Shown: positions 1 to 64,000 of the stretch, piece by piece
Position numbering within the stretch: position 1 is the first letter of the stretch
How the letters are laid out: each line of letters starts with the position of its first letter
From: Edaphobacter modestus
Lineage (GTDB): Bacteria > Acidobacteriota > Terriglobia > Terriglobales > Acidobacteriaceae
Reading direction: 5' to 3'
Length of the DNA: 64,000 nt
Assembly (NCBI RefSeq): GCF_004217555.1
Contig: NZ_SHKW01000001.1
Location: 1,984,001 to 2,048,000 of the forward strand
Notes under the pieces: generated by a model
Told to the model about the DNA's origin: nothing
Seen by the model: the letters and a program-made list of their open reading frames with translations, nothing else
Databases searched by the model: none
Position numbers and translations under genes: made by a program

Positions 1-1779
1 AAGAAGCACGGCGGCGATCCCTTTCAGGATCTCCCGAACATCCTTCCGGCCTTCAACGGCTCTTCTCCGTCGGGTGACGTCACCGGCGAAGTCGTCTATG
101 CCAACTACGGCAGCCTCGCCGACTTCAAGAAGCTCGCCAGCCTCGGCATCAGCGTAAAGGACAAGATCGTCCTCGTCCGTTATGGCTCCAACTTTCGCGG
201 GGTCAAGGTCTATCTCGCCCAGCAGTATGGAGCCAAAGGCGTACTCATCTACTCCGACCCCGCCGACGACGGCTACTTCCGCGGCGACATCTATCCCAAG
301 GGTCCCTTCCGTCCCGAGTCCGGTGTCCAGCGAGGCTCCGTACAGTTCCTTCCCATCTATCCCGGCGATCCCCAGACCCCCGGCGTCGCCTCCACGCCCG
401 ATCTTCCCGACTCCAAACGCATCCCGCTCGCCGACCTCAAAGGAAACGAGCCTTCCATCCCCTCGAACCCCCTCTCCTACAAGGACGCCGCGCCCATCCT
501 GAAGTGCCTCGACGGCCCGGTCTCTCCCCGTGACTGGCAGGGAGCGCTTCCCTTCACCTACCACCTCGGCGGTACCAGTCGCGTGACCGTCCACATGCAT
601 CTGGAGCAGGACACGGCGCTGCGAACCATCTGGGACGTCATCGGGACGATCGAAGGAACCGATGCCTCGCAGAAAGACGACTGGGTCGTGGCCGGAAACC
701 ATCGCGATGCCTGGGTCTTTGGAGCCGTCGATCCCAGCTCCGGCACCGCCGCCATGCTCGAGGCCATTCATGGCCTCGGCGAGTTGCTCAAACAGGGATG
801 GCGGCCGAAGCGTCGCATCGTCATCGGTTCCTGGGACGCCGAAGAAGAGGGCCTCATCGGCTCAACCGAATGGGCCGAGCAACATGCCAGTGATCTGGCG
901 CGCGCCGTGGCCTACTTCAATACCGACGTCGGTGTGTCCGGTCCTGACTTCAAAGCCGCCGCCGTCCCTTCACTCAAACAGTTCGTGCGGGAGGTCTCCA
1001 TGCGGGTGCCCTCGCCCAGAGGGGGGACCGTCTACCAGCAGTGGAAAACGGTGCAGGAGACCGATGCCGGCAACCACACCGCTTCCACTCTCGGGGCCAC
1101 TCACATCAGCTCCCTAGGCGAAGAAGACGTTCGCGTCGGGGACCTCGGCTCCGGCTCCGACTACACTCCCTTCCTCCAGCATCTTGGCGTGCCCTCTACC
1201 GACATCGGGTCGGAAGGTCCCTACGGCGTATACCACTCCGTCTTTGACAACTACAACTGGTTCACCAAATTCGCCGATCCCACCTTCGTCTACGAGCAGC
1301 AGCAGGCTCGCATCTTCGGCCTTGAGATCCTTCACATGGCCGACGCCGATGTCCTGCCCTACGACTATCAGCTCTACGGCAAAGAGATCGCAGGCTACCT
1401 CGAAAGCGCCCGCCGCCGCGCCGCCACCAGCCATCTGACGCTCGATTTTGCGCCAGCCCTTGAGGCCGCCCGTCGTTTCGAATCTGCCGGGGCTGCCATC
1501 CGGGATCGCCAGCTCTCCCCACCCCCCAACCCGGCTAGTCTCAACCGCGCCCTGCGCGACGCTGAGACCTCTCTCCTGAATCCGGAAGGGCTCCCGCATC
1601 GCTCGTGGTACAAGCACACCATCTACGCTCCCGGCGAATACACCGGCTATGCTGCCGTCGTCATTCCTGGAGTCAACGAGGCCATCAGCGAGCCTGACGC
1701 CGCTCGCGCCAACGCGCAGCTTGCCCAGCTCACCCAGGCACTCAATCGCGCCTCCGCTGTCCTCGAAGCCGCAAAGTAA
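1..1779 (+). CDS. M28 family peptidase, glutamate carboxypeptidase II (NAALADase)-like, 5' end missing
   Basis: The frame is open from the first base, so the start lies outside the window; 592 residues are visible. The first part (to about residue 190) reads like a protease-associated (PA) domain. The M28 zinc-peptidase core follows with its usual ligands: GNHRDAW (His, Asp), WDAEEEG (the catalytic/ligand Glu pair), NTDVG (Asp) and YHSVFDNY (His). The last 150 residues fit the transferrin-receptor-like dimerisation domain of this family. Family members are exported or periplasmic and remove C-terminal acidic residues from peptides; the signal peptide expected here is outside the window. The gene stands alone and is followed by a terminator. 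Family assignment is firm; substrate is inferred. Confidence 0.9.
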   Translation, partial: KKHGGDPFQDLPNILPAFNGSSPSGDVTGEVVYANYGSLADFKKLASLGISVKDKIVLVRYGSNFRGVKVYLAQQYGAKGVLIYSDPADDGYFRGDIYPKGPFRPESGVQRGSVQFLPIYPGDPQTPGVASTPDLPDSKRIPLADLKGNEPSIPSNPLSYKDAAPILKCLDGPVSPRDWQGALPFTYHLGGTSRVTVHMHLEQDTALRTIWDVIGTIEGTDASQKDDWVVAGNHRDAWVFGAVDPSSGTAAMLEAIHGLGELLKQGWRPKRRIVIGSWDAEEEGLIGSTEWAEQHASDLARAVAYFNTDVGVSGPDFKAAAVPSLKQFVREVSMRVPSPRGGTVYQQWKTVQETDAGNHTASTLGATHISSLGEEDVRVGDLGSGSDYTPFLQHLGVPSTDIGSEGPYGVYHSVFDNYNWFTKFADPTFVYEQQQARIFGLEILHMADADVLPYDYQLYGKEIAGYLESARRRAATSHLTLDFAPALEAARRFESAGAAIRDRQLSPPPNPASLNRALRDAETSLLNPEGLPHRSWYKHTIYAPGEYTGYAAVVIPGVNEAISEPDAARANAQLAQLTQALNRASAVLEAAK

Positions 1780-1812
1780 CTCTGGGCACGACAAAGTAAC
1801 TCCGACACAACA

Positions 1813-1850
1813 AAAAGGGCGTATCCGAAGGACACGCCCTTTTGCTTTCG
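1813..1850 (+). terminator. Rho-independent terminator after the M28 peptidase
   Basis: A 10-bp inverted repeat (AAAAGGGCGT at 1813-1822 against ACGCCCTTTT at 1834-1843) forms a hairpin ending in a T-rich stretch, 34 bases after the stop codon of the peptidase gene. Confidence 0.75.
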
Positions 1851-2185
1851 ATTTCGGAGAACCAGATCGAATTACCGGTTCCCATCCTATGTAACTTTAC
1901 GTGGTTCAGAGATTCCCGGGCTCAGCCCGAATTTCCCTTCCCCGGTTCATGTCACTTTGGTTGGGTCGACTTGCTTTCTGCCATCCATTGGTACGTCCGG
2001 TTACCCGGATGTTCCGATCAGGAGTAGTCCTGATCTTCTGGTTGGCCATACGCTACTCTCTCCTTCTGGAAGATTTCTCTTCCGTTACAAGTTAAGACTT
2101 CAAGTCCGGCTGCGGCGTTGTCTTCTTCGCGCGTTTTCTGCCTGTGCAAAACTCGCAGCGCCAGACTTCAATGCATTAGCGCGAC

Positions 2186-2332
2186 TTAGCGAGCCGCAGC
2201 TCTCTTCTTCGCTCCCCGCCTAGCCGATGCCGACCTCGACGGAGCCGACCGCTTCGCCGCCGCTCGTTTCGCCTGGCGCGACAGCGCCTCAATATCATCA
2301 TCGTGGCCCGCAAACAGAGAAGGCCACCCCAT
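2186..2332 (-). CDS. Possible small basic protein (48 aa)
   Basis: An ATG at 2332 opens a 48-codon frame. It starts with MGWPSLFAGHDDDIEAL and ends in an Ala/Lys/Arg-rich tail (AKRAAAKRSAP, then RRGAKKRAAAR). The tail resembles the basic tails of small DNA- or RNA-binding proteins, but no family is recognised. Only a weak AAGG lies upstream. The flanking stretch 1851-2185 holds nothing else that I can support. The frame could also be a chance product of GC-rich sequence. Confidence 0.3.
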   Translation of the reverse strand: MGWPSLFAGHDDDIEALSRQAKRAAAKRSAPSRSASARRGAKKRAAAR

Positions 2333-2373
2333 CGGAGCGGCCTTCTATCGATCGTCCTGCTGACTTCTGAAAA

Positions 2374-2410
2374 GATCGTCATTCTGAGCGCAGCGAAGAA
2401 TCTCAGTATC
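2374..2410. repeat. Short interspersed repeat (CATTCTGAGCGCAGCGAAGA type)
   Basis: The stretch GTCATTCTGAGCGCAGCGAA followed by GAATCTCAGTAT is of a kind I recall as a dispersed intergenic repeat in acidobacterial genomes. It has an internal inverted repeat (ATTCTGAG against CTCAGTAT, imperfect) and lies just downstream of thiC. Only one copy was noticed in this window. Confidence 0.5.
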
Positions 2411-2442
2411 TCGCCCGCACCACCACAGATGCCCCGGAAGCC

Positions 2443-4176
<1,734 letters not shown>

Positions 4177-4680
4177 ATGAAACTGTTTTCCGCCAACATC
4201 GAAGATCTGCGCACGCTCTATATCACCAATCTCAAAAAGGCCCTCGATATGGAGCAGAAGATCACCGATGCCCTTCCCAATATGATCGAAAAGGCAACCG
4301 ATCCGCAGCTCGCCACCGCCTTCCGCGACCACCTTCGCCAGAGCGAAGGCCATGTCGCGAACGTGGAAAGCCTGCTTCGAAAGACAACAGGGGATGCCGG
4401 CACCGTCACCTGCAAGGCCATCAGCGGTCTGGTGACCGAAGCGGAGGACAGCATCAAGGACGCCTCCGACCCCAGCATCCGCGACATTACCCTCATCGCA
4501 TGCGGTCAGCAGGTCGAGCATCATGAGATCGCTGTCTACGGCACCCTGCGAACCTGGGCCACCATCCTCGGCCTCACCGACGATGCCCGCATTCTCGAAT
4601 CCATCCTCAACGAAGAGAAAGCAGCCGACAAACTGCTCAGCTCCATCTCCGATGGAGTCAACATGCAGGCCGCCGCTTAG
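4177..4680 (+). CDS. DUF892 / YciE-YciF family ferritin-like protein
   Basis: The protein has 167 residues and starts at an ATG 7 bases after AAGGAG. The opening MKLFSANIEDLRTLYITNLK and later EHHEIAVYGTLRTWA and LNEEKAADKLL are typical of the DUF892 family, a four-helix ferritin-like fold whose members are induced by stress; Glu/His residues in the helices could bind a di-metal centre. The biochemical role is not established for the family. It is a single-gene unit bounded by a shared terminator. Confidence 0.9.
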   Translation: MKLFSANIEDLRTLYITNLKKALDMEQKITDALPNMIEKATDPQLATAFRDHLRQSEGHVANVESLLRKTTGDAGTVTCKAISGLVTEAEDSIKDASDPSIRDITLIACGQQVEHHEIAVYGTLRTWATILGLTDDARILESILNEEKAADKLLSSISDGVNMQAAA

Positions 4681-4704
4681 TCATCCATCCCACTTCACCA
4701 CAAA

Positions 4705-4740
4705 AAATAAGCCGGCAGGAAATCACCCCTGCCGGCTTCA
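4705..4740 (-). terminator. Terminator shared by the convergent DUF892 and ADOP permease genes
   Basis: An 11-bp perfect stem (AAGCCGGCAGG 4709-4719 with CCTGCCGGCTT 4728-4738) has an 8-base loop. On the minus strand it is followed by TTATTTTTTG, so it mainly terminates the ADOP permease gene; the plus-strand side has few Ts. Confidence 0.8.
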
Positions 4741-4758
4741 TTGTGAGGAGAAGGAGAA

Positions 4759-7437
4759 TTACTCATTTCGCAAGGCAACCATCGGATTGATTCGTGATGC
4801 CCGGCGCGCTGGCAGATATCCCGCCAGCGCCGCCACAGCACCGAGCAGCACCGCCATGGCAACAAACGTCGTCGGATCCGTAGGCGTGGTTCCAAACAGC
4901 AGCGAAGCAATCAGATTTGCCACCGCAATCGACACCACCGCGCCGACAGCAATTCCCGCTGCCGCCATCCGCAGCGTCTTCGAGAGCACACCCATCTGCA
5001 CGTTACCCGGCGAGGCCCCCAGCGCCATCCTCACGCCAATCTCCTGCGTCCGCCGTGTCACCGAGTACGAGATCACCCCATAGATTCCCAGGGAAGCCAG
5101 CACAAGTCCCAGTGCTGCGAAGACACCCACCAGCATCATGAAGAACTGCCGCGGGGAGACGGCATGATCTACCAGCCTTTGAAGCGGCCGGAACTCCACC
5201 GCCGGCTGATTCGGATTGATCTCCCGCAGCGTCCGCATCACACTTCCTGCCAGTTGCTCCGGAGGAAGCTTCGTCCGTACGACCAGCGTAGCGCCGTCCG
5301 GTCCCCAGTCCTTCTGCATCATCGGCAGATACATCTGCCAGCTCGACTTGCCTTCCACGTTGGTATCACTAACATCCGCAATCACTCCGATCACGCGAAC
5401 ATCCTTCTTACCGATCACCGCCATCTTCCCAACGGCATCTTCCCCTGGCCACAGGCCCTTTGCGGCACTCTCGTTCAGCACCACAGCACCTTCGCTCTTA
5501 TCGTTGTCCTGCCAGGTGAAGTCTCTTCCTCGCAGCCGCATCCCCATCGCCTTCAGATACCCCGGCGAGACAATGTAGACGAACGCGCCTTGAAGCTCAC
5601 CTGGCTTATACGTCTTGCCTTTGATTCTCGGCGCTCCCCAAGACCGGTTTCTGTCGAGCGGAAGATTGTCGGAAAACCCGACCTCCTCCACCCCGGGCAA
5701 GCCGCCTACCCGATGCGCGAGGTCTTCGAGCATCGCGCTCCTCTTCTCCGTACTCATGCTCTCGTCATAGTCCACTCGAACCGCCGCGGCCGTACTCGGC
5801 TGGAACCCCAGGTCCACGTCCAGCACCCGCAGAAAGCTGCGCAGCAGCAGTCCCGCGCCCACCAGCAGCACGCAGGCCAGCGCCACCTCCGAGACAACCA
5901 GCGCCGTGCGCATCCTCTCATGCTGGCGGCCCTCGGTCGTGCCATGGCCGCCATCCTTCAGCGCCTCCTGCACATTCGCACGCGAGGCCCTCATTCCCGG
6001 CACCAGTCCGAAGAGGACCGCGGTCGAGACTGTAATCAGAAGACTCCACCCAAGCGCTGTGCCATCCAGCCTGACGCTGCTCAGCAGCGGAAGCGCAATC
6101 GAACCCTGATGCGCCAGATACCGCAGCAGTGCATAGGCCAGACCGAGCCCAAGCGCCGCTCCCGCACCCGCCAGTACCAGGCTTTCCGTCAGCAACTGCC
6201 GTATCAGCCGGGCACGCCCCGCGCCCAAAGCGCTGCGCAGCGCAAACTCCTTGCTCCGCGCCGCCGACCGCGCCAGCAGCAGATTCGAAAGGTTCACGCA
6301 CACGATCAGCAGAATCAATCCCACTGCGCACCACAGCACAACCAGCGACCGCTGCAGCTTTCCGCTGACATACTCCTTCAACGGCACCGGCCTCGCCGCG
6401 TCTTTGTAATTTCCTTTCGATTCCGGAAACCGTTTGCCCCAGTAAAACTGCGGAAACAGTGTCGTGGCCTCTGCGCGCGCCTGTGCAAGGGTGACTCCGG
6501 GCTTCAACCGCCCGAGGAACGTCAGCGTGTTCCCCTGGTAGCGAATATCGTCCATGATCAGCGGGGTCAGAACGTCGACCCTCGCCCCCGGTGAGAACGC
6601 CGCTCCGAAGTCGAAACTCTCCGGCAGTACTCCCGCCACGGTCACCGGCTTGCCATCGAATGCAATCGCCTTTCCGATCAGCGAGCGGTCCCCGCCGAAC
6701 TGCCGCTGCCAGAACGCATGCGACAACATCACCGCCGCTGGCCCGCCCTTGATGGACTCCTCCGGAGTGAACTGCCGTCCCAGCATGGGCTCCACACCAA
6801 GCACATGAAGGAAGTTGCCCGCCACCATGATTCCCGTCACCGGCAGCGGAACCCCGCGCCCCGTCAGCTTGTAGTTATCCTCCGTCGAAAAAGCGAAGTA
6901 GCCCGTCACGTCCTCATACGACCGGTTCATCAGCCGGAGGTCTTCATAAGCATCCACCGAGTACGTCGAGGCCGACAGCCCCTTCGCATCCGCCGGAGCA
7001 ATCCACACCAGCCGCGACGGATCGTAAAACGGCAGTGGCCGCAACAGAATCGTGTTCACCACGCTGAAGACGACAACGTTCGCCCCAATCCCCAGCGCCA
7101 GAATCAAAATCGCGATAGTTGCAAACCCTCGATCGCGCCCCAGCGTCCGCATCGTATAGCGAAGATCCTGCAACACCGTATCCAGCCATGGCAACCCACG
7201 CGACTCCCTCTGCCGCTCCTTGGCCTGTTCCACACCGCCGAATCTCACCAACGCCTGCCGCCGCGCCTCCTCAGGCGTCATCCCTCGCTGCAGATTCTCT
7301 GCGGTCGCCATCTCGATGTGCGCCGCCACCTCCGCCTCCAGCTCACGATCCATCGGTTCTTTGCGAAAAAATGCGCCCATCCGCGCCGCTGCGCGACGCA
7401 ACGAATCCAGCCACGATCCCTTCCCTTTGCCTCTCAT
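4759..7437 (-). CDS. ABC transporter permease, ADOP type (MacB/FtsX-like)
   Basis: At 892 residues this is the size of the acidobacterial duplicated orphan permeases. It starts with a short cytoplasmic segment (AHIEMATAENLQRGMTPEEA, RFGGVEQAKERQRE), then a first transmembrane helix (FATIAILILALGIGANVVVF). Two repeats follow, each a MacB periplasmic core domain and an FtsX domain with three further helices (near residues 370-480 and 780-885). No ATPase subunit is nearby, as usual for this family. Its stop is followed by the 4709 terminator and its start overlaps the PadR gene by 4 bp, so the two are co-transcribed. The substrate is unknown. Confidence 0.93.
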   Translation of the reverse strand: MRGKGKGSWLDSLRRAAARMGAFFRKEPMDRELEAEVAAHIEMATAENLQRGMTPEEARRQALVRFGGVEQAKERQRESRGLPWLDTVLQDLRYTMRTLGRDRGFATIAILILALGIGANVVVFSVVNTILLRPLPFYDPSRLVWIAPADAKGLSASTYSVDAYEDLRLMNRSYEDVTGYFAFSTEDNYKLTGRGVPLPVTGIMVAGNFLHVLGVEPMLGRQFTPEESIKGGPAAVMLSHAFWQRQFGGDRSLIGKAIAFDGKPVTVAGVLPESFDFGAAFSPGARVDVLTPLIMDDIRYQGNTLTFLGRLKPGVTLAQARAEATTLFPQFYWGKRFPESKGNYKDAARPVPLKEYVSGKLQRSLVVLWCAVGLILLIVCVNLSNLLLARSAARSKEFALRSALGAGRARLIRQLLTESLVLAGAGAALGLGLAYALLRYLAHQGSIALPLLSSVRLDGTALGWSLLITVSTAVLFGLVPGMRASRANVQEALKDGGHGTTEGRQHERMRTALVVSEVALACVLLVGAGLLLRSFLRVLDVDLGFQPSTAAAVRVDYDESMSTEKRSAMLEDLAHRVGGLPGVEEVGFSDNLPLDRNRSWGAPRIKGKTYKPGELQGAFVYIVSPGYLKAMGMRLRGRDFTWQDNDKSEGAVVLNESAAKGLWPGEDAVGKMAVIGKKDVRVIGVIADVSDTNVEGKSSWQMYLPMMQKDWGPDGATLVVRTKLPPEQLAGSVMRTLREINPNQPAVEFRPLQRLVDHAVSPRQFFMMLVGVFAALGLVLASLGIYGVISYSVTRRTQEIGVRMALGASPGNVQMGVLSKTLRMAAAGIAVGAVVSIAVANLIASLLFGTTPTDPTTFVAMAVLLGAVAALAGYLPARRASRINPMVALRNE

Positions 7438-7787
7438 TGCTCGCCGCCCTCCTCGCCCATCGCCAGCACCCGGCCCATCACGCCCGCCAGCCGCTGCCAG
7501 TACGCCGTATCCTCAGCCAGCTGCTTCCGTCCCCGCTTCGTAATCGAATAAAACTTCGCCTTGCGATTGTTCTCCGACGAGCCCCACTCCGCGTCGATCC
7601 ATCCTCGCTGCTGCAGCCGCACCAGCGCCGCGTAGATCGTCCCCTGGTTCAGCAGCACCTCGTCGCCGCTCACCTGCTCGATGCGCCGCGCGATCCCATA
7701 GCCGTGCATCTCCCCCATGGCTGCCAAAGTCTGCAGCACCATCAGATCCAGCGTCCCCTGCAAAAGATCCAGCTTCGCGTCTCCCAT
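7434..7787 (-). CDS. PadR family transcriptional regulator (ADOP-linked)
   Basis: I chose the ATG at 7787, giving 117 residues beginning MGDAKLDLLQGTLDLMVLQT, because AGGAGA lies 7 bases upstream and this is the usual N-terminus of the family. The winged-helix domain (GYGIARRIEQVSGDEVLLNQ, then GTIYAALVRLQQRGWI) is followed by KFYSITKRGRKQL and a C-terminal dimerisation helix. It lies upstream of and overlaps the ADOP permease by 4 bp (ATGA), so it probably represses its own operon in response to an exported compound. Confidence 0.93.
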   Translation of the reverse strand: MGDAKLDLLQGTLDLMVLQTLAAMGEMHGYGIARRIEQVSGDEVLLNQGTIYAALVRLQQRGWIDAEWGSSENNRKAKFYSITKRGRKQLAEDTAYWQRLAGVMGRVLAMGEEGGEQ

Positions 7788-7797
7788 GCGTCTCTCC

Positions 7798-7837
7798 TGT
7801 GGCATCGCCACATTGATACCTGTGGATACGCCACAGG
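7798..7837. promoter_or_regulatory. Two adjacent palindromes, candidate PadR operators
   Basis: TGTGGC-atc-GCCACA (7798-7812) and CCTGTGG-5 nt-CCACAGG (7819-7837) lie 10-50 bases upstream of the PadR start, overlapping its ribosome-site region. Both share the half-site TGTGG, as expected for a dimeric winged-helix repressor controlling its own operon. The remaining gap up to 8112 shows nothing else clear. Confidence 0.5.
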
Positions 7838-8112
7838 AGAACAGGAGTTCCCTCAATTTTCATTTTTTTGATCTCTGCGACTCATTAGGTTTCAAAACCT
7901 TCGTTCGGGTTTTGGGCTGACATCGGAACGACAAGCAAGCTACCAGACAGAAAACAATACTTTTCAGCAAAACGAAGGGCTCGTCCTCCGCAGCACAATA
8001 CTCGAATCTTCAATCGGGGAGGCCGAAAAAAATGTGACCTCTCCTTTACAAACGCAGTTCGACGAAAGTACAGTTGCACTCCGACAAAATCTCTATAATG
8101 GGGGACAGAGAC

Positions 8113-8562
8113 ATGCCGAACCCCGACCGCAAGAGCCCGCTGAAGATCATCATCGCCACCGTCCTCATCCTCGGGACCGTCGGCTACCTCGCCGTCACCG
8201 GCGTGCGCGACAACAAGAGCTACTACGTCACCATCGGCGAGCTTCAGAAGATGGGCAACAAAGCCTACGTGCGCCATCTCCGCGTGGCTGGCAACGTAGC
8301 GCCCGGCAGTATTCAGCGCGCCGGAACCAACGCCACCTTCACCCTGCTCGAGCAGGGCCGCACCCTGCGAGTCACCTACCAGGGCTCCGAGCCGCCGCCC
8401 GACACCTTCAAGGACGACGCTCAGGCTCTCGCCATCGGAACCTACGGCCACGACGGCGTCTTCCACGCCACTCAGCTCCAGGCCAAGTGCGCCTCCAAGT
8501 ACGCGCCTGCGACAGATCAAAAGCCCACCACCACCGCGACCGCGCTTCCCGTAGCCCGCTAG
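8113..8562 (+). CDS. ccmE: Cytochrome c maturation heme chaperone CcmE, CxxxY variant
   Basis: The 149-residue protein has one N-terminal membrane anchor (about residues 9-29) and a periplasmic beta-barrel that carries heme to apocytochrome c. In most CcmE proteins the heme is bound by a His in an HxxxY motif; here the sequence is AKCASKYAP, with Cys126 and Tyr130, so it is the CxxxY type known from some deltaproteobacteria and archaea. ATG 8113 was chosen because GGGGGA lies 7 bases upstream; an in-frame ATG at 8098 lacks such a site. It heads an operon with ccmA and ccmB. Confidence 0.9.
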   Translation: MPNPDRKSPLKIIIATVLILGTVGYLAVTGVRDNKSYYVTIGELQKMGNKAYVRHLRVAGNVAPGSIQRAGTNATFTLLEQGRTLRVTYQGSEPPPDTFKDDAQALAIGTYGHDGVFHATQLQAKCASKYAPATDQKPTTTATALPVAR

Positions 8563-8620
8563 TCTTCTTCGCTGAGCCTCTCGCTCTATACTCGCTAGAA
8601 GACTCCTGGCACACCCGCGC

Positions 8621-9349
8621 ATGTCCACCGCCGCTCCAACCCGTGCTGAAGCCGCCGCGACCACAGCCGCCAGCCTTGACTCCGTCTCCAAGATCTACGG
8701 AGCCTTCGCCGCCCTGCGCAACGTCTCCGCCACTTTTCCTGCCGGCTCTTCCACCGTCATCCTCGGCGAAAACGGCGCCGGCAAATCCACGCTTCTGCGC
8801 GTCGTCGCCGGCCTCATCACTCCCACCCGAGGCAAAGCGACCGTCTTCGGCGGCCCTCCTCATCAGCATCGTCACCGCGTGGCCTATATGAGCCACTCCA
8901 CCATGCTCTACGACGAGCTCACCGCCATGGAGAACCTCACCTACTTCGCCACCCTCCATCGCGGCGATAGCTGCGCCTGCGTCGGCTCGCCCGAGATGGC
9001 CCTTCGCGCCGTCGGCCTCGACCCCACGCTCACCCGCCCCCTGGGCCAGTATTCGCAGGGCATGCGCCAGCGCGCCTCCCTCGCCCGCGTCCTCCAGACC
9101 GATCCCGAGCTCCTCCTCCTCGACGAGCCCTTCTCCAATCTCGACGTCGCCAGCGCCGGACACCTCGTCGAGCTTCTCGCCGACTTCCGCACCTGGCCCG
9201 TCTTCAACAAAGACGGCGGCGGTGGCGGCGGCGCCCGGACCCTCATCCTCACCACCCATCAGGCCTCGCTCGCCGAACCCCTCGCCGACCGCACCCTCAC
9301 CATGCGTCAGGGCCAGGTCGTCGACATCGCTACCGGAACCCACGGATGA
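8621..9349 (+). CDS. ccmA: Heme exporter ATP-binding subunit CcmA-like
   Basis: This 242-residue ABC ATPase has Walker A GENGAGKST, a signature-like YSQGMRQR, Walker B LLLLDEPFSNLD and a switch His in LTTHQ. With CcmB it would drive release of heme-loaded CcmE at the inner membrane. A six-glycine run (near residues 204-209, in KDGGGGGGART) is an unusual low-complexity insert before the last strand. The assignment rests on its position between ccmE and ccmB; on sequence alone it is a generic ABC ATPase. It overlaps the ybaK-like gene by 4 bp (ATGA). Confidence 0.82.
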   Translation: MSTAAPTRAEAAATTAASLDSVSKIYGAFAALRNVSATFPAGSSTVILGENGAGKSTLLRVVAGLITPTRGKATVFGGPPHQHRHRVAYMSHSTMLYDELTAMENLTYFATLHRGDSCACVGSPEMALRAVGLDPTLTRPLGQYSQGMRQRASLARVLQTDPELLLLDEPFSNLDVASAGHLVELLADFRTWPVFNKDGGGGGGARTLILTTHQASLAEPLADRTLTMRQGQVVDIATGTHG

Positions 9350-9876
9350 AATCAGCCGAGCCCACCCAGAAATTGGCAAAGACCAACGCAGCCCGCCTCC
9401 TCGACTCCCTCGGCATCACCTACGAGCTCCGCGCCTACGAGGTCGACCCCGAAGACCTCACCGCCATCTCCGTAGCCCGCAAGATCGGCCTCCCCGCCGA
9501 GCAGGTCTTCAAGACCCTCCTCTCCCACACCAACATCGGCGAGCACTTATTCGCCGTCATCCCCGGCGACTCCGAGCTCGACCTCAAAAAACTCGCCCTT
9601 GCCGCCGGAGCCAAAAAGGCCGAGCTCGCCTCCCTCAAAGACGTCGAGCCCCTCACCGGCTACATCCGCGGCGGAGTCACCGTCATGGGCGCCCGCAAGC
9701 CCTTCCCTGCCTTCGCCGACGAGACCATCGAGCTCTTCGACATCATCAGCGTCTCCGCCGGCCTTCGCGGCCTCCAGCTCATCCTCTCCCCCGCCGACTA
9801 CCTCCGCGCCACCCAGGCCACTCTCGCCGACCTGACCAAAGCCTCCGCCCCCGAGAGCATTGGAGACGCCCGTTGA
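9346..9876 (+). CDS. ybaK: YbaK/EbsC-like Cys-tRNA(Pro) deacylase
   Basis: The 176-residue protein matches the YbaK editing family: LDSLGITYELRAYEVD, LPAEQVFKTLL, DSELDLKKLALAAGAKK (with the catalytic-site Lys), YIRGGVTVMGARKPFPAF and a C-terminal GLQLILSP. Such proteins hydrolyse mischarged Cys-tRNA(Pro). The gene overlaps ccmA at its start and ccmB at its end, so it is translated from within the heme-export operon. A functional link (cysteine handling and cytochrome c thiols) is possible but is only inferred from the position. Confidence 0.9.
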   Translation: MKSAEPTQKLAKTNAARLLDSLGITYELRAYEVDPEDLTAISVARKIGLPAEQVFKTLLSHTNIGEHLFAVIPGDSELDLKKLALAAGAKKAELASLKDVEPLTGYIRGGVTVMGARKPFPAFADETIELFDIISVSAGLRGLQLILSPADYLRATQATLADLTKASAPESIGDAR

Positions 9877-10562
9877 GGTATCTCCGCTACGTCCTCGACC
9901 ATCTCCGCAAGGATCTCCGCCTCGAGTGGCGCTCCCGCGACTCCATCAACGGCATGCTCTTCTTCGTGCTCCTGATGGTCGTCGTCTTTTCCATCGCCTT
10001 CGATCCCGCGGGCTACCCCACCGTCACCCGCCAGATCTCCGGAGGCATTCTCTGGGTCGGCCTCCTCTTCGCGTCGATGACCGCGCTCAACCAGTCCTGG
10101 ACCCGCGAGCAGCGCAACCAGGTCCTCGAAGCCCAGCGCATGGCTCCCTCGCCCGCCTCTGCGCTCTTCGTCGGCAAGGCGTTGGCCAACATGCTCTTCG
10201 TTCTCGTCGTCGAAGCCGTTCTTGCGCCTATCTTCGTCGTCTTCTTCAATCTGCATGTCCTCGGCAACGCCTGGCTTCTCGCGCTCATTCTTCCCCTCGG
10301 AACCTGGGCCCTGGTCGTCAACGGGACCTTCTTCGCCGCGCTCGGCCTGCGCGCCCGTAACCGCGAGCTCCTCCTCCCCCTCATCCTTCTTCCGCTCTCG
10401 CTTCCCGCACTCCTCATGATGGTGCAGGCCACCACAGGCGTCCTCACCGCCGAGCTCGATCCCATCTATCTCCGTTCCTGGATCACCCAGCTCGCCTGCT
10501 ACGACATCATCTACACCACCGTCTGCATCCTCCTCTTCGAGACCGTCCTCAACGCCGAGTAG
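9873..10562 (+). CDS. ccmB: Heme exporter membrane subunit CcmB
   Basis: The best start is TTG 9873, which overlaps the ybaK stop (TTGA) and has GGAGA 6 bases upstream; it gives 229 residues. Six transmembrane helices are visible (for example GMLFFVLLMVVVFSIAF and ALFVGKALANMLFVLVVEAV). The N-terminal YVLDHLRKDLRLEWR and the internal SWTREQRNQVLEAQRMAPSP are typical of CcmB. CcmC, CcmF and CcmH are not encoded after it in this window, so the rest of the maturation system must be elsewhere. Confidence 0.88.
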   Translation: MRYLRYVLDHLRKDLRLEWRSRDSINGMLFFVLLMVVVFSIAFDPAGYPTVTRQISGGILWVGLLFASMTALNQSWTREQRNQVLEAQRMAPSPASALFVGKALANMLFVLVVEAVLAPIFVVFFNLHVLGNAWLLALILPLGTWALVVNGTFFAALGLRARNRELLLPLILLPLSLPALLMMVQATTGVLTAELDPIYLRSWITQLACYDIIYTTVCILLFETVLNAE

Positions 10563-10749
10563 CTGAATGCCCAACAGCTCAGCGACCTAAAACCATACGA
10601 AGCAAGCCTCCTGAACAATTAAAGTGTCATCTCGACCGGAACGGCGCCGCCGCGCAGTGGAGAGACATGCGGTTCGCTCGTGCTGCCCCTTTCCCCCGAC
10701 CGCGAAATCCAGACAATAGCCAGTCGTATTACGGCGTCCTGATGCGGCT

Positions 10750-10932
10750 TCATGGCCTGCGCAATCGGACTGTCAGCTTTGCGATTTGCTCATCAAGCAA
10801 TCGCAGTCGCTCCAGCTGCAGCGCGAGCATTTGCCCGTGCAGGGGCCGAATCCAGGTGACAAGGAAGCCGTCGAGCCAGCCGTCAATCATCTTTGATCTG
10901 GGCATCCACTCTTTCACCTGCAACGCACGGCT
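10750..10932 (-). pseudogene. Probable insertion-sequence remnant (IS110-like transposase fragment)
   Basis: A minus-strand frame of about 60 codons without a good start reads VKEWMPRSKMIDGWLDGF and then LALQLERLRLLDEQIAKLTV before its stop. The second part resembles the helical linker of IS110-type transposases. It lies in a 700-bp gene-poor gap (10563-11259) after ccmB, where nothing else can be supported. The match is short and from memory, so the family call is weak. Confidence 0.3.
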
Positions 10933-11259
10933 TCATAAGTCAAAGTTGCCAATGTCAAGGTGATTCAGTCTTTGTGACGAGATTCTCTATCAGAAAGAAA
11001 GCGTTTTGCTGACAGTCATGAAAGAGGGATAACCGGATCTGCAGAAATCTGCACAGGATTATTGCCCTGTTAACCGCAACAGTTCGCAACCACCGTAAAA
11101 CAACATAGACGAGTTAGCGGGAGTTTTATATCCCTGGTAACCCATTGATCCACATACATTTGGATGAGATGAAGCTATTGCAAACAGAGGTGTAAGCAAT
11201 TGTTCGTCAAAGAGCCCGAAAAGAATTTTTTGGATCAATCTACGGAGGCCATGCGAATT

Positions 11260-12120
11260 ATGGCCATCCGCGATGGGGAAAAGAAGCCCCTCTTCGACTC
11301 GGATCTGCAAGGGGCGCTCTCTCCATCGCCATCGCTGTTAATCGAGAAACACGAGATCTGCCAGACCGATTGGCAGACGGTAATCCTTCCTGACCAGGTA
11401 CTGACGCTATATATGAAGCGTTGCGGTGTGGAATATGGGAGCAGAGCCGGTGATCTTCGGGGCCTCGTTCTAACAAAGGGCTGCGTGGTGATCGAAAAAC
11501 GCGCGTGCGAACAGATATTCCGTCTTGATTCGCCAACCTCCACCCTTACCGTTCGCTTGTCCGATTCGGCACTGACACAGGCGGCCGAAGCCTCGCCGGG
11601 CATACGAGACTGCGTGCCAACGGACAGGGCGGCCAGGGACAGGAGGCTTTCCTCCCTGCTCTATGCGCTGGAGTGCGAGCGAATATACGGATATTCTGCG
11701 GGGCGCCTGTTTGTCGACGGAATCGAGCAGGCTCTGGCGGCGATTCTGGTCAACTATGACGGCATCGCATGCCGTGCGGCGCAGGTGTTCAAAGGCGGGC
11801 TGGCTCCTTATCGAATGAAGCGCGTGAATGAGTTTATCCACGCACGCATTGAAGAAGAGATCAGCCTGAGCGAACTGGCGCAGGCAGCCGGATTGAGCCC
11901 CTCACACTTTTGCAGTCTTTTCCGCAAGACCTTGGGCACAACGCCACACCAGTTTGTACTCGGCCGCCGGATTCAACATGCGAAGACTCTTTTGTCGGAT
12001 CCGAGCCGCTCGATTCTCGATGTTGCGCTGGCTTCCGGCTTTCGAACCCATCAGCATTTCTCCAGGATCTTTCACCGTTTTACCGGGGCATCTCCCAGCG
12101 GCTATCGCGCTCAGCTTTGA
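11260..12120 (+). CDS. AraC family transcriptional regulator
   Basis: The C-terminal 100 residues form the two helix-turn-helix units of AraC/XylS proteins: EEISLSELAQAAGLSPSHFC and SLFRKTLGTTPHQFV, then SILDVALASGFRTHQHFSRI and FHRFTGASPSGYR. The N-terminal half (about 185 residues) is a ligand-sensing domain of unknown specificity. The start is uncertain: ATG 11260 has GGAGG 11 bases upstream; ATG 11251 would be too close to it; a TTG at 11200 would add 20 residues. It stands alone, convergent with the secretion locus. Confidence 0.88.
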   Translation: MAIRDGEKKPLFDSDLQGALSPSPSLLIEKHEICQTDWQTVILPDQVLTLYMKRCGVEYGSRAGDLRGLVLTKGCVVIEKRACEQIFRLDSPTSTLTVRLSDSALTQAAEASPGIRDCVPTDRAARDRRLSSLLYALECERIYGYSAGRLFVDGIEQALAAILVNYDGIACRAAQVFKGGLAPYRMKRVNEFIHARIEEEISLSELAQAAGLSPSHFCSLFRKTLGTTPHQFVLGRRIQHAKTLLSDPSRSILDVALASGFRTHQHFSRIFHRFTGASPSGYRAQL

Positions 12121-12183
12121 TTGCATCTTGCGAGGATGACCTGCAATACGAATCTGACGATCCGGACTGTTGAAGCTCAAAGT

Positions 12184-14325
12184 CTACTGACGTTCCAGGT
12201 GCAGCTCGAAGGCGGCGGCTCGCGCGAGAGTGAACCTGTCTCCGTCGCGCAGCCGGGCGGCTACTCCAGGCTGGAGAGGATGGTTACGCAGAGAGGTGCC
12301 GTTCGAGCTGTCGAGATCGATGAGGTAACAATTCCTGTCGCGCTTATGCACCTCACAGTGAAAGCGGGATACTTGCCGGTCCGGATCGCGAACGAGTACC
12401 TCATTTTTTCTGCCTCCGTCCATGGCGACCCCGCCGATGTGGGTGACCTCCTGGTTCAATAGGTAACGCTTGCCCTTGTCGACGCCGTCGAGAGCGATGA
12501 GATAGGCGATCACGGTCCTGCCACGGCGTCTCCAGAAAAAAACGGGAAGCCCAACGAGGACCAGAAGGCCACCTCCGCCAAGGCCAGCACGGAGCAGGAG
12601 ACGGTCTCTGAGCCGGGATCGGATGAGTGCCTGCAGGCGATCGACAGCGGGCCCGCTGGCTCCAAGCCGTTGCGCGTCGTTCAACCGGTCCCTCGCCTGG
12701 TTGAGACTGCCCTGCAACAGTGCGTCCTGCGTCTGGCGTACGAGCGCATCGCGTCGGGCGATGTTTTCCTGAAGCCTGGTGGTGGAAGCCTGCTGCTCTG
12801 CCATACCGTGCTCGCGCTGTGCGTTTGCGGCGTCGATCTGGCCCTGGGCCTTGTCCAGTCGCTGCTGCGCAGGCATATCCCCTGGATCGAGAAACAGAAT
12901 CTGCTTATTGATGCGCACGGCCTCTTCCGGGGTGGAGGCACTCAGAGCATCCATGGTTAATCTGCGGATCTGCTCCTGGTTGGCTTTGTCTTCAGGTGAC
13001 GGGCCAAGCACTGTGGGCACGGGGATGGCAGCAGGCGGAGCCGCAGCGGGAGTGATGGGCGTCGTTCCGGGAATCTCTAAGACAGGTGCCGGTGGAGGCG
13101 GAGGCGCAGGTCCTTTCGGCAGAGCCGCTATCTGAACATCGAGCAGGTCGAGCTTGGCCTTGTCGCTTTGTATGCGAAAACCCAGAGGTCCGGCGGCCGA
13201 GTGGTATGCGCCCTCGGGACGGGAGTCGTAGTAATCGGTCACCAGAGTGCCGTTGATCCACACGGTGATGCGATGGGCACGAGCGATTACCGTACCAGTG
13301 AAGGGCTGTCCGGCCGCTATCGAAGAGGCGCGCGCCTTCTCTAACCTGACCAGACCGCCGACGCCGAAAGATTTTCCATCCTCGAGTTGACGCGCCGTAG
13401 CCGTATCGGTGCTGATCGCGTATCCAGAATCGAATTGTCCGGGCGTTCCGCGAAAAAATATCTCCGTTGCGGTATGGCCGTCGCCATCAATCGCGGAAGT
13501 CTTCGCCGTGAACTGCAACACGAAATCGTCATAGGCGGTGGTCGACTCAAGCAGGCCCTCGCCCCCTTCTCCATGAATGCCTCCCGAGCCCGACCACCGG
13601 ACATTTCTTGAGGGCTTGGGCTTGCCGGACAGGCCCGGAATCGGCAGCTTCAGCTTCGATTTTTTCTCTGGAGCGGGCGCGGCTACAGCTCGCCAGCCGT
13701 CAAGGTTGGAGCCGTTGTAAAGCCGGTCGAGGCCCAGCGGCTTGAGCTGGATGGAGCGAACTTCGAGCTTCGTGCCACGCGGCGCTGCGAACTCAAAGTA
13801 GCCCACTCGATTCTTCGTATTCTTTCCATCCGCGGTCATTTTTCCGTTGAGGGTGGCGAGCAGATGGGTGCCCTCCGCCTTCACTTCGTAGGTATTCCAA
13901 GCGCGAGTTGCTGGAGTCGAAGCAGGCTCCGCTCCACTGATTCCCTCCATGGTGCCATCGCTGAGTGACATCGTGTAACCCGGTTGCGCTGGCTTGCTTT
14001 GCGGATCGGCGCGCAGCAGCAGCGTCGCAGGGCCGCCGGTCATACGAGCCTCGAACTTCAGATCGAAGTCAGAGAACGAAGCAGTCATTCGCAGGCGGCT
14101 CTGCTCCGCCGAGTCCGAGACGAGCGCATTGCCGGCAATCTGCCAGTCTCCATTGCTGGACCAGCCGGAGCGGGAGGTTCCGTCGAAGAGACGGATCCAA
14201 CCTTGCGAAGCCTCGTCGGTGGGCAAAGGGCCAGCCGGCTCCGAAGCGCCCATCCAGGGAGCGAGAAAGAGAAGTGAGAGGGCCGCAGCGGCGAGCGCCC
14301 GGCCGTTATGCCGTGGCCGTGGCAT
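12184..14325 (-). CDS. Membrane protein with two DUF1080-like domains and a C-terminal FHA domain
   Basis: The product has a signal/anchor at the N-terminus (LAAAALSLLFLAPWMGAS). Two concanavalin-like DUF1080 (3-keto-disaccharide hydrolase-like) domains follow at about residues 45-200 and 205-410 (GWIRLFDGTSRSGW; LYNGSNLDGWRAV). Next come a proline-rich linker, a coiled-coil/TPR-like segment (450-580), one transmembrane helix (LGGGGLLVLVGLPVFFW) and a cytoplasmic FHA domain with RQVSRFHCEV and LDSSNGT. FHA domains bind phosphothreonine, so this is a likely target or reader for the kinase at 35-40 kb. It is the last gene of the minus-strand secretion block and overlaps clpV by 20 bp. ATG 14325 was preferred to TTG 14340. 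Confidence 0.85.
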   Translation of the reverse strand: MPRPRHNGRALAAAALSLLFLAPWMGASEPAGPLPTDEASQGWIRLFDGTSRSGWSSNGDWQIAGNALVSDSAEQSRLRMTASFSDFDLKFEARMTGGPATLLLRADPQSKPAQPGYTMSLSDGTMEGISGAEPASTPATRAWNTYEVKAEGTHLLATLNGKMTADGKNTKNRVGYFEFAAPRGTKLEVRSIQLKPLGLDRLYNGSNLDGWRAVAAPAPEKKSKLKLPIPGLSGKPKPSRNVRWSGSGGIHGEGGEGLLESTTAYDDFVLQFTAKTSAIDGDGHTATEIFFRGTPGQFDSGYAISTDTATARQLEDGKSFGVGGLVRLEKARASSIAAGQPFTGTVIARAHRITVWINGTLVTDYYDSRPEGAYHSAAGPLGFRIQSDKAKLDLLDVQIAALPKGPAPPPPPAPVLEIPGTTPITPAAAPPAAIPVPTVLGPSPEDKANQEQIRRLTMDALSASTPEEAVRINKQILFLDPGDMPAQQRLDKAQGQIDAANAQREHGMAEQQASTTRLQENIARRDALVRQTQDALLQGSLNQARDRLNDAQRLGASGPAVDRLQALIRSRLRDRLLLRAGLGGGGLLVLVGLPVFFWRRRGRTVIAYLIALDGVDKGKRYLLNQEVTHIGGVAMDGGRKNEVLVRDPDRQVSRFHCEVHKRDRNCYLIDLDSSNGTSLRNHPLQPGVAARLRDGDRFTLARAAAFELHLERQ

Positions 14326-16936
14326 TCTGGGAGATGTCAAAGCTGAGTCCTGTCTCTTCCGAATAATTGAGGTGCAGTTTCTGTCCCTGCTCGATCTCGC
14401 CCGCGATCAATGCCGTGGCCAGTGGGGAGAAAACGACCTGTTGCATGGTCCTGCCTACTGGCCTTGCGCCATACTCCGGATCGTAGGAGAGCGCGGCCAG
14501 ATGCTTGACCGCAGCCTCATGGGTGCTCATCTCGATCTCGCGTTCCTCCGCGAGTTTTTTGCGTAGGCGATCGAGTGAGTGCCCTACTATCCGCTCAAGC
14601 TCTACCGAGGTAAGCGCATCGAAAGGCACCACCTGAGAGATGCGGTTGTACAGCTCAGGTCGAAGCGTCGCTCGTACGACCTCAGAGATAATCGCGCGGC
14701 GCGCTTCTGGCTCGTCGCTCTGGGCCATCGCTTCGCGTGCGCCCAGGTTGGAGGTAAACAGAATGATGGCGTTCGAGAAGTCGCAGAAGCGTCCCTTTGC
14801 ATCAGTCAGCCTGCCTTCGTCGAGCACGCCCAGCAGAAGATCCAGAACCTCGGGGTGCGCCTTCTCGACCTCATCAAAGAGCACGATGGAGTAGGGGCTT
14901 CGCCGGACCCGTTCGGTGAGATAGCCACCCTCGTCGGAACCGATCAGGCCGGGCCGCGATCCGATGAGGCCACTGACGGAACCTTTCTCCTTGTACTCTC
15001 CCATATCAACGCGGATGAGCGCTGTCTCGTCGTCGAAGAGCGCATCTGCCAGCGCCTTGGCCAGCTCCGTCTTTCCTGTGCCGGTGGGGCCGACGAAGAG
15101 AAACGAGTTGGGCTTGCGATGAGTTTCAAGATCGGCACGCATTCGCCTGACTGCCTCCGCAACGGCAATCACGGCCTCCGGTTGGCCGAAGATACGTTCC
15201 GACAGCCGTTCTTCAAGCTTCAGCAAACGCTCGCGTTCGCTCTCGAGCATACGGTGGATGGGAATACCGACGCGTTCCGCGACGACCTCCGCGACGTGCT
15301 CTGCCCGCACTTCATCCGGTACAGCAGGGCTTTGGCCAGTTTCATCCTCAAGCTGGCGCTCCAGATCGCTGCGTTGCGCCTCAAGATATTGCAAGGCTCC
15401 GTAGCGGATCTCGGCGGCCCGGGTGATGTCGCCTGCAGCCTGCGTCTTGATCAGAAGAGCCGTCTGCTCTTCGATAGCCTGCTTCGTAGCCTGCAGACTT
15501 TCGGAGGCCTGCTTCTGCATCAGCCATTTTGCCGTCGACCCATCAACGCGCCTTGTCAGTTCCGCGATCTCGTCGGAGAGCGCGGAGAACTGCTTCGCGT
15601 TAGGAGACATACTTTCAAGCTCCATCCGCTTGTCGGCTAGCAGGCGCTCCAGCCGGTCAATCTCTCGCGGCTTCGACTCCTTCTGCATGCGAATGCGCGC
15701 GGAGGCTTCGTCAAGGATGTCGATCGCCTTATCGGGCAAAAAACGCACAGGCAGGTATCGCCGCGAAAGTTTGACCGCAGCGTGCAGAGCTTCGTCGGCC
15801 AGCCGGACACCATGATAGGTCTCGTATCGGGAGCGGATTCCGCGAAGGATGATCAGCATCGCCTCGTCAGTGGGCTCCTTGACGACGACCACATCGAAGC
15901 GGCGTGCAAGCGCACCGTCCTTCTCAATCTTTTCGCGATACTCGTCGAAGGTTGTCGCTCCGACGCAGCGCAACTCGCCGCGTGCGAGCGCAGGCTTCAA
16001 AATATTGGCCGCATCCATGCCACCTTCATTGCCACCGGCGCCGACGAGGGTGTGCAGCTCATCGAGGAAGAGGATGATCTCTCCTTTGCGCGCACGAACC
16101 TCATCGACGATGCCTTTGAGGCGCTCTTCAAATTCCCCGCGATATTTCGTGCCAGCTACCATCGCAGTCAGGTCGAGTGCGAGAACCCTGCAGCCCTTGA
16201 GAGACTCGGGAACGTCTCCGGCCGCGATGCGCAAGGCCAGCCCCTCCGCGATGGAAGTCTTGCCGGTACCTGGGTCTCCGACGCAGACCGGATTGCTCTT
16301 GGTCTTGCGCAGCAATGTCTGGATGACGCGCCGAATCTCTTCGTCGCGCCCGACGACGGGCATGAGCTCTCCGCTACGAGCGAGTGCCGTAAGGTCTCGC
16401 GCGAACCGCAGGAGCAACTTGCCGGAGGGGGCATTCGTTCCGGCGCCGTACGAACTCGATCCATGCGCGCCAGCCGCGCCGTTCAAAGCTTCCTCTGTAG
16501 AATCGCTCCGGTCCTTCGCCATCATAAGGGTTTCTCGCGTAATGCCCGCTGCGCGCAGCTCCTTCGCGAGTTCTTCACTATGTACAGAGGCAGCCTGCAG
16601 GAAGTCCACGGGTTCAGCGGTCTCGGCCCCACGCGCATCCATCTCATGAAACGAATGTTCGATCAGATCGCGCAGACCACGTGAAGCGACAGGACGCCGT
16701 CCCGGATCGCGGTCGATCGCAGGCAGTCGGTTAAGGCGTACGGTAAGCGCCGCAAGGATGGGGGCTGGCGAAATGCCTGCCCTCGTGAGATAGGCTGTCA
16801 TCGCCTTCTCTTCGAGCAGCACATACAACAGATGCTCCGGTGCAATGCTGGCGTGCCTGCGCTCTTCCGCAAAGCGACGCGCGCGGTCAAGCGCCGTCTC
16901 AAACTCCGCGGACAATTTATCCAGTGGGAATGCCAT
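14306..16936 (-). CDS. clpV: ClpV-like AAA+ ATPase (type VI sheath disassembly)
   Basis: At 876 residues this is a ClpB/ClpV chaperone. It has an N-terminal repeat domain (ERRHASIAPEHLLYVLLEE), a first AAA module with Walker A GDPGTGKTSIA, a coiled-coil M domain (about 410-540), and a second module with GPTGTGKTELA and VLFDEVEKAHPEV. In T6SS, ClpV recycles contracted TssB/TssC sheath. The assignment to ClpV rather than general ClpB rests on its place between tssK and the FHA gene. It lies 17 bp after tssK in the same block. Confidence 0.9.
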   Translation of the reverse strand: MAFPLDKLSAEFETALDRARRFAEERRHASIAPEHLLYVLLEEKAMTAYLTRAGISPAPILAALTVRLNRLPAIDRDPGRRPVASRGLRDLIEHSFHEMDARGAETAEPVDFLQAASVHSEELAKELRAAGITRETLMMAKDRSDSTEEALNGAAGAHGSSSYGAGTNAPSGKLLLRFARDLTALARSGELMPVVGRDEEIRRVIQTLLRKTKSNPVCVGDPGTGKTSIAEGLALRIAAGDVPESLKGCRVLALDLTAMVAGTKYRGEFEERLKGIVDEVRARKGEIILFLDELHTLVGAGGNEGGMDAANILKPALARGELRCVGATTFDEYREKIEKDGALARRFDVVVVKEPTDEAMLIILRGIRSRYETYHGVRLADEALHAAVKLSRRYLPVRFLPDKAIDILDEASARIRMQKESKPREIDRLERLLADKRMELESMSPNAKQFSALSDEIAELTRRVDGSTAKWLMQKQASESLQATKQAIEEQTALLIKTQAAGDITRAAEIRYGALQYLEAQRSDLERQLEDETGQSPAVPDEVRAEHVAEVVAERVGIPIHRMLESERERLLKLEERLSERIFGQPEAVIAVAEAVRRMRADLETHRKPNSFLFVGPTGTGKTELAKALADALFDDETALIRVDMGEYKEKGSVSGLIGSRPGLIGSDEGGYLTERVRRSPYSIVLFDEVEKAHPEVLDLLLGVLDEGRLTDAKGRFCDFSNAIILFTSNLGAREAMAQSDEPEARRAIISEVVRATLRPELYNRISQVVPFDALTSVELERIVGHSLDRLRKKLAEEREIEMSTHEAAVKHLAALSYDPEYGARPVGRTMQQVVFSPLATALIAGEIEQGQKLHLNYSEETGLSFDISQNATATA

Positions 16937-16953
16937 GCAATTCTCCGCGATCT

Positions 16954-18693
16954 TTATTCCAGGCGCCGTCTGCGCGGCGGAGGAACAGGGTTTTCCATCT
17001 GTCCGGTCTCAGACGCGGCCGTCTGCTCCTCACGAGAGCCCCACGCATTCCAATTTCTGGCCGGCTGAGGCTGCAAGGGTGGCCGAAAGGCCCGAGGTGC
17101 CGCATCGGCGCGAACTACTGCGAGCCCTTCCGCTTCTTCGTTCGCTCGAGGGGATGTCTCAATCGATTGACTGGGCAGATTCATCTTCTCGGTATCCTGA
17201 GCGTAGAAGCGATGGCGCACGAACAGCAGGGCCGTCCGCACGCTGAAGTGCGCCGGCACCGCAACCCGCAGATCGGTCACGGTCGCAATGTCGGGGGCCT
17301 CGAAATCGAACTCCACGTTTTTTTGTCCGGCGAAGCGCACCTGCCCTACGCCGTGGATCGGGGCGCGACGCGATCCGCTTCCTTCGTTGATTCGGATCTC
17401 TACGGGCAACTGTGTCTCTGCGGCGTACTCATGATCCAGCTCGGCGGTAAGGATAATCCTGTATTTTTCACGCCCTTCGAGCCGGACGTTGGCGAAATAG
17501 AATGTCATCTCATCGCCGAAGCCCTGCAGCCGTGCGGGTTTGGCAGCCAGCTTGTAGAGCGCGCTTCCGCCACGGTCGAAGACGAAGTTCATCGTATCGA
17601 GCGTGGGGCTTACGCGGAAGTCGATGTATTTGCCTTCGAGAGCGCGCTCCAAAGTCTGCAGGCTGCGCAATGAGTTCTGCACGAAGCGGACCTCCAGGCC
17701 GAGATCGTCTTCGACTCGCCAGCGCGGCGAGCTCTTCAATAGCTGCTTCTGCTGCTCTACAAGAGGAACGAACTCCGTTTCGCCAGCATTTTTCAATGCA
17801 TCGAAGTACTGCTGCACTGGCGGGTTCAGATCCAGACTCACGGCAGCGCCCTGTAGAAACTTGCGGAGACTGCCAAAGAACTGAGCGGGGAGCTGGGTGG
17901 GATTGAGACAGTCATAGAGACATGCCTCAATGGAGGGAATGATCCGTTTGACGAACTCGAGCGTATCGCGATCGATGCCAACGTCGATGCCGCGCTCACG
18001 GGTCAGCTCGATGTACTCCTGCATGGCGCGATGCAGCTCGATGAAGCGGCTGGAGAGATAGGAAAGCTGCTCGACAATTCGCCGCCAGGCGGCACTGAGT
18101 TCGCTAAAGGCAGTCAGATGGGTGCAGGGTGGAATGAAGCGGGAGTCTTGCTCATAGGCGAGACTGCGCTCGGAGCGGCGTATGCGGCTCACCGCAATTG
18201 CGTGTTGCACTTCCTCGCCGTGTGGCTGCAACGTCAGTCGGCAGCAACGAATCCGTTCTGTCTGCATCTGTGGGTTATGCTCGTCGGGCGCGCCATCGAG
18301 TACGGTGTAGACATGGGGTGGAGCCACAATGTAGATACGCGCTTCCTTGATGCCTTCCAGGTCGCTTTTGCTGAACTCCTGATAGAGCGGATAGTCCGGC
18401 GTAATCTCGACCGGAGTGCCGGATACGGTAAGGCCGCGGCATTGCGTCACCGTGATGCGCAGCGTGTGCTCATCTTCCAAGAGGGTGATGACGGGATCAT
18501 GCCTTACCGCTCCGACCTCACTCTCCGGCAGACGCGGGCCACCACCGATCAACCCGAAGCCGTCGTGGGTGTAGCGCATCATCCAGAGCATTTCCGCCTC
18601 GTAGAAGCGCTCCTGCCGCAGAAAGTGCTCCGGAGCGACGAGCATCCCAAACTCCCAGTTGACCGCGTTGTGGTGAATGTCTTTCTGGTTCAT
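16954..18693 (-). CDS. tssK: TssK-like baseplate protein
   Basis: The opening VNWEFGMLVAPEHFLRQERF is the TssK signature (work done by TssK: it links the baseplate wedge to the membrane complex in T6SS). The body continues with HDPVITLLEDEHTLRITVTQ and a shoulder/head region with long helices (residues 190-330). At 579 residues it is longer than the usual 440-450; the extra C-terminal part contains a beta domain (FYFANVRLEGREKYRIILTA) and a Pro/Arg-rich tail (MENPVPPPRRRRLE). The ATG at 18693 overlaps the tssG stop (ATGA) and has AGAGGAG 7 bases upstream. Confidence 0.85.
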   Translation of the reverse strand: MNQKDIHHNAVNWEFGMLVAPEHFLRQERFYEAEMLWMMRYTHDGFGLIGGGPRLPESEVGAVRHDPVITLLEDEHTLRITVTQCRGLTVSGTPVEITPDYPLYQEFSKSDLEGIKEARIYIVAPPHVYTVLDGAPDEHNPQMQTERIRCCRLTLQPHGEEVQHAIAVSRIRRSERSLAYEQDSRFIPPCTHLTAFSELSAAWRRIVEQLSYLSSRFIELHRAMQEYIELTRERGIDVGIDRDTLEFVKRIIPSIEACLYDCLNPTQLPAQFFGSLRKFLQGAAVSLDLNPPVQQYFDALKNAGETEFVPLVEQQKQLLKSSPRWRVEDDLGLEVRFVQNSLRSLQTLERALEGKYIDFRVSPTLDTMNFVFDRGGSALYKLAAKPARLQGFGDEMTFYFANVRLEGREKYRIILTAELDHEYAAETQLPVEIRINEGSGSRRAPIHGVGQVRFAGQKNVEFDFEAPDIATVTDLRVAVPAHFSVRTALLFVRHRFYAQDTEKMNLPSQSIETSPRANEEAEGLAVVRADAAPRAFRPPLQPQPARNWNAWGSREEQTAASETGQMENPVPPPRRRRLE

Positions 18694-19619
18694 GCACATG
18701 CTCCTCTACCGAGGTGAAAGTTGAGACCGATGCGGCTATTTTTCGCCGCGATTCCAAGACGAGGAGCCTGCCGGGCATCCTCAAGCACCCAGGCGATGGA
18801 ATGGCGCTGCCAGGCGCTCACGCATAAGTCCGTGGTCATCTGAATAAGCCGGCGGCCTTGCTCAGACTGGAAACTGGTATAGGTATCGAGTGATACGGGG
18901 CCTAACCGAATCGTGACGGAGTCGGTGTCGAGCTGACGATCTCCTACGAGGAAGTCGCGTCCGAGGCGGCTTGCCCGCGAACCGAGAAGCGATTGGTCTT
19001 CCCTTCTGAGCAGCCGATGCGCATCGCTGTACTCGATACGCTTTACAGGCAGGCCGAGGAGAACGAGAAAGGTCAAACGAATCCCGACCTCGCGCGCGGC
19101 CATGACCGGCAGCGTGGGCGCCAACAATGCAAGCGGATAAAGCAGATCCTCAGGCCAGACTGCAGACTCGATACCGAAGAGCGTAAGCCAGCGGCGGCAA
19201 GCTGCAAATTTTCCTGGACCGATCTGGAAGAGAGGAGCGCCGGCACGAAGCCACTGAGCCGCCTTCTGCATGGGATCGTCGAAGAGCTGAGATAACTCTC
19301 GTGTGCCCATCTCGGCCTCTCCACCGGACTCGCGCATGGGCAGCGGCAAGGCTTCGAAGCAGCCGAAGCCGGCGATCCACAGCGTGACGGGCACGGAGGG
19401 AGTGAGCGGAGTACCGGGAGATGGAGACTGGCGCACGATCTGCAAACTGGGACGGCCGGCGCCGGCCATGCGCAGGTTGAGACGCGACTCGGCAATACCC
19501 AGCGCATCGAGTACATGAACGGCCGAGTCAATCGTATGGACAAAACCGGCAGTACCCTGCGCGAAGTCGGGCATCGTGGGGTACTGCTTCCCGGGCGGCT
19601 GTAAGACGGTTATGTCCAT
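18690..19619 (-). CDS. tssG: TssG-like baseplate wedge protein
   Basis: The 309-residue protein matches TssG in size and place. Visible features are ELSQLFDDPMQKAAQWLRAG in the middle and the C-terminal RLGPVSLDTYTSFQSEQGRR, where TssG proteins have the conserved GxxxYxxF-type segment. With TssF it forms the baseplate wedge around the VgrG spike. It overlaps tssF by 10 bp, has GGAG 5 bases before its ATG, and overlaps tssK by 4 bp, so expression is tightly coupled. Confidence 0.8.
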   Translation of the reverse strand: MDITVLQPPGKQYPTMPDFAQGTAGFVHTIDSAVHVLDALGIAESRLNLRMAGAGRPSLQIVRQSPSPGTPLTPSVPVTLWIAGFGCFEALPLPMRESGGEAEMGTRELSQLFDDPMQKAAQWLRAGAPLFQIGPGKFAACRRWLTLFGIESAVWPEDLLYPLALLAPTLPVMAAREVGIRLTFLVLLGLPVKRIEYSDAHRLLRREDQSLLGSRASRLGRDFLVGDRQLDTDSVTIRLGPVSLDTYTSFQSEQGRRLIQMTTDLCVSAWQRHSIAWVLEDARQAPRLGIAAKNSRIGLNFHLGRGACA

Positions 19620-21325
19620 GCCAGCTCCACGTTCACGTCTACATCGAGTGGCACCCGCTCCGCAAGATAACTGTGCAGATCGTTGACAAGGACGCGTGCC
19701 TCTTCTTCGGGAGCGGCAAACCTGTCGCGCCCCGCCATCACCGTGATGCGGTGCAGCCGACGCAGTCCGCGCGTGCTTCGCACAAGGATTGGATGAACAT
19801 CGATGCGCGTGATGCGGCGATCGAAGGAACGGATTGAGGTTTCGAGATCGATGCGTGTGAGCAAACGTTGCCGTGATAGCAACGCCTCAGAGAATCGCCG
19901 CTGCGCCGAATGCAGGCCTTCACCATCGGAGCCGCCCGCACCCGCGGTGATATTTTCAACCGTCAGGCTGCGGACTGGCGGCTCTTTCACAAAACTCTGC
20001 AGACGCGCAACTCCCATCTGGTTCCCGGCCGTCCCCGCAGTCATCCAGAGACGCACATTGGCGTAGGTTTCCTCCGATCCGTCCGGCATCTTGCCCGGCA
20101 ACAGCGTCAGATAGCCCTGGTGAAGACGGTATCTCCCTATGCCTGGACTAAAGGAAGGCTGAAACTCGGGAAGGTATGTCTCCCCGCTTTCTCCGGTGAT
20201 CGAAAGTGGCGCCACGAGAAAAGAACGGCCGCCTGTCTCTCTGCTGACAGGGATCGTCGTGCCGTTCTCTTTGAAGTTCACCGTCTGGTTGGAACACTCC
20301 ACATTGGAGGCGCTCTGCGCATGCAGATAGACCGCCGAGATGGCAGTGTGCAGCGTTTCTACGCGGGCATCGAGCTGGATGCGCAGCCACGCCCGTGGCC
20401 TGATAAAGAGTCCTGGGCGTTCGAAGATCGAGCGGAGTGGAGTCTCCATACCCTGGGGGACGTCGCACAGAAAATGCCGCTGCGCAGGGATAGCCGGGAG
20501 TACAAAGCACCTCCCCCGCCAGAAGCCTCCAGGCAACGACGGCGTCTCCACACCTTTCTGTATCCCCGCTGCTTCGTCGGTCATCTTCAACCAATGGAGT
20601 TGGTGCTGTCCCGCATTCAGTTCGCGTGGGCGGAGCACTCCCGCGGCTTCGAACCGGCCATCGTTCGAGGCGAGACACCAGTTTTCGCTCTCCAGCTGCG
20701 CGCTCAACAGCGTAGCCTCCGGGCTGGTCTGCAAAAAGATTCCATGCCGGGAAAGATACGTGGGGGCAAAATTCTCAATCGCAATGTAGATCGCCGGGTG
20801 CGGCCCCAACTCCGCGGGAACTGCGCTATACGACGGCCCGGCGCGCAGGCTCTCCGTCGGCAGTTCAATGCCGCTGAGCAGGCGCAGCTCTCCGCCCAGA
20901 TCTGCGCCTGCTGAGCGGCTGCTTGCCCTGAGGCACTGGTAAACGAACACCGCTGCAATCCGCGCAGGAGAGACGGAGATACCGTAGTCCGTCGTAAAGC
21001 TCATCCGGCCGCCGCTCTCAGGCTCTCCGCCCAGCACGGTTCCCGCGCTGACATGCGCCGACTCCGCCTGGCAACGATAACGCACCACTACCTGCGCAGG
21101 ATGGGCAAAGCGGCGCTCAAAACCGAGACCTTCCAGAAGCTCATCGAGCAGCGCTGTCCGGAGCCTGTCGGTGTCGGAGGACAGAGCGTGAATCTGCGAG
21201 GCCAGGGTGCGGAAGAGCACGGCCAGCACAGGGTCGATGATCGTCGACTCGATTCCGTACTCTCGCAGATAGCGCCGAAAGTCGTCGCGGAGCTTCAGAT
21301 CGATTTCGGCGGCGCTTGAATTCAT
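19610..21325 (-). CDS. tssF: TssF baseplate protein
   Basis: The 571-residue protein has the standard TssF plan: an N-terminal helical part (DPVLAVLFRTLASQIHALSS, LRTALLDELLEGLGFERRFAHPAQ), a middle beta-rich part, and a C-terminal segment with RIDLETSIRSFDRRITRIDV typical of phage-baseplate-like proteins. TssF with TssG forms the inner baseplate wedges. It overlaps tssE by 4 bp and tssG by 10 bp. Confidence 0.9.
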   Translation of the reverse strand: MNSSAAEIDLKLRDDFRRYLREYGIESTIIDPVLAVLFRTLASQIHALSSDTDRLRTALLDELLEGLGFERRFAHPAQVVVRYRCQAESAHVSAGTVLGGEPESGGRMSFTTDYGISVSPARIAAVFVYQCLRASSRSAGADLGGELRLLSGIELPTESLRAGPSYSAVPAELGPHPAIYIAIENFAPTYLSRHGIFLQTSPEATLLSAQLESENWCLASNDGRFEAAGVLRPRELNAGQHQLHWLKMTDEAAGIQKGVETPSLPGGFWRGRCFVLPAIPAQRHFLCDVPQGMETPLRSIFERPGLFIRPRAWLRIQLDARVETLHTAISAVYLHAQSASNVECSNQTVNFKENGTTIPVSRETGGRSFLVAPLSITGESGETYLPEFQPSFSPGIGRYRLHQGYLTLLPGKMPDGSEETYANVRLWMTAGTAGNQMGVARLQSFVKEPPVRSLTVENITAGAGGSDGEGLHSAQRRFSEALLSRQRLLTRIDLETSIRSFDRRITRIDVHPILVRSTRGLRRLHRITVMAGRDRFAAPEEEARVLVNDLHSYLAERVPLDVDVNVELAWT

Positions 21326-21765
21326 AAGGCGTACCCTACCGTGCGGTCGCTGCTGTGTTCCCGCAGCAGCAGAGTCACACCACGTCCTTCGGTCGCACGT
21401 GTTGTCCAGCGCGCGTCATCGGACTGCTGCATACTTTTTTGGAGCGGATCAAGCACGAGAGAGTCAACGCGGTAACGGGTCAGTCCGAGCTCAAGCAGGA
21501 CCGAGTTGATCTGTTCGGCTGTGGCTGCGGCCATGCGTTCACGCGACTCCTCCGACAGACCCTCCCTGGCGATCTCGGGGAAAAACTCCTGAAAGCCAAA
21601 GAGTGGATGACCGGCCCATGAGCCTCGGGGTGTTCGCGCCATGATCCCGACGAGCATCAGATATGTCTCCCGTTCATCGGTCTTCTGCAGCAGCCCCTGC
21701 TGCAGGCGCAGAGGAAATGCAATCGACGGACTCGAGAGATTGTCTGCGCGATAAGTTGGGATCAA
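21322..21765 (-). CDS. tssE: TssE, gp25-like baseplate protein
   Basis: The start is TTG 21765, with AGGAG 8 bases upstream, giving 147 residues. The protein has the gp25/lysozyme-like fold signs: FPLRLQQGLLQKTDERETYL near the start, TARTPRGSW-like segment at 48-52, and a C-terminal region of short strands. TssE starts sheath assembly on the baseplate. The family's EPR-type motif is not obvious, so this is a diverged member, called largely from its position before tssF. Confidence 0.75.
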   Translation of the reverse strand: MIPTYRADNLSSPSIAFPLRLQQGLLQKTDERETYLMLVGIMARTPRGSWAGHPLFGFQEFFPEIAREGLSEESRERMAAATAEQINSVLLELGLTRYRVDSLVLDPLQKSMQQSDDARWTTRATEGRGVTLLLREHSSDRTVGYAL

Positions 21766-21814
21766 CTTTGTGACTCCTGAGGAAGGTGACCGTACAGCCT
21801 GCAGTGACGAAGCA

Positions 21815-21851
21815 GGCTCGCCAACGGCCCAGAAAACACCGCGGGCGAGCC
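21815..21851 (-). other. Inverted repeat between hcp and tssE
   Basis: GGCTCGCC (21815-21822) pairs with GGCGAGCC (21844-21851), and a smaller hairpin GCCTGC/GCAGGC lies next to it. The pair sits directly after the hcp gene in the only sizable gap (101 bp) of the block. It has no T run, so it may act as an RNA stabiliser or attenuator that keeps tube protein expression above that of the baseplate genes. Confidence 0.4.
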
Positions 21852-21866
21852 CTGCCGGCGATGTAT

Positions 21867-22430
21867 CTAATTGCCCATGGTGATGTCTTTGAAGTTCTGT
21901 TGATTCATCGCCGGCTCAAGCTCCAGCGTCAACAGATGATTGACCGTTGAGTGGCTGGACAGATCCGAATTCCCATCGGGGGTCGATGTCGGCAATGGAT
22001 TTCCCGTCTCAAAGCGGCTAATCCAGCCTTTGAACTTGTAGCTGCACAGAGCGTCCTTCTTCGAGTCATCTTTCCAGTACTCGATCTTCATGTCGACGAT
22101 TTTGTCGCGGGTCACGACATGAGCCAGATCAAAGAGCCGCTGCAACGTGCCGTACGGCACATTCGTGTCATCGTGGAAGTCGATATAGATTTTGATCGCG
22201 GTGGAGAGTGTGCCCATCTCAGGCATTCCCGCGCGATCCTTCAAAGTGGCAAAACGCACTGTGCTGGCCAGCGCGTCAAACTTGTTTCCGTCTACCGTGA
22301 CCGTGCTGCGTAATGGATTCGACATGTGAACAGCCCTCGCTTCTTCCTTTGGTTTTGGCGCTTTTGGTTGAACTTCAGGCGGCCAGTGCAGCAGCTGACG
22401 AAGAGCACGCGAGATAAGGTCAAACCACAT
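21867..22430 (-). CDS. hcp: Hcp-like tube protein (TssD)
   Basis: The protein reads MSNPLRSTVTVDGNKFDALA from an internal Met and then has alternating strands, including KDALCSYKFKGWISRFETGN and VNHLLTLELEPAM, consistent with the tube-forming Hcp/gpV fold. The ATG at 22430 has a near-perfect AGAGGAGG 6 bases upstream and adds 35 residues rich in Lys and Pro; the start at 22325 has only GAGGG at a spacing of 9. I kept the longer form, but an Hcp with an extra N-terminal tail would be unusual. It lies 32 bp after tssC. Confidence 0.75.
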   Translation of the reverse strand: MWFDLISRALRQLLHWPPEVQPKAPKPKEEARAVHMSNPLRSTVTVDGNKFDALASTVRFATLKDRAGMPEMGTLSTAIKIYIDFHDDTNVPYGTLQRLFDLAHVVTRDKIVDMKIEYWKDDSKKDALCSYKFKGWISRFETGNPLPTSTPDGNSDLSSHSTVNHLLTLELEPAMNQQNFKDITMGN

Positions 22431-22462
22431 CCCTGGCCTCCTCTGCGCTTAGCTTATGCACG

Positions 22463-23806
22463 CTACCTGCCCACGGACTCCTGCCTGGATCCCTCAGGAG
22501 TAAACTCTGGCGTATCGATCTTGAGGCGGAAGCTTTCTCCTGGTCCTGTCGGCATCACCTCCAGCTTCAGGTCGCAGATGCCCTGCATCCGCTTGTTCGC
22601 GTCGCGATCGATATCTAATTTGAAGTCGATCAAAGTACCAGCTTCCACCTGCTCCTGGAGCATGCGCATGATCGGCTTCTCGATCGCCTCATCCATGAAC
22701 TCGCGCGTGAGTACCTGCCCGGCTACCTGCAAAAGGTAGTGTCGGCAGCAACGCTCGATGTAACGAATAATGCGATACGAGGTGAAGAACTTATAGACGC
22801 CGTAGGGATCGTCCGCGAGGGTTCTGCAACCGAAGAAGCAGAGTTTATTATCGGCGTCGCGAATGACGGGGATGAGCTGGCGCTCCATGCTGATGTGTTC
22901 CATCTCGCTGATGAGCGGTTCAATCCTTGCCTTCTCAGGTCCGGTTACCTGACCGAAGCGTGAGCCGACCGGTCCCTGCGCCATGCCGGCGCTGTCATCG
23001 GTGCGGGCCACGGCGCCGGCAAAAGCCAACGACGGAGGTCCGTAGAGATCATCCCCATTGTCGATCGTCTTCTCGAACCAGTGTTTCGCACGCAGCTGGA
23101 GATAACCCATGACCACAACATCGGCCGCGGCGCGATCTTCGGGTCGTTTGAGAAATTCGTACTTTCCTCCCGGCCGAAAGTTGCGCTCTACATTCTGAAA
23201 CGATTTTTCGTCGTCAATGTCGGTGATGAGCAGAATGCCCCATTGGTTCGCGATGCTTTCCAGGCGCTCTCGCACCGGCTGACTGATCCAGCCCGGAATC
23301 ACGAGATTGCAGATGTCATCGCGAAAGTTGAAGTTGTCATTGCGCTTTTTGCAGAAGTTCTCCACCGCCGCGATCGTCATGCTATACGCGCCTTTGATCT
23401 CACGGGGATCGGTATTCCAGATAAACAGCTCGATCGGCTTCCGCTGCTTGCCGTCGTAAATTTTTGTGTTCTCGAAGAAGGTTTGCAGCTCGCGATAGCT
23501 TCGCTCAATGGGGCGCAGTTGCGTGAAGACCTGTTCCAGCAGATCGTCGCGGATCTCTTCTGCCTGATTGATCTGCGATTGCAGCTTCGCGAGCGTTTCT
23601 TCAAAGCTATCTTCCCCACTCAGCAATGAGGTGATGTCCGTGAGCTGAGCAAGAAACTCGCGAGCACTCTGCGGCGTGAAGATGGAGGTTATGGAGCGAT
23701 CTTCATCGATCAGCCCAGGATGCAGGTCAGCGAATATCTCCACCAGCACGTCGCGTGCGGGGGTATCTCCCAGAATCTGATTCGTTGACTTCGTGAGCGT
23801 CTCCAT
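22463..23806 (-). CDS. tssC: TssC sheath large subunit
   Basis: The 447-residue protein has the TssC/VipB plan: an N-terminal helical part, RPIERSYRELQTFFENTKIY, SMTIAAVENFCKKRNDNFNF and a C-terminal part with DDPYGVYKFFTSYRIIRYIE and RDANKRMQGICDLKLEV. It forms the contractile sheath with TssB. Start and tssB stop share one base (TAATG), so equal expression of both subunits is expected. It is about 50 residues shorter than typical TssC. Confidence 0.92.
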   Translation of the reverse strand: METLTKSTNQILGDTPARDVLVEIFADLHPGLIDEDRSITSIFTPQSAREFLAQLTDITSLLSGEDSFEETLAKLQSQINQAEEIRDDLLEQVFTQLRPIERSYRELQTFFENTKIYDGKQRKPIELFIWNTDPREIKGAYSMTIAAVENFCKKRNDNFNFRDDICNLVIPGWISQPVRERLESIANQWGILLITDIDDEKSFQNVERNFRPGGKYEFLKRPEDRAAADVVVMGYLQLRAKHWFEKTIDNGDDLYGPPSLAFAGAVARTDDSAGMAQGPVGSRFGQVTGPEKARIEPLISEMEHISMERQLIPVIRDADNKLCFFGCRTLADDPYGVYKFFTSYRIIRYIERCCRHYLLQVAGQVLTREFMDEAIEKPIMRMLQEQVEAGTLIDFKLDIDRDANKRMQGICDLKLEVMPTGPGESFRLKIDTPEFTPEGSRQESVGR

Positions 23807-24306
23807 TATTTTTCTCCTTCTACGACCTTGTCGAGTTCATCGCGCAACTGCTCGAGCGCGGCGATGATCTGTTGGCGCTGTTCCGGATTGCTCCACGCGC
23901 GGCGCACCGCCGGCAGTTTCCAGCGGTCTTTGAGCCGATACATCAGATCGATGTTGTTCTTCAGGTCAGCCAGATCGTTCCGCAGATAAGCCACGGAACC
24001 GTCCTCGGCACGCACCTCCTGGCGAGTCATGATGTTGGAGGGTTCGAAGTCTTTAATGTTGCGAAAACGCAGATCAGCCTGGAACTCCGCCTCCTCCGCG
24101 CCAGCCCTTCCCTTGAACTTCATCTGGGGATTGAACTTCTCAAAGGCATTCTGGAGTGACTCCACCATCTCTGGCTCTTCATTCTCGGTGCGAACCTCTC
24201 GGCTCACCTGCTCTAAGGTCATAGGCATTGTCACCGCGCAGGTGCTTGTGGGGACCTTGCGAACTGAGGGCCGTACACTCTGACGTTTCACTTCGATGAT
24301 CGGCAT
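23806..24306 (-). CDS. tssB: TssB sheath small subunit
   Basis: The 166-residue protein matches TssB/VipA: PQMKFKGRAGAEEAEFQADL, RFRNIKDFEPSNIMTR and a C-terminal helix that pairs with TssC (LEQLRDELDKVV). It lies directly upstream of tssC with a TAATG overlap and 13 bp after the VWA gene. Confidence 0.93.
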   Translation of the reverse strand: MPIIEVKRQSVRPSVRKVPTSTCAVTMPMTLEQVSREVRTENEEPEMVESLQNAFEKFNPQMKFKGRAGAEEAEFQADLRFRNIKDFEPSNIMTRQEVRAEDGSVAYLRNDLADLKNNIDLMYRLKDRWKLPAVRRAWSNPEQRQQIIAALEQLRDELDKVVEGEK

Positions 24307-24319
24307 GGAACTCCTTCCG

Positions 24320-25774
24320 TTAACTCAACCGCGTTTTATTTGGATCGAACTCTGTGACGGTCTGAACAATCGTGTGCTCGCCGGGATTTCGCATCGGTGC
24401 ACGCGCGCCACGGGCCGCCGCCTCGAACCCCGGCGGCGCCCGCCGGAATCCAGGCTGGGCTTCCCTGCGTGACGGAAGTTCAGCACCGGGCCAATACTCC
24501 GGGCGCACAGGCCGCGCAACGCGATTGTCGTAACGCTCGGGCCACAGCAACCGGGGGAGCCCGAACCAAAGGATAGCCAATAGCGCCGCGAAGCCCACAA
24601 AGACAAAGAATGGGCGCAGGAAGAGCAGGGGTGAGCCTCGGTCCATCCGTGCATCTGCCAGGAAGGCGCGCTGTTCGGCCTCTGTCGCTTCCCCTTCAAA
24701 GGAGGGAGTTGCAACCGGCGGTGCAACCCATAGGGCCTGTCTGTTCTCTACCTGAGTTGATCCATCCGGGAGAATAATCTTGGCGCGGAAGTGAACGATT
24801 CGACCTGCGAGCAGCGTACGAGACCCGAGACTCTCTGGAGCCTGGATCGCAACGGTCAGGCTTCCGCTCTGTGAAAGCGGCACAAGCTGAAAGGCCTTGC
24901 GGAGGTCGTTCACGTCGAAGGTGATCAGAGGCGGCCGCGTTCCCAGCCGGGTCATGGCGATCTCATCGATCGACTTTCTGTCGCCGAGCCCTATGGGCAG
25001 AACATCCACTCCGGATTGCTGCACAGCCGCTGTCGCAGCAGCAAGGCCACCCGAACCGGCAAGCAATCCCTGATCGTCTCCAGATTGCGGATGAACATCA
25101 TTAGCGCCGTCTGTCAGCAAAAGGAGACGCGGCGGTTCGCCACCAGGATGATGCTGTTGCCGAAGCACCTCAACAGCCGCACGCACGGCTGAGTACAGCG
25201 CAGTGTTGTTGCGGACCTCGGGCCGAGGCAGTGCGTCCAGCTCTGCCTGCGCCGCGGCACGTGTGCCCACAAAATGCGCCGCAGAGATTGTGCTTTCCAC
25301 GTTATGGCTATCAAACGGAACGATGGCCACGATGTCCTGACCATCGGAGAAATTCTTCAGATACTCCGCCGCTGCGCCCTTTGCGGCATCAAAACGGGAT
25401 TGCCCGTCGAGGTCGCTTTTAAGCATGCTGCCACTCACATCAAAGAGCAGGAGCGCGGTCTGCGGCGGCCTTGCCTTGTCTGTCTCGCCCGCAGTCGCTG
25501 CGGCATAGAACGGCTTCACGGCCTGCCCATCGATCTGAACTTCGACATGCGACGCCAGCTGCTCTGCTGATGGAAGCTGCACATTCACTGGCTTGCCCGT
25601 CGCATCGACGAAATCGAATTTCATCCGAAAACACGGCTCCGCGCCCTCCGGTTCGCATTCGATAAGGGTTGGCTTGGTGAGAAAATCGAGGGAGACGGTT
25701 TGTCCGTGCGCCAAGGTCTGCAGCCATCCTGTGGACACAAAGACGAACGCGGCGATACGGAAAGACTTTGTCAT
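24320..25774 (-). CDS. Exported VWA-domain membrane protein of the secretion block
   Basis: The 484-residue protein has a signal peptide (IAAFVFVSTGWLQTLAHGQ) and a beta domain. A von Willebrand A domain follows with the MIDAS motif DVSGSMLKS, a Thr in LLTDGAND and the downstream Asp. It is followed by a beta-sandwich, one transmembrane helix near residues 385-405 (FFVFVGFAALLAILWFG) and a basic Arg/Pro-rich cytoplasmic tail. It overlaps the upstream FHA gene by 4 bp. With no TssJLM genes present, a periplasmic VWA protein with a cytoplasmic tail is a candidate part of an alternative envelope anchor; that is inference. Confidence 0.8.
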   Translation of the reverse strand: MTKSFRIAAFVFVSTGWLQTLAHGQTVSLDFLTKPTLIECEPEGAEPCFRMKFDFVDATGKPVNVQLPSAEQLASHVEVQIDGQAVKPFYAAATAGETDKARPPQTALLLFDVSGSMLKSDLDGQSRFDAAKGAAAEYLKNFSDGQDIVAIVPFDSHNVESTISAAHFVGTRAAAQAELDALPRPEVRNNTALYSAVRAAVEVLRQQHHPGGEPPRLLLLTDGANDVHPQSGDDQGLLAGSGGLAAATAAVQQSGVDVLPIGLGDRKSIDEIAMTRLGTRPPLITFDVNDLRKAFQLVPLSQSGSLTVAIQAPESLGSRTLLAGRIVHFRAKIILPDGSTQVENRQALWVAPPVATPSFEGEATEAEQRAFLADARMDRGSPLLFLRPFFVFVGFAALLAILWFGLPRLLWPERYDNRVARPVRPEYWPGAELPSRREAQPGFRRAPPGFEAAARGARAPMRNPGEHTIVQTVTEFDPNKTRLS

Positions 25775-26721
25775 CCGCGCAAGCCCTCCGCCTTCTTTGC
25801 GGCAAACATGAGGGTCGTGCGGCCCAGAATGATCAGCGTCTGATCATGGAGCTCGCAGGAAGAGGTGATCGAGCGGTTCTGTACCTTCAGAATGAAGCGA
25901 CGCAACCCCGCCTCCGACATCACATCGGCGTGACGAGTTACATAGAACCGACCGTCTTTGCTGTAGATGCGAGCATGCCGGGGCGCGACTGAGCCATCTG
26001 GAAGATAAATATCTACTTCACGGCCATAAGTCGTCTTCGACAGATCGGCGCTCTGGCTCCCGATCACATAACTATCTCCTTCTTGAATGGACCACTCTTT
26101 CCTGCCGAGCTTGCCTATAGCTCGCGGGTCACCACTGTTGACGAAGCGGAGCACCCCATCGCGGAGAAAGATGGGGGCAAAGGCGATGCCGAAGCTGATG
26201 CCTGCGCCGGTGAGCACGAAGGCGAATGCCTGGGATATGCCGGGAAGCCACTGGCTCATGGTGCCGAAGACGATTCCGCCCAGAAAGCCTCCACACATTC
26301 CTCCCACCATTCCATGCGCGAGACGGGCACGGTTCACTGAAATCCAGCGAGCTCCCAGTCCCGCTCCGATCAGAGCGCCGCTCACCATCCAGCCCAAAAC
26401 GGTGCCGAGAGCAAGCGCTCCAGGAAGTGCGGAACGCAAGGGCAGGTGCAGGACGCCGGACAGCATGCCGGCGCCGATGCCAATTGCAGCTCCCGTCACG
26501 ATCCAGCGGGCCTGCAGGCGATTGCCCGCCCACTTCTCATCGAAAGCTACGGTGAAGCCGCCAATAAAGCCGCCCAGCAACGCAGCGGCGATCATCGCAG
26601 ACGGCCACGCCGGAGCACCTGCCGGTATCAGCAAGACCAGCAGCGCCTGCGAAGCCCATGCGAGTAGACCGGCCATACCGCCTGCGAGCGACATGAAATA
26701 TAAAGTTTGAAAGATATTCAT
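25771..26721 (-). CDS. Polytopic membrane protein with C-terminal FHA domain
   Basis: The 316-residue protein starts with five or six hydrophobic helices within residues 1-190 (LAGGMAGLLAWASQALLVLL, GMVGGMCGGFLGGIVF) and ends in an FHA domain (about 215-310) containing PDGSVAPRHARIYSK, the phosphopeptide-binding loop region. It is the first gene of the minus-strand block and is divergent from the E1-like gene across 284 bp. It is a likely phosphothreonine reader in the membrane, perhaps the docking point for the apparatus. Confidence 0.82.
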   Translation of the reverse strand: MNIFQTLYFMSLAGGMAGLLAWASQALLVLLIPAGAPAWPSAMIAAALLGGFIGGFTVAFDEKWAGNRLQARWIVTGAAIGIGAGMLSGVLHLPLRSALPGALALGTVLGWMVSGALIGAGLGARWISVNRARLAHGMVGGMCGGFLGGIVFGTMSQWLPGISQAFAFVLTGAGISFGIAFAPIFLRDGVLRFVNSGDPRAIGKLGRKEWSIQEGDSYVIGSQSADLSKTTYGREVDIYLPDGSVAPRHARIYSKDGRFYVTRHADVMSEAGLRRFILKVQNRSITSSCELHDQTLIILGRTTLMFAAKKAEGLRG

Positions 26722-27005
26722 GCAGAAGCAGGAACTCCGTACAAAACACAGCGAGGCATTCCCTTTCGGTTATGCTCTGTGAGGCAACGAACGCTTCATC
26801 ACTCTTTGTGGATTGTCCCTATTTGCAGGGCAGCTGATGTGTCCATTCCTACGTTTTCGGTCCAATTCCTCTGGAATATTTCCTGCACCCACATCCATCA
26901 TCGGAATCGCGACGATAGAAGCCATCGCTCTGTGTTCACGCTTTGTATACTGAAAAAGTTTTGGGCCTCTTTTCATAGTCAGGGGCATCTGCTGGAGCGT
27001 GTCTG
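26722..27005. promoter_or_regulatory. Divergent promoter region between the secretion block and the E1-E2 operon
   Basis: Both blocks must be transcribed outward from this 284-bp gap. On the plus strand a TATACT hexamer (26944-26949) lies 57 bases before the E1 start, and GGAG lies 8 bases before it. No clear -35 box or palindrome was found. The shared region is the only place where the two operons could be co-regulated. Confidence 0.45.
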
Positions 27006-27899
27006 ATGTTCCATCGAGTTCTGGTTGCCGGTGTGGGTGCACTGGGCTCTGAGGTTGTGAAGAACCTCGGACTTCTGGGCTGTAAGTCGGTACTCCTGGC
27101 CGATGCCGATGTAATCGAAGAAAAAAACATCGCGAAGTCTGTGCTGCTGCGTGAAGGCACTCTCGCCGGTCAAAGCAAGATCTCGTGTTGCCTCGCTCGT
27201 CTGCGCAACTGGTTTCCGCAAACCCACTGGGACGGAGCGGCGGTAGAGATCGCCGACATTGAGCCGGAGCGCTTTCAGGAGGCCGACATTCTTTTCAGTT
27301 GCGTCGACACAGACCTGGCTCGTACGGAGATAGCCGCTCTTTCGGCGAAGTATGAATTGCCGGTCTGCGATGCTGGCCTGGGGGGTACAAGTACTCGCGT
27401 GGGCAGAGTGTCGTGGTTCCCAGGCACACGCTCGGCAGCCTGCTTTGCCTGCCTGCTCAGCAGCAGACGGCGGGCGGCGCTGTTCAGCCTGTGGGAATCG
27501 GAGGTATATGCCTGCTGGGCGCAAGAGGCAGATGCGGAAGACACATGGACGAGCACGCCTACAATGGCCTCTATCGTGGCTGGCCTGCAGGTAGAGCTCG
27601 CTGTCTCTGCCATTAATAACGCAGACGCAGCTTTCTCCGTGCATCTTGACCTCGATCAGGCGCCGGTTTCACGAACGATCCAACATCACCGCAGCGTGGA
27701 ATGTCCTCTGCATGTCGAGGTGCCAGATACTCTATTTCCGATCTGCGCACGCGCCGAGTGCGGACAGTGCGGCAGGCAATTTTCGCCCGACCGGCGCATT
27801 GGCTGGCTACGGCGATGGGGAACCTGCCCTGCCTGCGGAAGCCGCGAGCTGATTGTCCGCGAGAGTCGACATGACCAGCTGGCTGGGACCTTCTCATGA
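27006..27899 (+). CDS. E1-like (ThiF/MoeB/UBA superfamily) adenylating enzyme with zinc ribbon
   Basis: The 297-residue protein has the E1 Rossmann core: nucleotide loop GVGALG (residues 9-14), acidic DADVIEEKN, an Arg in SVLLREGTLAGQSK (Arg49), and SCVDTDLART. Cys146 and Cys149 (SAACFACLL) sit where MoeB/ThiF proteins have CYRC, which may bind zinc or form the thioester. The C-terminal 50 residues add a zinc ribbon (CGQC and CPACG). It would adenylate the Gly terminus of the ubiquitin-like protein encoded two genes later. ATG 27006 has GGAG at a spacing of 8, and it overlaps the next gene by 4 bp. Confidence 0.85.
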   Translation: MFHRVLVAGVGALGSEVVKNLGLLGCKSVLLADADVIEEKNIAKSVLLREGTLAGQSKISCCLARLRNWFPQTHWDGAAVEIADIEPERFQEADILFSCVDTDLARTEIAALSAKYELPVCDAGLGGTSTRVGRVSWFPGTRSAACFACLLSSRRRAALFSLWESEVYACWAQEADAEDTWTSTPTMASIVAGLQVELAVSAINNADAAFSVHLDLDQAPVSRTIQHHRSVECPLHVEVPDTLFPICARAECGQCGRQFSPDRRIGWLRRWGTCPACGSRELIVRESRHDQLAGTFS

Positions 27900-28681
27900 C
27901 GCGAATGCGAAATTACATTCTGCTCGCGGCACTTGGCATTCTTGTCGCGACAGCGCAACTTGTTGCCACGCGGTGGGGGCTCGCTGGCGATCTTGCCGGT
28001 GGCTTTCTTTCCGGAGTCCTCTTGCTGGCGGGCACGCGAGTGCTGATGCTTGAGATCGAAAAGACTTATCTGCTGCCGATCGTGGCGGCAGTTGCCAGCC
28101 TGTCCGGCCTTGCCTTTGCGATGGCCGGATCGGACGTGGCCACGCCGCATATTGCCTGGGTGGCTCCGTTGCTCGCGGCACTTCCGACCGGTATGACAGC
28201 GCTCGTCACTGGCATGCGCGGAAGAAAATGTCAGCTCTGCCGTACGCCTCTGCGCAGGTTCCTCTCTTTCTGCTGCCCACGTTGCCATATGGTCGCCTGT
28301 GAGAATTGTTGGCAGTTTGAGCGGGATCGCTGCCGCCTTTGCGAAGCAAATCAGATTCCACTGTTTCCCATCGATATCTCGTGGTGGCAGCAGTGCTTTG
28401 GCACTCAGGTGCATGGCGGGCGATGCACTCTCTGCCTTCGCGCCGCAGATGGGCGCGTGGCGCAGTGGGCCTGTGCGGGTTGTGGGTATGGCCAGTGCCG
28501 GTCGTGCTGGGACGACAACAATGGCCAGTGCAGCCGGTGCGGATGGATAATTCCGGACCTTCCACCTGAGGTAAGCACACATGCAGTCGCCGGAGCGCAC
28601 CCCCAAACTATAAGCAGATCCATTGCGCAGGAAGATTCGCCGCACAGAAACGCCGACAGAAAGGAAGTTCGCAATGGCTAA
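27896..28681 (+). CDS. Membrane-anchored protein with two RING-like zinc domains
   Basis: Four hydrophobic segments fill residues 6-105. Two cysteine-rich modules follow. The first runs from about residue 112 to 148 and has CQLC, CCPRCH, CENC and CRLC. The second, about 174-214, has CTLC, CAGC, CRSC and CSRCG. Each has four Cys pairs spaced like a binuclear treble-clef RING finger, the fold of most E3 ligases. Position between E1 and ubiquitin-like genes supports a membrane-bound E3-like role, but only the zinc pattern is seen directly. It overlaps the E1 gene by 4 bp and the next gene by 8 bp. Confidence 0.75.
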   Translation: MTRMRNYILLAALGILVATAQLVATRWGLAGDLAGGFLSGVLLLAGTRVLMLEIEKTYLLPIVAAVASLSGLAFAMAGSDVATPHIAWVAPLLAALPTGMTALVTGMRGRKCQLCRTPLRRFLSFCCPRCHMVACENCWQFERDRCRLCEANQIPLFPIDISWWQQCFGTQVHGGRCTLCLRAADGRVAQWACAGCGYGQCRSCWDDNNGQCSRCGWIIPDLPPEVSTHAVAGAHPQTISRSIAQEDSPHRNADRKEVRNG

Positions 28682-28934
28682 ATATCAGATTCTTTTTGAT
28701 ACGGTTCGAGCAGAACAGAAATTCAACGTCGATATTGACGAACAGGAGACGCTGGATGCCACGCTCGATGAGATCCTCTTCGAGCTCAGGGAGCGTGGTG
28801 ACTACCTGAAGGGCGAGGGGCAGCCTCAGGTCGTCTGGAACGGTATGTCGCTCGATTTTTCTGTTCCACTTCCGCAACAGGGCGTGCGTGGGAACGACAT
28901 TCTCCGCGTGTCGACGATCGTGCTGAACGGGTGA
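28674..28934 (+). CDS. Small ubiquitin-like protein ending in glycine
   Basis: The 86-residue protein starts at an ATG with AAGGAAG upstream. Strand-helix-strand order fits a beta-grasp fold: KYQILFDTVRAEQKFNVDID (hairpin), TLDATLDEILFELRERGDYL (helix), then PQVVWNGMSLDFSVPLPQQG and a last strand DILRVSTIVLNG. The stop directly follows the terminal Gly, so the protein would be ready for adenylation without trimming; no JAB-type peptidase is encoded nearby. Only a single Gly is present, as in some bacterial ubiquitin-like proteins. It overlaps the RING-like gene by 8 bp. Confidence 0.75.
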   Translation: MAKYQILFDTVRAEQKFNVDIDEQETLDATLDEILFELRERGDYLKGEGQPQVVWNGMSLDFSVPLPQQGVRGNDILRVSTIVLNG

Positions 28935-28943
28935 TGGGCCGGA

Positions 28944-29513
28944 ATGAATCTTCGTAATCGCCGCATCGACACGGAGTGGCAACTGCTCGCGGCTCTCGCA
29001 GATGCAAACCGCATGACGTTCGCTGCCATCACCCGGTCGGAAGATGAGTTTCGAATCGACATGCGAGAGTCACCGGCCTGGGTTGGAGGAAGACAGGAGC
29101 GGAAGATCGAAACAGCGCACATGCTTCGCTACGTCTACCCTCGCTACTATCCGTCCCTGCCGCTGGAGGGCTATTTTGTCCGTCCCATCTTTCACGTCAA
29201 CGTCGACCTGACGACAGGGTTTGTCTGTCTCTGGCAGAACTATCGGCCAGCACAGACAATCGTGGACGCCATCCTTATTACCCGTGCCATCATGGCCGGC
29301 AAAGTTGCGAATTTGGACGCTGCCCACCGTATGCAGCAGGATGCTGCGCTCGAGTGCGAAGAATCTCCTGCGCTACCGATGATGCCCCTGATGCTGCCAC
29401 CTGCCTGTCGTCCACTCCTGTCTCAGCGACATACCGGCAGGCGACGGCTTACATCCGAGCTCGATCCCCAGGTACCACGAGAGAATAAGTGTGCGATTTC
29501 TAATCCTGAGTGA
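28944..29513 (+). CDS. E2-like ubiquitin-conjugating (UBC fold) protein
   Basis: The N-terminal 140 residues follow the UBC fold: helix TEWQLLAALADANRM, strands with EFRIDMRESPAWV, then HMLRYVYPRYYPSLP (the YPxxxP region), PIFHVNV (the place of the HPN motif) and FVCLWQNY with the candidate catalytic Cys95 followed by Trp97, and a helix with TIVDAILITRAIMAGK. The last 50 residues are Pro-rich and look disordered. It follows the ubiquitin-like gene by 9 bp and overlaps the phosphoesterase by 23 bp. It should carry the ubiquitin-like protein as a thioester; the target is unknown. Confidence 0.8.
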   Translation: MNLRNRRIDTEWQLLAALADANRMTFAAITRSEDEFRIDMRESPAWVGGRQERKIETAHMLRYVYPRYYPSLPLEGYFVRPIFHVNVDLTTGFVCLWQNYRPAQTIVDAILITRAIMAGKVANLDAAHRMQQDAALECEESPALPMMPLMLPPACRPLLSQRHTGRRRLTSELDPQVPRENKCAISNPE

Positions 29514-30231
29514 TATTCACGCCAACTGGGAAGCTTTGACCGCCGTCCTCGAGGACGCAGCGAGTCGGCACTACCAGGCCGTACTCTGCCTCGGCGATGT
29601 TGTGGGTTATGGGCCGAATCCCAATGAAGTTGCGGCCTGGGTTCGCACGCATGCAGATGTAGTCATTCGAGGAAATCACGACAAGGCTTGTTCCGGAAGC
29701 ACGGCCTTCGATTCCTTCAACATGGCGGCGCAGTGCTCTTCGCGCTGGACCAGAGAGGAGCTGCTAGACGACCACAGGCAGTGGCTGCGCAACCTGGATC
29801 GGGGCCCCGTGCTGGTAGAAAACTTTGATCTCGTGCATGGCGCTCCCGATGATGAAGATCGTTACATGTTCCATGAACATGAAGCGGAGGCAGGCCTGCG
29901 GAGTGCGAGCGAGCAGCTTACTTTTTTCGGACACACCCATGTGCAGGGAGGCTTCGTTGGCGAACTGTATCGACGCAGCCTAGAGGTATCTCGCCTGCAC
30001 GCTCTTCCTGATCAGATGGCAATCGTTGTGGATCGAAGATATCTGCTGAATCCCGGCGCAGTGGGGCAGCCCCGTGATGGCAATTCCCGCGCCGCATATT
30101 GCATCTATGATTCGGCGATGAGAATCGTCGAATTCTGCCGGGTAGAGTATGACATCCGCACAGTGCAGGACAAAATACTTGCGGCTGGACTTCCCGAGGA
30201 ACTGGCCTTTCGCCTCGCATCCGGCGATTGA
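29491..30231 (+). CDS. Calcineurin-like metallophosphoesterase
   Basis: The start is GTG 29491, inside the end of the E2 gene. The 246-residue protein has the full metal-binding set: SDIHANWEAL, GDVVGYGPNP, GNHD, HGAP and GHTHVQ. It belongs to the YfcE/MJ0936-like phosphoesterases. As the last gene of the E1-E2 operon beside a locus with a Ser/Thr kinase and two FHA proteins, it may serve as the protein phosphatase that reverses kinase action, in place of the PP2C enzyme found in many T6SS loci. That role is inferred. Confidence 0.88.
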   Translation: MRFLILSDIHANWEALTAVLEDAASRHYQAVLCLGDVVGYGPNPNEVAAWVRTHADVVIRGNHDKACSGSTAFDSFNMAAQCSSRWTREELLDDHRQWLRNLDRGPVLVENFDLVHGAPDDEDRYMFHEHEAEAGLRSASEQLTFFGHTHVQGGFVGELYRRSLEVSRLHALPDQMAIVVDRRYLLNPGAVGQPRDGNSRAAYCIYDSAMRIVEFCRVEYDIRTVQDKILAAGLPEELAFRLASGD

Positions 30232-30238
30232 TCGGCAA

Positions 30239-30754
30239 TCATCGGCGATTCGCGACCAGGAATGCGTTCATAGCATCAGCAACTTCACTGTAGCCGGTCT
30301 GGTCGGTTGCGCCTGTTAGGTTTTCGGCGGGTTTATCGACAAGACTCACGTAGAGAAACAGGCTGATGTCCGCCACACCGACTTTGATGCTACGCAGCTC
30401 TGAAAACGGATACTCTTTTGAGCTGATGAGAAATGATAGAAGAGTCTTTCGTACGCTCAAAGCACCTGTATCCGCCGAAAGGGTGATCTGCGTCTTAATT
30501 TGCCCTATCACGCCTAACACCAAAAATGGTCCTGCAATCACAATGGGAATAAGCCAGGTTAACCGAAGGGCGGGATGAATAGGACGGGGCACGTTTTTCC
30601 ACAAAGAAAAAATCACACCATAACCTATCACCAGACACAACAGGCTAACGATCCAAATCCAACCAAAAGAATGGGAATTAAAAGGAGGGGCGACGACAAC
30701 CAATTCATGCGCAGTTTGTGACGCAACGTATAGGTCAGTTGGATATCCAGCCAC
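30239..30754 (-). CDS. Membrane protein of unknown function
   Basis: I chose GTG 30754, which has GGAG 8 bases upstream and lies 5 bases after the stop of the next upstream gene; a GTG at 30778 would overlap it. The 171-residue protein has two hydrophobic helices (WIWIVSLLCLVIGYGVIFSL; LTWLIPIVIAGPFLVLGVIG) followed by a beta-rich cytoplasmic part (ITLSADTGALSVRKTLL, FPFSELRSIKV-like) that resembles the bacterial PH-like domains. It is the last gene of the VgrG block and convergent with the phosphoesterase, 7 bp away. No function is recognised. Confidence 0.7.
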   Translation of the reverse strand: MAGYPTDLYVASQTAHELVVVAPPFNSHSFGWIWIVSLLCLVIGYGVIFSLWKNVPRPIHPALRLTWLIPIVIAGPFLVLGVIGQIKTQITLSADTGALSVRKTLLSFLISSKEYPFSELRSIKVGVADISLFLYVSLVDKPAENLTGATDQTGYSEVADAMNAFLVANRR

Positions 30755-30759
30755 TTTGC

Positions 30760-31551
30760 TCACTCCGCCAGGGTCCACGTGGGTTTCATTTCACGTTCCA
30801 TTTGTTTGCAGCCGAGCTGTGCAAAAATCTCCGCCAAAGGCTGTGCCGACACGATCAGGATACCGCCGTCCTCCGGGCTCTCCCGTATATAAAGCGAGAT
30901 ACCGCGCAATACACTTGTGGTAAACGGTTCCATCGATTCAGCAAGCGCCGCTTTCTCAATCAGTGGCACATACCAGGGAAAGATGCGAAATACACGGTCC
31001 TGAATGAAGCCCAGAAAGAGCCCTTTCAGGTCCCGCAGCAAAACGGCGGTTTCAACATGACTCACAAGCTGCAGTCCGCAACCCGTCCCCAGCATGGTGG
31101 TCATCGCGTCGAGTCTGGCATTTGCGTGAGCCGTCACGCGGAACACAGAATGCAGCATGGGCCCTGTCCCCGAAGCCGACTCTATGTTTTCCATGTCTTC
31201 CATCTTCCACATGCGGGGCGCAGGGCGATGCGGCCACACACCCAGGCCAGCTTCTGGAATCCAGTCACGTGCGTGGTCGGCGAATAGACGGGTTGCTTCC
31301 TGTTCACGCACCTGCCCTACCTGTATAAAGCTCTCATGGCCGCAGCCGAGACGCGCAGTGAAATAAGAGACCAGTTCCTGCAGAAATGCTCGCGCAGGAT
31401 CGTAGGAGTCAGGCCGTAGACCCCGAGGCGCGGGAATGAGGTAGGACTCGAAGCCTCCTTCCTGCCCTTCGAGGCTCAACTCCTTCACAGGAAGATATAT
31501 TCGAATATCTTCCGTATTTTTTGTCGGCAGCAATGGTTGATTGACAATCAA
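30760..31551 (-). CDS. Unknown protein, paralogue of the next upstream gene
   Basis: About 263 residues from TTG 31551, which has GGAGGG about 9 bases upstream; an upstream start at 31611 would overlap the neighbour by 56 bp. The C-terminal part ISLYIRESPEDGGILIVSAQ corresponds to VYINESPEDEGIILACKD in the neighbour, and both share a region with a large helix before it (FIQDRVFRIFPWYVPLIEKA against LEYEGILFVLPKLASQDFF). So the two are divergent copies. No known domain is recognised. Their place right after the spike genes suggests effector, adaptor or immunity roles, which is inference. Confidence 0.65.
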   Translation of the reverse strand: MIVNQPLLPTKNTEDIRIYLPVKELSLEGQEGGFESYLIPAPRGLRPDSYDPARAFLQELVSYFTARLGCGHESFIQVGQVREQEATRLFADHARDWIPEAGLGVWPHRPAPRMWKMEDMENIESASGTGPMLHSVFRVTAHANARLDAMTTMLGTGCGLQLVSHVETAVLLRDLKGLFLGFIQDRVFRIFPWYVPLIEKAALAESMEPFTTSVLRGISLYIRESPEDGGILIVSAQPLAEIFAQLGCKQMEREMKPTWTLAE

Positions 31552-31555
31552 CGAC

Positions 31556-32548
31556 TCAGCCCTCCCAATATCGATATCCCTTACTGCGCATCTCTCCAAC
31601 AATCGATGCAATCAAAGACGTCAAATTGTCTTTGCAGGCCAGGATGATTCCCTCATCTTCAGGGCTTTCGTTGATGTAAACGTCAAAGACTTCGAACCAG
31701 CGGCGAATCTGCTGGTCAGTCTGCGCAAAAAAATCTTGCGAAGCAAGTTTAGGGAGCACAAAAAGTATCCCTTCGTACTCCAGGTCTCGCGGGATCCCGA
31801 CTCCGAATATCTCCTTCGTCTGATCGCGAAAAGGCGACAGCAGAGCCTTAGTTTTCTCCTGCATCTTATCGACATCGAAAACCGAAAATACTTGCTTCAT
31901 GGCAGGATGATTTCGTATAAAGCCAGGTATCTGATTCGGCTTGTGCGGATTGAAATCTTCGAGCAGAATTTTTAATCCCGAGTGATTGCGGAGAAATTTC
32001 GGAATGATCATCTGCGTTTCTGCCGGGGGAGGCGTGGCGGCGATGGTTTCCTCCGCATCTGGCTTCCGGAAAAAAACCGTTAGACCGCCATATCCTAGAT
32101 AACGCCCCCGCAGCACGTCAGCGTCCCTGCCCAAAAACCACCACGCCTGCTGCGGAGCATAATCATACGGACGAAATTCTTTCTTTTTGCTGGCAAGCAA
32201 TTCCACTTCCTGGTCCGACGCCGGGATAGGCTGTTTTCCCCGGGGCAACCAGCACCGTCCCAGCATGGGGTACTCCTTCATCATCGCGTTCAGAAATTCC
32301 TTGCGCAGTTGCTCATTTTCGTCGACGACCTGCATCTGCATGAAATGCTCTGCCTGCAGACCGCTTGCCTCGGATAAACGAGCGGACAGACGGGTAAAAA
32401 ACTCCAACAGCCACTCCCGTTGGCCGCGCGGAATCGATCCAAGGTTCACTGGAATCCAGAAAAGTGAACAGCTGCGCATCGACTCTGCCCAGCGCCAGGG
32501 CAGTAATGTTTTCGAATCTACTCCGAGTATTTCCTCGCTTTTTAGCAT
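31556..32548 (-). CDS. Unknown protein of the VgrG block, with an internal short repeat
   Basis: The 330-residue protein shares the YINESPEDEG motif with the downstream gene. It contains an internal repeat: IPKFLRNHSGLKILLEDF (about residues 189-206) and IPGFIRNHPAMKQVFSVF (about 212-229), each Ile-Pro-x-Phe-x-Arg-Asn-His. The N-terminal 150 residues look globular, with many Trp. No signal peptide or membrane helix is seen. Function is unknown; it is co-transcribed with the spike genes (13 bp from the beta-helical protein). Confidence 0.72.
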   Translation of the reverse strand: MLKSEEILGVDSKTLLPWRWAESMRSCSLFWIPVNLGSIPRGQREWLLEFFTRLSARLSEASGLQAEHFMQMQVVDENEQLRKEFLNAMMKEYPMLGRCWLPRGKQPIPASDQEVELLASKKKEFRPYDYAPQQAWWFLGRDADVLRGRYLGYGGLTVFFRKPDAEETIAATPPPAETQMIIPKFLRNHSGLKILLEDFNPHKPNQIPGFIRNHPAMKQVFSVFDVDKMQEKTKALLSPFRDQTKEIFGVGIPRDLEYEGILFVLPKLASQDFFAQTDQQIRRWFEVFDVYINESPEDEGIILACKDNLTSLIASIVGEMRSKGYRYWEG

Positions 32549-32561
32549 GCTAGCCTGATCT

Positions 32562-33752
32562 CTACATGAACTGGTTGATGGCCCAGGTAACTCCAGCCTG
32601 GATCTTTGCCGGGACAGCCTGGAGGATGCCGCCGAGAAACTTTACGCTGGCGCCGCCGGCATGCGCGGTCGCAACCACGGCTTTACTTGTATTCACGGCT
32701 ACCTTGGCTATAACACCGGCGCCTTGCATACTGACGCCACTCCATCTGTTTTTAGTACAGTCGATCTCATTTTTATTAAAACCGCAGTCCATTTTCTCAA
32801 CGAAGACTGCATTGGTAGTTCCGTTCACTCCATAATTTGCGCCATTCACATCCAATTTAAAAATTGATCCTGAACTGTAAAAACCGGATGTGTAATCCAG
32901 CTTAAGATACCTCTGCCAAGTCCCTTTCATGTCCGCTGCAGTGAACCAGTGGCTCTTGTCCTCGTTCAAATTCGACGGATGTGCATCCACATGGTTATCG
33001 ACCTGCTGCGATACCGCCACATCAATTTCAGTGCGGATCGTCGGACCGACTGTCGTATGCGTATTCTTTCCGGAGATATACATTTTGTGATCATTGCCAA
33101 AAGTCCGGCTGTGATCTCCAACGTAGCTTACAGTCGACTCACTCGTGACCTGCACGTTGGAGTTCCCGGTGACTACCTTCACATAGTTGGAGACAACGCT
33201 CTTGGTATAGTCCCCGATGATGGTTGCAGTAGAGGAACCCTGTACGTGCTTCAGATAATTCGATTGGACCGTTTTGCTATAGATGCCGGTGATGACGTTC
33301 GTCGATGTCCCGGTAATGGTTTTGGTGTAGTCCAGCGCCACGATCTTTGAGTAAAACCCGAAGATGGTGTTGCTCGAACTCCCCGTCACATTTTTTACAT
33401 AGTTGCTAAACACGTTTTTCGTGTAATTCCCTGTCGTATTGATCAGTGAATTCATCATTACGTCTCTGGTGTAATTCTGCATGACCGTGATGTTCTGGTT
33501 CATTTCCACTAGGTAGATCTCATTCATACCGATGGTCACATCCTGGTTCATGCCGATCCGCATGATGCGATTCTGATCTACGTGCAGCTGCTGATCACCG
33601 TGAACCACTGAGACATCCGTGCCTGAATACAGCAATGCGGCTGGAGTATTGATTGCCGCCAAGGTGATGCTCGCCACCGAAGCAACCCTTCTATCGGTCA
33701 CGGGGTCTTTAACGCGCCGCGCCGTCTTTATGCTTCCGTCAAAGACTGCCAT
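32562..33752 (-). CDS. Separate beta-helical spike protein with 24-residue repeats
   Basis: Residues 50-230 of this 396-residue protein are built of repeats. Four successive 24-residue units begin YTKNVFSNYVKNVTG, YSKIVALDYTKTITG, YSKTVQSNYLKHVQG and YTKSVVSNYVKVVTG; each equals three octads of the gp5 C-terminal type. Shorter octads precede them (VEMNQNITVMQNYTRDV). This is the triple-stranded needle normally fused to VgrG, here encoded alone directly after a short vgrG. The C-terminal 150 residues (with CGFNKNEIDCTKNRW and a hydrophobic Ala-rich end) differ and could be an effector or a cap. Repeats are directly visible; assembly on VgrG is inferred. Confidence 0.8.
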   Translation of the reverse strand: MAVFDGSIKTARRVKDPVTDRRVASVASITLAAINTPAALLYSGTDVSVVHGDQQLHVDQNRIMRIGMNQDVTIGMNEIYLVEMNQNITVMQNYTRDVMMNSLINTTGNYTKNVFSNYVKNVTGSSSNTIFGFYSKIVALDYTKTITGTSTNVITGIYSKTVQSNYLKHVQGSSTATIIGDYTKSVVSNYVKVVTGNSNVQVTSESTVSYVGDHSRTFGNDHKMYISGKNTHTTVGPTIRTEIDVAVSQQVDNHVDAHPSNLNEDKSHWFTAADMKGTWQRYLKLDYTSGFYSSGSIFKLDVNGANYGVNGTTNAVFVEKMDCGFNKNEIDCTKNRWSGVSMQGAGVIAKVAVNTSKAVVATAHAGGASVKFLGGILQAVPAKIQAGVTWAINQFM

Positions 33753-33764
33753 GTCTCTCTCCTC

Positions 33765-35360
33765 TTAGTTGCCCACTTCTCGCGACCAGTATTTTGAGTG
33801 AAAATGAATGCGCCCATTGGGGGCGTTGAAGATGAGATCGCCTTCCTCGACGTTCATCACAATCGCAGGACGACCTGTCTCTTCACACTTCTCGTGCAGC
33901 ACCAACTTCGCATGAACGGGCGTCGCAATTCCGATCGACTCCGCGCCTTGCTTATCGATGAGCGAGATGCGATGGCCGCTCTTGGTGACGATTCGCTTCA
34001 CGTCGTTCTCGTGTGTCTCTCCGCCCCAGAAGTCCTCGTTCGGAATGGCGTCCGACATATTCCAGGCCGAGCCCAGGATTACTGGCCTCTCGGGGTCTCC
34101 CTCTTCGAAGGCGACGAGCACCTCATCGCCGACCTCCGGACGGAAAAACAATCCTCGGCCTGCACCGGCATAAGGAGTCAGGTGGCGTATCCATGTGGTC
34201 TGCCCCTGCTCCTGCCAGTAGTACTGTACCTGTACCTGACCCTGTCTCTGAGGATCATCAATGTTAACCACGCGCGCGGAATAGACACCCGCAATCGAGG
34301 GTCGAACGGGATGTGGGTTCGACCGGTACTTTGTCCACGGTGTGCAGTGAAACTGATTTGTATACCCCTCCGGATCCCAGCGATGCACAACACGCACTAT
34401 GTTGTACTTGCCCGCGCCCTCGACAATGCCGTTCGCCTGCACATTCTGTCCCGGAGACAGCGCCTCGCAGCGGCTTATCCCTTCACACAGCAAGCGGCTG
34501 CCGATGGACCACTCCGATTCCTGCTGCAGCGAGGTCTGATAATCGCCGATCGACTTCACCCGGTTACGCCACGGTTTGTATCCAGATTTCAAGACCGATT
34601 TTGCCTGCTGCTTCACTGCGCTGGTAAAGGCATCCACCGCTCCACTCAGCGCCGGATCCTGCGATACCTGCAGGAAACTCTCGCTCTTTGAAGTGGAGAA
34701 ATCGTAGTGGCAGCCATCCATGGAGGCCACACCCAGCGAGCCGCCTACAGTGAACTCAACGAGCCCATTCTTCTGATCGCTACGCCACTGCATGTCAGGG
34801 CCGGCATCGGAGAATCCTGAGTCGATGCGGACACCGTCGTCCGTCGCTACGAGATAAAGTCCAAAATCATCGCAGAGACGCCATAGAAAATGCCAATCCG
34901 TCTCGTCCCACTGCACCAGATCCAACGGGGCTTTTGTGCCGCCCCCGGTCTTCGCGGTTACATTGATCCCGTCGCCGCCACCCATCTGTTGCGCGACATC
35001 GGCCAGCGTGAGCGGTCCGTAATATCTGTGACGAGGCGCAAGATCGAGCTTATAGCTCGCGCTTACCGCCTTGATGATGACGGCGAAGCTGCCGGAGGTC
35101 TGATACGTCAACTTCACATCCAGGACGAAGCCCACGAAGATCTTGATTCCAGATGCTGTCGGCTGCAGTGAGATGGAACGTCCGATCCATCGATCGATCG
35201 GTGGACGGCTGTCCGCAGTCTGGTGAAATTCGATCTCACACCAGGAGTGCCGATTGAGCTCTTTGACCACCTCCACTCGACTCACGGTACCTTGACGTCC
35301 GCTCCAACTTGATTCGAGTTCCGCTCCGTCGATCAGAATATTCAGTGCGATCGCTGACAC
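33765..35360 (-). CDS. vgrG: VgrG-like spike protein (TssI) without a long needle
   Basis: The 531-residue protein has the gp27-like N-terminal part (WCEIEFHQTADSRPPIDRWI, DETDWHFLWRLCDDFGLYLV) and the gp5 OB-fold with the VgrG signature GLFFRPEVGDEVLVAFEEGD followed by PERPVILGSAWN. It ends soon afterwards, at a short beta stretch (IHFHSKYWSREVGN), so the extended beta-helix is missing and is apparently supplied by the next gene. It lies 13 bp from that gene and 23 bp after the kinase. Confidence 0.93.
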   Translation of the reverse strand: MSAIALNILIDGAELESSWSGRQGTVSRVEVVKELNRHSWCEIEFHQTADSRPPIDRWIGRSISLQPTASGIKIFVGFVLDVKLTYQTSGSFAVIIKAVSASYKLDLAPRHRYYGPLTLADVAQQMGGGDGINVTAKTGGGTKAPLDLVQWDETDWHFLWRLCDDFGLYLVATDDGVRIDSGFSDAGPDMQWRSDQKNGLVEFTVGGSLGVASMDGCHYDFSTSKSESFLQVSQDPALSGAVDAFTSAVKQQAKSVLKSGYKPWRNRVKSIGDYQTSLQQESEWSIGSRLLCEGISRCEALSPGQNVQANGIVEGAGKYNIVRVVHRWDPEGYTNQFHCTPWTKYRSNPHPVRPSIAGVYSARVVNIDDPQRQGQVQVQYYWQEQGQTTWIRHLTPYAGAGRGLFFRPEVGDEVLVAFEEGDPERPVILGSAWNMSDAIPNEDFWGGETHENDVKRIVTKSGHRISLIDKQGAESIGIATPVHAKLVLHEKCEETGRPAIVMNVEEGDLIFNAPNGRIHFHSKYWSREVGN

Positions 35361-35383
35361 AAGACCTCCCTTTTGCGCGCATC

Positions 35384-38300
35384 TTATGGGGTATGGCTGA
35401 AACTGTTGAGCGTTACCGACCCTCTGAAGCCGAACCTGCCCGCATCCACATCCTCCGGAAGCCCGGTCCAGTCACTGAGCAGCTTCCATTTATGACCGTC
35501 GCCCAGTGATGTCATGATGTGGCCTGGAAGAATCTGGAGCAGGATCTGATACCTGGACATCGGCGGGAAGATAACTCTGTTTCCATTCGGCACCCTCTTT
35601 CCTGCCTTGATCGTGAAGAGCTCCAGACCGGTCCGATCGAGAGAGAAGAGGAGATAGTTGTTCGAATCACGATAATCTGCAACCCACTCCACCTTCGGCT
35701 TACTGAATAGAAACGCATGACCGATGGATCCGGAAAAGACATATCTGCCGTGACCTGGCTGGGCGTTGTAAAGACCTATATCTGGACTGCTATGCGTCAG
35801 GGTGTGGCTCTGTGCGTCGATTGTCCAGGAAGCGGGCTCCCAACCTGCAATAGACGGAGCCGCCTTGTCGATCGTAATGGGCGCGAGCGCGAGGTTGACC
35901 GGTATCGAACCCTCGGCGGTAACATCTACGGCTTCGGCACGATCGATATAACCGTTTGCACGCGCGATGAAGTGATATCTGCCTTCTGGAAGGTCGAAAT
36001 GTGTGCCGGTCACCGACACTTGTTTTCCGTTCGGCGCATAGACGGTCACATCGCTATCAGCGGGATTCAGTTGCAATGAAACCGTTCCCTCGCCCGTATC
36101 GAGCTTCAGCTCGGCAACATGGGCCTTGTCCTCACCCTCGACGAGATTCACATCCAACACGGCCGCCTTTCCGTGGCGACGAGCTTCAATGTGGTGGGCA
36201 CCCGCCGAAAGCGCCGAAACCAGCAGGACACCATTCGTGCCAGTGGTTCCGGCATCTTTGCCATCCACCAGAATGTTCGCACCAGGCAACGTTCGCACGC
36301 GCAGGGGAATCAAGGCAGGGTTCAGCTTGAGATGAAACGTCACAGTTGTGTTTTGACCTTGCGTGATCACAACCTTCTGTTCGTTGGCAGGCGCCGAAGC
36401 CGAGGTCGTCGCCTGCAAGGTATAGCTGCCGACAGGCAGATCCGCTATATCCAACTTACCGGCGACGCTGGTGCCTTCGTGTATCGTCGTCGTGCCATGT
36501 AACAACTTGAGGCTCACGCCATCAATGTCTGTCAGGACCGTCAACGACCCTGGAGTTGGTGCATTCTCGAAGGTCATCAACAACAGTCGCTCCGAGCCGC
36601 TCGCTACTCTGCTGACCAGAGCACTAAAGTTCTTCCTGGCTACGATCGTATGCAACCCCGCCGGGAGCGCAGTATCCAGACCACTGCTGTTCGTGATGCC
36701 CCTCGCTGCTCCGTCGACCGTGACGGACATCGCAGGACTCGTATATACATGGGCTTGCTGCGAGGCAATGCTTACCAGCAGCGCAGACCCGGATTGGCTG
36801 GCATGAATAGGAGCGGCAAGTATAGCTGGTGCGCCATCACTGACATTCACCTGGAAGGTCGCATCATATCCACCTCGTCCACGCCAGTGGAGCGTATGGT
36901 TGCCGGCAGCGAGTTCGCCGGAAAAAGCTCCCATCGGAAGAGCGACGGCTGGGGCGCCATCCAGACTCAAAGTACCCCGGCCAGCAACACGGAGCTGCTG
37001 GCTTAAAGGTCGTAGCGCAAAATTAATCTCTCCATGGTGTCCCGCAGAGTTGTCGATCGTCTCCGATTGACTCTCATAGCCGCCCAACCGTGCTTCGAGG
37101 CTAGTCTTTCCCTCGGGCATTCTGAAGGTCAGCGTTGGCGCGGCAATACCAATCTCCTGTCCATCGCGCAGGATATGCGCACCGGAAGGAGTCGAGCGAA
37201 CCGTAACGTCCGGAAGTACGGGCGATGCAATGGAGGCTTGCGCAGGCGGCTTGTGCGAAGCCGCTCTATGCCACAGAAACGCACCCACAATCATAAGCAG
37301 AAGTGTCGTGGCGCCAATGGAGAATGCTGGCAGCAGTTTTCTGCTCTGTTTGATCGAGGTCGTTTTCTTCAGAGCAGCGTCGGGACCGGATGAGGCAGTT
37401 GGCTGCGCTGTCGGTACTGCGATCGTATGCAGACGATCACGCAACATGCGCGACTCATTCTGAAACTCTTCGTCGTCCCGGTAGCGTTCCGCAATGCCTT
37501 CAACAGAGGCGATGTGTTCGTGGAGAGAGGGAACACTTACGAGCGTGTCTGCTTCCAGCCTCTTACGACGCACCACCTCAAGATCGCGGCTGCGCAGCTC
37601 GTCGCGGCTTGTATCCATCTCGCGCAGCGCCTGGCGAAGACGGGCGTTGCGTGGATATTCGGCGCATGCGCCTTTGAGCAGGCGGATCGCTCCGCCCAGG
37701 TCGTTGTTGGTACGGAGCTGCCGGGCCTGGGAAAGAAACTCATCTGCCTGCTGGTGCTCGGCCTGTTCGTCCAGAAATCGCAGCAATCCGGTCGCAGCGT
37801 GGTTCCCTTGATCCAGATTCAGGATTTCTTTCAGATAGATCCGGGCCTGCGGCGGATCGCTCTGGCAGGCGCGGGCGGCACGCAGCAACCCTTCAACCAG
37901 CTCTGCCCGGGCTCGCTTCACCTTTGAGCCGATCTCGTAGGCGCTACGCAGCTTCTCCAGGCCTTGCCCGATCACGCCTTCATCCAGGAATTTGCGGCCC
38001 TCGCGAATCTTCCGCTCCGCTTGCTCCGCCAATGCCTGGTGCTGGTGAATATAGGTATGAATCTCCGCAAATTCCGCATCGTTCGGGAATTCCTCAACTG
38101 CGGGCGAGAGAAGGCGTAATCCCTCCTCGAAGTCTCCTGCTTCTACCGCCTGGCTGATCTGCGTGGTCCAGTAGTTCTTGCGAGCCATGCGCTCGCCAAG
38201 CTGCCTCCGCAACCGCACATTCTCTATTTCAAAGCCCAGTCCTGGAAACATCGGATAAATCGTCTGCAGTGTCTCCCACTGCACCAGAGCTTCGCCATGA

Positions 38301-40285
38301 AGCTCGCGCGCCTCAAGCTCACGCGCCCGACTCACAATACCGTTCACCAGATCGCGCTTCTCGCGGGTGCCCTGGAGCAGGCGGCTGAATTCAGGGACCT
38401 CTCCGTTCTCGCGCACCACTTCTTCCAACATTTGCACGCGATGATCGAGATCCGGTTCGTTCTCGACTGCCTCCTCCACTTCGATAAGGCGGAGGGAGAC
38501 CGCCCGGCGCCAACGCTGTTCGGTATCAAACCTGAGCGCTTTGAAGAGCGTGTGTTGGGGGAACTTTTCAAGGAACCTGTCACAAAGCTGGGAGGCTGTG
38601 GCATAATCGCCGCGCTCAAGCGCCTGTTTGGCCTCGCCATAGCTGGCAGCAATCGCCTCGTGCTCGGAATGCAGCCGGTTATAGAGGCTTTGATAAGCTG
38701 CGATCTGCCCTGGCTCCTTCAGCTCGGGAGCCTGCGCCTCAAGCTCCAGCACCAGCTTCATCTTGCTGAGCGCCGAGGTAATCTCGTTCCGCCGCTCGGC
38801 ATCGAGCGCCACCGCATAGGCTTCACGTTTGTGCTCGCGGATCCGCTGCACCTCCGACTCCCGACGCTCCACCTGCGACAAGAATTGAAGCGCCCGTTCT
38901 TCGCCTGGTTTTGTTTCGAGGATGCGTTGCGCCGCCTGCCGGGCGTGAGAGAACGAGAACTTGTCGAGGTGTTGCTGGCCGACACGCAGCCAGTCTGCGA
39001 TATCCGCCTCAGCGCGCCGCGCTTCAATATCATGTTGCAGCACGAGGGCCTCTTCCAGGCGAGGTTCCAGGTGTAACGCCTCACTCACCCTCTGCAGCGC
39101 CAGCCGATACTCGCCGTCCTGCACACGTGCGCGTGCACTCTCGAGCAGATGATCGATGCTCCTCTTCTTCGTGGCGAACTTAATGTTTGCAGCCAGGGAC
39201 TCCAGTTCCTGTGTGAGGTAGCCCTCCGATTCGAGTTCGCTGACCAACTCCTGCGCAAATTCAAGATTTCCCTGCTGGTATGCCTCGGAGGCCTTGTCGA
39301 GACGCGGTGCAAACTTATCCGGATCAAAGACAAGAAAAGAATCGTCATGGTGCGCCCGCCGCAGATATTCACTGAATTCTTTGACGCTCGCGAAACGATG
39401 CCTGGGATCCTTGGCCATCCCCTTGCAGATCACCTGTCCGATGGACACGCTGACGTTTGGATTAAGAGAGGACGCCGGCGGTGGGTTGAGATGTCGAATG
39501 GCTTCGATCACTGCATCTTCGGTGGAGGCGAGAAATGGCTGTCGCCGAGTAAGCACCTCGTAACAAACCACGGCCAAAGAGAAGACATCCGAGGCGCGAG
39601 TGAGCGGCTTCATCGAGAGCTGCTCTGGAGACATATAAAGCAGCGTGCCTTTGCGGCCCACCGTGCGGCTTACATCCAGCCGGTGAGCCACACCGAAATC
39701 GATGATCTTTACCGAATCGTCTTCGAGGATGAAGAGATTGCTGGGCTTGATGTCGCGATGCAGAAGGCCGAAATCGTGCGCCGCCTGCAATCCGCGGCCC
39801 ACCTGGGAGAAGATGTCAACGCAACGCTCCGTTGAAAGCGGCTGAGGTGAGGAGCGGATGATCGAAGCAAGCGTGATGCCGCGTAGCAACGGCATCACGA
39901 GGTAGGGTTGACGAATGCCATCCTCGTCGAAGCTGCCTACATCCCTGATCTCGACAATATTCGGATGCGCCAGAGCGGATTGCTTGTGGCATTCCTCATA
40001 GAACAACTTCAAAGCCGTAGCATCGTTCGCATCCAGCAGGACCTTGAGCGCGACGTCTGTGTTGAGGACAGTATCGAAGGCGCGCCACACAACGCCCATG
40101 CCCCCTTCGCCAAGCTTCTCCTTCAACTCGTATCGGCTTTTGGTCTTCTTCGCCATGGTTTGGAAACGCAGGAGCAACTGCTGAAGACGAGGACGTCCCT
40201 TTCCCATTCGGGCGCACAACATCTGCAGTAAGAGCTTTGTCTCCTCCCGAAGGCACACGTCAGAACGATAGTTAACCTCGCACAC
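35384..40285 (-). CDS. Large membrane Ser/Thr protein kinase with helical repeats and PEGA domains
   Basis: A Hanks-type kinase occupies about residues 50-310: LGEGGMGVVWRAFD, ALKVL, LLHRDIKPSNLF and KIIDFGVAH, so all catalytic motifs are present. A very long alpha-helical TPR/coiled-coil region follows (about 320-960), then one transmembrane helix near residues 985-1010 (GATTLLLMIVGAFLWHR). Outside come several PEGA-like repeats (VTVRSTPSGAHILRDGQ, VRTLPGANILVDGKDAG) and a C-terminal DUF1080-like sandwich. The start is uncertain: GTG 40285 gives 1633 residues; ATGs at 40222, 40207 and 40156 are alternatives, and the last begins right at the kinase domain. It heads the block containing vgrG and probably phosphorylates the FHA-linked machinery. 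Confidence 0.85.
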   Translation of the reverse strand: MCEVNYRSDVCLREETKLLLQMLCARMGKGRPRLQQLLLRFQTMAKKTKSRYELKEKLGEGGMGVVWRAFDTVLNTDVALKVLLDANDATALKLFYEECHKQSALAHPNIVEIRDVGSFDEDGIRQPYLVMPLLRGITLASIIRSSPQPLSTERCVDIFSQVGRGLQAAHDFGLLHRDIKPSNLFILEDDSVKIIDFGVAHRLDVSRTVGRKGTLLYMSPEQLSMKPLTRASDVFSLAVVCYEVLTRRQPFLASTEDAVIEAIRHLNPPPASSLNPNVSVSIGQVICKGMAKDPRHRFASVKEFSEYLRRAHHDDSFLVFDPDKFAPRLDKASEAYQQGNLEFAQELVSELESEGYLTQELESLAANIKFATKKRSIDHLLESARARVQDGEYRLALQRVSEALHLEPRLEEALVLQHDIEARRAEADIADWLRVGQQHLDKFSFSHARQAAQRILETKPGEERALQFLSQVERRESEVQRIREHKREAYAVALDAERRNEITSALSKMKLVLELEAQAPELKEPGQIAAYQSLYNRLHSEHEAIAASYGEAKQALERGDYATASQLCDRFLEKFPQHTLFKALRFDTEQRWRRAVSLRLIEVEEAVENEPDLDHRVQMLEEVVRENGEVPEFSRLLQGTREKRDLVNGIVSRARELEARELHGEALVQWETLQTIYPMFPGLGFEIENVRLRRQLGERMARKNYWTTQISQAVEAGDFEEGLRLLSPAVEEFPNDAEFAEIHTYIHQHQALAEQAERKIREGRKFLDEGVIGQGLEKLRSAYEIGSKVKRARAELVEGLLRAARACQSDPPQARIYLKEILNLDQGNHAATGLLRFLDEQAEHQQADEFLSQARQLRTNNDLGGAIRLLKGACAEYPRNARLRQALREMDTSRDELRSRDLEVVRRKRLEADTLVSVPSLHEHIASVEGIAERYRDDEEFQNESRMLRDRLHTIAVPTAQPTASSGPDAALKKTTSIKQSRKLLPAFSIGATTLLLMIVGAFLWHRAASHKPPAQASIASPVLPDVTVRSTPSGAHILRDGQEIGIAAPTLTFRMPEGKTSLEARLGGYESQSETIDNSAGHHGEINFALRPLSQQLRVAGRGTLSLDGAPAVALPMGAFSGELAAGNHTLHWRGRGGYDATFQVNVSDGAPAILAAPIHASQSGSALLVSIASQQAHVYTSPAMSVTVDGAARGITNSSGLDTALPAGLHTIVARKNFSALVSRVASGSERLLLMTFENAPTPGSLTVLTDIDGVSLKLLHGTTTIHEGTSVAGKLDIADLPVGSYTLQATTSASAPANEQKVVITQGQNTTVTFHLKLNPALIPLRVRTLPGANILVDGKDAGTTGTNGVLLVSALSAGAHHIEARRHGKAAVLDVNLVEGEDKAHVAELKLDTGEGTVSLQLNPADSDVTVYAPNGKQVSVTGTHFDLPEGRYHFIARANGYIDRAEAVDVTAEGSIPVNLALAPITIDKAAPSIAGWEPASWTIDAQSHTLTHSSPDIGLYNAQPGHGRYVFSGSIGHAFLFSKPKVEWVADYRDSNNYLLFSLDRTGLELFTIKAGKRVPNGNRVIFPPMSRYQILLQILPGHIMTSLGDGHKWKLLSDWTGLPEDVDAGRFGFRGSVTLNSFSHTP

Positions 40286-40367
40286 ACGAGCCTGTGCTGG
40301 CTGAAGCTTGAGCTCAGAATAGCTCCCGATCCTTGCGTGGCCTTGTCCATAACGCCGCTTTATTGTC

Positions 40368-40422
40368 CAAAATTATGGCTCTCTGAAACGACCTGCGCCG
40401 TCACAAAATTTCGTGGCTCTCT
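40368..40422. promoter_or_regulatory. Direct repeat upstream of the kinase operon
   Basis: Two copies of CAAAATT-(1-3 nt)-TGGCTCTCT, at 40368-40384 and 40404-40422, lie 80-140 bases upstream of the kinase gene in the gap 40286-40703. They could be activator or repressor sites. Apart from these, the gap shows nothing clear. Confidence 0.35.
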
Positions 40423-40703
40423 CTACAGGCACATTGTCTTCTCCGGCACTACTCGTCTTCGCAATCGGCCTCGGTGCTCCGTTTCAGGAGAATCCATATC
40501 TGCGTCCTCCGTCCGCCTGCTATTGCATTCGTTCCCGTACGCCTTGGGCGTTACCGAGAAACTTAGGATATGGCTAGATACGAATCCGGAACGGCTTTGA
40601 CGACATCCGTGAATGGATGAAAACCAGTCCGCCGCTCGCCAAGGGAACAGCGACTCCCGAGACACACCCCGAACGGGCGAGTAGTACGAGCGTTCCTCAG
40701 CCG

Positions 40704-40898
40704 TCATGCGCTGTCTAACAATTCGGCGGAGTTGTTTCTGACATTGCCGACATCTTTACTGACCTCGAAGGCTTCCATCTCGTCAGCCGGGAACGGTCTC
40801 AGAAGATCTATGGGCGGCTGATGCGTCTCTTCCCTGTCAAGCCAACGGTTGAAATCGCTTTCATGCAGGATGACCGGCATTCGATTGTGGACCGGCAT
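40704..40898 (-). pseudogene. 3' fragment of a SRAP (YedK/HMCES-like) gene
   Basis: The frame MPVHNRMPVILHESDFNRWL, then PPIDLLRPFPADEMEAFEVS and VGNVRNNSAELL, ends at a stop at 40704. This is the C-terminal third of a SRAP-domain protein, including the conserved HxRMPVIL segment whose His takes part in crosslinking chemistry. It continues upstream only into the inserted element. The missing 5' part is at 44309-44797 on the same strand; both parts have the shared ATG codon at the break. Confidence 0.88.
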
Positions 40899-40933
40899 TA
40901 TGTGGAATTGGTGAGATGTCAAGCTTATGTGAG

Positions 40934-40979
40934 GCGTGATGTTCTCGCTTGGCTGTACAGCCAAGCGAGAACATCACGC
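40934..40979. repeat. 46-bp perfect palindrome near the left end of the element
   Basis: Each arm is 23 bases, starting GCGTGATGTTCTCGCTTGGC, with no loop (centre GT/AC). It lies 35 bp inside the left end and 22 bp after the stop codon of the larger recombinase gene. It could be a recombinase binding site, a folded single-strand recombination site or a terminator. Confidence 0.9.
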
Positions 40980-41000
40980 GGAAGCCGGACGCAGGATAGT

Positions 41001-43184
41001 TCAGACCGCGTTTGATCCGAGCCTTGGACTGGCCTCGATCAGTTGCCGCAACGCCGCCTGATCGCCCGCGAGCGCCTTCCGCTCCGTTTCAGTGACGGGG
41101 ATTTGTTCCAGAATACGCTGGTTATGAGTGTTGGCTTCGAGCGCCTGGGCTCGCGTCGAGTCTCCCGGCACGTAGAAGTCGCATCGTTGGCAAGCCATGC
41201 GGTGCTGGCACTGTGCCCAGTATGGGTTGGCGCAGTACCCGTGTCCGAGATGAATGAACTTGTACGGTTCGCCCCGACCGGCTGCTCCACTTTCGATTGC
41301 AGCACGATCCAGAAGAACCTGGACGACCGCAACATTGCGCTCGAAGTAACGCGCGTCGACGTAGGCCTGCGTGAGTTTGTCGGGCGAGACCGTCGCATAC
41401 CACTGGGTGGAAGCAACGCAGCGATGGCCCAGCCACTCCTTCAGGGCCAGCAGCGACATTGGTTCTTTTGCGTTGTACAACTGCGTCGCGATGGTCGATC
41501 GGGCGCGGTGACTGGTGATCGGACCGCGAACATCAGCGTCTGGAACACCTGCCTTTCGGCAGAGCATCGGGATAACGGAGTGATTCAGGATGCAGCTTCC
41601 CATTGATCTTCCGCGGTAGCCGAAGAGGACCTGGAAGACCTCTCCCGTCTTTTCATCGGTAACTGCCTGCATCGCGGGACGAAGTTGTTGCCATGCTTCG
41701 ATCGCTTCGCGTACCAAACCATGAACCGGTTTCGTATAACTGCCGTTGGTCTTGTTTGCCGGGACATCCAGAAGGCAGACGGCGGCACCCTCCCTGGCAA
41801 GCTCTTCATCTCGTGATGTGTGCCGGCGAACGCACCCGAGACGCAGGCGGCCGATCTCATCCTTTCTCAAGCCAGCGAACAGCCACACAAGGGCCAGAGC
41901 CCGCATCATGGCGACGGGATACCGGGGAGCCGATACCCGGCCCATCGAGTTTGTACTACGGAGCAGATCGGATGACTCCAGATTGAGCCCGGCCCACAGC
42001 AGCTTTGCCCAGACATCCTCGGCGATGATGCGCGGGTTGGGAGAACGAAGAAGCGCGAGAGATGGTGGGTAGCGGAAGGTCTGCTTGGGATCGAATCGGT
42101 AAGGAACAAGCTCCCAGAGCAAAAGATCGGTGAAGAAGCAACGCAGGGCGCTGATATGTCCGAGCCGGGAAGCGACGCTCAGTAGCCGGTCCGGGTAGAT
42201 TGTTCGCTTGTCGTCGACGAGCTCTCCGACGCGGAAGCTTCCCGAGGCGGCCACATGTTCCGCAGCAAGCTGGCGCGTCCATTGGTCGGGCCGGGACACC
42301 TCAGGATGCACGATCTTCAACCAGCGACCTACCACCAGCAGCCTCGACCTGGTGCTTCGTCTTGTGCTTGGCCGTAGTGTTGAGGTCTCATACCAGCGAT
42401 TGCACCACGACAGCCACTCCGGGCTGATCCCGCCAGGTACCACTTGCCGGCTTACACCTTGCGGCGCGACATACGGCCGCAACGGAGATTGCATGATCCC
42501 CAGAGCGACGAACGCATGAGACAGCATGAACGTGGCCTGCTTCAGACTGTAAGCGCATTCCTGGCATCGCAGACCTTCAAGCGACTGAGCCGTAAGGGTC
42601 GCAACGTCAGCAGTTCCATGGACCAGGAACAGCTCGCACAGAGCGTTGCGGACTTCCAGATGGAAGTATCCGGTGTAGCCCAGGCGCTTCAACTCGGCCT
42701 GAACCTTGCCGATCGACCGGTCCACCTCCTCACGCCCGAAGACCTTGATCGCCAGAGAACGGCGGCGAAGGATGCGCCGCTCCTGATTGCGCAGCTTGGG
42801 CAGATCGACACTACACAGCAGAGCCGCCATGGCGAGAACATGCTGTAACGTGTTGGCTGTAGTGCGAGCCTCTTTGCAGCGATGGTATACACTCGTCCAC
42901 GCTTCCTCATCCCAGGTCCAGAACACGGTGTGGGTCGCATGCATCTCCGCTACAAGATGCCGCAGAAGGGAGTGCTGCGACTGTTGCGCCTCCGTCAGGC
43001 CAAGGCATGCCTTCAGCGGGTTCAGGAGACGAGCAAGCGGGTCGTCGAGACGAAGATGGAGAGATTCTCCTTCGGCAACGGCTGCGATCCGCAACCGCTC
43101 TCTCTGTGTGAACTCAGGAGTTCTATCGTAGCGGCTGAGATCGAGCCGCCTGGAAGGCAACGTATCCGCTGCGAGCTTAGGCAT
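41001..43184 (-). CDS. Tyrosine recombinase, large (TnpB-like)
   Basis: The 727-residue protein has a catalytic region at about 430-600: Arg in FAGLRKDEIGRL, the H-x-x-R box in SHRARST, GHRCVASTQWYATVS with the His and the nucleophilic Tyr. After it a cysteine cluster (GYCANPYWAQC, MACQRCDFYV) forms a likely zinc-binding tail as in Tn554 TnpB. The N-terminal 420 residues are helical. Its ATG shares one base with the stop of the upstream recombinase (TAATG) and has GGAGG 4 bases upstream, so the two are made together, presumably to act as one complex. Confidence 0.9.
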   Translation of the reverse strand: MPKLAADTLPSRRLDLSRYDRTPEFTQRERLRIAAVAEGESLHLRLDDPLARLLNPLKACLGLTEAQQSQHSLLRHLVAEMHATHTVFWTWDEEAWTSVYHRCKEARTTANTLQHVLAMAALLCSVDLPKLRNQERRILRRRSLAIKVFGREEVDRSIGKVQAELKRLGYTGYFHLEVRNALCELFLVHGTADVATLTAQSLEGLRCQECAYSLKQATFMLSHAFVALGIMQSPLRPYVAPQGVSRQVVPGGISPEWLSWCNRWYETSTLRPSTRRSTRSRLLVVGRWLKIVHPEVSRPDQWTRQLAAEHVAASGSFRVGELVDDKRTIYPDRLLSVASRLGHISALRCFFTDLLLWELVPYRFDPKQTFRYPPSLALLRSPNPRIIAEDVWAKLLWAGLNLESSDLLRSTNSMGRVSAPRYPVAMMRALALVWLFAGLRKDEIGRLRLGCVRRHTSRDEELAREGAAVCLLDVPANKTNGSYTKPVHGLVREAIEAWQQLRPAMQAVTDEKTGEVFQVLFGYRGRSMGSCILNHSVIPMLCRKAGVPDADVRGPITSHRARSTIATQLYNAKEPMSLLALKEWLGHRCVASTQWYATVSPDKLTQAYVDARYFERNVAVVQVLLDRAAIESGAAGRGEPYKFIHLGHGYCANPYWAQCQHRMACQRCDFYVPGDSTRAQALEANTHNQRILEQIPVTETERKALAGDQAALRQLIEASPRLGSNAV

Positions 43185-44185
43185 TACTCCTCCGGTCCAA
43201 GCGATGGATGACGAGGCGCAGCCAAGCTCCCCATGGTTCTGGCGAGAGCATCGGTAAGATCGCGTGCGCTCAGGTGGATGTAGATCAGCGTGGACTGCAG
43301 CACGCGATGACCGGCGAGCGTCGCGATGTGATGCATATCAAGGCCGGCGCGAGCCAGGTCCGTCAGGCGCAGATGTCGCATCGTGTGCGTTGTCAGATGT
43401 GGGATCTCACTGCGCAGAGCCATGCGTTCGACCACCTTGGTCCAGGTATAGGAGGTAATCGGCATCATGCGATTTCGTGGCGACTCCGAGAGGAAGACGG
43501 CATCGGGCTCGCACCGCATGGTCCGCCGCCGATTGAGATATCGGCCCAGCAGGGCCGAAGTGGCAAGCGAATAGGGCACAACCTTGCCGCTGCGATTCTT
43601 CGTCGTTTCCGCTCGTATCGTTAGCAGCTTCCGCGCAAAATCGAAATCGCTGACCATGATGGAACACAGTTCTTCCCGGCGGAGGGCACCGTCGTAAGCC
43701 AAGGCCAGCATGGCGCGATCCCGGATGGAGTCTTCCGAGGTGGCGCGAAGAAGCCGTTCCCACTCTTCGTCGGTTGGAATCCATGGCAGCTTGTGCATCC
43801 GTCGAATAGGACCGGCCGTGCGAAAGACGGTCGTCCCACAACAGCGGAAGGCGCCCCCACGAGAGACTGGATTCCCCGGTCGCAGGCCTTCTTCAACCAG
43901 ATATTCAAAGAACAACCGCAGGGCGGTCACTCTCTGGATCAGGGTGGAATTCGCCAGCCCTCTTGCACGTGATTCGTTGATCCAACCGGCAACATCAGAT
44001 TGCGTACTTGCTTCGCAGTCGTGAACCCGGGGTTCGATAAACGCAAGATATGAATCGACGGCACGAGCGTATGCGTCGAGGGTGTTCGGAGCCAAGCCAA
44101 ACTGCTCTCGCATGGTCAGCCACGCACGGGCATGAATGGCTCCGGCAAGGTGATGGTGACGCTCAAGATCGAACCGAAGAGTCAT
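43184..44185 (-). CDS. Tyrosine recombinase/integrase, small (TnpA-like)
   Basis: ATG 44185 was chosen because GGAGG precedes it by 4 bases; it gives 333 residues. The N-terminal SAM-like core-binding domain (TLDAYARAVDSYLAFIEPRV) is followed by the catalytic domain with GALRREEL (Arg), HTMRHLRLTDLARAG (H-x-x-R), LAGHRVLQSTLIYIHLS (His and Tyr). It is the first gene in the element; the 44197-44236 palindrome lies directly in front of its ribosome site and may regulate it or be its binding site. Confidence 0.92.
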   Translation of the reverse strand: MTLRFDLERHHHLAGAIHARAWLTMREQFGLAPNTLDAYARAVDSYLAFIEPRVHDCEASTQSDVAGWINESRARGLANSTLIQRVTALRLFFEYLVEEGLRPGNPVSRGGAFRCCGTTVFRTAGPIRRMHKLPWIPTDEEWERLLRATSEDSIRDRAMLALAYDGALRREELCSIMVSDFDFARKLLTIRAETTKNRSGKVVPYSLATSALLGRYLNRRRTMRCEPDAVFLSESPRNRMMPITSYTWTKVVERMALRSEIPHLTTHTMRHLRLTDLARAGLDMHHIATLAGHRVLQSTLIYIHLSARDLTDALARTMGSLAAPRHPSLGPEE

Positions 44186-44196
44186 GGCACCTCCGT

Positions 44197-44236
44197 TGCG
44201 CGTTCCCAATCGCGCTAGCGCGATTGGGAACGCGCA
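44197..44236. repeat. 40-bp perfect palindrome near the right end of the element
   Basis: Each arm is 20 bases (TGCGCGTTCCCAATCGCGCT) with no loop. It lies about 72 bp inside the right end, just upstream of the small recombinase gene. Its sequence is unrelated to the left palindrome, so the ends are marked by shape rather than by shared sequence. Confidence 0.9.
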
Positions 44237-44308
44237 GCCTTTCTACACCATGGTGGAGTTCATCGACACAGCATCATGCAGCTAAGCTTTATTCCACTTA
44301 ACTATTGT

Positions 44309-44797
44309 CATGAGCTCGTTGGCGTCGGTGGTGATGATCGTATAGGTCTGGAGCCAGCTTCCGTCAGCGGGATTCTTCCAGGCGTCCCATAGTCCGGCGA
44401 AGGCCATCGGCTTTCCCTTGGCAAGATCGAACGCGAAGGGTCGTTTGTTCTTGGGATCGTCGTGAGTCCACTCATAGAAACCTGATGCTGGCACTAGGCA
44501 GCGGCGCTTCTTGAAGGGCTGAGCCCACCAGCCGCGGGTGATGCTTTCGGCTCGAGCGTTGATCGTGGATTTGCCCTTCAGATCAGCAAGGTTTTTGGTG
44601 CTGAACGGCACCAAGCCCCAGCGCAACTGGACGAGTTCTCTCTCCCCGGTGTCGCGGTTGGCTCGGATGACGGGCTGCATGGTGCTAGGCGCTATGTTGT
44701 AGTCATCCGGAGGCAGAGGAAAGTCGTCGACCTGGGCTACGTGGAAGGCTTCGGCTATCTTCTGTTTGTCGGATTTACGGTAATATCGCCCGCACAT
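44309..44797 (-). pseudogene. 5' part of the interrupted SRAP (YedK/HMCES-like) gene
   Basis: The fragment begins MCGRYYRKSDKQKIAEAFHV. Cys2 is the residue that becomes the catalytic N-terminal Cys of SRAP proteins, which form a thiazolidine link with abasic sites in single-stranded DNA. The conserved YNIAPSTMQPVI, LRWGLVPFS, INARAESI, RRCLVPASGFYEW and TDANELM follow. After the ATG shared with the 3' fragment, the frame runs nine more codons into the element and stops at 44282. A 170-residue truncated protein could still be made, but lacks the C-terminal third. It lies 3 bp after the gene at 44801. Confidence 0.9.
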
Positions 44798-44800
44798 GAA

Positions 44801-45409
44801 TCAGAGCACTCCTATATCGCCGAAAATTCCAGTAAAGAGGCTGAAGGCTCGAAGGGCAACATCCTCACGTTTCGCTGCCACGCAAGCGTTCACAGTCAAC
44901 ATCATCAAGCCAACAGTTGCAGATCGAATCGCACCCACCAGGACTGGAATATCAAAGGCAGACTCAAACTGTCCACGCTCCGAGAACTGATTGCTCAACT
45001 GTTCATTGCCAGTGTGAGTCAGGCCGTGCAAAATCTTTCGAATGTCTTTTGAGAGACCAACTCCGTGTTTCTCCTCGAGATGCTTTCCTGCATTAATGCT
45101 CTGGAAATCTAATTCCCCTCTCAACAGGTGCTCGATCTGTTCGTCGGAAGCAAGAGACGCGACCCATGTTCCGCGTTCGCACGTATCTTTCAGTGGTCGA
45201 AGCAAAGCGAGTGCAGAGCTGTCATTGCTACCGTATTTCATCAAAACCAAAATCGAGTGGTGATGCTGAAGGGCGACAGAAACAAATCGAAGGACGGCAT
45301 TGCTGCGCTTATCATTGGATTCCACTTCTTGCAGAAGTTCCCAGATAGAAGCACGAAATTCGATCCCGTCCTCAATCGTCTTTCCAAGCTCTTCTCGATC
45401 GATCGGCAT
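44801..45409 (-). CDS. Unknown helical protein (202 aa)
   Basis: The protein starts MPIDREELGKTIEDGIEFRA and is mostly helical, with VALQHHHSILVLMKYGSND and ALLRPLKDTCERGTWVASLA as its most distinctive parts. It may belong to the DUF6988-type family of soluble helical proteins, but I am unsure. It precedes the SRAP gene by only 3 bp (TGA-ttc-ATG region), so it was the first gene of a two-gene operon before the insertion. Confidence 0.65.
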   Translation of the reverse strand: MPIDREELGKTIEDGIEFRASIWELLQEVESNDKRSNAVLRFVSVALQHHHSILVLMKYGSNDSSALALLRPLKDTCERGTWVASLASDEQIEHLLRGELDFQSINAGKHLEEKHGVGLSKDIRKILHGLTHTGNEQLSNQFSERGQFESAFDIPVLVGAIRSATVGLMMLTVNACVAAKREDVALRAFSLFTGIFGDIGVL

Positions 45410-45443
45410 GTGGTCAGGCTAACATTTGGAGGATTGGCATGAC

Positions 45444-45641
45444 CTACCGGAATGCGGCAATGGCCAGGCGGAGTTCGTCGGCGAGTTCTTCGTATCGGCA
45501 GAGGACGCCGCTGACGGCATTAAGCTGCTCGGGCATCTCCCAGAGCTTATCGGTGACATGCAAACGGAGGGCTTCAACGTCGACGAGGACGCTCTCAAGC
45601 TGCTCGATGGGCGGCACAGCGGTAGTATGCTGGACAAACAA
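45444..45641 (-). CDS. Possible small helical protein (65 aa)
   Basis: The frame QLESVLVDVEALRLHVTDKL and EMPEQLNAVSGVLCRYEELA has the heptad-like pattern of a real helical protein, more so than the alternative plus-strand frames here. The start would be TTG 45641 or a later GTG, and no ribosome site is seen on this strand. It is head-to-head with the antitoxin-like gene, 11 bp apart. Could be a remnant. Confidence 0.3.
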   Translation of the reverse strand: MFVQHTTAVPPIEQLESVLVDVEALRLHVTDKLWEMPEQLNAVSGVLCRYEELADELRLAIAAFR

Positions 45642-45652
45642 GAGGTGTTTCT

Positions 45653-45859
45653 ATGGATCTGGCAGCGACCGAACGCATTGCTCGTACTCTTGCCAAGGCG
45701 GAGTACACCTTCAGGGATACAGAAGAGGCTCGTATCTGGATGGCCAAACCCCATCCTGAACTCGGGAATCAGGCTCCGGAAGATGTAGCTCGCAGCGAAG
45801 ATGGAGCGCGTCGAGTCGAAGACATTCTGGGAGCTATCGTCTTCGGCTTGCCCGTCTGA
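45653..45859 (+). CDS. MbcA/ParS/Xre-type antitoxin domain protein, orphan
   Basis: The 68-residue protein is only the toxin-binding (DUF2384) domain: EEARIWMAKPHPELGNQAPE and ARSEDGARRVEDILGAIVFG match the domain's W-x-x-x-P-x-P-x-LG and RVE-x-LG-x-I-x-x-G pattern. The usual N-terminal Xre-like helix-turn-helix is missing, and no RES-domain toxin is adjacent. AGAGG lies 7 bases before the ATG. Either a trimmed antitoxin acting in trans or the remains of a RES-Xre module. Confidence 0.75.
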   Translation: MDLAATERIARTLAKAEYTFRDTEEARIWMAKPHPELGNQAPEDVARSEDGARRVEDILGAIVFGLPV

Positions 45860-45907
45860 TAGACCCTCTACTTAATGGATTGCGAATAGAAAGGGCAGCA
45901 TTCGATT

Positions 45908-46111
45908 TTATTCATTGAGAATAACGTCGACGGATCCGTCTTTAAGATAAGTAAGCGCCCGACTGGTCACAAGTGCACGGCTACGCATGTCCCCAAATTG
46001 AACGAAATCGCCAACTCGCGGCAGTATCAGCCCTGTTCCGTCCGCAAATGCGACTGTGTAATGTGAATGAACGTTTCCTTCAACACTAGGAATCCATATC
46101 GTAACTTTCAT
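45908..46111 (-). CDS. Small unknown protein (67 aa)
   Basis: A strong ribosome site (GGAGG at a spacing of 7) precedes the ATG at 46111. The protein reads MKVTIWIPSVEGNVHSHYTV, then VGDFVQFGDMRSRALVTSRA, and looks like a small all-beta barrel. No family is recognised. Isolated gene, minus strand. Confidence 0.65.
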   Translation of the reverse strand: MKVTIWIPSVEGNVHSHYTVAFADGTGLILPRVGDFVQFGDMRSRALVTSRALTYLKDGSVDVILNE

Positions 46112-46425
46112 ACTCGGACCTCCGTCAGCGGGTAAGTGTACCTGAAAGCGTGCGGCATGACTCCAATGCTGGTCCTGGACTATACGGTGAGAACCCTTCG
46201 AGGCGAGTTATAGCTCTGAGGTAAAAAGGAAAGCGTCAAAGTCCTCAGAGATAACAAAGTTGTGCGACGACGCTGACTTCGGAATTGGCAGGTCATCCTC
46301 AATGGGTTGGGTACGAGTGAGACGGCACACTTTATATCAGAGAGCTTGAAACAACTTATCTATGTTAAACGTTATTTGAACAAAGGTATTGGACCGTCAC
46401 TCAGTGTCGCAGTTCATAGTAAGCA

Positions 46426-46545
46426 TTAGGTCGCGCGCAACAGCACTAAGGTGACATCGTCATGTTGCGGAACGGCGTCTACGAACCGGTCAAGGTCAAT
46501 CAGGACACTGTTCAGCAGTATGGCAGGAGTATGCATCACCCCCGA
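46426..46545 (-). pseudogene. 3' remnant of a PP2C/SpoIIE-type phosphatase gene
   Basis: About 38 codons without a start end in LIDLDRFVDAVPQHDDVTLV followed by LLRAT. The AxQHDDxTLxxLR ending is typical of the C-terminus of RsbU/SpoIIE-like phosphatases. The rest of the gene is absent. The surrounding 46112-46720 stretch holds no intact gene. Confidence 0.5.
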
Positions 46546-46719
46546 GTGCAACATCCGACGGAAAGGCTTCATTTTAAAAGATCATCAGGTGTTAATGCAC
46601 GAAACTTTCAACCATGCCTCTAATAGCGACTGTAATTGGCACACTTATTTTTATCTCGACGTACTAAATCGCAGGCGTCTTCGTCGTCTGACTTGGGTCT
46701 TCGAGAGGATAGTGACGAG

Positions 46720-47110
46720 CTAGGAGTCGACTCTCTGATCGTCGGCTACTACAAGGATGACAAGCTCTATTATTCCGGCCGCGTCCGAGCTGTTCTCGTC
46801 CCAGCCTCACGAAGGCAGATTCGCGCGAGAACTCCACGCGCTCATCACTGTGGAATGTCCCTTCTGTAACCTGCCGGAACGTGGGCCAGGACAATGGGGC
46901 GAGGGCCTTACGAAGGAGAAGATGACGAAGGTGATTTGGCTTCGACCTGTTGCAGTAGCGCACATCGATTTTCTGGGGTGGACGTCAGCAAAGTGGACGT
47001 CAGCAAAGTGGACGTCAGCAAAGTGGACGTCAGCAAATAAGCTGAGGCACACCACCTTCGTTGCGATGCGCTATGACAAGGAATTCTCTAAAGTGATTCG
47101 CGAGACATAG
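46720..47110 (+). pseudogene. 3' remnant of an ATP-dependent DNA ligase (LigD/LigC type)
   Basis: Two frames together give the C-terminal OB domain of an ATP-dependent DNA ligase. VDSLIVGYYKDDKLYYSGRV is in one frame (from 46726). After a frameshift near 46800 come ECPFCNLPERGPGQWGEGLT and KEKMTKVIWLRPVAVAHIDF, then KLRHTTFVAMR. Ligase parts upstream (nucleotidyl-transfer domain) are missing. A 15-bp tandem repeat inserts three extra WTSAK units in the domain. Clearly a decayed gene. Confidence 0.8.
46978..47037. repeat. Four tandem copies of a 15-bp unit
   Basis: GTGGACGTCAGCAAA is repeated four times without mismatch. The length keeps the reading frame, turning one WTSA of the ligase remnant into a run of four. 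Probably a recent slippage expansion. Confidence 0.95.
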
Positions 47111-47455
47111 ACAAGCTCTGGATCTACGCTATTTTTTTCGTCCCAATCTACGGCAAAACAGATGCCAAACCTTGCATTACACCACTGAAAATAAGGAAGC
47201 CAATTGCTTGTGATAATACTGCTTATCCCCAGATATCCGCGTTCTAAATTGTCGGAACAGCATGCCATGGGATCGGGACGTAGTAGAGTCCCTCCACCAT
47301 CGTTCCCGAGGTCTACAGACCTCCGTAACTACCTGATTTACCACCCGTTACAAGCGCAAGAACTATTATCGCTGTGCGGAAGGTTTGGCTCCTCTCCGCA
47401 TTCTACGAGTGGGCCGCCCGCCCTCCACGACTACAACCGTATAGGAGACGCCACG
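47111..47455. other. Gap without recognised genes
   Basis: No supported gene is seen in these 345 bp. A long frame runs in from 47204 to the next gene, but its codons before 47456 look random and no ribosome site precedes them. A promoter for the two genes that follow should lie here; none is distinct. Confidence 0.5.
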
Positions 47456-47812
47456 ATGAGCACAACAGCACCGAAACGGATTGAAATCGATTCCTCTGAG
47501 GCCCCCGCCTCCAAGAAGAAGATCCTTGCTGAAGGCGAAGCGCAAACCCTGGATTCAAGCACCTGTTGGGTTACGAACGACACGAACACCACCTACATTG
47601 TGTATATGCTCCACGACAACGGCTTTATAGACCAGATCTGGGGGCAGCCACCAGGCATGACGGTCGGCATTCCGCCGACCTGGAAGGTAAAGATTTGGCC
47701 CTGCAATGGGGATGATTTCTATTGGGGTGACACCGATGGACATTACTCTTATACCGCAATCGCCGGCCTGACTACGCGGGCCGGATCCTTTAACTTCAGC
47801 CAGATGTCATGA
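47456..47812 (+). CDS. Unknown beta-rich protein (118 aa), first of a pair
   Basis: AGGAGA lies 7 bases before the ATG. After a polar N-terminus (SSEAPASKKKILAEGEAQTL) the protein is rich in aromatic residues and Asn/Thr: NDTNTTYIVYMLHDNGFIDQ, GIPPTWKVKIWPCNGDDFYW. No signal peptide is seen. The composition suggests a compact beta-sandwich, possibly carbohydrate- or lipid-binding, but no family is recognised. It overlaps the next gene by 4 bp (ATGA). Confidence 0.7.
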   Translation: MSTTAPKRIEIDSSEAPASKKKILAEGEAQTLDSSTCWVTNDTNTTYIVYMLHDNGFIDQIWGQPPGMTVGIPPTWKVKIWPCNGDDFYWGDTDGHYSYTAIAGLTTRAGSFNFSQMS

Positions 47813-48270
47813 TCTGCCGGGAGGGCGGATTCTATGACATCTGGATGTCGGATCCGCCCGCTTCTACTTCGGAGGGCAACTTGCCATATACGCTGGACGT
47901 TTATCTAGACAACCAAACATCTGGACCATTAACAGCTAACACTAGTCAGTGTTTCCCCGAAAATATCTACCCGGCCCAAATTCCGGTGGGAACGATGGGG
48001 CATTGGCAGTTTACGATTTCTGAGAAGTTGCTTTCGTCGGAAGCTATGTTCGTCGTAGGCCCAGGCCAGTATCAAATAGGCGAAGATATGCTTGGATTTA
48101 GTATCCAACCCACCCCGACTTCGACTCGCTATGGTTTTTCTGTCGCAGTTCGAAATAAATATCCAACTCCGGTTGTTTGTGATACCGACCGTAATAATCC
48201 GAGCCCACTTCCTGGCTGGGATTCCAACCAACCGCTAACCATATATCTCAAAGCACTACCTAATACGTAG
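47809..48270 (+). CDS. Unknown beta-rich protein (153 aa), second of a pair
   Basis: The protein starts MICREGGFYDIWMSDPPAST and continues with strands such as LPYTLDVYLDNQTSGPLTAN and TPTSTRYGFSVAVRNKYPTP. Like its partner it is rich in Tyr, Pro, Asn and Thr and has no signal peptide. It overlaps the partner by 4 bp and is followed by a terminator, so the two form a complete two-gene operon. A function cannot be assigned. Confidence 0.7.
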   Translation: MICREGGFYDIWMSDPPASTSEGNLPYTLDVYLDNQTSGPLTANTSQCFPENIYPAQIPVGTMGHWQFTISEKLLSSEAMFVVGPGQYQIGEDMLGFSIQPTPTSTRYGFSVAVRNKYPTPVVCDTDRNNPSPLPGWDSNQPLTIYLKALPNT

Positions 48271-48279
48271 TCCAGGAAC

Positions 48280-48312
48280 GGCCACCTGTTTGAGGTGGCC
48301 TTCTCACTTTTG
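48280..48312 (+). terminator. Terminator of the two-gene beta-protein operon
   Basis: GGCCACCT (48280-48287) pairs with AGGTGGCC (48293-48300) around a 5-base loop and is followed by TTCTCACTTTT, 9 bases after the stop codon. Confidence 0.85.
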
Positions 48313-48337
48313 GTTGAACCGTGACTAGAAGACTATC

Positions 48338-48517
48338 TCAGCGCCAGCCACGGGCGCGCATACCGGTCTCAGCGAATCCACGGTTGGTTGTGATCGTGTA
48401 GCTGCGACCGTTCATCTTATTCTGTTCAATCTGGTTGATGATCTCAGTGCGACGAGCCTCGAGATTACAAAGGCTCTCATCTATCATGTCGAGTTCCTGC
48501 TCCATCGCGTTCTTCAT
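48338..48517 (-). CDS. Small unknown protein (59 aa)
   Basis: GGAGG lies 4 bases before the ATG at 48517. The product begins MKNAMEQELDMIDESLCNLE, a helical hairpin-like part with EIINQIEQNKM, and ends in RSYTITTNRGFAETGMRARG. The clean helix pattern and the strong ribosome site support a real gene; it is too short for family recognition. It is convergent with the beta-protein operon. Confidence 0.6.
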   Translation of the reverse strand: MKNAMEQELDMIDESLCNLEARRTEIINQIEQNKMNGRSYTITTNRGFAETGMRARGWR

Positions 48518-48909
48518 TTGACCTCCGCGAGTTACCGACTTTGATTGTGACCTGAGTATTTAATTTGAGTCAAGTTACTTCCCTCTTGTTCATCATCTTT
48601 CTTCGTTCATGAAACACGAACAGAGGCAAACGTGAAGAGCGCAGCCGCGCAGTTTTATGTGCGGTGTATCTATCGCCTCAAAAACGGGAAAGTCGCGCGT
48701 GTTCCTGGCGCGCCAAAGCATCATTGTCCCCGGAGTTCTCTTAGACCCTGAAAAGCGAACATGAAACAAAAGAAAACGAGCACAGGAGAGTCACCGACTC
48801 CTCTGATGCAGATGGCCGCCAGGACAGGAAAGGCAAATGCACGGCCCATCCAGGGAAGGCATCAGTCACAAGAACTTTGGCTTCGCTCTCGTGGAATATG
48901 TACTTCCTA
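48518..48909. other. Gap with only weak short frames
   Basis: On the plus strand GTG 48632 opens 39 codons (MKSAAAQFYVRCIYRLKNGK, with AGAGG 5 bases upstream), and ATG 48761 opens 49 codons without a good ribosome site. Neither can be supported as a gene on sequence alone. Confidence 0.35.
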
Positions 48910-48938
48910 AAATAAAGCCGGACCGTGTGAGTCCGGCT
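48905..48938 (-). terminator. Terminator of the subtilase-MBL-HTH operon
   Basis: AGCCGGAC and GTCCGGCT (48916-48923 and 48931-48938) form an 8-bp stem. Reading the minus strand, the hairpin is followed by TTTATTTT. It lies 22 bases after the last gene of the operon. Confidence 0.8.
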
Positions 48939-48959
48939 GATAACTGTCTTGGATAAGAA

Positions 48960-49513
48960 TTAGTCCGCTACTTCGATCTTCGCGATCGATCGAATCTTGT
49001 CAATGATCTCATTGAAGTGGGACTTGACGATCACTACGTCGCAGTTGTGAACCTGAGCAATCCTCTTCCAGCTTAACTCCTCGTAGAAGACCATATAGAG
49101 CATGGCTCGCTCGCTGACCTCCAGATCCTTGAATAGTTTGTCATCGGTGGATGTCACCCAGTCCAGGGTCGATATTCGAGAGATCGAGGGGCAGATCCAC
49201 AGGGAGCGATCAACCATGAAGCGAAACTTACCACCGCTCGAGACGCAGTCCCCTTCCCGATGCTGCGCCAGGAACTCCGAATTCCATTCAGAGTGATCTG
49301 ACTTAAGATCGTCAGGGCCAAGCTGGAACGCACCATCAGTCGATTCGAGCTCCGACATCCGCTGGAGGACGTAATCGTTGAGATAGTCGGGTACCTCTTC
49401 ATGTGCTTTATAAAATCCTCTGCATACTGCCCCGTGGCATCCTTAGGAATATTTGGTAGTGACGCCGCTAGGGTTGGATCGAGCGCCGTCCAGCAGCGCA
49501 GGCACGGCAGCAA
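48960..49513 (-). pseudogene. Small zinc-finger/HTH protein gene broken by a single-base shift
   Basis: The 3' part (from ATG 49358) codes 132 residues ending in a sigma-70 region 4-like helix-turn-helix: LEVSERAMLYMVFYEELSWK and RIAQVHNCDVVIVKSHFNEI. In the preceding frame, TTG 49513 opens LPCLRCWTALDPTLAASLPN and then GQYAEDFIKHMKR, which joins the other frame (PDYLNDYVLQRM) if one base is added near 49387-49391. The joined protein would be about 184 residues with an N-terminal CxxC. It follows the MBL gene by 34 bp, so it is the third gene of that operon. Decay or a sequencing indel are equally possible; the 132-residue part may also be translated alone. Confidence 0.6.
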
Positions 49514-49547
49514 AGGTGCTATTCCAGCTCCAACCGATTCAACACCC

Positions 49548-50858
49548 TTAAAGAATCCGGACCGAGCTTCCGACCGTCAGAAAATTGGCTTTGAGCCGGC
49601 CGACGCTATTGTTGATGAGTTTCCTAGTCAGGCGCTCGACTGCCTTCATGTGCTCCACTCCGCCCTCATCGGTGCTGGCCGCGGAGCTGGAGTTGAACCA
49701 GAACTTAAACCGGCTAGTGTCATTAACCATTCGGCGATCGAAAATCTCCTGTATCACATCGAGGTCCGGATTCTCATGCTCGCCGTTCCCGCAGAAAACG
49801 TAGTTATCGGCTGACACTCGGTCGCAGAATGTACGTTTGATGTTGTGCTCCGAGCCATGATGCTGCACCTTCAGCACCGTGACGTGTAGTTTATTATTGG
49901 AATCGAATGCGCCGTGGTGCTCCAAACCGGCGAGAATATCTTCCCAGTGGCCATCACCGGTAAGAAGCACCGTGTGCTTCTCATCCAGGGCCATGAACAT
50001 GAGCGACGCAAGGTTGGGTGTCGTGACGTTCTTGCGGTTTCCCAATATTTTTGCCAGCGCCAGTTCTGAGGCGCCGAGGTCATTGGCCACCGATTCCATC
50101 GGACCGAACAACTGGCTCAGGCTGCTGTCGGCCAGAGCGTCCTCATCGGCGCGAGCCTGCTGGCGGATTTGCTTCACGCGTTCCCGATTCGCTCGCAGCC
50201 AGTCGTTCCACTCTTCGCGAAGCTTCTTGAGATCCTTTTCAAACGGTCCAATCAGATTGAGCTTAATCGAGCCGAGTTTTATCGCCGACCGGCCATCCTG
50301 AACCAGCATCAGTTTGCCATTGAACTCCGGATTAAGTGGGATATTCAATTGGCCATGGCGGATACGGGAGGAAACGCGCATTGCTTCGGGAATGCTTGTA
50401 GCCAGGTCGCGCCGGTCTTGCGCAATTTCCCGCAGTACGGGATGATTAGCGCCCGAAAGGATCTCCGCAGTGGCGGCCAGCATGTCCTCAACCGGACCGG
50501 CGTTCTTGCCGACTTGCTCGTGAAAGGAATTGTGCCAGATCTGGCCGATTTCCGGCGGGCGCGGCGACTTTGGAGCGCGATGTCCGGGATTACCATTAGC
50601 GATCAGATGTTCATGGATGCGCCACTCCACCTCGTCGTCAAGCAGCCGTAGCACGCCCGCAATATGATCCTGATCGATGTGCGAGATGTACACCACGTCC
50701 ATTTTCTTGCCCGCTTCACGGAGTTTGCCAAGCGTCGGCGCAACATGGGCCGAGTAGGAATCCCGCATGCCGCCATCGATCAGCATGCGATGCGCGCCGT
50801 CGGCCGTCTCCATTAATAGGCAATCGCCTTTGTCGGATTGAAATGCGGTCAGTTTCAT
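49548..50858 (-). CDS. Metallo-beta-lactamase fold hydrolase (ComEC-like MBL)
   Basis: The 436-residue protein starts MKLTAFQSDKGDCLLMETAD, typical of the ComEC-type MBL proteins. The metal motif is HIDQDH (His60, Asp62, Asp64, His65), with later GDGHWEDI and VQHHGSEHN completing the site. A central helical insert (about 200-270) is unusual. MBL proteins of this type are often paired with proteases in predicted conflict or signalling systems. It follows the subtilase gene by 12 bp. The substrate (nucleic acid or nucleotide) is not known. Confidence 0.85.
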   Translation of the reverse strand: MKLTAFQSDKGDCLLMETADGAHRMLIDGGMRDSYSAHVAPTLGKLREAGKKMDVVYISHIDQDHIAGVLRLLDDEVEWRIHEHLIANGNPGHRAPKSPRPPEIGQIWHNSFHEQVGKNAGPVEDMLAATAEILSGANHPVLREIAQDRRDLATSIPEAMRVSSRIRHGQLNIPLNPEFNGKLMLVQDGRSAIKLGSIKLNLIGPFEKDLKKLREEWNDWLRANRERVKQIRQQARADEDALADSSLSQLFGPMESVANDLGASELALAKILGNRKNVTTPNLASLMFMALDEKHTVLLTGDGHWEDILAGLEHHGAFDSNNKLHVTVLKVQHHGSEHNIKRTFCDRVSADNYVFCGNGEHENPDLDVIQEIFDRRMVNDTSRFKFWFNSSSAASTDEGGVEHMKAVERLTRKLINNSVGRLKANFLTVGSSVRIL

Positions 50859-50870
50859 AGGCTTTGCGTC

Positions 50871-52940
50871 CTAGGCTGTTTCCTTCGTGCGATCTTTGCG
50901 GGTGTTTATCAGGGCGGCCTGCTTCAGGCATTCCGCAGGATCGATTGCGCCGAACCCGGCGTCGTTGGTCCATTCAAAGTTCGCTCCGGGCAAAGGCTTT
51001 GCCGTGGCCCGAATGATAGCTTCGATCTGCGCTCCCGTTAGTTTTGGTTCCGTTGCTAGCATCAGCCCGGCGATTCCGGTGACAAATGGGCTGGCCATGC
51101 TGGTGCCGGTCATTCCGATCCATGCATCGCCGTCAGTGGAAAATCCCTTCGCGGCCATAACGTCAGTGCCCGGCGCGGCGATGTCAGGTTTGGAACGGCC
51201 GTCGCGCGAAGGACCCTGGCTGCTGGTTGGGTGAACGCGGTTGCGCTTGGTATCGAGGTTGGCGACGGTGATCACGCGTTGGCCGCAGCCGAGCGAACTC
51301 ACCGTGGAATTATCCACCATAGAGCGTTCCGAGAAGAAGGAAGGAAAGCTCCAGGCTTCACGATTACCGATACGGCCGAGCGGGCGTGGATCGTCTCGCT
51401 CGATCCAGCCGTCATACCGGCCGTCGCGGATCTGCAAACCATGCAGGCGAACTGTGTAGGTGCCCGCCGGGATGCCGACCACCGGGTCCGTGAGAAAATT
51501 CGGGCTCAAGTAGATGGAGATGTAGTTGGCTCCATTCGAAGGATGGTGCAGCTCATTGTAAATACTGATAAAGCTGCCGTCCTCCAAGCGGCGGTTTTCG
51601 ATGTATTGAAGCGGCTCGATCATCTCTGTCCACTGGCCATTAGGCAGCCGCAGAGAAACGCCGATTTGATCCTGCGGAGAGAACCACAATTCCAGCTCAT
51701 TTTCGGAGAGATCGAGGATCCCATTTCCGGCCACTACCCATTCGACGTCGGTGACCAATTGTGCGGCTCGAATGCGGCCGCTGGTATGCACGCGGCCCAT
51801 CACCCAGCCAAAGTCGTCGGGCTCGTCAGCTTTCTCCTGACCGGCGTTTCCCGCCGCGACGGTAAGGCACATTCCGGGTGCCGAGAACGTGGAATCCAGG
51901 TATCGGCCGATAGCGCCCGAACCATCGTGAGCATGCCCGTTGGTGCCGAGGGAAATATTTATGGACAAACACTTCTTCTTCAGGACGTCGCGAGCCAGGC
52001 GGACCAGATAATCGACTGCGTCTGCAAGCCGCGTGGAATCGTAGAATGCGAGACGTCGATCCTGATCCCCTTGAGGAAGTGAGATGAGGACTCCCGCGAT
52101 GGACGCCTTTCGGCAGACGCCGCGATTGCCCGCGGCTATGCTGGCTACATGCGTTCCGTGTGAGCCCTCCGAGGTTTGAGACTGCCGCTCGATCTCCCAA
52201 GGCTCGACTCCGAGCTTTCGGGCAGCTTTGATGGCGTCATTCAAATGCTTCTGGGTGAACTCGGCACCATATTCGAACTGCTTGCCTTCCGGATGCGGGC
52301 GCGCATCGCCTCCCTGATCCCAAATCGCCATGAAACGGGTGCGGCCGTCATTGTCCAGAAAATCGGGATGGGAGAAATCGAAGCCGCCAACGTCGATAAT
52401 TCCTATCAGCACATCCTCGCCGAACGTGTGGGCCGTTGCGTCACCGAATTTTCGCTCTGACGCGGAGGGCGCCTTGACTTCAGTTGAGACCTGGGGATGG
52501 GGTGTCTTCAAACCCTCACCTGCTTCCACGAAAGACACACGCGGATCGCGGGCCAAGTCAGGCAGCTTGTTGATCGGCACGCGAGCGCGCACGATGCGCC
52601 CCTTGCGTGAAATCTCCCCGGTAAGCTTGCCCTCGGTTCGAGCGTTCACCAACTGAACAAAAACGTTAGCCTCTACGTTGTCGGCGAGGGACTTGAGCTT
52701 GCGCCGAGCGGGAACATGGCCGACCTGTCTCGCGTACTCCGCCGGCTTAATAGCGCCAGGCGCCGCGCCCGCTTGGCGGCGCTCTTCCACCGAATTCAGC
52801 AGCTTCGTACTGGTGATGCACAGGGCCGAAGTCTGTTCAGCGCGAACGGTATTCACTTCCTCGCTGCCGTTGACATACATCTGGAGTTTTGGTTGAAGCC
52901 GGGCTCGCTCCTCGTCTTTCAGCCCCGCATATACAGGCAT
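50871..52940 (-). CDS. Subtilisin-like (S8) serine protease, cytoplasmic
   Basis: The 689-residue protein has the S8 triad: Asp183 (IGIIDVGGFDFSHPDF), His264 (GSHGTHVASIAAGN) and the Ser in GMTGTSMASPFVTG. An oxyanion Asn is in TVAAGNAGQ. An N-terminal region of 165 residues precedes the protease (possible inhibitory or sensor part), and a beta-sandwich is inserted in it (about 400-530). No signal peptide is seen, so it probably works inside the cell. It is the first gene of an operon with the MBL and HTH proteins. ATG 52940 has GGGGGA close upstream. Confidence 0.9.
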   Translation of the reverse strand: MPVYAGLKDEERARLQPKLQMYVNGSEEVNTVRAEQTSALCITSTKLLNSVEERRQAGAAPGAIKPAEYARQVGHVPARRKLKSLADNVEANVFVQLVNARTEGKLTGEISRKGRIVRARVPINKLPDLARDPRVSFVEAGEGLKTPHPQVSTEVKAPSASERKFGDATAHTFGEDVLIGIIDVGGFDFSHPDFLDNDGRTRFMAIWDQGGDARPHPEGKQFEYGAEFTQKHLNDAIKAARKLGVEPWEIERQSQTSEGSHGTHVASIAAGNRGVCRKASIAGVLISLPQGDQDRRLAFYDSTRLADAVDYLVRLARDVLKKKCLSINISLGTNGHAHDGSGAIGRYLDSTFSAPGMCLTVAAGNAGQEKADEPDDFGWVMGRVHTSGRIRAAQLVTDVEWVVAGNGILDLSENELELWFSPQDQIGVSLRLPNGQWTEMIEPLQYIENRRLEDGSFISIYNELHHPSNGANYISIYLSPNFLTDPVVGIPAGTYTVRLHGLQIRDGRYDGWIERDDPRPLGRIGNREAWSFPSFFSERSMVDNSTVSSLGCGQRVITVANLDTKRNRVHPTSSQGPSRDGRSKPDIAAPGTDVMAAKGFSTDGDAWIGMTGTSMASPFVTGIAGLMLATEPKLTGAQIEAIIRATAKPLPGANFEWTNDAGFGAIDPAECLKQAALINTRKDRTKETA

Positions 52941-53020
52941 ACTTCCCCCTTAGGCGTCACATTTGACTTGTGGTCCAAAACTCACTTAATCCTGTCTCCT
53001 TTATTCGCAAAGCTACTGAC

Positions 53021-53092
53021 ATACCGCGTTTTGAAGAGACCGGGAGCGAAGGACCAAAAGGTTTTTGAAGGGACCGGGCAGAACGGCCGAAA
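53021..53092. repeat. Tandem pair of a short repeat also found at 63.3 kb
   Basis: CCGCGTTTTGAAGAGACCGG followed by GAGCGAAGGACCAAAA (53024-53058) is repeated as GTTTTTGAAGGGACCGGGCA and on (53060-53092), and a third close copy is at 63338-63377. All read as PRFEGTG-like in one plus-strand frame. Both locations are just upstream of a subtilase gene on the minus strand. It is probably a remnant of a duplicated upstream segment or short gene start. Confidence 0.7.
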
Positions 53093-53469
53093 GAGAGATC
53101 GTGTGAAGTCAGCTTTCAGATGCGGAGAAGATTGTGTTGTTGCTCGCCCCGACTAGTCAAGTTAATAATTTCCCGATCCCGCAGAATTTGTCGCTGCCAA
53201 TGAGAAGTTTCTCGATCATCCCGAACTAGAGTTATCGAGTCGAGACGAAGTCGCTTCAGTCTTCCAGTGAGGGCATTCGGTGAACCCAGACAATTGTCTG
53301 GGCACAATCACGATAGAGATTTGGTTGAAAGCTACCTCCACAAAATCCGTACCGTATTGTCGCTTGGAAGCGTTGTGGTTTCCTCGAGCAAAGCTCCCAA
53401 CCTTCATCTAGGATTTCACCTACGTCCAAACCCTCAGATTCTACGAACTCCGGTTCTGGGAAGTAATCG

Positions 53470-53690
53470 ACAGATCGAAAAGTGCTCTAAAGATTCAGCG
53501 AAGAATCGAAATAGTCATTCAGATTTTGCCTGCATGAAATGCGGTTTTTCTGGTAATGCTGACGTAATTGGCGCGATGAACATCTTAGCGCGAGGGCATC
53601 GCGTTTTAGGCCTGTGGAGGAGTGGTCAGAGTAAGGCCATCTTTGAAGCAGGAACCCAACGAAAGGATTCAGAGAATAGCTTGAATCCAG
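53470..53690 (+). pseudogene. 3' remnant of an IS605-type tnpB
   Basis: The frame reads KNRNSHSDFACMKCGFSGNA followed by DVIGAMNILARGHRVL: the C-terminal zinc-finger and RuvC end of TnpB (CxxCG, NADVxGAxNILxRG). After a one-base shift, LACGG and SLKQEPNER follow, as at the end of many TnpB proteins. The N-terminal 300 residues are absent, so the element is dead. Its ends could not be recognised. Confidence 0.8.
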
Positions 53691-53773
53691 GTAGTAATCG
53701 CAATTTTTCATCTTTTGCGAGGAAGCCACTATTGGATCGCTCGAACTTAGAGGTGTCGCCTAAGTCGCCATGA

Positions 53774-54683
53774 AAGTGACAAAAACGTGCGTTTTACGCT
53801 CTCTCGGCAGTGTTGTCACCGACCCCATTGATCTGAAACAGACCTAGGAGCTGAGGCCGGTGACATCTGCACGTTGGCGAGGCAGGGGTATGCCTGGGCC
53901 AGCATCTCGGCAGGAGCCTCGACGGACTCCTTCGCAATTGACCGCGATCTCGAGATTACAAGTGAAAATCGTAGTCGTTCCGGTGCCGAACTGCGCGACC
54001 ACGAACACCGTAGACATGGTCAGGCTGTGTTGCATGAAAAAGCCGATATGGGAGTGAGCTCATACCGGACGGACTGGCAGGGTAATAAGCGAACGGAGAC
54101 ACGGGACTGCCTCCTGGCTGAGTGGGCTGAGGTTGCATAAGATATGGGAAATGGCGGGAGACATGCCATCTAGGACTCGGTGTTTCTCGGCGAATAGATA
54201 TTTTCTATCTCGCACGCGCGAGGCTCGCTTCGATAACGGGCTACGAATGTATGGTTCTGCCTTCACAGAGCGGAGACACATGAGTGATCGATTACCGGTA
54301 GCTATCGGATAGCCTTGATCTGATCGTGAAGCATGTTGAGCTGATCTACTGTGGCATGCGATACCTATCGTACGCCGAGGGAGGACACAAGTTGGGGTAT
54401 CCGAGCTGATTCTTATGCAATCCACCCGTTAATTCAGCTTCGGCGGCGCCGTACTCGATAACAAGGTCTCCCTCGGCAGAGGCAAACTGCTGGTTGCGGC
54501 CCATCGTGATGTTCTCATCCAGGAGAATGTCCTGTTCGAATCTCACATAAGGGAGGATACAGGCCAGGCTCCTTAGAGAGCTCTACCCGGTAGCCGAATG
54601 ACATCGGGTGGTAAGGTGGGCATCCTTCACTCCGGCGTCAGACGCAGGATGCCCTCAGTATTCTTCTTGTGTGCTAAAGCAAA
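53774..54683. other. Long gap without recognised genes
   Basis: Several short frames exist, but none has a ribosome site or a recognisable product. A frame at 54346-54546 (minus) has a plausible composition but no start signal. An inverted repeat (GGGCATCCT 54618-54626 with AGGATGCCC 54646-54654) may be a terminator or part of a lost element. The region looks like decayed accessory DNA. Confidence 0.5.
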
Positions 54684-54707
54684 GGGTGGAGACTGCTAAC
54701 TCCACCC
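54676..54707 (-). terminator. Terminator of the small membrane protein gene
   Basis: GGGTGGAG (54684-54691) and CTCCACCC (54700-54707) form a stem; on the minus strand it is followed by TTTGCTTT. It lies 37 bases after the stop of the gene at 54745. Confidence 0.7.
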
Positions 54708-54744
54708 GCTTTGGGGGGTGCGACGTGTTCTGTTAAAGACCTGC

Positions 54745-55014
54745 CTAACGGCTAGGATTAGACGAAAGCCTTGCGGCCCGTCTTTTTGTTCTTCTCCCAG
54801 TAAAGTAGCGGTTGAGAGCAGAGTCCTGCGTCTTGCTCTTGACCTTGTCCTTCGCGATCCCGTAGGTGGAGACAGTCTTACGCTCCGTCTTCAGGCAGAA
54901 CGTACGGACAGGCTTGGGCGCGTGTTTCTTCATTGCCTTGCTGCGGTTGACACCGAAGACGAAGCCAGCAAATGCTGCGAAGACTGCGAGGACGATCTTG
55001 ATCATGGTCGACAT
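54745..55014 (-). CDS. Small membrane-anchored basic protein (89 aa)
   Basis: AGGAG lies 9 bases before the ATG at 55014. One N-terminal hydrophobic helix (MIKIVLAVFAAFAGFVFGV) is followed by a strongly basic, probably cytoplasmic part (KAMKKHAPKPVRTF; FTGRRTKRRAARLSSNPSR). A single-gene unit with its own terminator. No family recognised; a role as a small regulator or nucleic-acid-binding membrane protein is only a guess. Confidence 0.6.
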   Translation of the reverse strand: MSTMIKIVLAVFAAFAGFVFGVNRSKAMKKHAPKPVRTFCLKTERKTVSTYGIAKDKVKSKTQDSALNRYFTGRRTKRRAARLSSNPSR

Positions 55015-55250
55015 TGTGTTTTCTCCTTGGGTTATTACTGCGTGGATGCGTGAGATCGGATTGTTTTCACCGGGGTGGGCTCGAAAAACATTTTCGAGAA
55101 CAAACTCATCTTCTTACTACCTAGTGTTGATAGCAGGACCCCAACGTTTTTCTCTGATAAGGCCGCCGTCATTTCCAGCAAGCGCACAGGGAAACAAGAA
55201 TCGCCCCAAATTTAATTAAGAAAATTTGATTCGCGCATTTGGCTCGCTAA

Positions 55251-55768
55251 GATATAAATCGTGGGCGCACAGATAACGACGAAGACTGTAACGGTTGCAG
55301 AAAGGATCTGCCTGCCGAAGAGTTTCGTAAATCAGGAAAGCAACGCGGGAATCGATCTCGCTGCAAAACCTGCTACAAGTACCGTTACCCATACATAAAA
55401 GACAAAGAATCCCGCGATCCAGCGGCATGGCAGTTGAAAGTAATTGAGTGGACTGACGGGATAACAGCAGAACAGTATGAGAAGATGCTCGCTGATCAAA
55501 ACGGCCGCTGTGCGATCTGCAAGACTAGCAAGTTTGGCGGTATGGGGAAAAGGCTACATCTGGATCACAATCATGAGACGAATGAGGTCCGAGGACTTAT
55601 CTGTTCCGGATGCAATAGGGGCTTGGTTACTTCAAAGACAGCCTAGAAGCCTTGAAGGCAGCTGTTGAATACCTCAAGAAGCAGCCAACTCCATATAAGG
55701 TGAATGATTATCACGCGAGACGGAAAGGAAAGGTCTCTGCTAGAAAAGCAGCCGCTAAAGCTGCTTAG
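55251..55768 (+). pseudogene. Recombination endonuclease VII-like gene, no start and one frameshift
   Basis: The first frame (55251-55646) codes a zinc knuckle CNGCRKDLPAEEF with SRCKTCYKYRY, then the endonuclease VII domain: ITAEQYEKMLADQNGRCAIC and KRLHLDHNHETNEVRGLICS with GCNRGL, the His-Me finger active site (HLDHNH). After GCNRGL a one-base shift moves the reading to YFKDSLEALKAAVEYLKKQP and a Lys/Ala-rich tail that ends at 55768. An in-frame stop at 55248 leaves no start codon. This phage-type nuclease gene is therefore broken at both the start and the middle, unless sequencing errors are involved. Confidence 0.75.
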
Positions 55769-56283
55769 TTCTCCAGCTGCCACAGCTCTCCGCCGCAGCC
55801 AGCTCGATGCACGAGCGTTTTTCTATGCCGCACCCGCACCCTCTTTTACTTTCGTCCGCTGTGAACCGAAAAACCGCTGAAGAAAAATATAAACTCGGCT
55901 TCGAATGTTAAGCTTCTTTGGCAGTTACTACATACTCCGCATTCGTTGTTCCATAACACCTAATGACCTGGAAAGACTTTCTTCGTGCGGCAACACGAAT
56001 AAAGTCTAACCTGAGACCGCTCGCGAATGCTGCCTACGAACGTGTTCGGGGCTGGCGAATTGATTGTCCGCGCCGCCACGTTCACATGCGACAGATCATC
56101 ACTCGCCGCTTGATCCGGGGTATGCCTCAGGATGTGGAGTACAGTTTCACGGAGCGTCCGGAGTCTCGTCGCAAGCAACCTTAGCGCACAACACAACGAC
56201 AATACGCACTTGCGATGACACCCATGTGCGAAACGCGATGTCGATTCTTAAAATAGCGTACGAGTAACGATGCCATAAAGTGT
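55769..56283. other. Gap with one weak frame
   Basis: A plus-strand frame from ATG 55963 (73 codons, MTWKDFLRAATRIKSNLRPL) has a fair composition but no ribosome site, and the opposite strand is also open. Nothing can be firmly supported here. Confidence 0.4.
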
Positions 56284-56308
56284 GGCCCACTGACTGGGCT
56301 ATTCTTTT
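56284..56308 (+). terminator. Possible small terminator
   Basis: GCCCA and TGGGC (56285-56289 and 56295-56299) form a short stem followed by TATTCTTTTTA on the plus strand. The stem is short, and no supported gene lies directly upstream. Confidence 0.4.
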
Positions 56309-56494
56309 TACTTAAGGCACCCGCTTGCTAGTTCCTTTTTTCGCCGGGCTAGTGTCTGACTGCTCTGTAATCTCTGTCTTTAATCACCTCGCCTGTACGG
56401 TCGACTGGCACGCTGCCAGTCACGGTGCAAAATCTCAGGTCCAAAGTGAATCCAAGATCCATTGACCGCGCTCATCGCCGCAAAGATGCCCCAC

Positions 56495-58903
56495 TTACTG
56501 TTTCACGAGAACGCAGAAACCGTTTGCCGGAAGCATCATGGTCAAGCGACCTCCACTCGACTGTAGAATCGCGCCGCTATTTCCAATATTCTGGCCACCA
56601 TAGAAGGCGCTATCGCTATTGAAAACTTCCTTCCAGTTCGCCGTCGGAATCGCAAGCGTATCCTTCTCGATTTCGTAACCATTCGCAAACGAGCCGTTGC
56701 TAAAACTCGCCACAATGATAATCTCCTCACTGCCGCTCCATCGCTTGAAAGCGATCACCCTGTTTGTGTTCGACTGATGCAAAATGTCGATGTTATGCCC
56801 ACGTATCGAGCGAAGGCGACGGGAGAGACTTACAAGATCCTGGTAGAACCGAAACAAGTTCTTCCCGTTGCCCGTCCGTTCGCCTAGAATGTCTTCGCGA
56901 TTCGCGAGAAAGTTATCAAAGGTGTACTTCTTCTGAGCCCCGATCTCTTCCCCCATGAAGAACATTGGCGTGCCCGCGGAAAGAACAGAAAGTCCGCAGC
57001 ATACGCGACATCGAGATTCGGCGGCAATTCGGGTCAAATCGATAAGAGGAGCGCCGTTCACTGCAACTGTAATCGTTCGAGCAGTACCGCTGGCATTGCC
57101 AGCTTCATCATGTGACTCGTGAAACACCACCTGGTTGAGCCGGCTATCGAAAAGCGTGCCCGAGAATCGGTCCATTGAGAGTGCTTCGTTTCCGCCGAAT
57201 CCCGCTTGCATCAGCAGCCGCGGCGCCTCGCCAGCCATATCCGAATCACCAATTAGGCCGTGGTAAAACGCTACCTGCCATTTTGCGTCGAAACCCAGCC
57301 CACCCTGCGTCGGCAGTTTCACCACAGCGCCCCAATCAGTGTGATCCTCGGCGATTAGCATTGCCGAGGGTCTGATCATATGCAGGGTCCGACTCCATTG
57401 CCGCAAGAACTTCTGACCGAAAACGTTTGCGCTGCTAACCGAATGTCCGTTCCCGTGCAACACATTGTCGCGGTGGATTGCCTGAGTTAGGTCCACACGC
57501 AGCCCATCGACGTGCATCTCCTCGATGAGAAATGCAGCGCCGCTCGTAAACTGTTGTCGAACGTTTTCTTCCCAGAAACGTGGAGTAAAACCTGTAGAAC
57601 CGTTGTCGAGATATCCGTCATCCGGAGCTTCGTAATCGCTCGACCGTCCTTCATACCAGTAGTAAATGTTTTGTTCGGGAGCAGTCGAATCGTATTGCCA
57701 TTCGGCACGCTCCGCATTCGGATCATAGTGGTTGTAAACGACGTCCTGAATCACAGCGATGCCACGTCGATGGCATTCGCGAACGAAGTGAAGATATTTG
57801 TCTCTGCCACCAGCGCTAGATTCAATGCATAAATGGTGAGAGTTGCCATACCCCCATCCGACGTTACCGCCAAATTCCGCCATGGGCAGCAATTCAATTG
57901 CGTTTACACCAAGACTGCTAACATGATCGAGAAACTCCAGCGCGTCCGCCAAATTCCCACTCACTGTTTTTCCAAAACCAAGCGATCCCACGTGCAATTC
58001 ATATATGATTAGGTCCTCAATCCGCGTGGGTACGGGCAAACCGGGAGTAAACTCGTGAGCCCAGAACTCCTCGGTAGGAATCAAATCTGACCCGACTCCA
58101 GGTGGAGTGGATGCGAAGTTCCGGCGCACCATATCGGGATCAATCACGATGCTGCAACTGACACCGCCGTCGAGCGTTTCCGCCGTCTTTGGCCACGCAT
58201 CCGTTGTAGGATCTCTGTCTCCCTTGCCCATCTGACTGCGAGAAAAAATGTCAGTGCGGTAGACCGTATTCCCCTGTGCATTCGTGATTCGATACATATA
58301 TGCAGCACTTTTGAATGTCTCAAAAGTCCCCTCTGGGCTGCCTTCCCAAATCCCGTCGGAGGAACGAGTGAGGCTAACAGCAGTGTGTGCCGTGTCGATG
58401 CCGTCACCGCTGTTCGCTATATACCCCCCCGATTGCCCAAAGACGACATCCACCGCCGTCGCGTTTGGTGCCCAAACGGCAAAACGGAGGCTAGGTACTA
58501 CGCTGCCTGGAGGAAAATATTTATTTGCGCCAAGCCTACGACAGTGAGTCAAATAATAACGCTCAACCTGTACTGTTGCTGCATCGCGTAGGCGGAAATC
58601 GCGATAGCGGTCAGCAGAATTGACGTCTTGAACTTCAGAAGGAACGCCCCAGAAGTTCGCACCCTGAGGGCCATCAAGGACCACACCCCATTTGAACGTT
58701 TTACTCTGATCTCTAAGATCGAGTGTTGCGAAACCCCTAAAAACTGGGCAACCATCCTCCCCTGTAGCTTCCTGCATTTGAGATTCGGTCCATAGATCCG
58801 AATAACGCCCGGAATCGTCCCAGCTTCCCAATAAACGGGCATTCCGAAAGATGGGTCGGTTCAGACCTGTTATGAATTCGAATTCGACAGTCGTGTTCGC
58901 CAT
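56495..58903 (-). CDS. Glycoside hydrolase family 13 enzyme, GlgB/TreZ-like
   Basis: The 802-residue protein has an N-terminal beta-sandwich domain (CBM48-like, LRFAVWAPNATAVDVVFG) and a (beta/alpha)8 barrel with the four GH13 regions: IAVIQDVVYNH, GLRVDLTQ (nucleophile Asp near 469), LIAEDHTDW (acid Glu near 518) and FHESHDEAG (Asp near 597). A C-terminal beta domain ends in LPANGFCVLVKQ. ELHVGSLG and the overall plan recall branching enzymes or trehalohydrolases. An additional N-terminal 130 residues looks like a starch-binding module. No signal peptide. It is 101 bp after the unknown gene at 59005, likely in the same operon. Confidence 0.85.
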   Translation of the reverse strand: MANTTVEFEFITGLNRPIFRNARLLGSWDDSGRYSDLWTESQMQEATGEDGCPVFRGFATLDLRDQSKTFKWGVVLDGPQGANFWGVPSEVQDVNSADRYRDFRLRDAATVQVERYYLTHCRRLGANKYFPPGSVVPSLRFAVWAPNATAVDVVFGQSGGYIANSGDGIDTAHTAVSLTRSSDGIWEGSPEGTFETFKSAAYMYRITNAQGNTVYRTDIFSRSQMGKGDRDPTTDAWPKTAETLDGGVSCSIVIDPDMVRRNFASTPPGVGSDLIPTEEFWAHEFTPGLPVPTRIEDLIIYELHVGSLGFGKTVSGNLADALEFLDHVSSLGVNAIELLPMAEFGGNVGWGYGNSHHLCIESSAGGRDKYLHFVRECHRRGIAVIQDVVYNHYDPNAERAEWQYDSTAPEQNIYYWYEGRSSDYEAPDDGYLDNGSTGFTPRFWEENVRQQFTSGAAFLIEEMHVDGLRVDLTQAIHRDNVLHGNGHSVSSANVFGQKFLRQWSRTLHMIRPSAMLIAEDHTDWGAVVKLPTQGGLGFDAKWQVAFYHGLIGDSDMAGEAPRLLMQAGFGGNEALSMDRFSGTLFDSRLNQVVFHESHDEAGNASGTARTITVAVNGAPLIDLTRIAAESRCRVCCGLSVLSAGTPMFFMGEEIGAQKKYTFDNFLANREDILGERTGNGKNLFRFYQDLVSLSRRLRSIRGHNIDILHQSNTNRVIAFKRWSGSEEIIIVASFSNGSFANGYEIEKDTLAIPTANWKEVFNSDSAFYGGQNIGNSGAILQSSGGRLTMMLPANGFCVLVKQ

Positions 58904-59004
58904 CGTTCATGAGCTCCTATCCCGAGTGTTTCGGATTTTCATAGCGATAACCACTTCTCATCACCTTGACTTGAACATCACTTGGCATGGTCCTAGGAGC
59001 AGGA

Positions 59005-59439
59005 TCAGACTGGGACTTTGCCGAACCATGGCGCCGTAGGAGCCTTTTTGACTACTAAGAATTGCTGCGAGAACAGAACGGGTGAGCCTAGCGACCTAGG
59101 CAGATCGATCCATCTGATTAGCGCCGGGAAAAGCCCGTGAAGTTTCGGATATGCAGCTTTAATACTGGGTGTGTCCAGGTAGCTGTACACGAAGCCAGTC
59201 GTAATATCGTCTGCACTGTCACCGGCTGCGTTCAACTCGTCTAGGAAGATCAGATCGCCGCCGGAGTCTTGCAGCAGGATTATTTCGTTCTCCTGAAGTA
59301 AAGCTTCCCTATCATCGCGGCGAAGGGAGTAATCGGCAGAGATCGGAACGTGCTCCCACAAGTTCCGTATTACACCTAGCTCGGCGCCGGCCGCTGGAAG
59401 CGAACAGCGACGAGACGAAGGAACGCCTGTGTGTGTCAT
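59005..59439 (-). CDS. Unknown protein (144 aa) between a subtilase and a GH13 gene
   Basis: ATG 59439 has GAGG 8 bases upstream and lies 11 bases after the subtilase stop; an earlier ATG at 59478 would overlap that gene. The product reads LGVIRNLWEHVPISADYSLR, ENEIILLQDSGGDLIFLDEL and SPVLFSQQFLVVKKAPTAPW. A mixed alpha/beta protein without signal peptide or known motif. Operon position suggests it works with the upstream protease, for example as substrate or inhibitor; that is a guess. Confidence 0.6.
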   Translation of the reverse strand: MTHTGVPSSRRCSLPAAGAELGVIRNLWEHVPISADYSLRRDDREALLQENEIILLQDSGGDLIFLDELNAAGDSADDITTGFVYSYLDTPSIKAAYPKLHGLFPALIRWIDLPRSLGSPVLFSQQFLVVKKAPTAPWFGKVPV

Positions 59440-59450
59440 CTTCACGTCCT

Positions 59451-62400
59451 CTAGACAGGGGTTGTCTTCTTTACGCATTCACACAGCCGCTTAAGGTCAA
59501 CGCCGAGCTTCTTGGCTGCGTCCTGGTTGACCACCCCTCCCGCGCAGATGCAGTGGAGGAGCTTGTCCAGGGGACTCTCGGCCGGAGAATGCGGACCCGG
59601 ACGATTGCCCCCCGGCCACACGGCGACCGAGCGGAGAGCCTCGCGCAGAAACGGACTGCCTTTCGACGTCTTGCCCTCGGCGAGGATGGTGATTCGCCAA
59701 GCGCCAGTGAAATCCGCCACGAGGCTGCCCTGGTAATTGCCCGCACCTGTCGAAGTGAGTGGCACATTCAAAACCGCTCCTCTAGGATCGGTGACGACCG
59801 CCCAGACCTTCGCCGGAATTGACAGTGGGTAACCGTATTCAAGCAACGTCGCACGAAGCCAGGCCGTACTGCCCGGCTCCCGGCTGCTCTGGCTTACGCT
59901 TACATCCATGCGCAGAGAGGAGCGAGCTTGCGCGGTAAAGGCGTAGCGCAAGCCGTGTATGGCCCTGCCCAGGGCTACTTGGGATTTTTTCTCCCGCAGA
60001 TCGCGAATGTAACGGACCCATCCCTTTTCGTCGAGTTCCAGTACCACATGCCAAGGCCGCGCGGGGTCCTGAGGACCAACGATGGGGGAAGGTACATCCA
60101 TGCGGTAATACGCGGATCCTTGTCCTACCACGTAATGGGTACTCGGCGCGATGGCCTGCGCTGGTCCGAAGGTCTGTCCGTCAGGCGCTTCCATGTGGAA
60201 GCGCAAAAGGTCCGCAACCTGGCAATGGACAATCGCGTCCACTTGCCAATCCGTCTCGTTCACCGGGAATGGTAGCCGCAACGAAGTGCCGGGTGTCAAC
60301 CAGCCCTGTGGATCGACCACAATCTCGGTATTCGTCACTCCAGCTAGGATCTGCTGGAAGTACTTGGTCAGCAGAAATGTGTCATCCGCATCGATGTTGC
60401 CGGTCATCAGCAGATATCCGCTGTTAGAACTGGTCAGGGTGGAGAGCGAGGTTGGATTAATGTTCTCTGGAGTGCCCACACCGATGGCGAAAATGCGCGA
60501 GTGCAATTCCATCGCGGTAAGGTCCGCGATGTATTTCGACGCGGTCTCATTGCCGTCGGTAAGCAGGCAAAGCGCACGCAGGTCGTAACCAACCGAGGCG
60601 TTGAGCAAAGTCTGGCCCGCTTCGACGCCATCTCCGATAGCCGTGGTCCCAAGAACATTGGTGTGATGGTTGGTGATGAAGGTGTTGAGCGCTACGCGGC
60701 CCGCTCCCGTGCTTTCAACACCAGCGCCCTCGACCGTCATAGCACCTGCCACATCGGCGTCCGTATCCCAACTCACCGCGCCTAGGCCGGTGCCTGCATC
60801 GCATAGAGTGGGCACAACAAATGCGCTGTCGCGCACCAGGTCTATCTTGAGACGCCCATCGCCGGCCGGATCGTTCATGCTGCCTGAACGATCGAGCGAT
60901 AGGACTAGAGCGGTCTTAGGGCGATGGATGGTGTTGGCGGTGAGATTAATTACGAAGGCTTGGGCGGTTTCGTTGCAGGTAACTGTGACGTTGCCAGTTG
61001 CGAGGTCGCCGGCTACGGTGCCCGTGTAGCGGAGCCAGATATACACGTGCGTCTCGGCGCAATCAAAGCTCCCCGCGTAGGATGTCATGGCGCCGGCATG
61101 AAGCACGAAGGAGTTCGCAGGCCCTGAGGTCGTGACTGGCACGGTGGCCGAGAAGGTCCGTGGCCGCCAGCCCTTCAAGCGGATAACCACGGGACGGATA
61201 GCCTGCTCGTGTTCCGGAACGTCTACAAAGACTACGGCGGGGTCGACACTCAGCGTATTGCGGGCTACGCAGACGGCGCGCGCGGCGTCCACCATGCCGA
61301 AGCCGTACCACCAGCTGTACTCATTTATGCCGTCGCCGTCGAGGTCGCGCCAGTGCCCATCGGTGTCGCTGTTGGAATAGTCGATGCGCTTCGCCGTTCG
61401 GGTCAGCACCGCGCGCGCCTCCTCGTGCGTTAGCGTGGGGTCCATTGAAAGCAGGAGTGATGCCACGCCGGCGGTGAGGGGCGTGGCGGAGGAGGTGCCG
61501 CCGAAGTTCGAAATGTAATCCAGGGCGCCACCGGTGTGCCCGGCGAGCGTTCCCTTTCCCGGTATCGTGGTCGTGGTGATGTCGACAGCGCCTCCCGAGC
61601 TTGGGGCGCAGAGATCGACACCATCGCCCCAGTTTGAATAGTCCGCCTTGACATCGGCGTCGGTGCTGGCCGCGACCCCGAAGTTACGAGGATGGGCGGC
61701 GAAGGGGCGCTGCGTCCAAAAGTTGGGTTGCCCCGCGTTGCCTGCTGAGAAGAACATCAACGTGCCAAGGCCGCCCCGTCCGTTGTCTGTGAGATTCGTA
61801 AACAGATCATCCATCAAAGTGGAGATGGGCCAGACTGCGGGATTATAGCCACCCCAGCTGTTGGTCACGACATCGGCTCCGTGCGCCAGCTGGGCGGGGA
61901 AGGCAGGATCGGGATTGCCCGGATCAAAGCCGGCCAGCCAGAGGTACATGTCTGAATATTGTGCTTCGGTACATGGGTTGGAGCCCTGGACCGCGAGAAT
62001 GCGGCAGTTCGGTGCTGCGCCCGACCCTCCTTCGTCCTCTCCCGCCACCGCGGATGCGTTGTCAACGCGTGCGGCAGCGACTCCCGCGCAGGCGCTGCCG
62101 TGATACCCGTCCCCGAAAACCGCGATGGGGTCGTTGCAGTTCGCGACCATCCCGCCAAAATCGAAGAATCCCGTCACTTTCGGCTGTCCGCTGGTCACGT
62201 TTCCTTGAAATTCCGGATGTTCGGCGCTGACCACGCCGCCGAGGGTGACCGACTTGACACCAGTGTCCATCACGGCCAGAAGAATATTTGCCGAGCCGAA
62301 GGTAAGGTCGTTGGGATCGCCGGGATTGACGCCGGCTGCGTTGGTGTCGCGCAAGGTCTGCCAAGCATCCGGAGCGTTTACGCGCCCCAGGTGCCACTGA

Positions 62401-63191
62401 GAGGCATAGAGCTGGTCGGTCGGCGTGATCGCGTCCGGGTCGGCCGTGAATGCGATGTCCGGTTCAGCGGCGGTGATATGCGAATCGGCCTCAAGCATAA
62501 GAGCCGCGTCCAGGACGGAGAAGTCCTCACCCTCCTTAAGCGTCAGGATCCAGTGGTCCTTCAAAATTAGCTTGCGCGCGACGGTGCAGCCTGCCTTCTC
62601 CGCGACGGCAGCCAACTGCTTCTCGTCGGTGCCAGGGCGTGCCTGCACGTTGATATTGCGCGTGAGTATGCCGGTGCCGCGTGCGCTTGGATTCACCAAT
62701 CGACCAACTTCCCTCACTTCGGGCAGCCTTCTAAGATCGGCGGCAATTCGCGCAGATTGCGTGGGATCGCAAGTAACGATGACTAGATCGCGACCGTGCG
62801 GGCGTTCCGATTTCAGCTGATGTTCGCGCAGGTAGGCATCGACAGCTGCGGCACCCTCCTCGCCACGGGTAATCACACCCAACTTGTCTCCAGGACTGCG
62901 GAACGGCACCGGCACATTTTTCCTCCTGAACGAGGGCATGCCCGCCTCACCCAACACCACATCCACATACTTCTTCTCCCCTGAGACTTCTACCCAGAGG
63001 TCGACCGGCGAAAAACCTTTCGCTTCCACGCGGAGTTGCACGCGACCGGGAGGGAGATTGTCAAAGACAAATCGGCCACCACTCATAGGTTTGGCTTGCA
63101 TGCCCGGGCTAAGCACAGACGCCGATCCGAGGAGACGCCGGTCGACGTCAACGACGTGGATGTACAAAGAAGTTCGATTCTGGGTGCTCAT
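59451..63191 (-). CDS. Giant subtilase (S8) fused to a von Willebrand A domain
   Basis: The 1246-residue protein starts with a carboxypeptidase-regulatory-like beta domain (SGGRFVFDNLPPGRVQLRV, residues 1-80) and a propeptide-like segment. The S8 domain follows (about 240-640): Asp in ILLAVMDTGVKSV, His in DGYHGSACAGVAAA (not the usual HGTHVAG) and Ser in FGGTSSATPLTAG, with TNSWGG. A beta-sandwich precedes a VWA domain with an intact MIDAS (LVLSLDRSGSMND; LLTDGNE; about 770-970). Further beta domains and a small C-terminal Cys-rich helical tail (LHCICAGG, RLCECVKK) end the protein. No signal peptide is seen. ATG 63191 has GGAG 6 bases upstream. Confidence 0.88.
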   Translation of the reverse strand: MSTQNRTSLYIHVVDVDRRLLGSASVLSPGMQAKPMSGGRFVFDNLPPGRVQLRVEAKGFSPVDLWVEVSGEKKYVDVVLGEAGMPSFRRKNVPVPFRSPGDKLGVITRGEEGAAAVDAYLREHQLKSERPHGRDLVIVTCDPTQSARIAADLRRLPEVREVGRLVNPSARGTGILTRNINVQARPGTDEKQLAAVAEKAGCTVARKLILKDHWILTLKEGEDFSVLDAALMLEADSHITAAEPDIAFTADPDAITPTDQLYASQWHLGRVNAPDAWQTLRDTNAAGVNPGDPNDLTFGSANILLAVMDTGVKSVTLGGVVSAEHPEFQGNVTSGQPKVTGFFDFGGMVANCNDPIAVFGDGYHGSACAGVAAARVDNASAVAGEDEGGSGAAPNCRILAVQGSNPCTEAQYSDMYLWLAGFDPGNPDPAFPAQLAHGADVVTNSWGGYNPAVWPISTLMDDLFTNLTDNGRGGLGTLMFFSAGNAGQPNFWTQRPFAAHPRNFGVAASTDADVKADYSNWGDGVDLCAPSSGGAVDITTTTIPGKGTLAGHTGGALDYISNFGGTSSATPLTAGVASLLLSMDPTLTHEEARAVLTRTAKRIDYSNSDTDGHWRDLDGDGINEYSWWYGFGMVDAARAVCVARNTLSVDPAVVFVDVPEHEQAIRPVVIRLKGWRPRTFSATVPVTTSGPANSFVLHAGAMTSYAGSFDCAETHVYIWLRYTGTVAGDLATGNVTVTCNETAQAFVINLTANTIHRPKTALVLSLDRSGSMNDPAGDGRLKIDLVRDSAFVVPTLCDAGTGLGAVSWDTDADVAGAMTVEGAGVESTGAGRVALNTFITNHHTNVLGTTAIGDGVEAGQTLLNASVGYDLRALCLLTDGNETASKYIADLTAMELHSRIFAIGVGTPENINPTSLSTLTSSNSGYLLMTGNIDADDTFLLTKYFQQILAGVTNTEIVVDPQGWLTPGTSLRLPFPVNETDWQVDAIVHCQVADLLRFHMEAPDGQTFGPAQAIAPSTHYVVGQGSAYYRMDVPSPIVGPQDPARPWHVVLELDEKGWVRYIRDLREKKSQVALGRAIHGLRYAFTAQARSSLRMDVSVSQSSREPGSTAWLRATLLEYGYPLSIPAKVWAVVTDPRGAVLNVPLTSTGAGNYQGSLVADFTGAWRITILAEGKTSKGSPFLREALRSVAVWPGGNRPGPHSPAESPLDKLLHCICAGGVVNQDAAKKLGVDLKRLCECVKKTTPV

Positions 63192-63337
63192 AGAGAGCTC
63201 CTTGGCGACGCGGGATTACATACCTGGCCTGCATGGATGTTGAGCGAACGAGGGGAACGTTTCAGCAATTGATTGATTTAAGACAGCGCCTAACCACCAC
63301 ATCAGGGTCGTAACCCGAAGTTCGTAAAGTAAGTGAT

Positions 63338-63377
63338 ATGCCGCGTTTTGAAGGGACCGGGAAGGAAGGACCGAAAA
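63338..63377. repeat. Third copy of the PRFEGTG-type repeat
   Basis: ATGCCGCGTTTTGAAGGGAC and the following 20 bases closely match 53021-53059. As there, it lies upstream (147 bp here) of a minus-strand subtilase gene. The gap 63192-63560 holds nothing else supported. Confidence 0.7.
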
Positions 63378-63560
63378 AGAAGTCTTGTGGGATCGACGTT
63401 AAGTTACCGGAAGACTATGGCCATGTTCGCCGATTTAGTCAAGCCAATAGTTCAAAAAAAATCTTTGTCCGACGGCGTGCTTTCTGTGTAACTGCCGCGT
63501 CTTTACTTTCTGCTTCGGAGAGGGCAGCTGGATGATGTTGTCCAATTCCTGTTCCTTTCT

Positions 63561-64000
63561 CTAAGCAGCGTTGTCCAGGGAGAGCGAGATGTGGGCGGCT
63601 ACGATCTTTGCGGGTATGTATTGAACCCAATAGCGTGTCGTCCGTTCCGCCTCCGATTGCTTCTGTTTCTTGCGCTTGTTCTTCCGACGGCCTGCGCGAC
63701 CGGCGATGGTCCGGTCGATGACTAACTGGAACTGATCGAGGGTAACACCGAAGGCGATAACGGCCTCGAGATCACCAATCGTCTCTAGTACCTCAATTGC
63801 GTAGTCAGCAGACTTTTTGCGGCGGCCGGTGCCGCAGTATTCATTTCGGGTCAGTTCGCCCCAGTAACGGGCTTCAGCAAACCATCCGAAGGGTGCGACG
63901 TCGGTAACATCCCCTTGATACGCGGCGAAGATGGAATCATAGAGAATCTGCTTTACAGCCTCGACTTCAGCAATGATCTCGCGTCGCTGCTCAGGAGAGA
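63561..64000 (-). CDS. Partial unknown gene at the right edge
   Basis: The minus strand is open from the window edge to a stop at 63561 (146 codons; the start is outside the window). It reads EVEAVKQILYDSIFAAYQGD, VAPFGWFAEARYWGELTRNE and a basic stretch RAGRRKNKRKKQKQSEAERT, ending VAAHISLSLDNAA. The amino-acid pattern is that of a real protein, with helices before the basic part. No family is recognised. Confidence 0.6.
   Translation of the reverse strand, partial: SPEQRREIIAEVEAVKQILYDSIFAAYQGDVTDVAPFGWFAEARYWGELTRNEYCGTGRRKKSADYAIEVLETIGDLEAVIAFGVTLDQFQLVIDRTIAGRAGRRKNKRKKQKQSEAERTTRYWVQYIPAKIVAAHISLSLDNAA

What the first reader, a model, noticed from the sequence alone, without database searches (positions are those of the whole stretch)
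27006..30231. Complete ubiquitin-like conjugation operon (E1, RING, Ubl, E2) inside a contractile injection locus
Seen: five overlapping genes encode an E1-like enzyme (GVGALG loop, CFAC), a membrane protein with two RING-like zinc modules, an 86-residue beta-grasp protein ending exactly in Gly, a UBC-fold protein with candidate Cys95, and a metallophosphoesterase. They lie between two minus-strand blocks of sheath/baseplate/spike genes. Known: bacterial E1-E2-Ubl operons, some with RING-like proteins, have been noted in genome surveys, but I know of none embedded in a type VI-like locus. Inference: protein modification controls assembly, effector loading or disassembly of the apparatus, or tags an effector before delivery.
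Basis: partly seen in the sequence, partly recalled or inferred. Interest (0 to 1): 0.93.

Follow-up and report, generated by a model that had tools for sequence, protein, structure and literature searches.

The report
Ubiquitin-like tagging built into injection machine
In some soil Acidobacteria, a phage-tail-like injection machine is encoded together with a full ubiquitin-like tagging set (activating enzyme, conjugating enzyme, membrane zinc-finger protein and small tag), and the tag is predicted to be attached to parts of the machine, which would control when it assembles or fires.

Summary
At 27006-30231 lie an E1 (ThiF 1.4e-24), a membrane protein with two eight-Cys zinc modules, an 86-residue beta-grasp protein ending in Gly (pLDDT 90; closest folds SUMO/ubiquitin), an E2 with invariant Asn86/Cys95, and a metallophosphoesterase, inside a type VI-like locus. 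The link is not chance: in 396 phylum genomes, strong Ubl and strong TssC hits fall in the same 7. In 250 family genomes, Ubl is in 15 and TssC in 17, all 15 among the 17; 13 show both on one stretch, and the rest are cut by contig ends. Two deep locus types both carry the cassette, and one genome has both types, each with its own copy. The tag is nearly as conserved as the sheath; its enzymes change 2-6 times faster. One distant genome has the module, with a JAMM protease and a Ubl-GGG-E2 fusion, without this TssC. Unexpectedly, the same genome has a second, canonical T6SS preceded by a different DnaJ-E1-Ubl(GG)-E2-JAMM cassette, found at 3 of 49 DotU loci in the family. E1-E2-Ubl-RING operons in Acidobacteria are in print; I found no report of the injection link, but key papers could not be read. 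Conjugation and its targets are untested.

The parts
27006..27899 (+). E1-like activating enzyme; candidate catalytic C170, zinc sites C146/C149/C233/H236 and C252/C255/C274/C277
   Evidence: ThiF 1.4e-24; 16 of 17 checked motif positions invariant in 20 E1s, D35 is D or E; zinc-site pairing and C170 role are inferred
27896..28681 (+). Membrane protein with four hydrophobic segments, a FYVE-like and a RING-like eight-Cys module (predicted E3)
   Evidence: 16 Cys invariant in 79 of 79 aligned; profile match to CNOT4 RING E 0.0061; model pLDDT 90.0; weak VIA matches; homologue P0222 passes the Prok-RING_2 cut-off; the window protein itself has no Prok-RING match at E<=1
28674..28934 (+). 86-residue ubiquitin-like protein ending ...VLNG
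28944..29513 (+). E2 (UBC fold), Asn86 and Cys95
   Evidence: UQ_con 5.1e-5; N86 and C95 invariant in 11 of 11; 118 of 120 listed homologues (of 434) match the motif pattern
29491..30231 (+). Metallophosphoesterase, type A loci only
   Evidence: Metallophos_2 5.1e-18; absent from L014 and other type B loci
25771..26721 (-). FHA-domain membrane protein, divergent neighbour of E1
   Evidence: FHA 2.1e-5 over cut-off; five hydrophobic segments, canonical phospho-binding residues (recalled motif) not conserved
24320..25774 (-). VWA-domain protein with one hydrophobic segment near the C-terminus
   Evidence: VWA_2 2.3e-11
23806..24306 (-). TssB-like sheath small subunit
   Evidence: T6SS_VipA 3.8e-6
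22463..23806 (-). TssC-like sheath large subunit
   Evidence: PF17541 TssC 5.7e-24
21867..22430 (-). Likely Hcp-like tube protein (by position; sequence match not significant)
   Evidence: Best PDB match Bacteroidales TssD at E 0.96
16954..21765 (-). Baseplate block: TssK-like, TssG-like, TssF-position (Baseplate_J 0.0023, under cut-off) and TssE-position proteins
   Evidence: the TssE-position protein has no Pfam match
14306..16936 (-). ClpB/ClpV-type AAA ATPase
   Evidence: ClpB 7.9e-280 and TssH 4e-217, both under their curated cut-offs
30239..32548 (-). Three proteins without a Pfam match over cut-off, next to the cassette in type A loci
32562..35360 (-). gp5 C-terminal trimer protein and VgrG
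   Evidence: PF22178 1.5e-9; Phage_base_V 3e-25
35384..40285 (-). Ser/Thr kinase with PEGA and TPR regions
   Evidence: Pkinase 1e-43

Best explanation
The four genes encode the parts of a ubiquitin-like conjugation cascade that is predicted to attach its 86-residue tag to components of the injection machine encoded around it, and so would likely gate assembly or firing at the inner membrane. Shown by sequence, model or survey: E1, E2, Ubl and RING-like components with intact motif residues; linkage to this TssB/TssC system in every family genome whose assembly can show it; shared descent by locus; a tag nearly as conserved as the sheath. Inferred: E1 adenylates the Ubl's C-terminal Gly and holds it on Cys170; it passes to E2 Cys95; the membrane RING-like protein brings E2~Ubl to a substrate lysine beside the FHA and VWA membrane proteins. 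These may serve as the envelope platform, because 9 of 15 genomes with the locus have no TssL (DotU) match. The partner gene that is a phosphoesterase in type A and a kinase in type B suggests a phosphorylation switch upstream. A sheath or baseplate protein as substrate is the least secure step.
For: Motifs. Fold. Linkage: strong Ubl and strong TssC hits in the same 7 of 396; 15 Ubl genomes inside 17 TssC genomes of 250; 17 linked loci in 16 genomes. Co-inheritance: two locus types; G545 has both, and each copy groups with its own type in E1, E2 and TssC trees; distance correlation of TssC with E2 0.91, Ubl 0.93, RING-like 0.94 (no shuffle control). Rates: Ubl dN is 0.6-2.6 times that of TssB/TssC, while E1, RING-like and E2 are 2.3-5.9 times that of Ubl. 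No DotU in 9 of 15. A second, different Ubl cassette precedes a canonical T6SS in three genomes. Ubl-GGG-E2 fusion plus JAMM in G276.
Against: No conjugate, thioester or substrate has been seen. G276 has the module without this TssC. No JAMM gene lies in the window locus, although JAB proteins occur elsewhere in G000. The slow Ubl rate fits any modifier with many partners, and for the three closest relatives Ubl is 1.2-2.6 times faster than the sheath; its mean tree distance (1.08) exceeds TssC (0.51) and TssB (0.72), partly through uncertain starts. The FHA phospho-site looks degenerate. The second cassette type is optional: 3 of 49 DotU loci. The E2 is under the Pfam cut-off and RING/FYVE matches are weak.
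Confidence: 0.5

Rival explanations
1. Cargo tagging: the Ubl is attached to an effector or tip protein as a loading signal, or is delivered with it.
For: The cassette lies beside the spike-side genes (gp5 trimer, VgrG) in type A loci.
Against: The conserved neighbours in both locus types are FHA, VWA, TssB and TssC; the genes on the spike side diverge fastest (dN up to 0.77 for 30239-30778 against L013) while Ubl does not.
Confidence: 0.17
2. Turnover: the tag marks contracted sheaths or misassembled parts for disassembly by the ClpB/ClpV-type ATPase of the locus.
For: A Clp-type ATPase is encoded in the locus.
Against: The ATPase scores under both the ClpB and the TssH cut-offs; canonical T6SS loci manage without such a cassette in 46 of 49 cases.
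Confidence: 0.13
3. Non-covalent or sulfur-carrier use: the Ubl works as a structural subunit (as YukD-like domains do in type VII secretion) or a sulfur donor, and is not conjugated.
For: ESX-5 EccD ubiquitin-like domain is among the fold matches; the Ubl is conserved like a structural part.
Against: An E2 with invariant Cys95/Asn86 and a RING-like partner are always present, and a carrier or subunit would not need them.
Confidence: 0.1
4. Passenger phage-defence operon of Bil/CBASS type that happens to sit in the locus.
For: Bacterial Ubl operons are mainly discussed as phage defence (passages of PMC12687455); the E1 has weak PADLOC E1-E2 and BilD matches.
Against: A passenger should come and go; here presence, order and descent follow TssC. 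E2, Ubl and RING-like protein match no PADLOC model at E<=0.1.
Confidence: 0.07

Closest known systems
Prokaryotic E1-E2-Ubl-RING operons (Burroughs, Iyer and Aravind 2011, not read; Pfam Prok-RING_2)
   Same: Same component list; PMC4197634 (passages) says bacteria including Acidobacteria carry related operons, citing that work; homologue P0222 passes the Prok-RING_2 cut-off.
   Different: Fixed inside a contractile injection locus; Ubl ends in NG, not GG; no JAMM in the operon; two zinc modules on a four-segment membrane part.
Bil, Bub and CBASS E1-E2 systems
   Same: E1 adenylation fold, E2, beta-grasp tag (Bil, Bub).
   Different: No PADLOC match for E2, Ubl or RING-like protein; RING-like partner present; linked to injection genes. 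Bub operons are described as associated with CapW, CapH+CapP or CapK+CapS (PMC13373217 passages); regulators of those kinds were not looked for here.
Caldiarchaeum subterraneum ubiquitin operon
   Different: That cluster has an Rpn11-like deubiquitinase and no injection genes are mentioned in the passages seen.
T6SS phosphorylation control (PpkA-Fha-PppA; recalled)
   Same: FHA protein and kinase genes near a T6SS-like locus; a PP2C beside the module in G276.
   Different: A Ubl cascade is added; the FHA phospho-site looks degenerate.

Membership tests
E1/ThiF activating enzymes | Nucleotide-binding GxGxxG, D/N/K/D adenylation residues and a cysteine before the last helix | tested here: met
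   ThiF 1.4e-24; 16 of 17 positions invariant in 20 E1s; activity not testable
E2 conjugating enzymes | UBC fold with catalytic Cys and HPN-type Asn | tested here: met
   UQ_con 5.1e-5, under the curated cut-off; N86/C95 invariant in 11 of 11; fold not modelled
Ubiquitin-like modifiers | Beta-grasp fold with an exposed C-terminal Gly | tested here: met
Ubiquitin-like modifiers | Covalent attachment to a substrate | not testable with these tools
   Needs biochemistry
RING E3 ligases (Prok-RING_2) | Binuclear cross-brace zinc domain of RING type | tested here: inconclusive
Bil / CBASS phage-defence systems | Match of the E2 and Ubl to PADLOC models | tested here: not met
   No match for E2, Ubl or RING-like protein at E<=0.1; E1 weak, best 1.2e-10 to E1-E2
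Type VI secretion system | TssB/TssC sheath, TssK, TssG, VgrG | tested here: met
   NCBIfam T6SS models are all under their cut-offs
Type VI secretion system | TssL (DotU) | tested here: not met
   No match in 9 of 15 genomes with the locus, single-contig G283 included; in G000 and G545 the DotU found lies at another T6SS
Type VI secretion system | TssM (IcmF) | tested here: inconclusive
   No IcmF_C match in G000 or G283, but that model also missed the TssM of G000's second T6SS (IcmF-related_N 1e-46)

The most novel reading that the evidence does not exclude
A bacterial ubiquitin-like system is a built-in regulator of a contractile injection machine: a membrane ligase complex stands in for the missing canonical base and places a tag on the machine's own parts to license assembly and firing. 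Acidobacteria recruited Ubl conjugation to injection machines at least twice, with different cassettes.
Probability: 0.4. Interest if true: 0.95.

Novelty: new variant of a known kind. Interest (0 to 1): 0.87.

Why it matters
Studied bacterial ubiquitin-like conjugation systems are mainly discussed as phage defence (PMC12687455 passages). This would be a steadily inherited role in controlling a secretion nanomachine, and a natural RING-bearing bacterial cascade for studying how E3 function arose.

Tried and rejected

Second-cassette survey: 47 further DotU loci were fetched (7 divergent, 40 ordinary) besides L050 and L064. One (L074) has the DnaJ-E1-Ubl-E2-JAMM cassette; an E1-like hit in L086 overlaps TssC and was set aside as spurious. 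Several stretches are cut by contig ends and only relatives of the queries used would be seen. The second E2 matched 20 of 297 genomes; flanks of 10 were fetched. L064 has T6SS genes, L065-L073 (nine, L065 only 4.5 kb) gave no Tss match, nor did L051; the rest were not examined.

Literature: Burroughs 2011, two Corbett-laboratory papers, Chambers 2024 and Hor 2024 are not held, so an earlier mention of the injection link there cannot be excluded. Ten searches ran; I saw listings with titles and abstract starts, and passages of PMC11354881, PMC1779556, PMC4197634, PMC3482391, PMC12687455, PMC13373217 and PMC12355090. None of these reported the link.
Full report

SETTING. On the other strand to the left lie the FHA membrane protein, VWA, TssB, TssC, a probable tube protein, baseplate genes and a ClpB/ClpV-type ATPase; to the right three unassigned proteins, a gp5-trimer protein, VgrG and a kinase-PEGA-TPR protein. 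Nine of the 15 family genomes with the Ubl have no DotU (TssL) match. IcmF_C also gave none in G000 and G283, but that model missed the TssM of G000's other T6SS, so absence of TssM is not established.

IS THE LINK REAL? E2 is in 7 of 61 relatives and TssC in the same 7 of the 26 same-genus genomes that I gave to the TssC search. In a phylum sample of 396, strong Ubl and strong TssC hits fall in the same 7; the eighth Ubl (G276, 1.3e-22) and eighth TssC (G245, 1.3e-7) are weak and in different genomes. In a family sample of 250, Ubl is in 15 and TssC in 17, all 15 among the 17. In 13 of 15 both lie on one fetched stretch; in G602 and G621 they are on separate short contigs. In the two extra TssC genomes the contig ends at the FHA gene (G615) or inside TssC (G631). 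With genus relatives this makes 17 linked loci in 16 genomes. Type A loci have the phosphoesterase after E2; type B loci have a protein kinase gene there (Pkinase 9.4e-27 to 7.9e-29 in the three scanned). G545 has one of each, and each copy groups with its own type in E1, E2 and TssC trees: inheritance by locus, not only by species.

RATES. Where computable, every dN/dS is below 1. Ubl dN is 0.6-2.6 times that of TssB or TssC over five relatives, while E1, RING-like protein and E2 run 2.3-5.9 times faster than Ubl. A tag held nearly like the sheath is expected if it touches conserved machine parts, but also of any modifier with many partners, so this supports rather than proves a machine target.

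THE EXCEPTION. G276, a distant acidobacterial assembly of 950 contigs with no match to this TssC, has PP2C, E1, RING-like protein, one ORF of Ubl-GGG-E2, a Prok-JAB protease (7.5e-12), and the FHA-like and VWA proteins; no injection gene was seen in the 16 kb fetched of a 20.5 kb contig. So the module includes the FHA and VWA proteins and can exist without the sheath genes; a fusion through GGG beside a JAMM protease suggests that a free Gly end matters.

A SECOND CASE. On contig C7 the same genome has a canonical T6SS (TssK 1.3e-37, DotU 1.6e-26, IcmF-related 1e-46, ImpA 1.2e-29, VipA 2.6e-52, VipB 8.9e-137) preceded by DnaJ, E1 (8.4e-52), a Ubl ending in GG (YukD 1.4e-5, just under cut-off), E2 (UQ_con 5.6e-6, just under cut-off) and JAB (4.8e-12). 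Its TssC and E2 show no significant BLASTP similarity to the window's, its Ubl none at all, and only the E1 aligns (31% over 207 columns). The same order occurs in G225 and G527. Of 49 DotU loci in 45 of 250 family genomes, 3 carry this cassette. Ordinary T6SS loci therefore mostly lack such a cassette, whereas the window type has it wherever the assembly can show it.

HOW IT LIKELY WORKS. E1 activates the Ubl Gly, E2 takes it over, and the membrane RING-like protein would direct it onto a machine component at the inner membrane, licensing assembly or firing, with the kinase or phosphoesterase as an upstream switch. All of these steps are inferred. Cargo tagging, turnover, non-covalent use and phage defence are the rivals.

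KNOWN AND NEW. That Acidobacteria carry E1-E2-Ubl-RING operons is in print (PMC4197634 passages, citing Burroughs 2011, which is not held). In ten library searches and seven papers seen in passages I saw no report of the injection link; the key papers could not be read.

Noticed in passing
L050:6408-19779 (G000 contig C7); also L064 (G225) and L074 (G527): A second, canonical T6SS in the same genome is preceded by a different DnaJ-E1-Ubl(GG)-E2-JAMM cassette; the same order occurs in two other family genomes.
   Followed up: partly
L044:1650-9041 (G276): PP2C, E1, RING-like protein, a single ORF Ubl-GGG-E2, a JAMM protease, FHA-like and VWA proteins, with no injection genes in the 16 kb fetched.
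   Followed up: partly
L051:8544-13891 (G283): A further E1-JAB-membrane protein-zinc protein-E2 run in a genome that also has the window-type locus; no T6SS gene match in 20 kb.
   Followed up: no
window 41001-44209: Two adjacent phage-integrase-family genes flank the injection locus beyond the kinase.
   Followed up: no
window 49548-52940: A metallo-beta-lactamase-fold gene (Lactamase_B 3.8e-6) next to a subtilase gene (2.1e-31).
   Followed up: no
window 30239-32548: Three unassigned genes beside the cassette diverge fast in some relatives (dN up to 0.77 against L013); function unknown, possibly tip or immunity genes.
   Followed up: no
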